Positions 1-64,000 of a stretch of DNA of 64,000 nt are shown in pieces. A model generated the notes under the pieces. It did not search any database, was not told the origin of the DNA, and saw only the letters and a list, made by a program, of their open reading frames with translations. Each line of letters begins with the position of its first letter. Positions within the stretch are counted from its first letter, which is position 1. The DNA comes from Ectocarpus siliculosus (lineage: Eukaryota > Sar > Phaeophyceae > Ectocarpales > Ectocarpaceae), in contig FN649746.1 of the NCBI GenBank assembly GCA_000310025.1, positions 358,920 to 422,919 on the forward strand. The letters run 5' to 3'. The position numbers and the translations under genes were made by a program.

Positions 1-329
1 GTACCTCGCTAGAGCTCGAGTCATCGCTACCCGTCTGGAGTCCAGCCTAGAAATAAACGAAAGTGCAGGTGCCCGGCTTGTGTTCCTAGCCTCAATCTTC
101 ACGGCCGTTTCCCACTACGACTCCACCCAGTACTATGCTCATACCGGGTGGTCGTGCCTCTAGCACTAGCACTATACTTCTCCAAATATAGAGGTGGCGA
201 TAACAGCCCGCCCGTGGACACATTCCTTTCCGACGTATCTATCCCGCCACAATTCAGTCCGTCGCCGCTCTTCGGCCCACCCGAAAACCTGGCGTACCCT
301 GACCCTTGACAACCTCTCTCCTTTAGCAG

Positions 330-3300
330 GGGGCCGGGCGACAGGCAACGCGGTCATTGCTGATTGTCGGCAAAACCGAATACAGCTCAGCTCTGCGCCA
401 CAACCCTCGCCTCCTTGGGACTACCAGCCAACCCCGATCCCGTTGAACGCTCTGTCCTGCGCGAACAGGCGGCTGAAGGACTTTGCCGGCGCTCTCTGCG
501 ACTACGACGAGTGCTCCTTCCGACACTTCAGGGAGGTACACGTCGGGCGTCGTGCGCTCGACCGAGCAGCCAGCAGGCTGAGAAGCAGGGCAAGCAGCAG
601 GCGAGGCGAGGACACAGGGAGGCTAGGCGTAGCTGTGCCGGGTGGGTTAGGAGGGGGAGCGGGAATAGAGGGAGCGCGCGCGGGGGGAGACGTGGTTTTG
701 GCGGCGGCAAGCGGACAGGTTGTGGACGGTGAGAACACCGAGGGGGTGGAAAACTCGGCCTCAGATGCACTCGCGGGCGGTGGCGACGTTGGGAAGGTCA
801 CCGGGGAGAAGGGGGAGCAGGACACACCAGCGGGTGTGAGGGAAACGAAAAGGGGGGGCGGGGGTGGGGACGGAGAAAATGCGACGGTGGAACCTGGACG
901 CGCGGGTGTATCTGAGTCGCCGTTTCCCCCACTCTCCGAAAGGTGACTGCTCTTTGTTATCGTGTCATTCGTCGTTTGTGACGTTGTTTTATGTTTCCCA
1001 CAAATATGCGGTTAGATTGCCCTCGTAGTTGGTTTCAACCAGAGCAATGGGTGCAAACGCGTACCCGCCTTTGTTGTCGTCACGTGCCACGTTATGAGTC
1101 TTTGGCAGCATTGATGATACATTAGCCGACACTACCGGGTACGTATTCGGGGTTGTGTACTCCCCGGCATACGGCTACGCTTGGGCATGACGGTCACGCT
1201 TACACTCGCCGGTGGTCGACCCGGACCTTTCGATGGAGTACGATATCAACTGACACGTTCTCAGCCGACGGTTTTGGTCTGAGTGCGGAGTAACCGATCA
1301 ACGAAACGATCCCGACCGACAAGGCAATTCACCCCGACAAAGGTGCTTCTGATGGAAAAGAGAGTCATCGATGGTAGAGGCAACACCAATCAATCAATCA
1401 ACCAACCACAACCTTAGGACGTTGGCAGCGTCTTTGGCAGTCCCTTACAGAGAGCCGACAGGTGGGTTGTCGGCTTCCTCCTGGTGTACCTGGCCTAACC
1501 CTACTTTCATGTTGGGGGTCTTGGAGTGCCTGCACACATGTGTGTTCTCGTGGTGTCTTCCGGTTGTCGGTTTTCTTTGTTCCGTGCACCTTAGTTGAGT
1601 GAACCACTTGTGACCGAAATATTGCCAATCCGACTTGATTTGTTCGGAGCTCGGAGTCAAGCGTTCAAGAGGAAGAACTGTACCTACAACAACGACGGAG
1701 ACACCATTTGCCGCGATCTCTCCAGATCCCTGATTCTCTTGTGGCTTACGAATATTTTATAACTGGGGACAAGGCATGTTGACACCGTTGAGCTACAATA
1801 TACGGGGAACTCAACGAAATCATTCGAACTCGTAACGTTATCGAAGGCTTCTTGACGTGACTGTGTCCCAAAAAGTCCTTTCGTGTGGCCCACAAAACAA
1901 CGCACAGTTTAAGTTCTACGTATCCCCTTGATACTTTCTCGCGCCGTGTCCCTCCTGCCACTCTTGATTCCGCATGTCTCAAACGAAACAATTCCTAGCA
2001 TAAACACCGCGGAAAGGGGGACGGACCCGCCGAGATTGTCAACGACCGAAGCAAGTAGAATTCAAGAGGACATGGAGATGCAGGTAAGATACTCCATCGA
2101 TATGTGCGTATCCACGGCGTGTTTAAACACGACGTATCTCATCGTGATAGCGTGTTCGGGAGGGGGGCTATTCACCACCCAAGTTGACTGTTGTTGTGCT
2201 CCGCCCTTCGCAAGCCCAGATGCGTTTATTTTTGCAATTGGAAGAGGCACAATCAGTGTACGAGATGACACTTGCTGAAGAGACTCGCGGCCTTCAACTC
2301 GATAGCGCTCTGGTATAAATCCTCCGCACGTGTCTGTGCCAAGACACCACCCTTGTTGTACTGCTCTTCGAGTCGTGAACGTGAAAGATCTGTAGGTGCA
2401 AATTGCAGTGCATGGGTACCTTCCCATGAAAAACTCTTCCCCTAAAACGCGGTTGGAAAGGTACTCTGCCCCCCCCTCTCTCAGGTATATCCCCCCATGC
2501 TTTGTCAAAACGTTCGAAGGTTGATTGTGAGAGGCTGGCCGACGAGGAGCTCCGCCGGATGTTCCGTTTGGCGATCCCGCACGCCGGACCAGACCCTACC
2601 TATACCCTCCGACCGTTTCAGCCCCAACAGCAACAAGAGAACGAGCAGACGCCGCCTCAGCGACTTTCTCGAGAGCAACAGCAGCAAAATGTTTTACTGT
2701 CGTCGGCACCTTCGGGAGGCATTCCCTCCGAGGGGAAGGGGGGACTGTTGAAGACTGTCATCATTGAAGGCGAAAGGGGGCAGCAATCGCAAGGGGAGGG
2801 GAAGGAGAGGGAAGGATACTCGGAGCCCCCGTACATCACGAGGCAGCGGTGTCTCGTCCTGAACGACTGGGCTTTGAGCTTGTTCGAGTTCGGGGAGTAC
2901 GAAAAGGTGCGAAGGACGACCAGATGATGGTGATGGGTTCGATCATAACGATAAGTAAACGGTTGGTCGCCATCTACCCTTGTCTTACTGAGGCTTTCAT
3001 GCATGTAGAAATTATGTTGATGCCAACTATCGAGATGACCTTCATAAAGGTTACAATCTCCCAACGTCTGTCGACGACGATTCCCTCTTTTCACACGACA
3101 GGCTGAGTTAACTTCGTGTATTTTCTCCTTGATACCGTAGGTTGTACGGTACGGCAAACGAGTTTTCTTTTTCGACAGCGGACAGCGATTTACACCCTCC
3201 ACCATATCACATAGCCCTTGAAGATGTCGTCCTAATCAAAACTTCATGGGGTTGCAATCCAGACCTCCGAGTAACAGCCATAGGTTGTCTCACGTTTTGC

Positions 3301-6300
3301 GGCAAATCTGCACGACCGATGACAACTCGATGGGATTAGTCGACATTTTCGACACGACTCTATAAGCCTTTGTGGCACCCGTCTACTTGAGAGACGTTGT
3401 TGCCTAGGCGCCTTCGACTAGTGTTTGGGTTATGCCAGCAACGGGGATAGCTGTGTCCCGACTACACCCGAGTGTTTTGCGGGGCTAGTCGATTCTTCGA
3501 CCATGGTGGGAGATGGTACGCCAGTATGGGTAACACCGTCACACACGCCGTAGAGGGAAGCTCCCTTCAGCGAGATGGTGTGTACATTTTCATCTGTCGC
3601 ATTTCAACTCTCCCTCCGCTTTCCCCCGGCACGGATGGGCCTCTGCTGCTGTCATGGAAAGGCGGTTTATGCGCTTGACCTAGCGATAGACGGTGATCGG
3701 GCGTCTGCCTTGGCAACAGGCGGGGCGATGGAGTCGAAGTTTTTCTTAAACAGGCAAGGTGTATGTTGCCTGAAAGTAAACAGTATTTGGCGTGTGAACT
3801 ATGGCTTGTTTTCACGTCTTCTTGTCGAAAGCTCTTGCGAGAAAGGGGCCATAATGCCATTGTAAGGACAAGATGATGTGCTTCTTAGTGAGGAGTTTTT
3901 GGCACCAACCTGCCCCGACCTTTCTGTAAAAAGAATCATATTCAATGAAGTTGGCCTTGTCTCTTGGACTATGATAGGGGGGACTGCTACCGTGGCAGCG
4001 GCGACGCTGAGATGGCTGTTCGCGACTACACGCGCGCTTTGGAAGTCGAGCCCAGCAACTGGATGGTCAAGACTCGCTTATCTATGGCACACTATCTCAA
4101 GGTGATGCCCGCCGTATGTGCTTCTGAAACAGTAAAATGATTCACACTCTCTCGTTTGTTGTTATCACTACTTTCCGAAAGGACCTTGCACCCTGGAAAG
4201 GGGTCTACTCAGGGCGGCACCGCTTTCAGTATCTCGCCGACAGCGTTGTGTTTAAAGTTCCGTGGGCTGCAGAATGAGGGTAGCAACGCCAGCCCAAGAC
4301 AGCTGCGCAGGTATGGGAGGGGGTCAGCTCTCCCAGTGGGGTAGAGGGAACACCTCGAACCCACCATCTCTCGGCGAAACCGATCATGTACAAATTCGTT
4401 TACTAACATGCGAGAACCGGGGTGATCGGTCGGAGAGGACCTGATACCCCTGGTTCACGTGCGATGCATGGATGAGACTCGGAACAAACTTCGACATCTC
4501 GCTAGATCTCGGGAAAGCGTGGGGAATTTGTACGAGCCAGGCATACGCCATGTTTCCAAGTTATGAAAATAACATACGCCATGTTTCCACATGTGGTGGT
4601 GGTAGACTACGAGAATCACCCCCCCATCATTGCGGAAGCAGCGGTGACATCTTAAGCAAACGCGCGTCGTACTCGAGGTTCTTCCCAACGCCTTGCCATC
4701 GCCTTCTTCTCGTCGGGCTGAACGATTTTTCAGGGCCACAGCCTCTTCAACGACGGGAATTTTCTGGAGGCCAAAAGTGAGCTCGATACGGCCATCGCCT
4801 ACAATTGGAAGGTGAAAACATTTTTTTTTTCTTTCCCTGGCAAAGCGTACCTTTCGGCAAAGAGTGTGAGATGTGTTTCCGAGGGCGGTAGTGTTTTGCG
4901 GGGATGTTAGGTAGGGTGTCTGCAGGTCGACGACGGCACCAAGACCTGCTGCATGTTGGAGCTCGTGAACAGTTTCCTACCAGAAGCGCAAAAACCAACT
5001 TGCATGTATCAACCAAGCGGATTCATCGCAAGAATTTCGGGGCCCTAGCACAACCGTGGCGGATGTGGTGGATAGGAGCGCTGCCGCCGAGAGTTCGAGC
5101 CAAGTCAACCAATGCCTACCGTTCTTTCCGGAGCGCCGTAATGTCTAAGTACGAGCGGGTGGTCAGGTCAAGGCGATGCGAACGACTGTACTCGAGGCGA
5201 GGGAAGGCAGACATGCCTCCGGAGGTACACGGGTATAGTCCCGCAAACGCGACACACCTGATGGCGTGCGGTCAGGATAGCCGGCACGGACTCAAGCTCA
5301 AAAGCGGCGTGCAAGCTTGTTTAAAATACAGGAACCAACATGGTGCCTGGATATGGCGACCAAAAAAATGGGCTGAGGATCAAGCAACCATGCTCTTCCT
5401 CTTCAATAACCAATCAGGATTTAGCCAAGCGCACACAATGGTCGCACCAGCGTTTAAAGACGTGAAATCAAGTTGAGAACGTACCGGGGGCCGCTGAGAC
5501 TGCGCGGAAGCATAGTTGTGGAGGCAACAAGGAGCAACGGACGCCAAAAATTCCACTGCGTTCGGGGCAAGAGCAAGCAAACATCGACCCACCCAGCCAT
5601 CACAAGCACACCTCTTAAGGTACTACTAGAGATGCGAAATATTGTCGGATCACAAAAGCGGAGGAAACAAACGACGAGCCGCAGCAACACACGTGCGTCT
5701 GGCTCCCTGGTCCCCACAGACAAAGCTGGGCACGGAGCGCTGATCCAGACACCACCAAGCCCCAGCAACGCTACCACCCAAACCGTCCCGAAACTAGCGA
5801 TTCACACGGCTATCTGCCGCCACGCGCCCGCCCCGTCACAAGCTCCCCATCCTCCTCCTCGACAAACTCCTGCGGCCTGTCGAGCAAGGCTGTAGCCCCC
5901 TCTGTCGAACTACGGGCATCGGGGCTCGAAAACGAAAGCGCCAGGTCGTTGAACGCTCGCTCGAATCTCGGCAGCTTCTCGACATCCCGGCGCCACCTAG
6001 CCCTATCCGAACCCGGGTACGGGAGGAGGTCGATGTCTTGCAGCAGCGGCCCGGCCCGAAGGAGGGCGTTGGTTGGGTCAACCCGGCTGCGAGCGTCGAG
6101 CAGCCGGTCCGTGTACGACGAGATCTTGTTGCCGAGGATGAGGATCGAGCCCATTGCTGGGTGTACGGGCGGCGGGGGGCAGGGCCGAGGGTCAACGGAG
6201 CAAGAGAAGCATGGCGTTGTGGCGGGAGGGAGGGATCCCTAGAGAAGGGTAACACACTCGTGGTGTTTGCTTCTACGAAGCGGGCAACGCCCACTGTCTA

Positions 6301-7084
6301 GCTTGTGGGCCGCCACGGGTTCGATCTGCAGGCCTGCAAGCTGACGGGTGCTTTACCACGCGAAGCGTCGCGTGAACACCGCTTCGGGGTGCAGCCACTC
6401 GCTGTTGTCTACCCTACGGCCAAGTGCCCATGACGCGACCACACTACAAAAGACCTCCATGGGAGAGGTACAGCAGTACAAAACAAGTTTATATACTTTT
6501 GCATAAATGACAGAGAGCGGACCCAAGAGGTTGTCGACGAAACACCCTTTCCAAAGAACACGACCCATGCCTTCACACTCACCCCGAGAGGACCAGTTAG
6601 CCCAGAGCACGTTGCTGTACAGGCGCCGGGGGCAGTGCGGCATGAAGAACAGCGTCGGCGTCGCCACGTCCTCGCCCCCTGCTTTGTCGCCACCGCCGCG
6701 TTCACCACAGCAGCGACAGCAGCACCGTTTCCCCTCCTCGTTTTCCAGCAAGCCACAACCGAGCGCCGCTAGAATCGCTTTCTCGGCTTCCCCCATGGTT
6801 GGATCAAACACGAGCATTGCCACTCCCGTAGGGTTGCTTTCTTGAGGGGACCGGTTGGCTTGCCTGCTCGGCGACTTGCTTGCGGCTGCGGGAGGACCGC
6901 GGCTGCCCCCGTCGGTGGGGGCCGGCTCTGGCAGGGAGCAATCCAGCTCCGCTGCTGCTGTTGCTGGTTTCGGGAGGGATGTTGTGCCGTCGTGGCACAG
7001 CTGCTGTTGTGTTCGTTCCGAATTGCTTACGTTGCTGTCAAGTCCTACGAGGCTCTGCGGTGTTGTTGCTGTTGATATTGCTGT

Positions 7085-7143
<59 letters not shown>

Positions 7144-10053
7144 CGTCCGTGGCACCTGTATCGTCGATTGTTCCCACAAGCAAGTCACGAAGGCACAGCG
7201 CGAGGGCAAGCTGGTATCTCGAGCTGTGATTCTCGCTGAAATTGCCGATGCCGTAGCAAACCAGCTCGCGCAGCCCCTGGCAGCGCCTTGATGCCGGCAC
7301 GGGACTAATGCTGTCGTTGTCGCCAACGCCGTTCTTTGGGCAAGAGTAAATAGCAGGGGTAATAGGAGGAGGATCAGGAGGAGTAGGAGAGCTTCCCGCA
7401 GGAGTAGGAGCCGCAATCCCCAACTGCGGCAGGATATGTCTCAAGCCCTCAACGAGGCGGTGCCACAGCGCCGTTTCTCGCAGAAGCACCTTCAGTTGTT
7501 CCAGCTTTGCAAGCTCTGCTCGGACCAGCTCTTCTGCTGTTTGCTCCAGTGGTGGTTGCTCCTTGCTACTGTTTCTTTCGCCATAGGAGTACTTGTAGGG
7601 TGCCGCCTTGCTTTTGGCCTTGCTCTTTCCGTTGCTTGCTGCGGTGCTCTTGGATGCGGCGAGACCTGTTCCCCGAGTGGCCATGCGGCGCATCTCCGGC
7701 TGAGGCTGCTGTTGTTCCGCCTTGCTGCCGCCAGGGCGGCGGCGACGACGGCGGTGCCCGGCCACCTGCCACACTTCGTCATTGTCACACATGCGCGCTT
7801 TGTGTGATGTAAGGAGCACGAACTGCCTGTGTGTGAACCTACTCACACTGCCACCCCCACACGGTTTTTGGGGTCTTGGAGGTTTTTGTGTGACGAGGGA
7901 GTTCGTATTGATAAGCTTGTGGCTTTGTACACACCGGGGGCGCGTGTCCTACTACTGCTGCACGCCCATCCCTGTCGCAGAACGTTCTATGGACCTCACC
8001 ACGCCCATGTGTTGGTACTCTCTCGCTCTCTCTCTCTCGGTCATAAAACGTAGACATATCTGTCGTGCCATGCGTCGAGCGCATGAAGAATTCCTTCTAC
8101 GGGATGATGTACATTTTTTTTAATGTGCAGCTCTCTTTTCGTTCTGCCTGTTCCTGGAAAACCGCGAAAATCCCCGGTAGACTGCAGCTAGCTATCAATT
8201 CCATAGTGTTACGAACAGCGCCAACTGCTGTTGGCACTGCATACGTCTTTCAAACACTGTTTTGACTGCGCCGGCTCGGTCGCATTCATTTACCGTAGGC
8301 ATGCTGATGCTATTATGACATATCGACGGGGATTCTTCGTACATCACTTACTTTGCTGCGTTTGGATACATTTTCTGTGTGTAGTACAGTAGACGAGACA
8401 TTTCTCATTATAACCCACTTCAACACAGCACTACTGTAGGCAGCCTTCACAAGTGCCATGTGCGCGGCCGGCACGCAAGGCTGTACAGCAGCAAAACTTC
8501 ATGGATACGAAAAGGACTGCTGTGCGTTTACATTCTTCTGGGCTCACAGTAGCCGATACGTACGAGCAACTACATTGAATTGATCACTGCTCGGGAGAAC
8601 TGTAGACTAAACTGCTATTCGCGCTATGGCAAGTCGGCGTTAGTTCAGAACCGTCACGTAGGAAGAACACGCTTAGTGGCTGTTGGCTGTTGGCCGTTTT
8701 CAAATGCTGTATCAAGGTACAAATTTCAAAGTATGAACACACCATCACAAGCAACAAGCAAGTTGGAACCTTGCTCATAACATGAAGGTACAAGTATCAA
8801 AGATGAACACGCCACCAACAAGCAAGTTTGAACCTCACTCCCAATTTTTGGAAGCTCAGTATTGGTGGACTCAACCTTGCGATACGCGGAAGAGCAGATC
8901 TTAATGGGTTGCAAACACTCGATCGAGTTGACTGGGTCCGAGTGGTAAGGATCTCAGCACTGTGCGCTGCTAGAGGGGATGCACGCTTTCACCGTTACAG
9001 CCGCGTTTGCCCATTGTCAACGCCGACTCTGCATCTTTCAAACTCGCACCTCGGTATGTTTTCGTACGAAAGGCTCGGTCCTCAGGGGTCTTGTACTTAG
9101 TGTAGGGCGCTTCACCCTTCTGACTTCCTGCTCCGGTTCTGTTCTCTTTCCTTCGTATTCGCTTGGAATAACTATCGCGAAAAATACATACACACAGGTC
9201 TCGGCCTACTACCTTTCGAGGGGACATGCGCAGTACTTCGGCGGTCGGATTTCGGAAGCGCATGCAGACTACCGAAGAGCCCTGGAGCTTGATCCCGCAA
9301 ACGTCGAGGCAGGCCGCCTTTGTCGGCAGTTCGATTCCAAAGGTGAATGAATTCATTAGTAATCAAAGATCTAGGACGTGGTTTGGCATCAATGTGGCTG
9401 CAGTACGCGTGGCTGTTCTCCTTTCGAAAGTTTGCGTTGACAGGACGTTTCGTCTCACGTCTACATAGGTATGAGGCATTCGTCTCCTACATGTAAGCAG
9501 TTTGTGTAAAAAAAAACCTTTCCCCCGCTTTGCCGTCCATCTTTCAGGAAAATTGACAGCCCCGAGCGGCCCGAGCAGACAAAGTAGTAAGAAGGAACGC
9601 CAGCTTTCCGTGGCCGCTCCTTCTTCGAACATGGAAAGCTGCAAGACTTCCACTGTGCCGCTGCCCTTGTCGGTTCCATTGTCATCTTGGGCGTCGTCAT
9701 CGTCGTCGTCATCAACGTGGTCTCTTTTGCCACCATCCCGGTCTTCGCGAGGCCCACAACCACCAACCCCAGCTTCTCCAATACCAATATCCGACAGATC
9801 GTTGAGGACCACAACCACCGCTTCTTCTTCCGCAAGCGATACAAGCATGGCGAGCGGGATTTGTTGTAAACAGTGCGGCTCGAAGGCCGGCGGTTGCGAA
9901 ACCTCGGAGCCGTGCACGAGACAAGTGACAATTCCTGGAAGGACAGAAAGTGGCGGTGCTCTCAAGGACATCTGCAGGTGGAAACCAAAGCGGCATCGGC
10001 GTGTGCGGAGGAGGGGGCAAGGGAATCGCCTGCCGAAAGTAGATACGCGGTGA
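330..10053 (+). CDS. TPR-repeat protein, 5' partial, split gene
   Basis: Protein with about four tetratricopeptide repeats, a protein-binding scaffold; partner unknown. Supported exons: 2520-2906, 3662-3732, 3978-4101, 4734-4811, 9198-9342 and 9548-10053 (stop TGA). Their phases join without a break into 436 residues. Repeat signatures in order are LNDWALSLFEFGEYEK then AVYALDLAI, GDCYRGSGDAEMAVRDYTRA, GHSLFNDGNFLEAKSELDTA, and YYLSRGHAQYFGG with EAHADYRRALELDP. The C-terminal exon is Ser/Thr-rich, then basic, with no fold I recognise. Upstream, exon 1999-2083 (ending in EASRIQEDMEMQ before a GTAAGA donor) joins 2520 in phase 0. An open frame ending near 535 or 942 with LKDFAGALCDYDE looks like another TPR helix. 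The true start lies upstream or is unresolved. Intron 4812-9197 contains the SRR1 gene on the other strand. TPR identity is secure; the specific family is not. Confidence 0.78.
5810..7792 (-). CDS. SRR1: SRR1-family protein
   Basis: Member of the SRR1 family (SENSITIVITY TO RED LIGHT REDUCED 1), which in plants acts in phytochrome signalling and the clock, and in other eukaryotes in haem or transcription control; the biochemistry is unsettled. Two exons, 7792-6583 and 6156-5810, join in phase (CGG G / CA ATG) to give 518 residues. The start chosen is MCDNDEVWQVAGHRRRRRR, which resembles the short acidic-Trp-then-basic N-terminus of the family; an in-frame non-ATG extension exists upstream. 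Family blocks visible: LVCYGIGNF...SRYQLALAL near 178-200, VFDPTMGEAEKAIL near 329-342, TLFFMPHCP near 380-389, LYSNVLWANW, ILILGNKISSY after the intron, and FERAFNDLALSF near the end. Between the first two blocks sits a lineage-specific insert with poly-Ala (about 218-234). The gene lies wholly inside an intron of the TPR gene. Confidence 0.88.
7076..7141. repeat. CTG/GCT trinucleotide run (poly-Ala in SRR1)
   Basis: Nearly pure run of CTG with a few TTG units. On the minus strand it is read as GCA/GCG codons and gives about 17 alanines in the SRR1-like protein. All three frames of both strands stay open here, which explains several spurious poly-Leu, poly-Gln and poly-Ala frames. Confidence 0.9.
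8715..8840. repeat. Diverged direct repeat, about 60 bp x 2
   Basis: Two adjacent copies sharing the core GTACAA-T-TCAAAG-ATGAACAC, then ACAAGCAAGTT-GAACCT, starting near 8718 and 8787. They lie in the long TPR intron, upstream of exon 9198. No coding sense was seen. Confidence 0.7.
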
Positions 10054-11484
10054 GATACTAATATTTCGGACCAGAGAATATTGATAAGGGTTAGAGTGTC
10101 CCATGGTCAGGGCGTGTTTGGGGTACTTGGTGCAAGATCCGATCTGGAGAGTTATGTGTGTGGGGGGTATGCTACTGGGGGTCCAAGTGCGGGGACCCTC
10201 GAGAGAGAGCCCGCGCATGTGTTCAGTCTATGTCGTATGTTCTGTGTCTGCAAAATATACTGTGTATATTGTGCTGGGAGGAGCACTGTGTGTATTAATC
10301 AAGGTTCTACTCATCTGCATCGGTCCCTGGGTTAACAAAGTCCCCAGACCAACTCTTATTACCGTGGGTGGGCAAGGTGGCCCCCGTGGGAAGGCACGGG
10401 GGTACACAAACAGGGTGTCCTTGACAGAACATGTGTGCGTTCAATAAATAACACGGAGGACGACCATCAGACCGGTATCGGAAGAAACTAGTCTGAAGTC
10501 TCATTCCCCCGCCCCACGGCCCTTTCATTCCGTCGTACGGGACCCCAATCCTCTGTCATTCGCCGGCCAGGCCTCCAAAAGAACCAGAATGGGGAGAATC
10601 CGCCATCTCCTGGGCTAAGGCCAGCGACAACGGGGTTAAGCGCGTCTTCAAGGAACGATTCGGAGGGGTTCCGCCCAGGGATGAACGCTTGTGGGGGATG
10701 CTGCGGACTAGCCCCACGAAACGCTGGTCGTCAACGGGAGCAGGGGATGGGAGTTCTGTTGCATCTTCTCGAAAGGCACCTCCGGTATAGTTCGAGTCGT
10801 AGGGAGCTCAATTGCGGTGGCTCCGGATGGCCGTTGTGAATAATGGCGCGCGAAATTCGGGGATTGGTCGATGCTATTGGGTTTGGATGATCAGAGCAAA
10901 GGCACATGGTTCGATGGGTAGGCAACAGCTCTTGGTTGGAAGAGTTATTTATCCCCAATGGCGATGACGGCGGTACCCTGCACCATTGCTGTATTATTTA
11001 GTCGCTGTGAAACGATGGCGACGACTGGCTGACGGTATGAGTGTCAAGGCTCTTTGCGGGAACGCACATCATCGTCAGAATCCCGCAAAGCAGCTCACCA
11101 TCCTGCCAAGGTTCGTTGGAGGGGACGATTCGACCGCGGTCAAGTCAAACCTGAAACTTCATTGGCTTGATTACTGAGGTTGTCTCTTTCGGTGACGGTA
11201 TCATGAAGTCAAGCACAACGATTTCTAAGCCAATCGATTCAATGTCCAGCATCATCCAGCCATAACCACAAGCTACAACAAGCCAACGCCTCCATCTACT
11301 GTAATGACATACCACGTACCATGAGGCCCAAGAGAGGTCAACCCAAACTAAGATCCAGCTCCCTTGCGAGATTTACCTACTATCCTTTTCACCACCTTTC
11401 ACTACACGCCGTAGCTGCGTACATTCAAACCGCCCAGACACACGCTGCTTTTGTTTTTTGGTGCGGCAGCAGCAGTAAAGCTGT
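10054..11484. other. Intergenic, no gene recognised
   Basis: Lies between the plus-strand TPR stop and the minus-strand open frame ending at 11485. Short frames on both strands show no recognisable domain and no splice-consistent exon. It probably holds the 3' UTRs of two convergent genes. No poly(A) signal stands out clearly. Confidence 0.5.
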
Positions 11485-12456
11485 TCACGCGGGCGGAGCC
11501 ATCCCTTCTCCGCGCCTATGCTGCCTCGTCAAAAACATACTTCGTGCCGGTGGTGTTGGTTTCTCGTGGACTTCCGGGCGGACACCGGCTGCGCGTCCTT
11601 CGAGCCCGTGAGGCACGTTGTCCAGTCGAGGAGATGGCGGCCCACCCCCTAAGCTGTCTACGATCCGCCGCATTGCTAGGCGTGAAACGGCTGCTTCTCC
11701 TGTGGTTGATGACGGGGTTGTTGGCGGCTTACCCCAGCCCCGGCATACGAACGACGGCGCGTTTCGCTCTTCGCACAATCCGCAAGTCCTGTGAGGAAAA
11801 TCATTATCATCGCTTGAATCTGCTCGAATTGGCGTCTTTGGGACACTAGGCGCCGTTCTCACGCCCCCACGCCTCTCTGGCGTTGCAATCACCCTCGCGG
11901 CCGTCGAAGGGACGATTGGAGCTGTTGAAGCACGAGTGGGAGAAGTACCGTAGTCCGCGCGTTGCTGCTTTAGCCAGCGTCCTTGGATTCGCTCCTGTCT
12001 TGGGGGGGAGCGCCTGCGCCTCCGAAGCGGCGATCGATGAGCGGCTGTTCCAGCGGTGGCAACGTTCGCTGTGGTCACCGCGAGGTCCCGGTGATCGGCA
12101 GACGACGTCCCCACCGGGACCCCCGACGGCGACGATTGTAGAGACGAAGATGCCGCTGTCGCAGGCCTGACGACCGTCTGGAACGGGAGCAGGCGAGCAG
12201 CGGAGAGGGGCCCGGTTTCCCTCTCACCCGACCCGCCGCTGCAGTTGTTGCGGCGAGGAGTCGGGTTTTCTCGAGCGCGGTAGCGGGCCCCCCCGCCGGC
12301 GGCGGGAGGACCCATAGGGCCGCGGAGCAAGCCCGAGATGTACGCCGAAATTACCGTGTCTTGGGATTCTTTGGTCAGTACTCCGAGGTTAAGACGTGGT
12401 GCCTGCACATGGTAAATAGTGGGCAGCAGGAGCAGCGGGGTTGTTGGCTGCAGCAC
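11485..12456 (-). CDS. Open frame, possible 3' exon of the ankyrin gene
   Basis: Long minus-strand open frame of about 320 residues that stops with GMAPPA. It begins after plausible acceptors (CTGCAG near 12456, or GTGCAG slightly downstream). It reads LGVLTKESQDTVISAYISG and then a Pro/Arg/Ser-rich disordered stretch, with one small Cys cluster CGLCEERNAPSFVC. If the acceptor before APRLNLGVL is used, it joins in phase 0 to the donor after PVSADVPE in the frame 12881-13630, which would extend the ankyrin gene. It could instead be a separate short gene or chance frame. I do not recognise a domain. Confidence 0.35.
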   Translation of the reverse strand: MLQPTTPLLLLPTIYHVQAPRLNLGVLTKESQDTVISAYISGLLRGPMGPPAAGGGARYRARENPTPRRNNCSGGSGERETGPLSAARLLPFQTVVRPATAASSSLQSSPSGVPVGTSSADHRDLAVTTANVATAGTAAHRSPLRRRRRSPPRQERIQGRWLKQQRADYGTSPTRASTAPIVPSTAARVIATPERRGGVRTAPSVPKTPIRADSSDDNDFPHRTCGLCEERNAPSFVCRGWGKPPTTPSSTTGEAAVSRLAMRRIVDSLGGGPPSPRLDNVPHGLEGRAAGVRPEVHEKPTPPARSMFLTRQHRRGEGMAPPA

Positions 12457-12880
12457 GCGGCTTGACCCGTAACAACTACTGCTGTGTGACTGGTGTTACG
12501 GCGACAGGTGTCGGCCGGTTCATTGCTATTCCTGGCAGTGGTGAAGCTGCAAATTCACTGCTTGGCCCTTCCGGGCACATACCGCCCGACATGTCATCAA
12601 AACCGAAAGCGGTAGGGGCACGTATATCCCAGACCTCCCGAAAGCTCTTGCTAAAGCACACTACTCCTGAGGCAACGTACGTGGAAGGACATGAAAGCCT
12701 CCTCGAGTTACACTTGAGGACAAAGGTACAACCGTCACGAATGTTGCTGAAACAAACAGTGAGCTGTCGGTTTGAGTAGATCCGACAAACCCAGTCCAGC
12801 CTCAGCAAAAGGCGAGTGCTGGGTTGAGGATTTTGGCGCGCCCACACGCTACAAAAGTTGAATTTGACAACGAGTCCCTT

Positions 12881-13630
12881 TCAGAATGCTTCTGCTATGG
12901 ACTTGAAGAATGATGATGCCGCGAACAGAGAGCGAGGGAGAGCGCTTGTTACCTCAGGGACGTCCGCTGAAACCGGCGTCCAGACATCCCGTACCCTAGG
13001 TTTTTCGCCGACCGCAAGCGGCTCTGTCGCTTGGAGAAACGCAACCAAGCGGCATTCATCGCAACCGCAGTCTTCGTCGTCGTCGTGGTCGATACCGCCA
13101 ACCGCCGGCCAGTCCCTCTCCCGCTCCGCCCAATCCCCCCCAGAGAACCCTTCCGCATCTCGTACGACGTCCGTGATCCTTCTTCTTAGAGCCGATGATG
13201 CGGTGTTTGGGCGCCCAAAGAAGGGCCATCTTGAGCACCTTCTTCCACCCATCTTTCCGGCGCGGACGACCGACGGCGGTGGTCGCGGTGTGTGAGGTTC
13301 AAACAGTTCGAAAAACTCCGCCTTTCCCTCGAAGTCTGGACCCGGCAGCGCCACGTCTACGGATAGCACCCGTCGACCTCCCTCTTGACCAATAATCGGA
13401 TCGTTGTTACCTGAGGGCATTCTCCGTGAGAGGCGGTGTCGCCGTAGAGCGAAGGGGTTCGGGTGTAACATGCTCGAACGCCGTAGGTCCTTGGTGTCTT
13501 CGCTGTCGGGACTGGCTGATCCTGGCCGGTGTGGCTGCTGCGGGGAGTCGTGTCGATCAGATCGCTGTGGTTGTGTCGGAGGGTCTCTATCAAAAGCGCG
13601 ATGCGCTGAAACAACGATTTCCGCTGCCAC
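12881..13630 (-). CDS. Open frame overlapping ankyrin 3' exon
   Basis: Minus-strand frame of 249 residues ending at TGA 12881-12883. Its first part overlaps, in another frame, the exon I assign to the ankyrin gene (13623-13357). The segment GGRRVLSVDVALPGPDFEGK through the acidic CGCDECRLVAFLQ looks like real protein, but no splice that joins it cleanly to the ankyrin exons was found: a phase-0 acceptor near 13335 would need an intron of about 75 bp. An in-frame GTAACA donor follows PVSADVPE. It is either an alternative 3' end of the ankyrin gene or a chance open frame. Confidence 0.35.
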   Translation of the reverse strand: MAAEIVVSAHRAFDRDPPTQPQRSDRHDSPQQPHRPGSASPDSEDTKDLRRSSMLHPNPFALRRHRLSRRMPSGNNDPIIGQEGGRRVLSVDVALPGPDFEGKAEFFELFEPHTPRPPPSVVRAGKMGGRRCSRWPFFGRPNTASSALRRRITDVVRDAEGFSGGDWAERERDWPAVGGIDHDDDEDCGCDECRLVAFLQATEPLAVGEKPRVRDVWTPVSADVPEVTSALPRSLFAASSFFKSIAEAF

Positions 13631-16600
13631 ACGGTAGTGACGTCGATTTCTCTACTGGCCCTCCGCTCGGAACGTTCGACAGGCTTCCCTGGTTTCGCCC
13701 TCTCTACGTAAATAGCTGTTCACGCTGCTTTTTCGTCGTTCACACCTGAGCAAATTGCGCCATCCAACCATTCTCCCCGTCAGATAGACTGCTGGGCTCC
13801 TTCTTGCTCTCCTCGTGTCGATAAGGCTTCTCTCCTGGGAATTCGTCGTCTTTATATGACGATTCGCTTCCGTTTCCGGCACTGGCAAGGGCGGGTCTCG
13901 CGGGCCAACCCGCCTCCTCGAGGAGCTCGACGCATTCGGAGTGGTTCCCGCTACTCGCCAAGGCAATCGCCCACTCGGACTTTTCTGCCTGCTCTCCCAA
14001 AACCGAACATATTGAGGTCGAGGCGGGACTGGTTAGAGAGCACGGGGGGGGTCATGGATCTTCTCAATGAACGCTTGGTGGTACTCCGGGATTACCGTCG
14101 ACACGTGTTTTGCGGCTTACAAGTTTGACAATTTCAGCAGTAGGGAGGAAATAGTGGTGATAGATCATCCACCGCGTGCAGATATTGACGTAGTACTCAC
14201 CCAACAATGGGCACCTCACAATAGTCCAGGCGTTTCTGTCAAGCAGCAGGGATTACTCCACGATAGGAATTTCGTGAAAAACAAGTCGTTGCTGCATCAA
14301 CGAAGCCCTCTGTCGCACCTCTTCTCGGGATGACGACAGCAACAGCTTCAGCACGGCCACGTGTCCTTTCGACGCCGCCGCGACAACCGCCGGTGTCTTG
14401 GAAACCTGTTGGTAGCCGCTGCCGGTGCGTTACCGTACACGTACGACAAGCTGGCCGTAGTCAAAACATCAAGTAGAACATGCGGATAGCGTGTCCCAGA
14501 ACCTGTTGCCGGTTGTGTACAACGTCGATTGCTTGCTCTAGAGTCAAACCCGGGGATTGCTTTCCCTGGAGCGGAACGAACTCAAGTAAAACACAAGTGA
14601 CAAGCGTCCCGAAAAGCAACGATACGGTCCACAAGATCCATGACACCTCACATGATGTTACCGACGAAACCGAGTGTGGTCGTTAGATCATGGCAGCACC
14701 TAGAGGCTGCGTGCTACGGGAGAGGTGCCGAGCCAGACAAGAGAGGGGAGAAAAGGTGGGGCAGCTTCGCTAGGGGCAGGGCAAGCAGTCAGCACACCAC
14801 CTGCTGTGTTGATGATCACCTTGTGAACGAAGTTTTGAAAACTTCGGTAGACCCACAGAAACCTCTGTCCCTCCAAGACTATGGCTTGCGGGACTCGTTT
14901 TTTTTGCACAATATTTCACAGCGTGCATGAAAAAGATAGTAGGGTTTTCAGACCGAGAAAAACACGGGCCAACGACAACGCTGGGATGGGTATGGAGGGA
15001 CCTACCGTGCGGATCTTTGTAGGGTCCTGTCCTTTTCTCACCTGTTTCGCAGGAGCCAAGCGACGACACGGACTCGCCCCGCCGTTGCGGCTGCCTCCAG
15101 GGCGTCGGTCGTGCACTCCTGACCAAGCGCATGTCGCAACCATCTGAGAACCTTCAGATGGCCACTGCCGTGGGAGGCCAAATTCCCGAAGTTTAGGTCC
15201 TAATCGATTGTGCTGGTAGGTCAAGAATACTACGGGCAACAAGAAGCATCCTATCAACTGTGTCAGTGGACTAAAGCCAACGATAGGTAGTGGATGAGAG
15301 TAGCGCTTTAGGCGTAACATGTTGGATTCGCTCAGATTCGTTGCTGGGTAGAAGATCTCTGGTTTTGAAGTTGGCGGTATCACTGCCGCCGGCAGCCGTG
15401 TTTTGGGGCCTAGCCAATCACTTCATGAAGCTAACAGGGTTTGAGTTGCGGTTGTTTAAAACGAACAACCTACCCCGCCGATAGGGTTGTATTGGGTGAA
15501 ACACGTTGAAACATGGGCTATGTGGAAACCGATGTGCCATTAGGGAAGGTACTACTGGCGAGCGGTCACCTTTGAGCTGCCCAGGTGGTCCCTTTGATGG
15601 TGCACCCTTCGTTTCTATTCGCTTGAAGCCACTTCAGCACGGACAACCTGCCAATATCGTCAGCGGCGGTGCGCATGCTAATTTCCATGGTGCACATATG
15701 CTCTGGTATTGTATACGTTCATCAGCCATGTTCGCGTGTGAGAGGCTGCGACTCCATCCGCTGTCAACAGCAACAACGACAACAATTAACAAAATCACTT
15801 GACACATGAATACCCTCGTACCTGCCCTTCCAAGCGGCGATGTCCATGAGCCCCTGAAAGCCTGGCAACCCTCGCGAGTGGGCCCACTCAAGGGTGCAAA
15901 TCTACCCCAAAGTGGCAGCATCGGCACGTCGCGCGTGAAAACGGTGAAACCACGTTGTACATGTCAAAGATTCATCTGCTTTCGCTACAGAGACCTCCGC
16001 TGCTGGAAGCATGTCGTTACTGACATCCCCACGACATCGACCGGCTGGGCCTTGGTTTGCAGAACAATTTTTTTTCGCCAATAGCATGGTGTTTAGTATG
16101 CGGAAACTTTGTGCCATGAATCGGGAAGTTGACAAACGCAAGAGCGGGCTAGGAATATACCGTTACGCTATAGAACTGGCGTGTGCTACGGCATGCCACG
16201 GAGGTGCGGCGTTCCACGGTGAATGTACCAAGCGCCTCAACGCCCTAAGGTTTCGATGGGTTGCACTACCGCTGCTGTGAGTTCAAAACTATATCCCAAC
16301 CATTGACTCGTATTGCCATCGTACATAGAGAATGAGGGGTACCTCCACATGGAGAATACAGGCACGAGAAGTAGCAACGCATGCACGCGTTCCTCGTTCG
16401 TGAAACTCGATACAGTTTCTATCTGGTACCAACCATGCTTTTCCACATATGTGTTCTTCCACAAGTACATCACGTTCTACATCCTCACGAAGAGGAGTTG
16501 CCTCTACTTGTAGAAACCATACAACAAACGGTCATAAAGGGGCTCGTGCCCGTCCGAGATGAACCTCAACATGTTGTATATGTTGAAGTCTTCACAATGA

Positions 16601-17361
16601 AGGTTGAACGGCACCTGCTGGATACTGGACTTTGAGTTCAGCGTGGACTCGCGATACCGACTACTGTACAGTCAAAGTCGGCCCACATGCAGAGCTGTTG
16701 GCCTGGAAGCCGACCACTGTTGTACCTTGCCGGCAGCCGCAGCCATTTGCAAGCCTGCTGCTCCTGGGAACAATGTTCCTTTGCTTTCGTCCCATAGCCA
16801 ATTCAACGTCTGCGGTGGTTGTTGTTGTAGGAAGCATGTTGAGATAGGAAGCATCACACTAAAAGAACAATTCAAATAAGTTGCTGGTGTCACTGGTAGT
16901 ATACTGTAGACGGTTCAGTTTTACACCACATACAGTAGTAGTGTGCTAGTCTACAGTACACATCGATCAAACAGAGCTGCTACAGCAGTTGCACTGCTGC
17001 TGTAGTTACTGTAGTTTTTTTTTTTTTTTTCTTAATATGACACAACGAATCCATCTCTATCATAGAAAAGAGTCTGAGACAGATTAGCAATGAATTCATA
17101 GCGTCAGAAAGTACCTGTATGTCTACGGTTTCCCAGACAGCATATAGGGACATCTCCCCTGCGGGTAACAGGCTCAACAAGTATTTTTGTTTTGTCGCGG
17201 TAGCTTATCCATCCTCGGCTGCTCTTATGCTTGCAGACGGGACGACTAGCGCCGTGAAAGATGCCTCCACCACCCCTCGTTAGTGGCAAGCGCAAGGTGG
17301 CACTTACCTCGATGTCGCCTGCGCCTGCTGCTTGGTCGACAGCCAGCTGGGATGGCTTCAT
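13357..17361 (-). CDS. Ankyrin-repeat protein
   Basis: Ankyrin-repeat protein, presumably a protein-interaction module; target unknown. Seven exons in continuous phase: 17361-17308 (ATG, MKPSQLAVDQAAGAGDIE, strong GTAAGT donor), 15901-15822, 15647-15570, 15164-15042, 14418-14319, 13988-13746 and 13623-13357. They give 314 residues if read to the stop at 13357. Repeat helices visible: ICTLEWAHSRGLP, LMDIAAWKGRLSVLKWLQ, WAAQSGHLKVLRWLRHA, ALEAAATAGRVRVVAWLLRN, AVVAAASKGHVAVLKLLL and IALASSGNHSECVELLEEAG. The Trp-containing VLRWL pattern is typical of large ankyrin families in brown algae. The C-terminal third is polar and probably disordered. The last exon may instead splice on at GTAACA after GECPQ, leading to the open frames further 3'. 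Confidence 0.82.
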
Positions 17362-17530
17362 TGCGCTCTTTGCTGGGTTCCTACTGCTGTAGGGTGAGCA
17401 AACTCAGAAGGATTACTGACTGTCTATGTTTACAGTAGTCTGCAACCTGGGAACTACTACTGTATCCTGCTGTATTGTTGTATCAAACCCCGGGTGCTTG
17501 ACCTGTCAGTAGGTTAACTGCTACAGTAGT
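16895..17530. repeat. Cluster of CTACAGTAG-like palindromic motifs
   Basis: At least eight copies of CTACTGTA/TACAGTAG-type words lie around the first exon and first intron of the ankyrin gene. They include a short hairpin at 16979-17004 (CTACAGCAG...CTGCTGTAG). Similar words recur near 8375-8435. They look like remnants of a short palindromic repeat family; no complete element or target-site duplication could be drawn. Confidence 0.4.
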
Positions 17531-18828
17531 AACGCGGTGGCGTGGTGGCGCGGGCGCGGTGCGCGGCGAGCGTACATTAGCAGCGTACAAGTGCCGGTTC
17601 AGAAATGCGGTAGAACCATTTCTCTGCATGTAATTCCGCCGCGCGGGAATACGGGCACGCTCAATCAAGTGTACCAACCAACGAAGACCAAGACAACGTC
17701 TTGTTGAGCCTGTTACCGATGGGGTGATCTCATTACGCTACGCGAGGATAATAGTACAGGCGCAGGCCCAATATGGCCGCGGGGGGATCCACAAACCAAC
17801 AACAGCCGGCTCCGTCGCGTTTGGCGGGGAGATTTGTGGTTGAATATCAACACGAAGCCTAATGCAGTACATAGTAGAACCAGAGACCGGTATTGCCGGC
17901 TTTGTGCGCACCCCATCTTTGCCCATGTTCTACATTTTATTTTCTACGTTGTATTTGTTTCCCCTCTTCTTTCTTCGATGGGCTCCGCCCATTTACTGCT
18001 GTTCTCTCCATATTCGGTCCCAAGCACCACGTCCGACCAACACATGGGAGACCATCGCATGCGATTGGCTGCTGGAAACCCGACATGCGCTGTGGAATCG
18101 AAGTGAGGAGCCGATGAACACCTTATTCGCTTGCGAGGTGCCTGGGCTGAGAAACGAGATGAAACCGCCCCCCTATAAGCAAACGCTAGCTTTTGACGGC
18201 TGAAGTGCGATGGGCTTGATTCGCAATCCGTAAAAGAAGTTTTCATGAGAAACACAGCACTCGCTCGCGTCGGAGGCATGGCCAGCCCGACTACCTTGCA
18301 CAGCAGTGTCAACTTGAAAATTGACGGAGACTGCAAGCCTTCGGACAAAATACACCTCCTCTCAAAAGCAGCAAGTCAGCGGATATCATCCGACCGTGGA
18401 GAAAAGAGACGACACTTCGTGGTTGACACCGTCAATTCCATGGAACCACTCGTACAGCAGTACGTGTGCATGAAGGGTATTGCCACGTGTCGCGCCCGCC
18501 TCTTCAACTGTCCGTCCGTGCAGAGAACCACGTTGATCCCAAGTAGGCAAGCACCTCAAACGTCTCAAAGATTCGCTCGACACACCTTTTGTGCTGTAGG
18601 TGAAGTGAGCCGTAATGCTGGCGGAAAGTCCGCGATCATCGTTGGAGCTCATTGAAGCTCTAGCCGGATACGGGGCGAGTGAAGTTTGCACTCCCGTTCC
18701 CTTGAAAGCAATGCTTGCGTATTAACATCGCTGTCCTGTAAAGCGCACGAGTCTCACACCTGTACCTCAACCTGCCCCCCCACCCCCCTAAAGGACCAAT
18801 CCCCCCCCCCCCCTCCCCCAGGATGAAA
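17362..18828. other. Intergenic between ankyrin and SBPase genes
   Basis: About 1.5 kb between the ankyrin start codon and the SBPase stop codon, both genes on the minus strand. It should hold the ankyrin promoter and the SBPase 3' UTR. A C-rich low-complexity tract lies at 18770-18820. Short frames on both strands (for example 18245-18655 plus) show no recognisable domain. Confidence 0.5.
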
Positions 18829-21800
18829 CTAGCCGAACATAAAGCGATTAAACACGTCCACTTCTTCTTTCCCCCCTAAGCAGAGCCCTAGCCGCTTGTC
18901 CAGGTTGTCGATCTCCACATCCAGCACCGACAGCGGAGTCCCTCCCGATGCTGCCCCCGGGGAAGGGGCCATAACGCTGAAAAAAGTAACACAATAGAGA
19001 ACGCCGCGTGCGTCGCATCGGAACGGGCACGAGGGAGTTAATTTCTGTCTAGAGGCCGTCTCTTGATGCCAGGGCAACATCGGCAGACAGCACCAAAGAC
19101 CTGCTGTGAGTGGAGAATAAGAGCCATCTCCGAATGACAAGACGCAGGCACCTGGGCTTGACTGCGATAGGTGATCCTTTTCACCGGGATGGAAATTGGC
19201 CTCAACAATTACAAGAGAAGCGCCTCTGCCGAAGCCTACGGTTACGCACAGCACGGACAAAAGAAGTTAAGCCCGTCAGACCAACCGCCTTCCCAAAAAT
19301 CGTGAACGAGCGTCGGCAACAACAGCAGCAGTGCGCCTCAATCGAAACAAGCGGGAGGCGGGCGGGCGTTAGAGGCACCGCGCACCGTTGGCAAGAAACT
19401 GATTTCTCTAGGCTTTAACACCGTACACCCTGCGACAAAAACCTACTGTAGTGCACGCTCCCCCTTCACCTGGCTCCTCCGGCGGCCTCGATGAGAAGGG
19501 CGATCGGAGCGCACTCGTACAGCAGCCGAAGCTTCGCCTTAGCTGCTGCGCTGGAGACGTTGCTGAACACCCCTTTGTTCTTGATCAGGATGTGGTACAC
19601 GTCTGGCACCATGCCCCCGGTATATCTCAACGTGTACCTTTTCGGGTTTTCGCAAACGCAAACAAACGAACGAGGCCGCTCAGAGCAGCACACAGTGCGG
19701 CACAACACAAATACATGTATACTGTAAAACGTTCCATCAAAAACAATACGGCACGCTTTTTTTAAAGGGGGTGGGGAGTGGAGAAAAAATCTCGAGACCC
19801 ATATTTCAGGTGCTTTTTTTCGTCGTTTCTTTGCACCTCCAAACCCGCCCTTGGATGACCGACCAGCAGCTCAACATACCTTGCATGGCAGGCAAACTTG
19901 AAGTTGATTGGTGTTCTGCGAATAAACACTTCTCGATTACAAGAATCAACCGGACCGCCAGCGCCTCCATCCAACGGCTAGCCGGCAACACACAGAACAC
20001 AGCTGCTTGAAGGACTATGTCCAACGTACGATAGCCGAATCCCGTGCCGCCCAGGTGATCAAACCTTGGAGATTTCGTCCATGTCGAATAGAGCAATTGT
20101 CTCACCAGAAACCCGCAGTTTGTTGTTCTGTTGCGCAACGAACGAAAACAATTTCACGGCAAAAGGAGGAGGGAAACGACCAACGCCTCGGCGACATTGA
20201 AACCCCCACCTGTTGTCGACCCAGTGATCGAAAAGCCGCTTGTAAGCCGGCTGGTCCGCCGTCGCCCGCAAGTTGCCAGGCGCGAAGACCTGTACGAGGG
20301 TACACATCAATCACGAGGAACAAAACAGTGATGGTCCCGATATAGCGGTATGTAGGGCAAGAGCAAATAATTTATTCAGGGCAGTGCCACTATTCGATAT
20401 ATCGGGGTCATGTACATTTCGAGATTGCGTCAAGAGATATTGATGCCATTACATCGAGCATTTCACTATTCAGGATACTGTAAGCCAAATATCCACTCAC
20501 GGAAAAGACTTGAACGCATCCCTTTCAACTGTGGTTTACGTCTCGAACGTAGTCTTTTCTGTTTGTATGTAATTTTCTAAAAAACGTGGCAAGCAAAAAT
20601 GTTAAGACAACCCGACACATGAAACAATCAGGTTGGTGGGCGGCATCTTGATGCAGATAGAACTTACCGTCGGAAAACACTCACAAACAAGACTCTAACA
20701 CGATGGTATTAAGGACACAAAGCGGAGTGTCCGCATGACGGATATGGTAGGCGAGATGCACACAAGCAGAAAGATCGCTGATTGGTTGTTTCTCGATCCC
20801 CAGCGGACGGTGAACATTGCGGCAAAGCCAAGATGGGGTATTTCTGCCAACAACGAATCAAATGCTGCAACAGATCGTACTCCGTAAATCAACAATACCG
20901 CCACGTGCATATCTTGTCCTTTGTCTCGGCTGCATCCATCAACAAAATGGTCGGATCTGTCTAACCATCGTCTGCATCCGCCAATACATGATTCGCGCAC
21001 TCGCGGGAATACGGCCTGCATCAAACCATCAGAAACCACCGTCTGCGCGTAGCCACGTCCAGACTTTGGTCCGCGTATATATGCCTTTGGGTCAAAAGCA
21101 AAACAAAAATTGGCGTACCTTTCCTGCTGGTGCGATGTCGAACTTCTCGCGTGTGACCACCCACCGCTGAACATCGGATTGGAAGGTTAGCTGGTGGAAA
21201 ACACGCACAAAAAACGAAAGTCGGATGGTAAGGCGCAACACTTGGCACCACCTACGAATAATTGCTTACTCTTATTTTGCTCTAGGCAGGCGTTTCGGAT
21301 CTTCTGTCGGAGAACCAACAGGGACTACCGCAAATGTCCGAGAGATGGCACCCGCGTGTTGGCGTCTTTTTTAATAGCGTATTTCTCCACAACCAGGGGG
21401 TACCACTGCCGAAAAGGGTAGTTTTGGAAACCTCTCGTGGAGGGCTTTCCTGAGAGGTATCGGTTGGTGTTCACACCCTCCCAATTGTGGAGAAATACGC
21501 AAAAAAAAACTCGCCAACACGGGGGTGACATCTCTCCGACTCTTACGGTATATGGTAGAGGCTTAGTGTCGCGTGGGATGCGTCTTTTATCGACGAACCC
21601 TATTGCATTTTTTTTATCACACCTCAAAGGCGACGGCGTCCCCCCCCGTGGTGACAGCGGAAAGCGCGACAGCCATTGTCGTCCTCGGACCGTACTGGCT
21701 CATGCACGAAGCCACCTGGGGATGAAGCCGGGAACGACAGCACACAATATCATCGTACCACCTGTTAAAGACTTCTGTCCATCTTCGCTGCCCTCCTTCT

Positions 21801-23700
21801 TGGTGTAGTTATCCTTCGAACTCTACATGTAGTTGGGTTGGGGGCAAACATACCATTCGGTAGGCCGCTGCAAGATTTCATGAATCGTAGGTTACAGGAA
21901 CGGGCAGCAGTACGCATTGCCGGCGGAGATGGCGCACGGAGAAGCCTGAGCTTTGGTGCACACGCGGGAACGACGCAAGTTGTCCTGCAGACAATTTGTA
22001 CTTTCCATGTTAGTGTAGCCTCGAGCGAGGTCGATCCCGTCAAAATGGCGGGAGTTGCGCGCCTACTACTATGTACCAAAAAGACGAAACCCTACAGCTG
22101 CAAGTCGGTTCAAAACAAACAAGTCGGCTCGGTTCGAAAATAATTACGCCGACGGAGATTGTTGGAGTCAATCACAACAACGCAGCCACCGCCGCCGCCG
22201 CCGCAGCAGCAGCAGCGGCCGCAGCGTCAGCAGTAGCAGCCACAACAATAAGAACAACAACAGCAACAACAATAAGAACAGCAACATCAACAACTGCAGC
22301 AACAACATCAACACCCACCACAGCAAACTGACAGCCCTTTAGGTACCTGTTGCCTGCCGGTTCTACCGAGCAGCTTGTCCCCCGGCCAGACTCCGAAGAT
22401 CGAACCCACGGCGAAATTGGCATCGATGATCGAGGAGCCGTCCAATGGATCGAACCCCACCGAATAGAGCCTGCGGCGGAACCGAAATGGGGCGTGTTGT
22501 CGAATGGACGGAGGTTAGCTACATTTACTGAGTCAACACAAACACTCTTGTATCCTGGGCCAAACAAGAATGTGCTCCGCGCCATCACATGCATCCAAGA
22601 CTTGAATGTCATGCTTGTTCCAGAGCTGCAACAAACTGCAAACACACGAGGGTGTAAATTGTAGTTCTGCTTTATCCTATAGAAGCCGAAATCAAACCAT
22701 TAGAAGCTGATATCAAACCATGAGACCAGTCTGCGCTGACTAGTCTAATGGATTGATTTCGGCTTCTGCAATCCAAATGTTCGTGAAAGCAAACAAAACG
22801 TTGATTGGTTCTTGGGACATGGAAGCTCGAGGGGCCAGGCGACAGATCGCATGACCTCACACCAAGGGAACACCACTCTCCTTCTCGAAGGTGCTTCTAC
22901 AGCATGGAACATCACCCTTTTTTCGTCGTTCTGAACTGCTCTGTCTTAAATCTTGTGTTTATTCGAGTGGGGAGAATTCTCGTAGTCTTCCCGTGGGTTG
23001 CAATTACCTTTTTTGGGCAAGACTGCAACCATGGCAACTTGTTTCAGCACCGATGGGGGTATAGTGAAGAAGAGGGGTACCTTATTTGGGAAACATTGCG
23101 GGTACGGAAACTTTTTCAGTACCGATTGGGGTACGGTCAAATGCGGGAGGGGTACTGCATGGAGGTCTGGACGGTTTTCAAAGTGAAGATAACAACAAAA
23201 TCCCAAATACAGGGTCAACACCTCGGGGAAATGTTCTATCGAGGGGATGGGGGGGTGGTCGAAAAAAGACCGGAACTATCGCCCGGTGCGTGCCACAGTA
23301 GTGGTACATCTCAACACCAACATCCACATTCCTATCAAAACTACAAGTATGTCGTTTGTCGGTGACCCCTCAAAGAGGTATTGTTGTTGCTGTGCTATCG
23401 TAATGGTTTTGTATATAGGTGGAGGGTGATCGAAGCTCATCAAGCAGCCGATCCCAAGACAACCGATTGTGTGTTCGATGCCTTGATGTGTGTGTGCAGA
23501 CATCGGGATACTACCGAGTCACGCGGCGGTCCCACGAAACGGCACCATTACCACAGGTATCTATTACTCGTATAGTGCCTTGGACACGATGGCGGTACCC
23601 AGTCAACAAGTGCGGTTGCCAGGATAAAGCGGGGAAGACCAATCTCGAAAAGACGCTACAACACATGAAGCGCACCCTAGAGAGAGAAGAGAGAGAGAGA

Positions 23701-23750
<50 letters not shown>

Positions 23751-26694
23751 GACAGAGAGGAGAGAGAGAAGGGCAGAGAATGGGACAGACAATGCAGTAC
23801 AACAAACGCTCATTTTCCTTCAACGCTGGATGCTGCTTTAACTCATGGCACCTCGCACCTCGAAGCTAGCACCTTTCGTTTGAGTGGAACCATGCATATG
23901 GGGGGGGGGGGGGGGGGGGGGANNNNNNNNNNNNNNNNNNNNNNNNNNNNNNNNNNNNNNNNNNNNNNNNNNNNNNNNNTTTAAAAAAAAGGTTTTTTTT
24001 TTTTAAAGGGGGGGGGGTTTTTAATATAAGGAAAGTGGAGATGTGGAGAGGAAAAATTTTTTTTTGGGGGGAGGCATCATGTGGGGGGGGGTGGGGGGGG
24101 GGGGGGCACGAGAAGGGCAGAACAACAGAAAAACGAAACACACACAGACGCGAAACTGCGGGCGGCAGAAAAGCTGCGCGACTTTCAGTACACTGGTGGT
24201 CCTGATGTACCGCGGTAAAACTCGCTTGTCACGGAATTTGGCTACACCACTAAAAACAATATATCCCCCCCACACTCCACCGCGGTAAAACTCGCTTGTC
24301 ACGGGATTTGGCTACAAATACAAAAAGTTGTATATTCCCCAACACTCAATAGTGCGGTGCCCCGATATACCGCGGTGATACTTGCCTTGTCACAATACCG
24401 CGGTATGATTCGGTATATCGGGACCATCCCACAATAGTACGCACCGTTCCGAAGAGCCTCCCATGGGCGCCTCCACCGGCTTCTCTTCGGAGGCGGCGAC
24501 GGCGACGGCGCCACAGCTCTGTTTCAAGCGGGTACACCACCACCACCACCCCGACGGCACGCGATAGGTACATACACAGGAGCGGAGGAATATGATTAGA
24601 CATCCCCTAACAACGGCAACGATGGAAACAAGCGGAGTGACTACCGGCACCACAAAAAAAAAAAAGGGAATGAAGACTCAACGCCTCTCGTTTGTGTGTG
24701 TGCTGTTATCCCATCTCCTTCTCGACTGCAGTTCTGATGCCATTATTCGGTTTGTCTGGGCGCTCAGGGCCACACAGGAGGGAGGTGTAAAGGTTAAGAT
24801 CTATCTGTTTGTTTGTCGCTGTTGTTGGTCGTCTTGGTCGGCGGCATGAAACACTACACCCAACGGTCAACGGATGTGCCGTGACGTTCAACTCGTGCTC
24901 CCGATGGAACCGGCCGTCACGCTCTGCGCATACCCTTGCCAGAAAAAAGAAGAAGTCACCAAGTGCCAATAAAGGCCAAACACAATATTATCCAAAAACA
25001 AATATGGCGCTGCTAACGTTAGTCTTGAGAGAACCAAAGGAAGCGTAGCGTTTGAATTTACCAACACAACCTCGTAGCGTGTTGCAGTACACCCAGTGAA
25101 GGATGGGGGCAGAGGGGGTCACAGGGCAATGACGTGGCCTCCAAAACATGTGTCTGGTGTCCTAGCAAGCGCGGAGTCTGGTGCCCAAAGCGCTTGGACC
25201 ACAAGCAAACGCGGTTCGAATGCAAACACAGCGGAGGCTCGAGATTGAAAATTGATGGCATACGGGAGTGGAACTTACCACCTCGGATTGAGAGCCCGAT
25301 TCTGTCACAGTGTCGTTTACAATCGCTGCTGGTTGATGCTTGTGTTTCGACAAGTTGTGGGATGGGCACCCCATTAATGTTGCCGAGCATGGTCGAGTGG
25401 AGATAAAGGAATTGTGGCCTAAGCGTTCTTGGAGGTAAGAATTCCTTGATGGGCGCTGGGTTCGCCAACACCGGTCGGCTGAATAAACCCATCCACAGGC
25501 TATTGCTGGTGAGGAACCCACGGTGCATTCAGCCCTGGAAATAATAATATTGCCTTCAACATGTGCCACATTAACGGCGAATATTACGAACACGAGCTAC
25601 CAAATAACGTGATCACCCATGACGGCAAGCATAGACGGACTGGCCGTTACAGCCGACGGACTGGCCGTTACAGCCGACGGACTGGTCCGCACGACCGAAC
25701 GAATCAATTGTCGGCGTCGCCGAAAACTCAGCGTCAGTGAAAAGAGGCTTCACACACCCAACAGGAAGGTCTATCACCCGGCAGGCAGCACCGAATCTCC
25801 ACCTTCAGCGAATCCCTTTGAGCATTACTACCACAAGTAGCCGGGCCATCGGTCTTGATCGTGTGTGTGTCGCAAATATCTACTGACAGCAGGCATCACG
25901 ATACATAGATGAATTTGCACAGTACTTGCTCACCATGAACTCTTGAAATATGATCTCATCAGCGGCGAGATCAACGTCCAGCTGCTCATCCCCGAAAGCA
26001 TTGTCCGTGCCCGCCTTGGAAGCTCCGTTGGCTAATCTTTTTCGTGAGTCGGGGTGTGGGGGGAGGTTGAAGGGTGTGGGCGATCCGTCGGGGAACGGGT
26101 CAATGGGTTGCAAGTGCGGTGAAATGGAATACGGCTACAACGGTACAACGTACCGCAAACATCGGGAAGGGCTTACCTAGCTGCGAGCATCAAGTTCCCA
26201 GCTCGGAGAAGTGCACGGGGGTGCCAAAACATAATGTGCAGCAGAGAAATGTAAATCCGTTCCTGTGTTCTCAACCACCAAACCACATATTGCTGTGTCT
26301 CATGTGCCCGCCTAAGACACACATGCTGCTTATCTTACACAGAGAGAGGCAACGTGTGCGCTTGTCGAGATACAACCAAGAGCCACAATATTGCCGATAC
26401 TCATCGAATCCCAGGCTAATTGTCAGCAGTCGGTGTATGGCTAGGTCCTAGACGACTCAACGACAACGATGCAAAGGCCACCAAACTACACGCGTGTCGC
26501 GTTGTCTCTCACTTCAAGTGTTCTCCGATCGAACCCGTGGATTTTGCGATCGCGCTCAAGACTGCCACGAGACCCTCATCAATGCCAGCCGCGTAGCCTT
26601 TTAGTATCTCTTCCACCCCCTGCTGGTACATGGTACTTCCGATCCTGAGGCTGAAGTCCCTATTTCCCTGAGCGGCGAGTGCGTCGTGCGTCGT
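18829..26694 (-). CDS. SBP: Sedoheptulose-1,7-bisphosphatase (leader exon missing)
   Basis: Hydrolyses sedoheptulose-1,7-bisphosphate to sedoheptulose-7-phosphate in the regenerative part of the Calvin cycle, normally in the plastid stroma. Nine exons join in perfect phase: 26694-26513, 26036-25934, 24518-24445, 22470-22347, 21715-21623, 21190-21119, 20289-20210, 19637-19470 and 18976-18829. They give 347 residues, the usual mature length. Motifs: [53 protein letters not shown] (metal/phosphate site), [46 protein letters not shown] and [20 protein letters not shown]. The WPGDKL and TGGMVPDV blocks separate SBPase from FBPase. The region matching the N-terminal redox Cys pair of plant SBPase has no Cys. 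The upstream exon with start codon and plastid leader was not identified. Confidence 0.92.
22176..22320. repeat. GCC/CAG/CAA-rich low-complexity tract
   Basis: Runs of GCCGCC, CAGCAG, AACAACAAC and related triplets within the SBPase intron between exons 22470-22347 and 21715-21623. They open all frames and create spurious poly-Asn, poly-Ala and poly-Val frames. Confidence 0.85.
23691..23764. repeat. (GA)n microsatellite
   Basis: AG/GA dinucleotide repeat with minor interruptions (GGGA, GACAGACA), in an SBPase intron. Confidence 0.95.
23900..24115. other. Assembly gap flanked by homopolymers
   Basis: N run at 23923-23979 (57 positions), preceded by about 22 G and followed by A/T and G homopolymer tracts. 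Base calls at both edges are doubtful. It lies in the SBPase intron 22471-24444, so the coding sequence is not affected. Confidence 0.95.
24209..24422. repeat. CCGCGGTA tandem/foldback repeat
   Basis: Two copies of CCGCGGTAAAACTCGCTTGT plus TCACGG-ATTTGGCTACA start at 24210 and 24280, and a degenerate third (CCGCGGTGATACTTGCCTTG) starts at 24371, so the spacing is about 70-90 bp. The 12-bp arm CCCGATATACCG at 24361 is the exact reverse complement of CGGTATATCGGG at 24411-24422. It looks like a fragment of a short non-coding repeat in the SBPase intron. Confidence 0.65.
25634..25690. repeat. 21-bp tandem repeat, about 2.5 units
   Basis: Two exact units of GACGGACTGGCCGTTACAGC+C at 25634-25654 and 25655-25675, followed by a partial third. 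They lie in an SBPase intron and are not coding in the SBPase frame. Confidence 0.85.
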
Positions 26695-28646
26695 CTACTC
26701 TGTGTACGGCAGCCCCAGTAAACAGCGCAGTACAACTGAATACAGCAGCAGCATGCACCACGTCTCATGGGCCGCACCAATGTAGAGGCCCCGCAGAATG
26801 ATATGCGGTGGAATAGCACGAAGCTTGTTCTGCGTATGTCATATGGTTCCATAATCGCGCCACAGAGAGACCGACCAACCAACGCAAGAGCACCAGCTGG
26901 GAGGACGGTGATGTCGTATCCAACGAACGACAACTCCGGGTGGGAGCCTCCCTCGCGCAGACCATCGGAAGGGACGATAGTGCTTGCACCCAGGCGACGC
27001 TCCATCATCAGAGACGAGGAGGGCGAGGGCGAAGGTGTTGAAGAGAAGCCTGATCCCCCGTTGGGACGATGGCACCAGGTGCAGCAAGTAGGCGTAAAAC
27101 ACGGTCGTCCTTTGGCACATGCTTCAGAGTGTTCATGCAATGCACTGATGCTGCTGCTGCGCACAAAGAGTAGCCTTGGAAAACATCAGCTCAATAACAG
27201 CTGCCGCCAGTGTACAGGACGAATAGGGGGTCGCGAAGATCTGCTCAATGAAGGGTCGGGCCACTTCTGCGGTGTCGTGTGCACAATGTTGTTCCGCCGA
27301 TGAAACTCTGATGGGCTGCACTGCTGTTGGCGCATGCATTCGCTTCAGACGTCGCGGCGGCGTGCACTTCGTGGGTACGGCTCTGCAACTACACCCATTC
27401 CTGATAGAGCCACGTTTTCTCCTGCTTCCTTGGTATTGTTGTTGTTGTTGTTGTTGTTGTCTTCACCTTCACCAAACCTTCATCTGTCCGTCCTATGTAC
27501 AGCAGTAGCAGTAGCAGCAAACACTTTACGCGGCATGAGATCGACTTTTGATCGGGCTCTTGCCGCCCTGTCCCTGTCCCTATTCCCCGCTTGCTGTATT
27601 GGCTCGGAAGCACTCTCTTTGTCCCTGTCGGAACCCGAACATCATGCTCTACTCTCTGTGCTGCTGCTGCTGCGCTATGGGAGACATCGGCTGCTACCTT
27701 CGTGAGGTGAGAGCTTTTGAGCACGGCTGCTCCCATCATCCCATTGTCGCCGCAGTCCGTCCGTTCTTGGAATCTCCACTTCCACAAGCTCGATGTATGT
27801 TGTACCGGTACCAACACTAGTAGTTATTCGTGCTTACTTCTTCCGTCACAACAAAGAAAGGGGTCTCCTCTTGCACATCACCAACCGCCGAGTTGTCGTA
27901 TGCGGACTGTTAACAGTCCGGTATGCGGACTGTTGACAGTCCGGTGTATGGCAGTCGAAGTGCTCCGGAGTTCGTGAGTGCCACTGTACCGGGACAAGGA
28001 AGTTGCAGACTCCTTTTCTCGAAATTTCGGAAAAAAAGGCAAACACCTCAGGGGCAGCCTAAGCTTGCACAGGGGGGCCCGAGAGAAACCAATCTGTTCA
28101 GCCCCGAATCGGAATTGTGTTCATTAGGATACAAGACGGCATAGTAGATACTGCAGGTGCCGTTGACAGCAGTGGGGGAAAGTGCTGTACGGTCGTGGTG
28201 CCGCTAGCAACCCGAGGGATGGTATCAACCAAATCTCGTGCACGACCGGTAGCATAAGTACAGTGTAGCTCATACATACGGCCAAATAGGTAAGTAGAAT
28301 CCACCTAAACGTTGTTGAAGCACAGCACGCGCAGGAAACTTTGAAAGCCTTTTAGTCCCTCGGTGACAATCTTTCTTGCTAGCTTTATCTGCTTATGGCG
28401 TGCCCGGCAATCCTCGTGCTTAGAGCTAACTGTTGGTTCCCCGGGTGCCTTATCGGAAGTATGGCGTGTGCGTTGCTACCGACGGACTTAAAAAAAAACA
28501 AAAACAGCTGTCGTTGGTTGATGGCAATAGTCCGTCCGCTCATGCTAATGCTGCCGCTTGCTGGGCCAACAAAACGTGCAAAACGCTAGCCCTTCCTCAC
28601 ACCCCTCACCCCCCCCCCCTACAAACACACATCACCAAACATCTCC
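26695..28646. other. Region upstream of SBPase, leader exon unresolved
   Basis: Should contain the SBPase start codon, plastid-targeting leader and promoter (minus strand). None was fixed. Candidates such as MMGAAVLKSSHLTK before a GTAGCA donor near 27743 end in phase 0 but do not resemble a plastid leader. From 26767 to 27164 both strands stay open (plus frame 26767-27303 starts with a true ATG; minus frame 26601-27164), with no recognised domain. A TTG run lies at 27435-27460 and a palindrome pair at 27902-27944. Confidence 0.4.
27902..27944. repeat. Tandem pair of 18-bp palindromes
   Basis: CGGACTGTTAACAGTCCG is a perfect palindrome at 27903-27920. After five bases it is followed by CGGACTGTTGACAGTCCG at 27926-27943, the same sequence with one mismatch at the centre. 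It lies in non-coding sequence between the SBPase 5' region and the Cys-rich gene. Confidence 0.85.
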
Positions 28647-29123
28647 ATGCGCTGTGCCCCGGACCAGAACTGGATGTGTTACCCAGCGTACTGCCTTGGA
28701 GCGTCGTGCCCGTGCTGCGTGGGCGACACGCGCGAGCTGGTGGCGGAGAAATATAACCTACCCATCGTTTCGTGGGATCCGGACGAGTTCGGCTGGTGCT
28801 TCGTCAAGATGATCGGCGCGAGGCTCATGTGCTTCTGCAGCGTGTGCCTGATGCCGTGCCTTCACATCTCCCAGATGAGGGCGGAGGTAGCGTTCCGGAA
28901 GCACGGGAAGGCGACCGTGTGTCCGTGCTGCTGCTGCGGGTGCGGCGGGGGCAAAGGCCCCGGTGAAACCACGTACAAGGAGGAGGAGCTGGACTACCCG
29001 CGGGACGATGGAGTGAAGCGCCCGCATGCCATTGAAGAGGCCGACTACCCACGGGAAGGCGGCAAGAGGGTCGAACTCACGCCCGAGAAAGAGGTTAAGG
29101 TCGTGTTGGATTATCCGCGTTGA
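28647..29123 (+). CDS. Small Cys-rich protein with DYPR motifs
   Basis: Open frame of 158 residues from ATG to TGA with no intron needed. The N-terminal two thirds are rich in Cys: CYPAYCLGASCPCCVGD, then CFCSVCLMPCLHISQMRAE, then VCPCCCCGCGGG. The C-terminal third is charged and carries three spaced copies of DYPR (ELDYPRDDG, EADYPREGG, VVLDYPR at the end). Cys clusters separated by a hydrophobic segment recall the PLAC8/Cys-rich-domain group, but the match is too loose to assign. Third codon positions are strongly G/C, unlike the flanks, which supports real coding. An upstream exon cannot be excluded. Confidence 0.55.
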   Translation: MRCAPDQNWMCYPAYCLGASCPCCVGDTRELVAEKYNLPIVSWDPDEFGWCFVKMIGARLMCFCSVCLMPCLHISQMRAEVAFRKHGKATVCPCCCCGCGGGKGPGETTYKEEELDYPRDDGVKRPHAIEEADYPREGGKRVELTPEKEVKVVLDYPR

Positions 29124-31562
29124 ACTTGTTGCTTCTTCACCCTTGCTGTGTAGTTAAGGGAACTAAGTGTGGCGAATCGGGTTGGCCATAATCATGAAAT
29201 GAACGTTTGCGATGGGTATTTTAGCGCCGGTGGGGGGGGGGTATCCATCGTGTGTCATCACAGGGAGGCGGCCTTTTAATAGCTCTCGTGTGCTGTCAGT
29301 CTGTGTCTCCACTGCTTGTGTGTGATGTAGATAAGCCGTTAGGCCGCCAATGGGGTGAGGGTGTTCCCGTGCGTACAGTGCCGCATGTTACAGTTTCAGT
29401 TACAGCAGTGACGAGTGTGTGCGCCACGCTCGATTTCGATGGCTCCCTGGTTGTCTCCCGCACCATATCATGTTTTCGGGTAGGATGGGGTTGTAGAAAG
29501 TTTGAAAAATGAAAATAACGCCAATGGCGGTAAAGTTGTGCTACCAGTATTTCAATCGGTTTTGTGGCCCTGCCCGTGGGCTTGTATCCTGTTCTTTTTT
29601 CGTCCTGGCAACAATAAGGTGTGCCACTATGTGACGTGGTTTCAGTTAGGGTTAGTAAAATAGTCTGTCATCCCCAGGCGCGACACAGGGGTGTGTGGAG
29701 ATCGATCTGTTGGGGTGGTCTCTGATGGGAATTTTAGGGGTTTTATTTGCACCTCGACACCAACTTGGAGTGTCTGAACCTTGACTCCGACGTCGAGTGT
29801 CAGGTGTGTGCCACCGTCTCTTTCATCGTCAAATTTCAATCTCTTTCGTTGTGTTGCAACCCATCGGGACCGAGGGTCCTGATTGTGGGCTCAATTTTCA
29901 TTGGTGCCTCGCCCAACGTCAAACGGCGCCCTTCCCAAGTTCAAAAAGTGTTTTTTGGGGCACAGCTTCCCTACGCCTCGCGTTTGATGAGCGGCAATAA
30001 GCCTCAGAGCATCAGCAAACCACTCGTGCTTTTCGTCGCGCGGGAGGGATGGAGACTGCCGCCAGCGTCAAAATCATCTGTAGCTAGCGGTTGACGTCGT
30101 TGCTGGGGACGTTGCTTTAATAATAATCTCAATTTGCCCTCAAACCTCTCTTGCAGTCATTGTTGATTCGGGTAATTTCTGGAGAGCATACTGCCGTCGA
30201 CTTGCCGTTCAGTGCTCCGATGCCATCGACGGAAAGCTGTTGCGCACTAGACGCTGTGGCCTGCCGTAGGTGGCAAGAGCGTGGAATTGGTGGGAACCTG
30301 ATAATAGCAGAGCTCGTCAATGTGTTGCGCAAATGGACCCAGACATGGCAAAAGATGATCCTCACCATGCACCTCAAACGCAAAGGACGATGCAAACCTG
30401 CCTAGACTACGCGTCTCCCCGCGATTCAACCTCCAACATGAACCTCCAACACAAATCGATGCTATCAACATGTACCACGTGCTACAATAGTAGCTCCCAC
30501 AGCAATACCGGCTGTCTGTGGTAGCCAACGCCCACTTGCACGCCAACAGTTCATAGAGTGACGCCACGATTGCAGGATACAGATGAATGAACTGGGAAGA
30601 TAGTCTAGAGTACGGGTGTGGGTCCAGCAAAGCCAATGTCGCTCTCGAAGACGTGCACCCCCGTCACCGCGAGGGTCACGTTCATGACGCTATCGTACGT
30701 TGAGGCTCAACAGCTTGGGAGGCAATGGTACGGTGACTTAAAATTTTCTCTATAGAGCTTGGGTTCCATCGCCCCCGAGGGTCACGTTCATGACGCTATC
30801 GTCCGTTGAGGCTCAACAGCTTGGGAGGCAATGGTACGCAGAATAAAACATTCTCGATATAGAGCTTTGGTTGTGGCTGGCACCCGACTGGAGTGTTGGT
30901 GCTGGTGCAGTACGCTGGTGGCCGAAAGTCGACAACCCCATCGAGGTGTCGCAACGCTGGAGACCGGTTCGAGGGCTGCCCCGTGTTCACATCCGGAGTC
31001 CCATGGAGACAGACCCGTACGCTCTCCGGCAAAGGTGTGCCTCTGAGGGCGTCTGGAAGATGATAGCGTATCCGAATGAATCTGTGTACCGCGTGCGTGC
31101 GGTGGAATATGTTGCGGGGTGTATCAGCCACGGATTCAGAAGCGAATTAATCCCATGAGCAACGATACAAACATTAATCTAGTGGCGGAGGATCGCTCTC
31201 GTCCACAACCATATCACCCGCCTGCAACTCACACAATCGATGTTCGTCTCGCGCCCGATGTGTGGTGGTTGAGCTGCACGCGTAGCAGCAACGTGTCTGT
31301 AGACTACACCTTTCTTGTTAGTATTGTCAACGCATGTTCGACCCACTACCTCTATTTGATGTTATTCGTTGAGTCCGCACCGTAGCACAGCACAAGCACT
31401 ACAGCAGGATACTCGGACCCACACAAGAACTCTGTGCAAAACAGAGATCAAACTCATATTGGGGGCCCAAATTCTACAATGGCTTACACAGCGTTTACTT
31501 ACAACGTTTATGCTCCAAACTGCTGTATCACATTCTGCTCGGCAGGTCTTGCACGAGTGAGA
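29124..31562. other. Intergenic, no gene recognised
   Basis: No splice-consistent exon or domain was seen on either strand. It contains a 106-bp tandem duplication at 30671-30882. It should include the 3' ends of the Cys-rich gene (plus) and the coiled-coil gene (minus). Confidence 0.5.
30671..30882. repeat. 106-bp tandem duplication
   Basis: Unit 30671-30776 is repeated at 30777-30882. The first 62 bp differ at one base (TCGTACGTTG versus TCGTCCGTTG). The remainder (CTATAGAGCTTGGGTT versus GATATAGAGCTTTGGTT) has drifted more. Non-coding. Confidence 0.85.
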
Positions 31563-33067
31563 CTAAAAACTGCATGTTTGAGAGAGAAGGGGTAAGTACA
31601 TTGAAGCTCGGAATGGTGTCTAGGCTTGGCTCGGACAGGCGTCAATTTAGTCTGTACCCCCTTGCTTAGCTGAGTTGCGGTACTCACCAATCGAAACGCC
31701 GCATCTTCGAGACCAGAGGGGCAGCGGAGAAGGAGGACAGGATCTGGTGCGCTTTCCGGGCCCTGGTGACAAGCAACAACAACAATCAACAGAAAAAAGA
31801 CTTCCACTAAGTAACGTACCTCATTTTGATACTGGTTGCGTTCGGCGCGTCTGTGGGGGTCTTGTTTTTACCTACAACATAAAATATGCAAAAACACGGA
31901 CTACCAAAAGAGAAATATATTGTATCTTGTCTACATAGTTTTTCAGGATCTTGTGTCAGCCTTTGGCCAACCGAGGAGATGCATCTCATCCATTTAGCAC
32001 CAGCCCTGAGTAAGGTGGGCGGAGGTCACGGCATGCGTTGAATTTGAAGAAAGCGGAGCGCTATTGATAACATCACTACCGATCCAACTAACATCACCAC
32101 CGACACCAACACCACCACAAACAGTAACAACAAAACAGACGACGACAATATCAACAACAGCATGAAAACAGGACCTAGCAGGCTTTAGACTACCGTAGGT
32201 TGCATGAGATACCACACCCCCTGGACCGATTTTCAAAGCTCGATTTCTCTACGACCCAAGAGGATGCCGAAGGAAAACGATACGTCGTCGGAAAGCTCTC
32301 GAGGAGATGGTTCCAACTCCGCCTTTTTCGGCACCGTCACTGCTTTCCTTGCCGAGTAATCAAGCGTTGAAAATCGGCCCAGGGGGTGTGATATCTTATG
32401 CAACCTACGGAAAGTAGTCGCGAGCAGCCAATTACAGCGGAATCGAAAACCCGCTCGGGGGGGCGTCGTTACCGGCTCTTGTCCCTGTGGTTATGTTCGA
32501 TCTTGGCTTCGACGAATCCGTCCAGAGAAACTTGCATTTCTCCTTTCAGCTTGAGCTCTAGCTGGCCAACGTGCTCCTCCATGACCGCCCTGACGAAAAA
32601 CGAAAAAACACGATCGCACGCAGGATTGTATCAGAGGGAAAAAATAGGCCAACAAAAATATGATCCGAGTTTGGAACATTACCAAGACCAAGCCCTTGGC
32701 AAGGTGGATAGGGGGGACCACTCAAGAGCAACGAAATTGATGGAACAACGGAACATGTCAGTACCAATACATAAACCCATAGTGAAATGAGGACAAACGG
32801 TGTGAGACCAGTGGACCTCGTCATGTTGCTCACGTCCTCTCTTCAGCCACGCAACCCTTCCGTGATTCAAATTGTTGTCGGGCGTCTCATCACCGGATTG
32901 AACGAAAACAATTATCCGCTGGGCAAAAAGTAATATTCACAACCTTGACGCCTAGTGTTGAGGGTGCGTCGAGTTGTTTGTACGCCCTCCAAACCGCGTT
33001 CTTCGAATAGGATGTGTGCGACCCATAACGTTTTCTCTCTCCCTCTCTCTGTCTGTCTGTCTGTCTG

Positions 33068-33124
<57 letters not shown>

Positions 33125-36100
33125 TGATGCGCTTCACCTCCGCCTCGCAGTCCCTGCGAAACCTGGCCAAAGCTTCCTGCTTTTGTCTCACCCAAGCCTC
33201 ACATTGATCCTGTATCCACAAGAGGAAGGTTATTCGCAGGAGCCCGCGAGTCAAATAATTAATGAAACAACGTCCCATCGGTTGCAAAGTATTACCCACG
33301 ATGTAAACGATACTGCAGGTGGATAGCAAGGGATTCTAGCTTGCCTGTACGTGAGGTTGACAATGGTGCCGCGCGTGTCGATAAGGACAACCAGCTGACA
33401 AAAACTCAAGATAGCCATGTCGACCGAAACTCCTTTTCTCCGGAATAAAACCGATTGGCATGGGACGGACATCGCTTGGGTAAATTCTAATTCCTGCTGC
33501 GATCACTTCACACCCTACCCCTACCGATTCCCGCAGTCCTAAGCAGCACCTTCAGCGCCGCGTAGGCTGCATCCTTGATCGATCACGTCTGCCCTGGTGC
33601 CAAAGACAGCGACAGCAAACAACCCCAGAGCCCCAGATACAACGAAAATTTTCGTCCCGAAGGAGAAAGCCGCATGCGTTCTCCCTTGGGTTAGCTCAGG
33701 CAGAAAAAAATCCCCCTCACCTTGACCGCGGTCTCTGTTTCAACGTTTACTGTTAGTCAACCGACCGTCACACGACGGGACCTCTCTCTCTCATCCGTGT
33801 GGACCTGGTTGTCTTGTGGGGAGCTAAATCAGCAAGACACATCACCCGCGGACGCTCGTTACCTCATACGCTTTGTCGCGGGGTCATTTGTGTCAGCTCG
33901 GTCGGTTAAACACCACGCGGGATGTCCCGTCTCACCATTTTTGCCTTGGTGCGTTCGGCGTCCTCCTCTGCGTCGACCAGTTGGAACCTGTCATCGTCGA
34001 CGTTGTCCGCAGCTTCCAACGCGTCCGCGGTGCCGTTCTCCTCGTGCTGCTGTTCCTCGTCCTCACTACGCTCCAGCGGGTCCTCCATGTATTGCTCCTC
34101 ACGCTGTCCCTCCTCACGCTGCTGCTCCTCACGCTGCTGCTCCTGTCCCTGGTGGTCCTGTTGAACCGTCCACTGGTGATGATGGTGCTGCTGCTGCCAC
34201 TGCTGCTGTTGCCGCCGATAGTGCTGCTCGTGTTGCTGATGCTGCTGCTGCAGCTGCTGCTGCTGATGCTCCTCCTCCTGCTCCTGCTCCTGTTGCCGCT
34301 GTTGCTGCTGTTGCTGCTGTTGCTGCTGTTGCTGCTGCTGCTTAGGGTCGACTGTAGGCAGGCTACGGTGACTGATATCCTCCAAACCATGAGTTGGCCT
34401 GACGGTTGCGGTTGACGTTAATAATCGTCGTCGTTGTTATGGACAAACGTCTTTTGCTCTGCCTTCGTTAACACTAACAAACTCCAAACAAACCATTTTT
34501 TCTGCGACGTACGCCGAGGCTCATCTCCAAGTTGATTCTGCCTTAAAAAAACCAAACAAATGCGTATGAATTATTGTCAAAACGAACAACAACAAACACG
34601 GAGCACCTTGCCTGAACATGTAAAGGATCATGATGAGCACGAATACAATGGACGTAAAAGCCGTAAGGTCTCTTTGTTGTTATCGCCGCGTGACAAGGAT
34701 GATAGGTTATTCGAGAATGTGTTTTGTTGTCTTCGCAGAATAACGTAATTCTGGCTCGAGCTGGTACTTTGACAAGTCGCTATAGGCTCTTCATCAACAG
34801 TTATTGCTTTGTCAATTCGATCTCAAGTCCGCACGCCTCAGAAACATGGCCCATGAACATCAGCGGGCCGAGCAATCACAGTGTCAAGTGAGGCCATGGT
34901 ATCAAGTGTAGCGCGGTCAGGTTAAGGAACGGACTCAGCCAGTTGCGGAGTCCCGCCCGCCGATTGAACCTTGGCACCGCCCAGAGCAAGAACGCCCTCA
35001 TGAATCCCTACAGCGTACTACCGACGAAAAAAATCCGATGCAATTCCGAGCTAAAAGAACCCAGGCCTGAGAAAGCCACACTCCATGTTTAATGGTCAAG
35101 ATTTCCGTGCGTTACTTGTGAGTAACAGAGCTACGGGGCGGAAACAAGGACAACAGCAGCAACGAACGGCAGCAAGGATGTAAACGAACGTAGATCCAAG
35201 AACAGGTGAACGGGATTTTTTCCGAGGGCGTGTTACACCCACCTTTCCTTCTCCATCACTGGCCTAGAAGCCAGAGGACGAGCGGGTCGAGCGACAACGT
35301 CTCGGCTTTGGACCCCAAGCCCAGACGTTCCCGAAGCTCCACCGCCGCCGGTGGTCCTGATCCGCGCCCCGCTGCCCCCCCCTCCCCCCTCCCCTTCCTC
35401 CTCTTCTCCTGCTACCCTCCTCACACCGGACCTCTCTGCACTAGACCTATCGCCAGTGGTACCGGGGCCGCCGTCGGCATCTCCGCGAGGGGGACGGCGG
35501 TAAGTGGAGGTTCCGGGAGGGCGCGTCGCGGGAGAGCCGCCGGTGGCCGACAATGCCTCGTTCAACGCCGCCGGCGCCGGGGCCCAACAAGCGGAGCGTT
35601 CCTATGTAGGCCGCACCATTACATGCGGACACGTCGCGTCAGTGGAAGGAAGGCATCAGTGGGGTTCGGATAAAGCTGCGTTGTTGGTACATTTGTGCTC
35701 GGTTTACTGCTGTGAAGAACAGTACTAAGACAAACGGGTAGGGGGTAAGCACGAAATATCGCTGGGCTCCTTTATAAGACCATATTGGGTACGTATATCG
35801 ATACACAGTGGCTCAGCACGAGCTACGAATAGTGCGCCCCCCATCCTCAGTCGTAGAGACCATGTGGTCCAATATCCAGTCCATGGTGCTGGTCTCGTGG
35901 AGCAATCCAACCTCATAGCGTCTCTCGCAGTGTCATCACTGGACGGTGGGTAGTCGTCTGATGTATACAACAAGCTTTTTCTCACAGACGTTTGCTTTAT
36001 CTTTCTTTGCATTCTGAAGCACGTGCTTAAGTTTTTGTTTATACCTTCTTCGCATTCTGAAGCGCGAGCTTAAGATTATGCTGCACCATGCTGGTACGTG

Positions 36101-36765
36101 TTTTGCGCCATGCAAGGAGACTCTTTCTGACAACGGAACTTGTGGTCATTGGCTTCGAAGTATCGGTATATTGGTTCCAGATGTTGGGCTAGTGTGTGCG
36201 AGTACAATACCACCCCCAACACCACTTTTCAATAATACCGGCTCCACCAGCCACAACAGTAGCGACAAACACAACCACTTTTTGAAAAAAGATTCTACCT
36301 TACCTGCGAGAGTTCGGCATCGGGTGGGGCTTGATTGTTTCCATCGTCTTGCTGTGAAGAAGTAGAACCAGCACCACATCCAGTAGACGACTGCTGTGAT
36401 ATCGTTCGCATCGCCAGAGACCTCTCGCTGAAAGAGAAAAACGTAGAAAATGCCACGGGTCAACCAAAAAACAACCGGCTGTATGAATGCATTGGGGTAA
36501 TTCACCAGGAGGCGCTTGTTGCTGTGGCCTCCACGTCCTCCTATTCTACTCCAAGCAAATGCTATCGTATGGTATTTTTCAAGCTAATTAACAATACCCA
36601 AACCCGCTGTCAACGGATTTTCATTAGATCTGTTTTTCTTCACCTGAGCATTGCGCCACACCTTGTGTCAGGGCTCGCGGTACGGTTAGCTCCAACAGCA
36701 GTAGCAGCAAAGCCTGTAGCAACAGCTCGAACATCGACAGCAGCAGCGGCGGTGGCAGCAGCGGT

Positions 36766-36806
<41 letters not shown>

Positions 36807-37095
36807 CTGAAGCACGGGGCGTCTTGGCGGTATTGAAACGACGCATTCCCCCAGACGCTGAAGCTGCTGTTCTCCCTGCAAGAGGAGACGGGCGGGGCAT
36901 GGGGTGCGCGGTCGTAGCGGCCGGGCGCCGGCCCGGTAGTGAAAGGCCGCCGCTGCCGCCGCCTCCACCGCTACTGCGGCCGTTGCCGTACGTTGACGCT
37001 TCGGGAGCTCCCTTTGATGCGAGCGATGAAGTCGGGGGTGGTCGCGAAGACGCGCCACCGCCTAGTGAGGCTTGTCCGCCGCTTGCCGGTTTCAT
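31563..37095 (-). CDS. Poly-Ala/poly-Gln coiled-coil protein
   Basis: Unknown protein of about 551 residues. Exons in continuous phase: 37095-36644 (ATG, MKPASGGQASLGGG), 36427-36304, 35601-35243, 34371-33936, 33209-33124, 32589-32473 and 31762-31688. A last 7-nt piece ending in TAG at 31563 is tentative. Exon 1 is Gly/Ser/Ala-rich with a poly-Ala run; exon 2 is Ser/Gln-rich; exon 3 is acidic and Gly-rich. Exon 4 starts with about 14 Gln and turns into a Gln/Glu/His-rich acidic stretch. Exons 4-6 form a helix likely to be a coiled coil: DAEEDAERTKAKM, then DQCEAWVRQKQEALARF, then AVMEEHVGQLELKLKGEMQ. No enzymatic motif was seen. It is transcribed away from the channel gene. The 3' end is the weakest part of the model. 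Confidence 0.65.
33030..33121. repeat. (CT)n microsatellite at a splice donor
   Basis: CTCTCCCTCTCTCTGTCTGT leads into an uninterrupted CT run to 33121. On the minus strand the donor of exon 33209-33124 is GTGAGAGAGAGA, so the repeat begins at the first intron bases. Confidence 0.95.
34297..34341. repeat. CTG run encoding poly-Gln (minus strand)
   Basis: CTG/TTG triplets read as CAG/CAA on the minus strand give the Gln tract in exon 34371-33936 of the coiled-coil gene. Confidence 0.9.
36764..36804. repeat. CAG run encoding poly-Ala (minus strand)
   Basis: CAG triplets read on the minus strand in the GCT frame give poly-Ala in exon 1 of the coiled-coil gene. Exon 4 of the same gene reads the same kind of repeat as poly-Gln. 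Confidence 0.9.
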
Positions 37096-38649
37096 GGCGT
37101 GTGTGGCGTACCGTTGCTGGAGGTTGTTTGGTGACAGGGGAGAGTGCGACACGTGAACCTGCCAAGCGAACGGACGGATTAAGGAAAAGGGGCGGAAACT
37201 GAGGGCGTGCTGAGAGAAGATATAGCCTAAAGCAACACAGAGGCCTCCCCTTCGGGAATTGTGTGACTTGCCTCCCAGGGGAATCGCAAGAGGACGTGTG
37301 CCATGACGGTTGCATCGTTGCATCTCAACGGTCGGTAGTGCCGGTTTTACGTACGAACTGTGCTGGATAATATGTTGTTCTCACCGCGGCTTTTCGCGCG
37401 AATGCGTGATTGTGTATTTTAGGCTAGCGGCGTCGTTGCAAAGCATGGCGTATCATCATGTAGACTATTTAGTGTGCGCGGGGAACCTACACTGCTACAA
37501 ATCGCATGTATGTGTACAGCAGTAGTCCACCCCGTACATCACACCGCTGCCACCGGCTGTGCGACTACGGGGACATTTCACTGTGGATAAGGCGATCTTG
37601 CAGCACGCGTCTCGAATAATGTAGGCTAGAGGAGACCGTCACTTTTCTCTCTCGAGGGATTCAAGTGCCAAAGCACGCGGCGGGGTTCTGTCCAAAAGTT
37701 GAAAAATATCTGTCTCCGCGTGTGATTGTCTTGACCATAGGGAAGAAGTCCTTCCGGAACAAAGCCATCGCAGATACGGTATATGGCTCTATGGGGCAGG
37801 CCCTGGCCGTCACGACTCCCACTCACGGAGCAACGCCAACGGTTTGCCGCACACAGATAGACCTCGTCTCTCTGGAAGTCACTCATCACTCTGTCGTGCG
37901 GAAATTTGAAAATTTACACAGACTCTACTTGTACATCTAGACAGCACACAGCAGTGTAGTAGGTAATCACGTCAACCAACAGCACCAACAACTTTGGCAC
38001 CCCGCGATGAAATCTGCAATTGCTGCAGCAGCGAAAGCCCTCTAGCCCGGCATGAAGACTCAGGCCGAGCCAAGGGACGAATTCTCGCTCTAACATCTGT
38101 GGTGGTTGCACACGTCAAACACACTTCGGCGCCTGCACCTCTGTCCCAGCAGATCCGGGAAAATACTGCTGTACATATCTCGATACACCAAACATGGACA
38201 GACAACGGTCTGGCCACGGGCGGCGCAGTACTTGGAACTCTTATGCATGTAGACCTCCGATCCACGAAATGCAAAGACTTTGCTCACCGGATAGTCAAGG
38301 ACGTGTGCTCCGGTGTGCAAGGGCCTGCTCTCTCTCCTACAGATGAGATGAAAATTCGGAGATCGTGGTTTTGCGAAGATATGGAGGCCTTTGACTACAA
38401 AACGTCACTAAATTCCGGACATCTCCGACATCTCCGAAAACTGCGGCGCGACCAGCGGGTCGGCGAAGCACCGCATGACTGTTTGGCTGCCTGTGGATAT
38501 CTATTGCTTCGGTTTGTCCACAGCTACCGGATTACTGAGCTGCTGAAATAGGTTATTCGGGTGGAGGGGAGTGCTGGACTGCCTCTCGATCCAGCAGTGT
38601 GTACAGCAGGCAGGAGTGCGCGCGCTGAGGGAGTCACACGCCGGGGGAT
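37096..38649. other. Divergent intergenic region
   Basis: Lies between the start codons of the coiled-coil gene (minus) and the channel gene (plus), so it should contain both promoters and 5' UTRs. A plus-strand frame runs to a stop at 38551 (in-frame ATGs at MHVDLRSTKCKDF and MKIRRSWFCEDME). It shows no domain and no splice that joins it to the channel exon at 38650. An additional cytosolic N-terminal exon of the channel could be hidden here. Confidence 0.45.
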
Positions 38650-41600
38650 ATGTGCAACGTTAGGATTGACGAGATCGCGTATCGCTTAGTGTCAAACCCA
38701 TGGTTCGACCGAGTGATCGTCTTGACTATCATAGTCAACTGCTACTTCTTGGCTCTGTACGATCCTACCAGGGCCTCGAACGAGCAGGTATGGTTCTCGT
38801 ATAATACGTGGTTCAAGGGATGTTTGTCGCCACACCAGCACTCTCGATTTTCTGTTCCTCTTGCCTGCGCATGTTCTGCAATAGATAGTTGCATGGTCTG
38901 CATGACTTCAAAGTAGACTACAGTATTATACTGTACCTGGTAGATACTTTACAAAGTTTCGTGATCGATTGTGAGTAATTTCCTACACATGTTTTCGAGA
39001 CAGTTCCTCGAAGTTCCCGCCCTTAACTCAGTGAGAATCCGTACGTTGTTGGTGGTTAGGCGTCTCGCACTCTACTGATGATGGTCACATTGGTACTGCT
39101 GTACATTCACATCATCGGGTATCTGGAGCATCTGGCAACCTTCACCCAAACCACTTACTTGCGTTGTCCCAAGCTATGCGCCGTCAATCCAATGTCACGG
39201 TTTGACCAGGATGGATATATTATCGTTGGAGACTACATGTTCAGTTCGATATTCATCGCGGAGCTCTTGGCCAAGTGGCTAGCTCTCAGCATCCCCACCT
39301 ACTTCAAGGACAATTGGAATTGGTGAGTAACTCCATAGACGTACTAGAGTGAAGACCAGACTATTCAGGTGAAAACTTGTCGTATTTACCAATGTGCGTC
39401 CGTTCCACCCTTGTAGCACGCACTACTCTTTAATACCAGCAACCGAAAATATTACTGGAAAAACAAAACAGAACATGCTTATCCTGGTTTTCCCTTTGTA
39501 GTCAAGAGTCCGCGGCTCAGAGTTTTTACCCATAAGCTGTAACGTTTAGACCATTCCCCTGTTGTCGTAAGCGATGTCGATCACCTCCAGTTCCTTGCGA
39601 TAATGACCTTGAACTCACCGCCGATGCTTCGAACTTCCCGCTCAGCATTCCTATGGAGTCACATTTAATCTGGAGTCGTACAAAACGTTATAGAAAAACA
39701 CTAGCACCAAACGGATGTCATACAAACATCTCTGATGTCTGGGTCCATGCCGTAAACTTTCAAGACATTGATAAGACTGGGTTTGTTCAGCCCTATGTCA
39801 CGATCGGGCAATGCCGCCCTCCTTGCTGCTTCTTTGACTTGAATCTTGCAGGGTGGACTTTGTCGTCGTTCTGGAGAGCGCGGTCAGCCTTGTGCTCAAG
39901 GCTTTCAAGTCCACAAGCTCGCTGGACATATCTGCATTGCGAGGCTTGCGAGTCCTCAGGCCACTTCGAGCTATCACGTACATACAGCAGGTATGTGGAT
40001 GTTTTTGCTGCGTCCCCTTGCTTGACCTCTCTCGGTAGCTGCTTAGAGGCGCGCTGGCTTTCCTCACGATGTGCCTTGATCCCCGAGGGAACAGGGAGAT
40101 GCCAAACGTCCATCTACGACGCACACGACATTTCATCGCAAAATTTACACTAGACCATGTGCTGGGAGCCAACTATTACAAATATCTGGCTCGAGTTTTA
40201 GAGAAGAAAGTTGTCGAAAGCCGACTTCATGTCGTCAAGAACGCATGATATATATGTTTGGTCACCCAATGGCTTGCGCAGCAACCAGTGCCCAAGGTCA
40301 TTTCGAGACGAAGCCACACAAGGCAGTTACTACTGTACTGTATCTCGATTTTGAGTGCCCCTTAGAGGCATCCATCAACCTACATAGCCCACCCTCACCA
40401 TGTCTTCCTCCTGGTTGATGCTGTCCTTTCCAATGTGTGATATCGTCGGATTAGGTGAAGCTCTTGTTTGAAACCGTCATCAGCGCCTTCAAGGTGGTCA
40501 ACACGCTGCTGCTGTGCGTCGGCATTGTGATGCTTTTCTTCGGGAATGTTGGGTGAGCCAATATCTTTACTTGACGGTAGACGATCCGCAACATGTAGTT
40601 TCAGATATATGTCTTGGTGTCGCTACTTCGTGCCGCTTCAGCACAGGCAAGACTTCTGAGCCAAACCAGTGGTATTAACGGAAGGAGGCTATTCCTGAGG
40701 CTCCTCACGAGATGATGTACGCCTTCTTCGTGGAAACTAGCCCATTGAAAAACGAATCTGGAGACGCTACAATCCTTGCCTCGCACCTTTGCCATTCCAA
40801 GTACCTCAACTCTTAACCTGGCTCGGGAGCAGGTACACGTACTGGGCCGAATCCTTCGGCCACACCTGCGAGGACGCTGTCACGTCCGACGTCCTCTCCG
40901 ACGATGTCGTGTGCGGCAAAGGCTACTCATGCCCAGACGGTTACGTGTGTACAGACTCGGGACATGTCGCTCTGAACGACGGAGTTACCGGATACCACGA
41001 CATCTGGCACGCGTTGTTACAGGTGGGAATCAGTTGCAGCATGACCACCTTCGCCAAACGCACGGGTCGCATATTATTGTTGCAACTCACCATGGTGTAC
41101 GGAGGTCACAGCCTACCGCTACCACCGCAAAAAATGATTGTAGCAAGAGGGGAGGGATTATTTAATCCTATCTAAGCCGGTTGTATCGATAAATCACGAC
41201 GTGCAAGAGCTTTCCTGTGTGGTAGGTCTGACAGTGCTCACCAGAGTGTGGAAACGAATGTCTCGGCGCTACAAGACCCTACGGTTGCGGGTGGTGGTGA
41301 TCATCAGTCCAACAATCACTGTCTGGAGTCGCATGTCCCGGGCATTCAAGTCCAGAAACGGCCTTCCTTGCCCACGGATCGGGAATAAGGGTACCACCAC
41401 CTATTCCTCCACCCAAGCAACGCAAACATACATAACCATGGAACTCATTGTAAGGGGAAAGGCAATTCTGCTGTTGTCGAGAAGCCATCATATCATTTCG
41501 TGAATATTCGGACCATTTGGCTCCCTCACGTGCTTAACAGACGTTTCAGGTGGTGTCGCTGGACGGCTGGCAGCAGGTGATGTGGCATACGCAGGACTCG

Positions 41601-41666
41601 GCCGGCGAAGGGACGTGGATATTTTTCGTTGCGCTCCTCGTGCTTGGGAACGTCGTTCTCGTCTCC
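38650..41666 (+). other. Channel domain I (S1-S6)
   Basis: S1 is WFDRVIVLTIIVNCYFLAL. S2 is FSSIFIAELLAKWLAL, followed by NWNWVDFVVVLES as S3. S4 is LRGLRVLRPLRAI, with four Arg at three-residue spacing. S5 is TLLLCVGIVMLFF. An extracellular loop holds four Cys (HTCEDAV...VVCGKGYSCPDGYVC). The pore loop is LLQVVSLDGWQQVM and S6 is WIFFVALLVLGNVVL. Selectivity residue: Asp in SLDGW, where Cav has Glu in TMEGW. Exons 1-6. Confidence 0.85.
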
Positions 41667-44600
41667 GTGAGTTGATCGATTTGGTCTCTGTGGGTGTGTT
41701 CTTGCCTATCCTACTCGATCTCGCCAGTACGAGAGGTTGGTATGTAGTCTATCTTTCGGTGTGTACCGTGTGTTGTACGATAGTGTTGTGCACGGGACCC
41801 CTCGTGTAGCAGCTGAAACCCACCCCTTTTGTACACCGGGCGCGGAATCGAAAGCACCGAAAGTCGAAGCATCTTCTTGACGCCGAAAAAATGTATGTAC
41901 TCACCAAGTCGTCTTTTTATTGGCGATCGTCTCCATCGACAACAGCTTGTCATCGCCACCAAAAGCACAAATAATAACTACACAAACCCCTACTGTCAAC
42001 GATGCACATACCGTTTGTAGATGTTTCCGGCAGTCGTTTCATCAAAGCTGGAAGCCGCCATCGCCCGTGAGGAGATCCGCAAGAGGAAGAGGATCCAGGC
42101 GGAGAAGGGCAAGGGAGAGGGTTTGGGGGAGAAGAAAGGCCCTCGCGTTAGCGAGTTTGAGATGCTCTTGAACGAGTACGCCAACATAGAGGCCGACGAG
42201 ATAGCGGTGCGTGCGTGTGGTCTAGCCGCTGTTGTTGCTGCTAACCACTACTCCGAAGGAGTAGTGATTGTAGATGTTGTGTGTACATTTCAAGTCCATC
42301 GTTATCATGTCTTTCCCGGTTCGCAACGTAAGGGATACAAGCGTAGCATTTAAGACAAAATGCTCACACGGTCCGACGCCAGGTCTAGACTATGAAAGAG
42401 AGACTGCTACAGCGTGTTTGTTCACACGAAGTGGTCAATTCTAGCCTAGAAAACGCTGAAGAGGTGAGCGTCCTGACTCTTGTGGGTAGCGCCCACTTTT
42501 TTTGTACAGGGATCAGGAGGTAACGCTGTTGCCGACCGTGTGCCGAAACCTGTTGTGAACGCGAGAGCGCGTTTGATGCCGTACCTTCCCGGCCAAAGCA
42601 CCGGTGATCATGGGGCAATTTAGCTATCCCCAGTTGCAAAGGAAATACAGCTAGATCGTGGACCTGTTTTCTTACTTCATGCATTTTAACGACTTTAGTG
42701 ACACGTTTAGCAACCAGTCCCGCAGGTTGGACGCACCCACCAGGCGTTGTAGGGCAATCGCCGGTAGCCTGGTTATCTTCGCGGGAGCGGTACGCACGCA
42801 CGAATGTGGCTCGCCGAATTACGATGACATGTCAGAGGCGTCACAGTTTTGGTAGCGTCCTTTGATGGTCATAGGCAAGCAAGCCGCCAACACCACGTCG
42901 TGTCGCCGGTGCATGGTTGAGCAAACATCGAAGGCCGACCCCATTGAGCCCGAAACGTTTCATGTTGAGTGTTGGCGAAACGTTACAACGCCCATGGGTA
43001 TCTGTCTCGAGTTGGATGCATCACCGTTGTGTCTACTCCTCGACTACGTTCGATTCGCTTCGTTGGTCCCGTGCCGCATCGTGACAGGCGATTGAGCGCC
43101 TGGCGGCCGTGCAACGTGGCGAGGTACGAGAAAAGCCCGAAGAAGAAGCACCACTCCCGCGCTGGACACCGTTTCCCGCAAACTCGACCATGAACCGCCT
43201 CCGCAAGGCGATTCTGTTGGACCTGGGGCTTTTCTCGATCATCGTCTACATCGTCATCTTCCTGAATGCCATGGTCCTGTGCCTGGACTCCGCCCACGCT
43301 AGTGACCGAAGAGAACGCGTGCTCTCATACGTGAGGGGTGGTAGTCTCCGATAGTTGGAACAGAGAGTATCTAGTCGATACACTCGAAAAAACCTTGCCA
43401 GGAACGTGTGATCGTCAACAGAATGACAAGCAAGATACGTTCTAGGACACGCATCAAAAACGAACAAACATGGAAGTGCATGAGGGAAAAACTCTCGTTG
43501 AACTAGTCCAACGCAAGGCATACAACAACTGGATTGCCGTCTAGGCGGGGGAACAGGATAAGGTTTTGGGTTTGGGGACACAGTGATGGTCATCTCGCGC
43601 AGAGGGCCGAAAGTAGCAGATTCGAACGCCCAAAAAGTTGTGCGGGAATGCGAATGGTGCTGCAGCAACATCAGACAAAGATGGAGATGAGTGCTACACC
43701 TCGTGCATTCTATTGCGGTCCTTCTGATTGTAGAAGATCTGCATTTCATGCCGTAAAATATTGTGCTGCCGACTCTATTGGATGCCCTTCGCTTTGTTTT
43801 CGTGAAAAGACTCCATCGCGTATCAATAATATTCTGGCTAACACCCTCTGTTGTATGCGCGTGGGTGATATGAAACTATTTATGTCAGCTTCACGAGGCC
43901 TTTACCTCTCTTTTCGTCATGGAGATGGCTATCAAGCTGGGGCTCCTGGGACCCATCGGATACTTCAGAGACGGCTTCAACATCTTTGACTTCGCGATCA
44001 CTTGGCTGGGCTTGATCGAGATTAGTCTTCAGGTTGGTCCGTAACTGCCACGACCCATTACGCTCAGAAGTTTCAGTTGTGTGTGAGTATCGCTCTTTTC
44101 GCAGGCAACCGGCACCTTTATACTTGAAAGAGAAGGATTGTACCTTCGAGTTGTTGTTAGTGTCTTTGCATTAAAAACCGTTCCGTTCTCTCTGCCCAGT
44201 ACCTCCTTCTGTCCGTACTGGTCTAACACTTGACGGGGTCGATTCCGGTGGTCACAGGCTAACTTACCCAAAAAAAGGTATACGAAAATAGAATGGACCC
44301 AAAGGGGCCGCAAGCCAATAAAAGTCAACGACAGATAGTCTAGGCCACTCCGCTCGCCTCTACACGCTATGCGAGGTAATCCTAGATTGGAAAAAGAAAA
44401 AGAAGAAGAGAGCAGATGGAGAGAAGGGAAAGCGAAGGAGAAAGAGACAGAGAAAGACACACGCCGTAGCGACAGCCAACAAACAAATAGAGAAACACAA
44501 GACAACACAAAACAACACAACACAAAACGTGCCACCCCAGCCAGCAAATGCACGTCATCGCTCGCGGGGGGTTGGTGCAATGGTGCAGTGCCGGGGGGGG

Positions 44601-47600
44601 GGGAGGATGAGTCAAGTAAGGGGTTCAATTCGAGTGCTTGCGGAAATTCGTTCTAATTTGCACAAGCAGCTGCTCGTAGTTCCCGAAGCTCTCCACTGGT
44701 ACATGCTTCGTATGTAGTAGGATTATCCTTGTTCTCCAGGCACTTCAACCATCGACACGGTGCGTCGTTTCTTGATATTTCTTGATTTGGAATACTCGAC
44801 ACGTTGACTTTCCCCAGCATTCTGGCATTGTGTACCTTTTTCGGAGTAAAACTAGTGGGGACTATTATGCAACAATATTATCCTCTCTAAAGACTGTCAC
44901 GTGCCTCACCTTACTTGGATATGGATCGCTTCGCCGGTGTCCTCGAAATTACCGTTCATACCATTTGGTCTGGCGAAGGTTGGCGGATTTGTTTCCGGAC
45001 TACGGGTCATTCGGATTTTCCGCATCGCAAGGGTGTTCCGACTGGCGTCGCTGGGAAAGCTGGGCCGGAAAAAGTTCAACGCCTCCCCCCAGGTTAGCAC
45101 GAACTGAACATCTTCCTCGTAACTGCCAATCATGTACACAAGTTTCGAATTCTGCACCTCGTACTTAGTAGCCGAGAACGTGCGTTCGCGAGTTCTCATG
45201 AGGGAACAACGACTCAACTCTCACAGCGCTGAGAAGTGAAGGCATGTACCGCGACCGTGGATCGGAGGTGTTCAGCTCGAGAGGCATGGTCGTAGGATAA
45301 TAAGTGGAAAACGCGAGCGACAGTTGACGTGCAGAACGGCGAAAATGTTTTTGAGTAGGGATCCGGCCCGCTCGTAAGAAACACCCATCTTGAGTAAAGC
45401 TTGAAGCCTACTCATCTCAACGATCGAGCGCAGGCAATTGCTATGATACCATATCCAGTAGGATTTTATGTGACTTGTGATGCCGGCGACTGGGCACAGC
45501 TTCTTTCGCCATGCTTCCTGTTTTTCCACAAATATTGGTACTCCAAGTGCAACACCGTATTGCCTTTCATTTTGAAACGTTTCACGAGATCGGTGTCGTT
45601 AATTTGCTTTCGGAAGGTTGAGAAGAGGAGATGTTGCATTGAAATCCGGACTACCATCTGTGATGCGATGATAGTGAGCTAGGAAGACATCGCGTCCCGT
45701 CCTCGAACGCCCACGTTCACTGAATGGACGGCCAGGTCGACCTCGGGAGGATGATCTCCATCATCACCACGTCCATACCGTGGATTGTTAACATCTACGT
45801 CGTTCAGCTTCTGCTCATGTACACCTTCGCCGTCCTAGGTATGTATGGAACGCCAAAGTTGCGATCCGAAAGGATGGTCATAACCACTCCTGCTTGTTGA
45901 TAGACGTGCCTATTTGCTGGGATACGAGCCGCTCTCGCCTGGTATTGATGAAACGCTGATGATTGTCGTAGTTTTGGTGCTGCATTTTTTCGCTCCCAGT
46001 TCCTGTCGCCGCCGTCCTTGGCAGCACTCAAGCGTTAGTCAGGCGGATATGCTGCACAAACCATGGCCGGTTCAATGGCCGACGTTCGTGGTATGTTAAC
46101 GTCAACGTGAGAAATGGTGAATTACTCCCCCCCTCAGCCCGCTCCGACAGAGCAGCTTCCCGTTCAAAATCCTCTCAGGCATGCAGTTCTTCGGCGGTGA
46201 CCTAGAGGACGTCGAATCGGAAGGAGACAACTCCATCCGTTTCAACTACAACAGCTTCGGGAAGGCAACCGTGACGCTGGTGGACCTTCTCACGGGCAAC
46301 GTTTGGAGCGAGCTCATGTTCGACACAGTCGCCGCAACCGGCCAACAATCGGGGATTTTGTTCTACGTGGCGTGGCTTATCCTGTCGAGGTGGCTGGCGG
46401 TCGCTATGGTGGTCACCGTGCTCTTCAATCGCATCGACGTGGATACGGAGGACTACCTTAAGATAGCCGCCAAGCACTCCATGCGCTCCCTGTTTGCTCT
46501 CGAGCACGCCTTCATGCAGGTTCGTGTTCGTTCTTCTGGTCGATTTGTTGTTTCTGTCTTTATCGTTTGGTTACTGTCTTGTTGCCTTCACAGACACTTG
46601 TCCTTTAGCCTCTCTCCAGAATCTTATAGACGGCAAGAAAAACACGAGTACCGTAGCCCAATGCAAGGTACTACTAGAAACAAGCGAGACAAGAGAAAGT
46701 TCGGTCCAACCACTCGCAAAGCAGAAAACGTCCCTGTACACAACAGCAAGCCCAGAGAGACAAAAGTAGCGTAGGGTGAGGAAAAAATCACAGGCAAAGC
46801 GTCTCTCAACCTCCCCAGTCGACATCATCTTCCCGGTATGGCCGTGTTTCAATACAGTGCCACAAGAGCCACGCGTTCTTGACCTGGCGAAAGCGGTACG
46901 AGGAAGCCACGGGGAACCGGTCTTCCACCAGGGGCCAGATGAAGCTGCTCGAGTACTCCCCTCCCGCAGCGCAGCCGGGCCTGTGGCAAAAAGTGGCCGC
47001 CTCAAAGAAATCCCTGCTCATCTTCGGGCCTCAAAACCGATTCCGGGAGTTCTGCCGGTGGCTCACCACCTCTGCAGCCGTCGTGCCCCCCAGCCCCTTG
47101 GACATCGAGTCGGAACGAAACGCCTCCGTTGGCGCCGTCCACCACCGGGGTTCCCGCAGCGGTAGGCAGGGAGGGGGGGTAAGACGCGGGACCCAGGGGG
47201 ACGTGATTGCGGGCAGTGGAAGGCCGAACGCCTCCTCCACCCTTTCGACGAGAGGAAACCAGGGCTGCTGGAGGCGGTTTCTCCGCAGGCGGAAGCCCCG
47301 CCGCCTTGCCCGCCTCACCCATCAGACTGCCCAGGTCTCTGCCGTTGTCGTCACCCTGGTCGTCGTGTCCCTCGACGCCGAGCTGTTTTCCGGGCGCCGA
47401 ACCGAGGGGGTGGGCACGACGCGCCTGCTGCTTGAAACCGCGTCCGTGTGGGCGTTTCTCGCCGATTCCCTGTTGTGCATAGTGGCGCAGGGGCTTGTCC
47501 TCCTGCCGGGGGGGTACCTCCGGGACCCGTCCAACGTCCTCGCCTTTGTTCTCACCATTCTGTCTGCCATCTGCTTGTGGGGCTTCGGCGGCACGGTTGG

Positions 47601-50600
47601 GCGGGGAACGCTGCTGTCGGTGTCGACCCTGAAGGCCCTGCGCGGGCTGAACGTCTTTCGCTTGCTGAGTCTCGCCGAGCTGTCGCGTAGCCTGACGGAC
47701 TTGTTGAGGTCCCTCCGTTCTTCAGGGAAGGCGCTGTGTCTCGCCGGAGGGGTGGTTGTGTTCTTCTGGCTCCAGTGGGCGATCGTGGGGCTCCAGGTAT
47801 CTACTCGTGTTGTCCTACGTTTTTTCCTGTTCTTTCTTTTTTCGGTGGGTCTTGTGCCATCTTCCAGTACCACAATAGTTGTTTTCGTTTCTTGTTGAAC
47901 CTCTGTCGATTGTGTACTTGCACGCTGCTTCACCCCAAACCGTTAGCCGTTGGAGACCAACAGCCATGTATCGCTGCTTGGGTTGATTTGTGTCGTTTGG
48001 CTGTCCGAGACAGCAGACAACGGGTAAACATGCGCCTCTGCAGCTTAAAATAAGCTCCGTTTGGATGTGTTGGATGCCAAATCGACACGTTCAGGTGTGG
48101 GAGGGCACATTTGGTTATTGTTCTGATCCCGTGACCGCCGAGGCACACGGAGAAGAAGTGTTCTATGTGTACCACACGAGTGAGAACGGCATAGAAGGGC
48201 AGCAAGAATGCGAGGCCGAAGGCTACGAATGGGGAAACGCCACCTGGAACTTCGACAACTTCGGAAACGCGCTGCAGTCGGTGCTCATCATCTTCACGTA
48301 CGATGGCTGGCAAAACATCATGTTCAACGCGATCAACGCCAGGTAGGACAGGTTCTATGCTAGTCTTGTTTATGATCATTACGGTTCTGTGAAAGGGACG
48401 CTCAGACTCTTCAGTTTGCTCGCGCACCAAGGAACAGAAACAAGCAGCGTGTCACCGCGATCCAAATTTATGGGCCCTCTCTACCCGCCAAAACCCGCGC
48501 AAAAGGTATCAGTCGTTTTAGTGAACAACGCCTTCGTACCCTAAGAATCCGGTATTCTAAGCCAGCAGGTTGACCATGCGCAGGATTGACGTTTGTCCTT
48601 TCGTCGCCTCTGTATTTGGTTCTTCTTGTGAAGCTCAGTCACGTTTCTTCACGCATTGCTTGCACCCCCCAACAAAAATAAATCATCAGGGTGGCTGACG
48701 AAGGTCTCAACGGCAGTGAGTGGAACAACACCTGGGCCGCGCTGTTCTTCCTGTTCGTGCTCCTGCTCTCCCTGGTGCTCGTGTTGCTTTTTGTCGGCAT
48801 GGTGTTCTCGATGTACACGTTCATCAACCTTACCAAGCGGAGCGGCCAGCGTCTCTCCAGCCTGAAGCAGGTGGGGCTCTTTGCGGTACATTTGCAGCCG
48901 CTGTTTTCATCTCCAGGGGCATAAACCTTTGCCCGTTTCATTGGTGTCTTAGCACGAAAAAAACTGCTTAACAGCTGTTAGTCCTCCCGTAAGGTAAACC
49001 ACGTCAACTACATGACCAGCGAAATGGACGACGAACGAAGACAGCAAGATTTGCACCCGATTATAATTTCCCGTCCAAACGTCTCAGCGCCGCACCAGAT
49101 GTTTTGGAAGATGAACGAGACACTCTTATTCCAAAGCTTGGCCATTTTTCTTTAACTCTAACGCTTTCCCAACCCAGGCGTTCTGGACCATGTACGAAGC
49201 AAAGCTAGCCAAGGTTCAGCCGGACACGGTCCTTGCTTGCCCCGCCGATGCCCCCGCTGTGCGGCGGCTCCTCTTCAACGCGGCCAGCAAACGTCGCTGG
49301 GGCATCGTCCTAGCGTCTCTCATCGGAGCGAACGTTGTCGTACGGTTCCTGATCGGCTCGAACTGGTTGCACTACTTCGACGCGCCCTCCTGGATTCACC
49401 TGGAGGAGGCGGTGTTCGCGCCCTTGTTCGTGCTCGAGTGGGTTTGCAGAGCGATTGCTTTCGGAGGCGTTCGGGCTATCACCAGGTCTGAGGGGAAAGG
49501 GGCGGACGATGCGCACAAAATCTTGAGATTCCTCTCGCGCGATGTTCTTTACTCGATGCAATGTCTCGAACAACCCTGAAAAAGGCGATCTAGGGTCAAG
49601 CTCCTTTGTACCCTTCCCATCATCAGGACGGACGGGCCCGTTCCTTTGGCCACCCGCAAAACGCGAACGAGAGGGTTGCTAAACAAACCTTATTTAGCTC
49701 AAGCTGCAAATCGTTGTCGATAACCTGCGTGTACATGGACACGTGTCGAGTGAAGAAGTCGGCTGGTCGCCACGAGCATCACGAAAGAATCAGGCCGGCT
49801 CTCACATTCCGTTTCATCTTCTCCCACTGTGCACAACGTTAGCCGAGCTCGAATCCTCGCCCGGACTTTCCCCACCGACTTCACCCTCAGGTCGTATTTC
49901 CAGATGGTGGATTTCTTTTCAACGCTCGTGTTGGCGCTGGTTTTTGTTGAAGAGGTGAGCACGTCATCACCTGGAGAGGTGCCTGTAAGTGGATATCGAT
50001 TTTCTGATGACTGTACGTTGCGTTGCACTGACGCTCTTTGGAAACATCGTCTAACAGCAACCTAACCTGAGCAAGGCACTGCGTTTCCGGGGTCTCCCTG
50101 ACGTTGGCGGGCGTTGTGGCAGTGAGCTTTCGAGTTGGCACCTCCTTTGACACTCCAGCCCCGCTTCCTCCTAACGCCTAAAACTCTTGCGTTTTGTGCC
50201 GCGATGCTAACACTCACGCGCGTGCACTCAGATCCTGTTCCTCTCGAACCTGACACCATCGTCCTCCGCGTCCTTCTGGAGAGCCGTGGAGGCCGCCTCG
50301 ATGGTTAGGCTCGTCCGCCTCGGCCAAGTCCTCCCGAACGCCCAGGAGTTTCTCCTCGTGATCGCCAAGTCTTCCAGCGTCGTCTTCCCCCTGCTGCTCG
50401 TGCTCACCGCCCTCACCTACCTCTGGAGCGTGTTCGGCGTGCTCTTCTTCGGGAACGAAACGTACCTCGCCGGGCTGTTCGGGGATGGGAACCCCTGGGA
50501 GACCGTGAACCGGCACCAGGGCTTTTTCAGCGTTGCCCAGGGCATGCAGACCATGATCGGCGTCGCGACAACTCCCGGGTCGAACGGCTGGATCACGCTG

Positions 50601-53600
50601 ATGCAGCGCTACGAGGACGTTACGTCCCCCCAGTGGAGGTGGGCGGTGGTGACGTTCTTCGGAAGCTACGCGCTCCTGACGAGGTTCTTGCTGGTGCATT
50701 TCTTCATGATCACGCTCCTGTTCAAGTACAAGACTCACTCTTACGACAAGGTAGGGGGAAAAGGGAAACGCGGGGGCGGGCCGCATTTTTCCTGGTGAAG
50801 ATTTTCGTGCAATGGTTGGTTCGTTGTGCCGCTGACCCCGGGCTTTCGTTGGCATGCTATATTAGGGCAAGGGTGAGAATATCCCCCAAGTGTGTGGTTG
50901 AGAACTCTTAGAGAATTTCTGTTTTTTGTTCTGCCCCGCTGTTCTCGTGATTGCGGGGCTGCCCGTATTTCCTGCTTCGAGTCCCCCCGTTGGATCCACC
51001 AAGCGGATCGTCGAAGTATTATCTCTCCGCTTGTGCGGATTCAACAGCACGTTTTTGATGGAGACCGAATCGATTTTTTGCCGTCTTTCAGGCCGGCGTT
51101 GCAATCGAGCAAGTCAACCAGTTTAAGCAAGCGTGGATGGCCCACGCCTACCGTTACACCAAGGAATACACATCCATTTACGCCGGTCAGCTCGTGGACC
51201 TGCTCAGAGAGCTTCCCCCCCCTCTCGGAATCGGCAAGGAGGGGTCCTACTACGACTGCCAAATTCTGGCCAAGAAGGTGTGATAGCCCGTGTGCGTGCG
51301 TGTCCGGGGCCACAAACATATCGCGTAAATACCAGTTGGCGACAGTTTTGAAGCTTAGCGTTTTTTGCACGTTCTAGCCGGGTTTCTCGGATGGGTCGAT
51401 CGTTACCAAGTAAAGAGACAGGAAGGGATACACAACTCTCAAGCATTCGGGGGACGATCTTCCGTGTTTTATCTAACGGGGAAGGCTATCGACCTCGAAA
51501 CTCGCAGAAGGAGAGTCCTGATGTCTCATCCCCCTACCTCGCCGTTTCTGGCATTGTCGAGTCGGCCCGTCTGCAGTTGGCAATGCTCTTTGGAAACCCT
51601 ACATTGTGAACCGCCCTCACTTAGCCCGCTTCAGATTTCGGGATAGATGGAAGCGTTTCCCGTCATGCTTAGAATAATGTTATTGTCCTCTCGCGCATGC
51701 GTCGGTATCTGGGCGGCATCAAAGTTAATATCTTCTGGTGCTTGGGGTCAGCTTCCGTGGTTTTGTCGTTACCCTCGTCGATCAGGTGCTGATCGCCTTA
51801 GGAATAGACGTCGTCGCGCATGTCCCGGCTGAAGATCTGACGGGCGTGCTTTCGTTGTACGGGAGCACCGTCGAACATCTCGGCGGCAAGCCACTTCCGG
51901 TGCAGAGAAACGGTTTTGGGAGTGGTCCCGGATTCATCAGGCTTAACTTCTCTAAGGTATGTGAAAGTTTGTGACATGTGAGATGTTCCCTCGTACATAA
52001 ATTTCAAATTGTTTGTAACTTGAAATTTCGAACTCCTGACGATTGTCCGCTATTATTGTATCGACCGATCGTGCCCGACGACGATTGAAAACCACGTACC
52101 GGTCTCGATGGACCTCTTGTCCACGAACGAAGAGCAGACCACCAAGAGCAAACAATTGAGTTTTGGTCTGTCTTACTGCCCGTGAGGAGCGTTTCAAAGG
52201 CTCCTCCCGCCCATTTGTTTTCAGCATATTTCCCTGCTCGTTGTAGAGCCGATCGTTTCTTCGGCCACGGCGCGGGATGCCACACACACACACATACACA
52301 CACACAGGTGCTGGTTGCCGTCCACCGCATCGTTCTCTTCGACCTCACGCTGGAGGACGAGCGGCAGGTCAACGAAAGGAGGAACAACGCCATGCGCAAC
52401 CTGTGCGTGCTCAAACTTGGGGTTCACCGTTTCCTCGCCAATCAAGCCGAAAGGTGACCAAAGAGAACCCCTGCGCTGAACTCTTGCGCGAACATGCAAC
52501 AACAGCGAAGTCCATAAGTCAGAACACGCCCTACTGGTTTATCACAAAAGCCCGGGGTCCACTACGTAGAGCCCCCTCTACCTTTTAGACCCTACTCGCT
52601 ATGGTATCCGCTAGATTTAAGCCATAGAAATACAAGTTGGTTACCGAACAACAGTATAAACTCATCATCGCAAATCTATCACGGACTCTATTCTCTGGGA
52701 GATATGGATTTGTTGTGTTTTTGTAAGAAAAAAAACATTTTGCGCATCGCACCCTACCCGGCTCCCGCTGCTGGGGACGAACTCACGACATCCCAGGACA
52801 GTAGCAACGACCCGTGCACAGCAGGAGGGCGTGGCCCTGCGGGAGTGTTCTGTTCTCAGGACGCAGCTCCCGGCCACCTTCAGGGCTAGGATCTCCATGG
52901 CCCTCACGGCCGAGTTCTTGCGGTGGAAAGACCACGTGGATGTGAGCACTAGCCTTTCTTGTTTGGTATTGAACTTCAGAGGTGTTTTTCGCAAGTAGGA
53001 AGAATATAATCATCTACGTCAGTACGCGTTGTTCCGTGAATCTATTGGATTGTGTGTGCATCGGCATTGTCGATATAGGGTCCGCGGTCGATTGACGATG
53101 AACCGTCGCGAACCCTTTCGCTCAAAAAACCAAAAGCGCGCTGTTGGTGCATGGACGCCTCTTTCGTTGACATGCATGTATGTGCAGTTGTGGGGATGCG
53201 ATGGCGAGGTGGATCTGCTCGGGAGATGTCTGCTCGAGGCAGCTTCGCACGAGATCAACGCGACGGCAGCTGTAGAACAGGTGCTTGAATTCCCCGACCC
53301 CGCGCGCGGGGCGTGTGCATCGGGTGTCCCCATGCACAGTGTGGGAGGGAGACCTCTAACCAGCGAAATCCGAGGACCCCTTGATTTGTAAATCCTCGAG
53401 CAAGTGGTTCTCTATCGGGCTTTTGGGACTTTGAACAAAAACTGTTTGGTTCTGCTCTTAACTTGTGAGATAATGCGATATTGGAAGCTTTTCTGGTTCG
53501 ACCTAGCTAGTTTTCGCGGGTGAGCACATCAACGTTCCTCATCTCACCTCGTGGTGATCGCAAAAGAGGAAACAACGAACGGTGGACCTCCGATTTATTC

Positions 53601-56600
53601 GTCGGGAGCACAAGCTGTTAACCAAATCTGTAGCCAACAACAAGCCCGGAAGTCTACAAGGATGTGCAGTCTAGGCCGGTGGACCAAAGGTTGGCTCTAG
53701 GCCGGTGAGCCACAGGTTGGCTCGGAAAACCGTGCCGATCCCCGCTAGGTGTCGGGCGGTTGCGGGGTGAGTCTCCTATACCGCCTTATCCACGCTAAAG
53801 GGTGTAACTGGGGCACGTTTTGAATAATATATCTGAATTCCCCAGATGCCAACTCTTTAGCCGAACAAAGCACGAGATCAAAAGGCAAGTTACGATAATC
53901 CCAGCCAAACGTTTTTTGGGTTCGATGGCGTGCTACATCTCGCTCGGCTCAGATCTAAACGTACCCCCCCCCATTCCCACCCCGGTCTTCCCGGTGAAAT
54001 ATTGATCTGGTGATGGTATAGTTGACCACCAGGCTGTTCGAGTCCCACGTGGGAGACCGGAAGCTGGTGACCCGGCTGGCCGAGATCAGGCAGCACCTCC
54101 TTACGCTCAAGGGGCTCCGTGTGAAGCTCAACGCCGCCAGGGGAGACTACCTGCAAACCTCTTGGGACGGAGGCAGTCTCCGCGTGCGGCAGGTGTGATG
54201 CGAAACGAAACCTTCTCTCGCTTGTTCCAAGTTTCATTTATAATTGTTGTTCTCTGCTAAGTCTGGAAGGTACCCAGGGGGAGACACCGGTTGCTTCCCT
54301 ATCTCATCCAGAATCCAAGTCTCCCGTCCATGTCCATGTCAACTGGCCGGGCCTACAGAATGCCGTCCTGTACCGAGAACCTCAATGACACTGTACCATT
54401 GACATCCACCAACATCGGAAAAGTTCCCCACAACCCGGCACAGTGCTCCACACCAGACGCAGCTGGGGAGAGCCTTAGGTGTCATGAGGTGCACAGGGCC
54501 ATGCGTGGAGACAGGAACGTGTTGACACGGCTACTCTGTCTTCTTTCTCACATCCTGTTCAGAGTCCTTGTTTCGGTAGTTCCTTCGTCAATCGAGCGAG
54601 CGGTATTGGGATGAAACTGCCATCGTGCCGTAGTCACGGATGTCGATCCGGAGGCTATACCAAGGACTTTGTTGTCCACCGCCGAAGGTTGCTACATAGA
54701 GCCTCTTCCAAGAAAACGACCCTCCAAAATGTCCCCTTTTACACTTGTAAGCGACATCCAAACGCCGAGGAATAGCCCTGAAACCGTTTCTTTTTTTTTC
54801 ATACGTGCCTACAGCAGATCCACGGCTGGAAGAGCTGTGCTGTAGTCAACAGGAAGACTGGATGAGAAAAAATCTATCTTTGTCCTTGCTGAGCCTTTTA
54901 AATCGAGATTTTTCCCCTTTATTCTTTATTCTTTGGTGGCAAGACGATTGACGACGAGGAGCGAAACTCAGGAATAACAGGGATATGTGCCAGCGTGGAC
55001 GGCGTTTGGGTGTTCTGCACCACGGACGACGGGCTGCTCAAGGTTTTCAAACGAGGCAAACCTCCCCGCAGGAAGGGAAAGAAGAGGACCAATCAACAAG
55101 GTGCCGGGTGTATTATTCGCGTTTTTGGACTGTTTTATTTCGGTGATATCGGCGTCGTTATGAGTGTTGAGCGTGCTTTGTCCCTTTTTATCCTGGGACA
55201 AGCCTAATCTTTCCGTACAAGTTTGACGCATATAGTCAAATAGTTTGCTAGACCAACTTGACAACGTTCAAAAGGAAAAACAAGAAAACGACACGTTCGT
55301 GCTGTATACATGGTACTTACCCTCGAAGAACTACCTTGGTAGATATTATGTTGTTCGCCTTAAAGCCAATAGCATTTACTCCACCAACATTCCTTCCTAC
55401 ACGTCCTTCCTCTCCTCTTGCTTAGGAGCGTACGCCCTGGTGCAGAACATGGGGGTCAACGGAGACATACCCAAGGGTAGCAACGGCGGTAAAGGCAGCA
55501 GCGGCAGCAAGAGAACTACGAGGGGGTTGTGCGTTGCGTGTTCCCCGGACGGTTTCATCGTTATGGCCGGGTGTTCCGACTCAGGAGTCAGAACCTTTTG
55601 CCAAGACACTGCGGGGTTTCGGCGAGCTGTGCACGTGAGTGAATCCCTGCCCGCACCCCTCCGCAGCAGATATGTGGTTGTGATATATTATCTCTGTCAT
55701 GGTCGCGGGTTCTCATGTTCCGTTGTTGCCCCTGGGTTCCATAGGTGCTCTCAGCTTGCAGTACCGCCGTAAGGTCGTTTCGATGTTTAGTAGCAACTAG
55801 GACTTACCGTCAAAAACGAACGCTAGAATATGTGGTAGTGAAACCTTTGTTTTCCACCAACAATGTAATCTTTGTTTTCCGCCAACAGAAACAAACCGTG
55901 TAGATGAGCTTGAATAAACTCGCACCACTTTAACAATCACGAGTGAGCAGGCTGCAACAGACGTTTTTCTGTAGACATTCCACCTGGTACCAAACTCGTG
56001 CTTACCTCACGTTAGATTCTCTCGGTGGGTGTCAACCCAGGAACAAAACATGGGAACAGCGTTGTAGAACAACCAGACCCCAAATGTTCATACTGCTGAA
56101 ACTCACCACTCCGGAAAACCATCGGGAGCAATTCGTTGCTTATGAGTCGGCCGGCCTGTTGCCGTTTTCGGTGGGCGGAATAGAAGCAATAACACGCCTG
56201 CATCCTAAGAGAAGCAATGCTTACCGGGCGCGCGATCCAGCTAGCCTGAGCCGTGGTCGAGGTATTTCCTTCCGCCCCTGCTCCTGCCTTGTGTGCTCGC
56301 CCTGTTGAGAACTTCAGCTTCTCTCTTTTTCTCCACAATTTTTCGAGTCTCCCTCCGTGTTGCCTCATCTTTCTTCTCAAAAGTGGGAGGGTTAATTTCT
56401 TCTCCGGCGCGTTCGTCCTGTCCACGTTATCTGTTCCACTACTGTACCACCCCTTTCCGTCATGGCATCAGGAGATGAAGGCGGCAGGTGTCCGGGGGAG
56501 AAAACCGCCCATCTTATACCGCCCAACCTCAGTTGGCAAAGGGCACAAGGCAGCCGTGGTAAGTACGAGAGCGGGCCCTTGAATCCCATTATGAAAGTGT

Positions 56601-59600
56601 GCGGGACGTATGCAAGGCCTCGCCTTAGCCAGTTTATCCTGGAAGATCAGTCTCAGCGCGCGAACCCTCCAAGAGGAATGCGATCGAGCGAAAAAAGGAT
56701 TACATCGAGCTATGTTCCCGCCAAAGAAATTAATCTTCCCTGCTTTGATTCGGGTAGAACTAAGCCAGAGACCGAGATGTGGACTCGGAAAACGTTTGCA
56801 AAGTTGCCCCTGCCTTACCACACTCTAGATTCCGCCGGTCCATGCCGGCCCCATCCGAAAGATGTAGAGATGCACCTGTCCCGGAATCAACACCGGCATA
56901 TGTCGCGTGAGTGGACAGCGCAGCCGCACGACCAAAATAAGCGCTTCATGGCCGGGCCCGTCCGACAAGAAAACCCAATAAACAGAGGTACTGTTGTGCC
57001 ATCGGAACAGTGCCCCGTCTCGATGAGGCAAGCAAAAGCGAGAACGCCCCCCTTTCGTATTACCCCCAAAGAGGTGCGTAACTTGGCTAGACCCCGGCTA
57101 CTTCTACACCGGCGGGGAGGACGGCACGGTGTGCATGTGGAACAAGAGCGCTGCTAACCGACCAGCGCAGTTCGTGGACGTATGTCGTTCGAATTTTTCG
57201 TGCGGCCCCGTGCGGTGCCTGTCAGTATGGAGGACAACGTACAGTACCGACCTCTTGGCGGCTTGCTTTGAAGTCGACGATGGCCAGGTATGTTGTTGTG
57301 GTCGTTGTGGTCGTTGTGGTCGTTGTGGTCGTTGTTGTTGTTGTTGTTATTGTTCGCTTTAGGGGCGATGGTGTTTCTCACATGGAACCCTTCAAAAGCG
57401 GCGATCGCACGACAAGGGTCATCCTACAAGCGATTCACCAACAGCGATCCGGGCACCACCAGAGCCTCGAGTCCATGTGTACGTAGCAAGGAGGGTTTGA
57501 AGAGGGACAAAAGGTTGTGTAGTTTATATCCCAAGGCGTTGCGCATGAGGCCCCAAATCTGTTCTGTGGCGTGGTGGCTCGTAGACGAGGAAACCCTTCC
57601 TAAATCACGTACAGTACACGCGACTTGGCTGGTCTGCAACAGTAAAAAAAAACAAACGCCTACATACGAAGCTCCCGAGAAGCGACTCCGTGGATGGAAA
57701 TAGCATCTGCTTCGAAATCTGTTCTTCTGTCCTTACCGGGCATCACACCAACAATCCGAACGGCGAGAGAAAAGGTTAAGGTGTCGTCCCCAAAAATACA
57801 AAAGGTGCAAGGCTGGGTTGATGAGGCCAGATTGGGGGGGTCTGCGAAGAGTAATGTGATGAGAAACACTGACAGAGCCCTTCGATACCCCTTCAACACA
57901 TACCTTGAACTAGTAGAGACAGGCGGTGAAATCAGGAGGGAAGCAATTAATCAAAGCTATCGCCGCAAATGCGCAAGCGAGCCGGCTGAGGACTGATGGG
58001 GGTTGAAAGCCGGGTAAAGGTCGTCGCTACCGAGCATCCATGATAGCACGAAGCCTCGTCGTATCCAAACAAGAACAGGACGAATCGACAAAGTGTTAAT
58101 TTTGGGAGAGATCTCCCAAAAGCACTGCCGGGCCACCCCCCTGCGAAACCGGCTCATAATTTTTTGTACAGTTTGATGAGCACAATGATTTAAGAATGCT
58201 CTTGAATACACTCGGCTTCGCTTTTGGTACATCTCTCGATCAACCTTGCACGACTCTCCCCCAGGTAAGGTGAATGCTTTACATCCCACCGTTCCTCCGC
58301 CTTCCATGAATGCCTTCGCAGGAAGTGGACCCCCCGGTGTGTTTGCTGGCTGGAGACGGTGACGGATACCTGTCGGTGCTACCCGCCAGAACAGATAGCT
58401 CCTTCTTTGCGATCGACATTTGGAAGACTTCATTGAGACACCAGGTAGTGCATGAAAAGCTAGTCCTTGGATGTACGAAAAGCGCACTGAGCCTTTCTGA
58501 AATGCCGAGTTTGGATGTACGACATCCTTTCGAACTCAGTGCCATGTTACTCCGTGGCCCATTCTTCCCAGGAATTTACATGAAAAATCGCCATTTCACT
58601 ACATAGTACAATGGGGCAAGTGTTTGTGAGCGTTGTACGAGCGCTGTTTTAGCTATGTGTGAGCGCTACATGATAACGCACAAGTTCCGTAGGTATTGTA
58701 CTGTCGGTATTGAAGTAGTAGATGGGGAATCACGATCCCGGCCCAGTCTTCGTACTCTCGAGTGAACTCTGAGCGGGCGTGGTCTAAAGGGATAAATCAA
58801 CAGGTAACCAGGAAGTGTGAGTACCTCAAGGAGCAGCCGACCTGTTCCCTTCCCACTGTACTGCTTTGTCTTCCCCTACAGTAGCAATTTCAAAAAACGC
58901 TCCATACGCACTTGCATCACGTCCCTCGGAATACCTCTGCCTCAACAGCCTACGTTCACATGTGTCGTTGCCCGGTCATCTTTTCAGGTCGACGCAAGCG
59001 GAGGAGCCGTGACGGCTGTCGAGGTGGCGTGGGGAAGGGTGTATACCGCTTCCGGTCTAGCCGGAGTGATCAAGGCTTGGACTCCGCTTTGGGATGACGC
59101 GACCAAGGAAAAGGTACACTTACATGTTTTGTCGCTCGAGGCATGAACGGACGGAGCGGTAGGTCTAGGGTTAGAGCCATTCGACAAGGGGTGCTGTATA
59201 GAGCTAAGAAGTTGTCTCAGTGTGAAGATTACCACAAAGGTGTCCGGGTGTTGGAGGGACGGAGTTGAGTGCTGTTTACCGCGTGGGGTGTAGCCCGCAT
59301 CTCGTACGGTGCACCGGTGTTCACGCAAAGGTCCACAAACGGTATCGCGACTGAGGATAGTAATGGCGCCAATCCCACCGAATGATGCGTCCGAAGGCGA
59401 TTTGCAAATGAAGATCCTGCCATTCCAAAACGTGTCTTTGCCTTCGCCCTGCTCTCCCCGGCACCGATCCGTGGACTTGTGGGGATCCAACAGCTGCTGG
59501 GTTTCTCGCCGGTGGGTCAGTATGCCGTGCACTCCGGAGAGGTGTCCTCCATCGTCTACGCCAAGGTAAGCTGAAACGAAACTGTCGGCCAGGGCCATAT

Positions 59601-61423
59601 ACATGCGCAACGTCCAAGAGAGCGCTCCATTGAGTCGTTGTTTCCCCTCGGTGCTTCAGCAGTTGTTTACACCGACGACGTTGCCTCTCAGCAGGCATTT
59701 CCAAACACGCCACGAAAGTAGGTAGACGCGGAAAATTTTAAACTGTTCCGGTGGTGTGGAAGGTGGAGGAAGTAGGGACAAGGCCCGGAATAGCGTTCGG
59801 CTCCCTTCGCCCCTCCCCCCCTCCCCTCCTCGCACCCCATCGACGGTGTCTGCCCTGCCATTATACGGAAATTGTCCCACCTTTACACGCGGCTGCTTAT
59901 ACAATGCCGAAGCTTGCAAGCGACGAGGCTTGAACCTACTGAGGGCGCCGATCTCCTACCCTCAAGAAAACAAAGGGATGCTGCCGAGCGGACACACTGA
60001 CCCATGCCCTGTCTCCAATCACGAGAGAGCACAACATAGAACTTCGATAGATGATTGCCGACATACTGTCTTGACGTCGCCCTTTATGTCTTCCTCCAAT
60101 GCTCTTGGGGGGAAATGTGCTTTTCACCGTTATCCCGCAACACAGGGTTTGATGTTTTCAGCCGGGGCCGACATGTCCATCATCACGTGGTACCCTCCCC
60201 GCGAAACGGGCACCTCTGGACGAGCCTCGGCATCGCCCCCGTCCCCGCACGACGAGGAGCAAACACGCCTACGGCGTCATAACTCCGGGAGCACCGAAGA
60301 GCCATCTCCGGCCCTTCTGGCGCCTCCTAGCCCTGCCCCTGCGCTGGCATCAAACGAAGGCGGTATCCGGACCGGGGTGAAGCACGAGAACGACCCGGGA
60401 GTAGTGGTGCATGTGGCAGAGGTTATCGGCATCGCAGTGGTTCCGGGAGCTCTGGTTTCGGCGGATGCGGCGGGGAGGCTGCTCGAGCGGGGACCTAGCA
60501 GACATATCGGTGAGCCAGCCCCTCGCGTGTGGCACTTGTAAGTGCTATCCGGAGGACAGATATCGTCAAACCGAAGCTGATTGGATCAAACCGGGAGAAC
60601 CCGTCACACAAGAAAGCGGGGTCGCCGACAACAGCCAGCCGTGGTTGTGGGTGTGTTCATCTCGTGACTGCCGAGAGAGATTTGTGGATGTTGCCATCAA
60701 CGCTTCTGATGTTTGTTGAAATAGTCAACGCGGAAGAGCAAAAAGGCACAATAATACGTTGGCGGAAGGATTACCACCACACGACAATGTCGATATCGAG
60801 AAGAATGTCGTCCCTCCGTGCTTGGTCTCCTCAGAACGCCACTGCAGGCAGATTCTACCGAGCGATGAGGCTATTCAAAGTCTGCGGCCGATTGCCCTGG
60901 AGGTGCTCCGAACAAGGGCGCACGCGAGGCGTACGACCCCCGCGCACAGGGGAGGCGCCGCAGCTTGTACAGTAGCGGCTACGGCAGCCGGTACTGATAC
61001 CGCCGTTGTGGCACAGGTAGGCACGGGTAGTTTGAAGTGCTCAAGTGGGTGAGTCTTAAGCCGGAAGGCGCCGGCGCCAATAGAAACGCTGTCGACTAAG
61101 TTCGTGAACATTGATGTAGTTGCTGAAATTGCGCGCGGAGCAACTGCGTAGGGGGGCGATATTCCCCCCCCTAACAATGAGTACCCGCCCTGTAGCAGGC
61201 TGTCCAGGACCACCTCCGCGCGGTACGGTTCCTTCTGAGGGCAAAAGCGAAGCGCCGCGCCAAGGAGGAGATTCGCGTTGAGAAACAGAAGGCGGCCGAC
61301 CTCCAGACCGCGGCGATATTCGCGTCGAGACTGGGTCAACAAGCGGGGCGGCCTATGCTCGGGGCCGGGAGGGCGCCGAGGGACTCGGCGTCTAGTGATA
61401 GGAGTTCTGCGTCCGACACGTGA
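38650..61423 (+). CDS. Four-domain voltage-gated cation channel fused to WD40 propeller
   Basis: Predicted plasma- or endomembrane cation channel of the Cav/Nav/NALCN four-repeat class with a C-terminal WD40 propeller, about 2275 residues in 33 exons. Exons: 38650-38787, 39210-39322, 39852-39990, 40455-40552, 40833-41022, 41550-41666, 42021-42206, 43088-43330, 43889-44032, 44979-45092, 45736-45838, 46179-46519, 46867-47796, 48095-48342, 48690-48870, 49178-49485, 49891-49954, 50232-50750, 51092-51277, 51786-51956, 52308-52453, 52797-52941, 53188-53280, 54022-54192, 54944-55100, 55426-55634, 57072-57287, 58322-58444, 58988-59113, 59494-59565, 60146-60509, 60769-61016, 61199-61423. Every junction keeps phase; total 6828 nt. 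Layout by residue: domain I 1-265, II about 330-590, III about 790-1080, IV about 1130-1390, helical C-terminus to 1696, seven WD40 blades about 1700-2110, basic tail to 2275. Less certain: the start, exon starts at 44979, 59494 and 60769, and whether 53280 to 54022 is a real splice. The alternative is two genes, with the channel ending at a stop near 53391. Confidence 0.74.
43088..46519 (+). other. Channel domain II (S1-S6)
   Basis: S1 is LFSIIVYIVIFLNAMVLCL. S2 is AFTSLFVMEMAIKLG, then FNIFDFAITWLGLIEISLQ as S3. S4 is LRVIRIFRIARVFRLASLGK, the best-preserved voltage sensor, with five Arg and a Lys. S5 is VNIYVVQLLLMYTFAVLG. The pore loop is LVDLLTGNVWSELMF and S6 is ILFYVAWLILSRWLAVAM. The selectivity residue is Asn in TGNVW, where Cav has Glu in TGEDW. 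Exon 42021-42206 before it is the basic, helical I-II linker. Confidence 0.82.
46867..48870 (+). other. II-III linker and channel domain III
   Basis: The 930-nt exon 46867-47796 encodes a basic, Pro/Ser/Gly-rich linker and then S1 to S5 of domain III without interruption, in contrast to the fragmented domains I and II. S4 reads LKALRGLNVFRLLSL, with only three positive charges in the 3-residue register. The pore exon has IIFTYDGWQNIMF (Asp at the selectivity position) after a long turret. S6 is ALFFLFVLLLSLVLVLL. The following III-IV linker has no IFM-like inactivation motif. Confidence 0.82.
49178..51277 (+). other. Channel domain IV and proximal C-terminus
   Basis: S1 is WGIVLASLIGANVVVRFLI. 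S2 is APLFVLEWVCRAIAF, then FQMVDFFSTLVLALVF as S3. S4 is MVRLVRLGQVLPNAQ, with only two Arg in register. S5 is VVFPLLLVLTALTYLWSVFG. The pore loop is GVATTPGSNGWITLM and S6 is RFLLVHFFMITLLF. Relative to Cav ATGEAW, the filter has three extra residues and Asn at the selectivity position. The next exon, VNQFKQAWMAHAY...LVDLLRELPPPLGIG, matches the conserved helix after S6 in Cav channels (F..aW...L..LLr.l.pPLG). Confidence 0.82.
52281..52307. repeat. (CA)n microsatellite forming a splice acceptor
   Basis: ACACACACACATACACACACACAG in two stretches runs straight into exon 52308-52453 of the channel gene, so the final CACAG is the acceptor. There is little of the usual pyrimidine tract. Confidence 0.85.
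53671..53723. repeat. 26-bp tandem duplication
   Basis: Two adjacent copies starting CTAGGCCGGTG and ending AGGTTGGCTC lie in the intron 53281-54021 of the channel-WD40 model, the least certain junction of the fusion. Confidence 0.8.
54944..60509 (+). other. Seven-bladed WD40 propeller of the channel gene
   Basis: Blade signatures in order: GICASVDGVWVFCTTDDG; GLCVACSPDGFIVMAGCSD; RCVTWLDPGYFYTGGEDGTV; LLAACFEVDDG joined to VCLLAGDGDGYLSVL; GAVTAVEVAWGRVYTASG; HSGEVSSIVYAK joined to GLMFSAGADMSIITW; and VVVHVAEVIGIAVVPGALVS. Seven blades is the usual number for a closed propeller, which supports the exon choices. Blade 1 and blade 2 are separated by a Gly/Ser/Lys-rich loop; a long Pro/Ser insert lies before blade 7. 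Confidence 0.75.
57288..57356. repeat. GTTGTGGTC minisatellite at a splice donor
   Basis: Four units of GTCGTTGTG-type 9-mers followed by GTT triplets begin within five bases of the donor GTATGT of exon 57072-57287. Confidence 0.9.
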
Positions 61424-62197
61424 GAGGATGTTGTTAGGTCATGGAGTGTTGGCGGTGTTACACACACTTGGGGCGGGTGAGGGAGCGGAGAGTCATTTCG
61501 TCTACGTCTACGTAAACCGTTTTGGTGTGAAACGTAGATTTCTTGCCGTTTCATATGCCGAGACAAATAAATAACACATTCATTGACCGTCGGAGAAGAT
61601 GTAGAAACTCAATTCATGGAGAGTTGACTGACAAGTTCCACAACAGCGTATGCGATCATCATCTTCCCCTGGATGGGTTACAAACGTACGAAGCGGACGG
61701 GGTTAATTTGGTTTGCGGTTGTCACCATGGAAAACCTTCACCCTCGTCGTTCTTCAACCGTTGTGTAATGCGCCACCCGTGCCTCCGACGACAGATTCGT
61801 AAGAGCACGACGGTGCTCAATATTGAGCAGCGTCTCCATGCGGCCCGTCGCAGGCCAAGACGGGGAAGGTATTTCGCAGGTGGGCGAAGCAAAACCGGGA
61901 CTATGAATGTCTCGTGCATGTTTCTAGTTAACTAATCTTATGAGGGGTACTTTCACATGCATGTATTCTCAAATAGCGTAAATACGTGGGATGTTTTGGC
62001 CAGTTGAAGGAGCGAAGGTCGGAAGAACGTTGAGCGTGGTTCACGACGGCTTGGGGTCAGCGGCTAGGCTGCCATGCAGTGATTGTGCATACTGCCTATC
62101 GAGAGGCAACAAAAATATGTTAGCCCTTGCCTTCGTGCGCGCCGAACGTATGGTGCTCACATTTGGTTGGCCCGTGCTCTCGAACATTGACAAGCAG
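61424..62197. other. Between channel-WD40 gene and next exon
   Basis: No firm exon. A possible basic helical exon at 61794-61868 (RKSTTVLNIEQRLHAARRR, flanked by an AG and a GT) does not join in phase with 62198. An in-frame ATG at 62150 (MVLTFGWPVLSNIDK) could start the next gene without an intron. Confidence 0.4.
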
Positions 62198-64000
62198 GAG
62201 GCGGCCGATGTGAGCAAGCTTGCAGACATGGACCAGAAGCCAGCTTTCCTAGAAACGGCAGACCTCGAACGGCTGGTGAAGAATCCCGATGTGAGCAATC
62301 GCGGCACACCGCTACCATGACTCCACAAGCGTTGTCGGCAGATCATGCACTGATAACCTATTTTCCTACGTTTGGATTGTAACTCTAGAGTTTAGGGTAT
62401 GGTTCGCTTCCTTCCGCTCGCATTGTGCGGAAACCAGCTCCCGGTTTAGGACGGTACACATCCTGAACCGAAGCGAGAACCGAAGCGTTGTGGGAAAATG
62501 AATTATTGAAAGCAAGAGGAATGTAGCGGTAGCATACCCACGCAGTCAAAAGGGACAGCACACCGCCCGAAATCCACTTGGTCTATTGTCTCTCCCGTTG
62601 TTCAGGACGGAGACACCCTTTCGTTCGCATGTTGCTTCCCGCAGGTCTACCTGGCCGAACTCATGAGACACTTTTTCCCAGGCAGAGACTTAGCTCCATC
62701 CCGCTTCCCCGGATCGCGAGGGGCAGCAGCCGATACGAGGACTGCCCCAGAACGGATCGCCCGCAGCATAGCCGGCGGAAGTGGAAAACGCCCGTCCGCG
62801 TCGGACAGCGTCAAGGTTAAGGGTAAGGGCGACAAAAAGAAACGTTTTCCACCCGCGGCGACGAACTTTTCTTCGACGATCGATGCCGCAAGGAGGGCGG
62901 CCATGCGAATGCACGCCCGGTCACATCGAAGCGAAGCCTCTCGATCTAGCTCAGATGGCGAAGGGAGCGGCGAAGGAGAAGACGTTGAAACAGGAGATAA
63001 AGAAGGCCACGATGACCTACACATCGGCAACATGGAAGGATCGTTGGTAAGAATGGAGACTGCTCTTGAGGGACGCAGCTTGGGGGCGCTCCTGCTACGC
63101 GCTACTAGAGATAACAGGGAAGACATTGACACGAAACATGCCACCCAAGAACCGGCGGTCGCCGCAGGGAAAGGGGAAGAGGGGAAGGAGGAGGAGGGCA
63201 CACAGGAGGAGAAACCCAGACCGCACGCCCTTGAACCTGATGTCAATAACGTCAAGCAAGGGTCAGAGTCATCGGCGTCTCTAAACTCGAACGAAGACCG
63301 GAGTGGTACATCTACAAGGGCCGGTACCGCTGACCACAAGCCCGAGGAGAGAACACACCAATGGGGAGGGGCTGGTTCTGCCATCGACCAAAGCAGCGCC
63401 GGCCAAGACGCAGACACCTCATTCGTTGGGGACAACTATAGCACGGCCCAGATGCGACGAAAGGGCTGCGTAACCGTCTTCGTGCCGCATTCGCCCAGCC
63501 CCGGAGTGTGGGCCGCCAGCGTAGAGTACGACGGTGAACGCGACGTGGCGTGGGTCTTAGCCGAGGCTCTTCGGATGTACGCAACCGAACACAGTCCAGT
63601 GGCGCGGCACGCGGGGTTAGCACGCAGGCCTCGGCTTGTCGAGCGCTCTCCCACCCGATGGGGGCTGTTTCAAGGGAACAGCAAGGAGTCATGGGAACAG
63701 GGACCGGTTTTGTCCGCGGCGGCCCCCGTGCTCTCTGTGTTACGACCAGGGGAGGAGTTGGTAGTACTAGTAGAAGGGTTCGATCCTGCGGCCGCGTTTG
63801 CTAGACGACCATCGGTAGTGGCCCTGCCGCACGTTCGAAACGATGCAGCGCCAGGCGCCTCGACAAGGATCAAGGGTGACCGCGACGGATCACTTTCGTT
63901 GCCAACCCTACCTGTGGACGATGCTGCATCTATGCGCGAAGATGCCCTTTCTGATGGGTCGAGGGCACCCAGCGATGGCCCAAGGAGGTTCGCGGGTATC
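62198..64000 (+). CDS. Unidentified protein, partial, runs off window
   Basis: Two exons in phase 0: 62198-62290 (EAADVSKLADMDQK...LVKNPD, GTGAGC donor) and 62645-64000, an open frame of 452 codons with no stop before the window edge. The N-terminal part, YLAELMRHFFPGRDLAPSRF, is followed by a long basic then acidic Ser/Gly/Glu-rich disordered stretch. After that come two more ordered segments: KGCVTVFVPHSPSPGVWAAS with YDGERDVAWVLAEALRMYA, and VLSVLRPGEELVVLVEGFDP. No family recognised. The 5' end is unresolved: it may begin at ATG 62150, have exons upstream, or be spliced from the channel-WD40 gene, whose stop codon overlaps a good donor (AC/GTGAGA at 61419). Confidence 0.5.

Follow-up and report, generated by a model that had tools for sequence, protein, structure and literature searches.

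Ion channels usually recruit their scaffolds and modulators by binding; animal Cav2 channels are modulated by free G-protein beta-gamma, and to our knowledge the T-type (Cav3) calcium channels have no propeller. A survey of 277 four-domain channels reported unusual selectivity filters in protists, and term counts in its main text returned neither 'WD40' nor 'WD repeat' (PMC5824947). Cav channels have been reported in some centric diatoms, and an algal Cav has been linked to flagella (PMC11085791). Among open-licence papers, we found no published description of a protein that combines a four-repeat channel with a propeller. The brown-algal gene analyzed here belongs to a known channel superfamily; its conserved domain architecture is, as far as we have found, undescribed.

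The gene lies in a 64,000-nucleotide stretch of the Ectocarpus siliculosus genome, hereafter the window (contig C21, 358920-422919; assembly 189 Mb). It is encoded on the plus strand by 37 exons from 38650 to 64633, which is 633 bases past the window end at 64000 (gene end C21:423552), and its 3,009 codons before the stop specify a protein of 3,009 aa. The final model has 36 introns, each of them GT-AG, and the sole N run of the window (23923-23979) falls outside the gene. A single open frame leads from the ATG at 38650 through four Ion_trans repeats to the WD40 blades, and P0001, P0002, and P0004 align from their own first residue at 38650.

The gene model was built with a small program that scores splice sites and coding potential, then by hand, and finally with the proteins of relatives; the final exon model is based on homology. 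The first gene-finder output over-split the window, and with heavier penalties the program linked exons that do not belong together, both upstream and downstream. A micro-exon pair in the first model (56472-56487/56542-56558) was rejected because the relatives indicate a single exon, 56472-56558, and an exon 22 start at 52860 was replaced by 52797. Codon-model scores reach +40.8 in channel exons and range from -8.4 to +3.3 in propeller exons; since the model was trained on the same channel exons, the propeller exons rest on homology. The intron after exon 57072-57287 contains a GTT/GTC-rich simple repeat (57288-57360).

A preliminary description of this DNA counted 33 exons and placed the stop at 61421-61423. 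Its continuous frame from channel to propeller is retained, but the count rises to 34 in 38650..61423 and 37 in the gene. The proposed stop overlaps a splice donor (CAC/GTGAGA at 61419/61420) beyond which the relatives continue, and the C-terminus had been misread, with about 720 residues left out. In tblastn comparisons, the next exon (61795-61879) is matched by P0001 and P0003, exon 62198-62290 by P0001, P0003, P0004, and P0005, and exon 62645-64633 by P0001, P0003, and P0004, with P0005 matching its later part; the partial protein P0002 stops before all three. Coordinates are collected in Table 1.

Table 1. Features of the channel-propeller gene, in window coordinates.
Feature	Position	Strand	Exons	Evidence or remark
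Whole gene	38650..64000 (runs on to 64633)	+		Co-linear with P0001, P0002 (partial), P0004, P0005
Repeat I and start of I-II linker	38650..42206	+	38650-38787, 39210-39322, 39852-39990, 40455-40552, 40833-41022, 41541-41666, 42021-42206	Ion_trans; exon matches
Remaining I-II linker and repeat II	43088..46519	+	43088-43330, 43889-44032, 44979-45092, 45736-45838, 46179-46519	Ion_trans; exon matches
Repeat III	46858..48870	+	46858-47796, 48095-48342, 48690-48870	Ion_trans; exon matches
III-IV linker and repeat IV	49178..50750	+	49178-49485, 49891-49954, 50232-50750	Ion_trans; exon matches
Filter residue, repeat I (D234)	41562..41564	+		Alignment
Filter residue, repeat II (N572)	46298..46300	+		Alignment
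Filter residue, repeat III (D1028)	48302..48304	+		Alignment; D in P0001, N in P0002, P0004, P0005
Residue at filter column, repeat IV (N1343)	50583..50585	+		Alignment; adjoins 3-residue insertion
Cav-like cytosolic C-terminus	51092..52453	+	51092-51277, 51786-51956, 52308-52453	
Linker, channel to propeller	52797..54192	+	52797-52941, 53188-53280, 54022-54192	
WD40-like propeller	54944..60839	+	54944-55100, 55426-55634, 56472-56558, 57072-57287, 58322-58444, 58988-59113, 59494-59565, 60146-60509, first bases of 60835 exon	PF00400; WD40 chains in PDB
Basic stretch after propeller	60840..61801	+	60835-61016, 61199-61419, start of 61795-61879	Helical by inspection only
Splice donor GTGAGA overlapping proposed stop 61421-61423	61420..61425	+		
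C-terminal extension	61795..64000 (ends past window)	+	61795-61879, 62198-62290, 62645-64633	tblastn: P0001, P0003, P0004, P0005
Predicted beta-grasp (ubiquitin/RA/PB1-like) domain in extension	63446..63808	+		

The remainder of the window carries, on the minus strand, fructose-1,6-bisphosphatase-like exons (19475-26619; PF00316 41 bits, FBPase_C 91 bits), ankyrin-repeat exons (13908-15901; PF12796 28 bits), and an SRR1-domain protein of four predicted exons (5810-6817; PF07985 69 bits). Neither a tRNA nor an Rfam match at the gathering score turned up in the window.

In the channel part, the four Ion_trans repeats score 283.5 bits for the first two and 158.4 bits for the last two, with two stretches in each half. 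The nearest solved chains are those of T-type calcium channels (Cav3; 9ayg, 7wli, 6kzp), with 9ayg at 327 bits, and are followed by other Cav and Nav chains; NALCN scores 85 and TPC1 51 (best 60 of 132 matches), placing the channel closer to Cav3 than to NALCN. The aligned filters read D/N/D/N in the window gene and P0001, D/N/N/N in P0002, P0004, and P0005, and E/D/D/E in the protist protein P0006 (see below); the other eight channels in the alignment have an acidic residue at each of the positions. The gene has neither the E/E/E/E or E/E/D/D filter of calcium-selective Cav channels nor the filter lysine of Nav channels (D/E/K/A), and repeat IV of the brown-algal form carries three extra residues beside the filter position. 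Judged by eye on the alignment, S4 is rich in arginines in repeats I and II, reduced in III, and poor in IV, and P0006 likewise appears to have a charge-poor S4 in repeat IV. Pfam returned for the C-terminus plus linker a sub-threshold GPHH match alone, which lies in the Cav-like C-terminus (16.1-16.3 bits; cut-off 26.8); this weak match is what bears on a possible IQ/pre-IQ calmodulin-binding region like that of calcium-selective Cav channels.

The preliminary description considered the junction 53280/54022 its weakest link and saw no start-like exon ahead of the WD40 part. The junction is now borne out, as the residues joined there are identical in P0003, P0004, and P0005, and the exons on either side are matched, in order, by P0001 and P0002. 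Exons 24 and 25 and the open frame just upstream indeed lack an in-frame ATG, but exon 22 has one at 52897, and the frame before exon 23 has others at 53098 and 53176. The linker-propeller sequence is single copy, with all 13 of its genome matches at its own locus.

About seven WD40-like propeller blades can be counted by eye, starting near 54971, 55521, 56541, 57207, 59000, 59530, and 60410. PF00400 scores 44 bits over two stretches, above the cut-off of 27, and 24.5 bits, below it, in P0004; a genome search with this family gave no match in the window among the 150 of 434 candidates scored. The best WD40 chain in a PDB search was a designed repeat propeller, 7bie, whose E value of 5.1e-14 sums weak blade-length pieces with no single stretch over threshold. 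The 795-residue C-terminal part matches no Pfam family at E up to 10, and the extension ends in an acidic tail. The first fold prediction for the putative beta-grasp domain missed the first hairpin (pLDDT 47.5).

The tail (first-model residues 1600-2249) was searched against candidates of 0.55-1.75 times the whole query length, and five matches were returned among 7,990 scored proteins. P0001 (2,994 aa, 96.4% identity end to end) is possibly the window gene's own cluster and is not counted as an independent relative. P0002, from Ectocarpus fasciculatus, is partial (2,126 aa, 92.9% identity), with channel and propeller co-linear. P0003, from Scytosiphon promiscuus (1,498 aa, 58% identity), starts at a Met inside the linker and is without the channel; it is either a truncated model or a counter-example. 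The EukProt proteins P0004 and P0005, presumably of brown-algal origin, align over residues 1-3005 (59.5% identity) and 1-2950 (60.6% identity), respectively. Identity between the window gene and these two is 63–79% in the channel repeats, 74–75% in the linker, and 67% in the propeller, and each is without some blade segments found in the window gene. Past residue ~2,870, P0005 (g7859.t1) continues into unrelated WSC and other domains and appears merged with downstream genes. AUGUSTUS models built with RNA hints are described in a brown-algal genome paper, in text not tied to P0004 or P0005 (PMC6418280).

A protist protein, P0006, is also fused. With 2,568 aa and three member sequences, it derives from an MMETSP transcript, which is labelled complete, and from an 8,163-base JGI contig. 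A profile of P0001, P0002, P0004, and P0005 gave 1,875 matches when searched; the best 120, which we examined, comprise the four query proteins, P0006 at 834 bits, and 115 channels, none of them scoring above 395 bits. Among the matches listed, the Pfam column gives no WD40 family for any of these 115 ordinary channels. Ion_trans matches four stretches in P0006, as in P0004, and its four repeats, linker, and propeller follow the order of the brown-algal gene. We scored P0006 with brown-algal segment profiles; the controls were the 115 ordinary channels and 300 shuffled versions of the P0006 sequence (database size 421). The channel profile reaches 658 bits (best ordinary channel 402) and the Cav-like C-terminus profile 20.3 bits (best ordinary channel 14.2). 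The linker profile matches at E 5e-7 (best ordinary channel E 32, best shuffle E 0.67), linker residues 1518-1702 being 21% identical to P0006 across 183 columns, and the propeller profile at E 1.7e-29 (best ordinary channel E 5.8, best shuffle E 2.8). P0006 was not matched by the profiles of the coil, extension, and acidic tail; that of the beta-grasp segment scored a non-significant -0.8 bits, which 0 of 500 shuffles reached.

Because the linker and propeller of P0006 match the brown-algal profiles, an old, inherited fusion is favored. In the maximum-likelihood tree, which covers 26 rows (six fused proteins and 20 hand-chosen members of the 115 ordinary channels), P0006 and the five brown-algal rows group together (100/100), with a long P0006 branch (path 3.43 to the window gene). 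For these sequences, the fused architecture is most simply explained by common descent. A protein search with the P0006 tail recovered P0006 itself only; since it missed the known brown-algal relatives, such word searches are insensitive and do not settle the spread of the family.

At the sequence level, the channel-propeller fusion is supported by the relatives and by the transcript-derived protist protein. The preliminary description would count orthologs that are always two separate genes against the fusion; this pattern is not seen, as P0001, P0002, P0004, P0005, and P0006 are fused and P0003 alone is channel-less. We consider it likely that one gene encodes channel, linker, propeller, and extension, a judgment made jointly with the gating, selectivity, and docking mechanism proposed below. 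That gene prediction merged a channel gene with a neighboring propeller gene, here and in the relatives, is in our view highly improbable. Such a merger could account for the start of P0003 within the linker, P0005 illustrates that merged models do occur, and 52897, 53098, and 53176 are possible in-frame starts; yet in the P0006 open reading frame, transcript-derived and marked complete, the parts follow the same order and the linker fits the brown-algal profile, P0003, P0004, and P0005 join identical residues across the linker junctions they cover, and the tail is found nowhere else in the genome. The earlier stop could also mark a shorter isoform of ~2,290 aa, produced by retention of the intron after 61419, in which read-through of the donor would immediately meet the TGA at 61421-61423. 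With P0001 and P0003 continuing into 61795-61879, and P0004 and P0005 into exons beyond, we regard this isoform as very unlikely.

In the mechanism that we propose for the single-gene product, depolarization would shift those S4 helices that are rich in arginine (repeats I and II) and open a cation pore, with fewer S4 charges in repeats III and IV. The partly neutral filter would leave the brown-algal form with weak or no Ca2+ selectivity. The propeller, held by the linker at the inner mouth, would serve as a built-in docking platform for partner proteins, which would thereby be kept at the channel, or as a gating modulator. Judged from its sequence, the protein is probably a depolarization-gated cation channel that is not classically Ca2+-selective, and the earlier suggestion that the propeller holds partners at the channel fits these data. 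An alternative is that the brown-algal protein conducts poorly or not at all and acts as a voltage-sensing scaffold with the propeller as its output. The two or three asparagines in the four-position filter, the insertion in repeat IV, and the few arginines in the S4 of that repeat would suit this alternative, which is nevertheless unlikely given the conservation of the channel repeats (63–79% identity between the window gene and P0004/P0005) and the D/D/D/D, N/E/D/N, and N/D/D/N filters of other protist channels, whose selectivity is not established (PMC5824947). By analogy with free G-protein beta-gamma on animal Cav2, the propeller might instead work as a Gbeta-like modulator, covalently joined to the channel, and inhibit the pore or tune it, given a probably helical segment followed by a WD40 domain on the C-terminus of the pore chain and RACK1- and Gib2-type chains among the PDB matches. 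The RACK1/Gib2 rows are, however, weaker than those of designed and other WD40 chains (best 60), and we hold such a role to be quite unlikely.

More broadly, and tentatively, the proposed depolarization-gated channel with a docking propeller may belong to a voltage-gated channel class that predates brown algae and whose pore subunit contains a propeller scaffold (perhaps also a beta-grasp domain). The brown-algal pore would then have lost most of its acidic filter and turned into a propeller-coupled electrical sensor that is either non-Ca2+-selective (perhaps Na+-carrying) or non-conducting. A scaffold-like domain in the pore-forming chain would make voltage-to-docking coupling testable in one gene, and the changed filter bears on the question of what carries brown-algal electrical signals. 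For Saccharina latissima, one paper states that sperm discharge needs Na+, possibly with an action potential, and reports a Nav-annotated transcript in males only, without statistical support (PMC6742357).

In comparison with known systems, the protein shares with Cav3 channels four repeats within one chain, but the Cav3 row of the alignment (P0025) is acidic at all four filter positions, unlike the brown-algal form. Elsewhere in the same genome, Ion_trans clusters occur on C17 (2.57-2.59 Mb and 5.02-5.04 Mb) and C62 (184-211 kb), and the two on C17 resemble similar, ordinary four-domain channel genes. The C17 loci have Ion_trans matches, as here, and, by pattern search, E-containing filter stretches (both loci have STGENW, and the 5.02-Mb locus also has STTEAW), but are without a match to the linker-propeller sequence. 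WD40 beta-propellers (designed WRAP-T, DOA1, TAF5, WDR41, and RACK1 chains) have the blade motif in common with the gene, but, unlike here, they do not lie within a channel. With P0006, the window gene shares 21–39% identity by segment, from channel to propeller.
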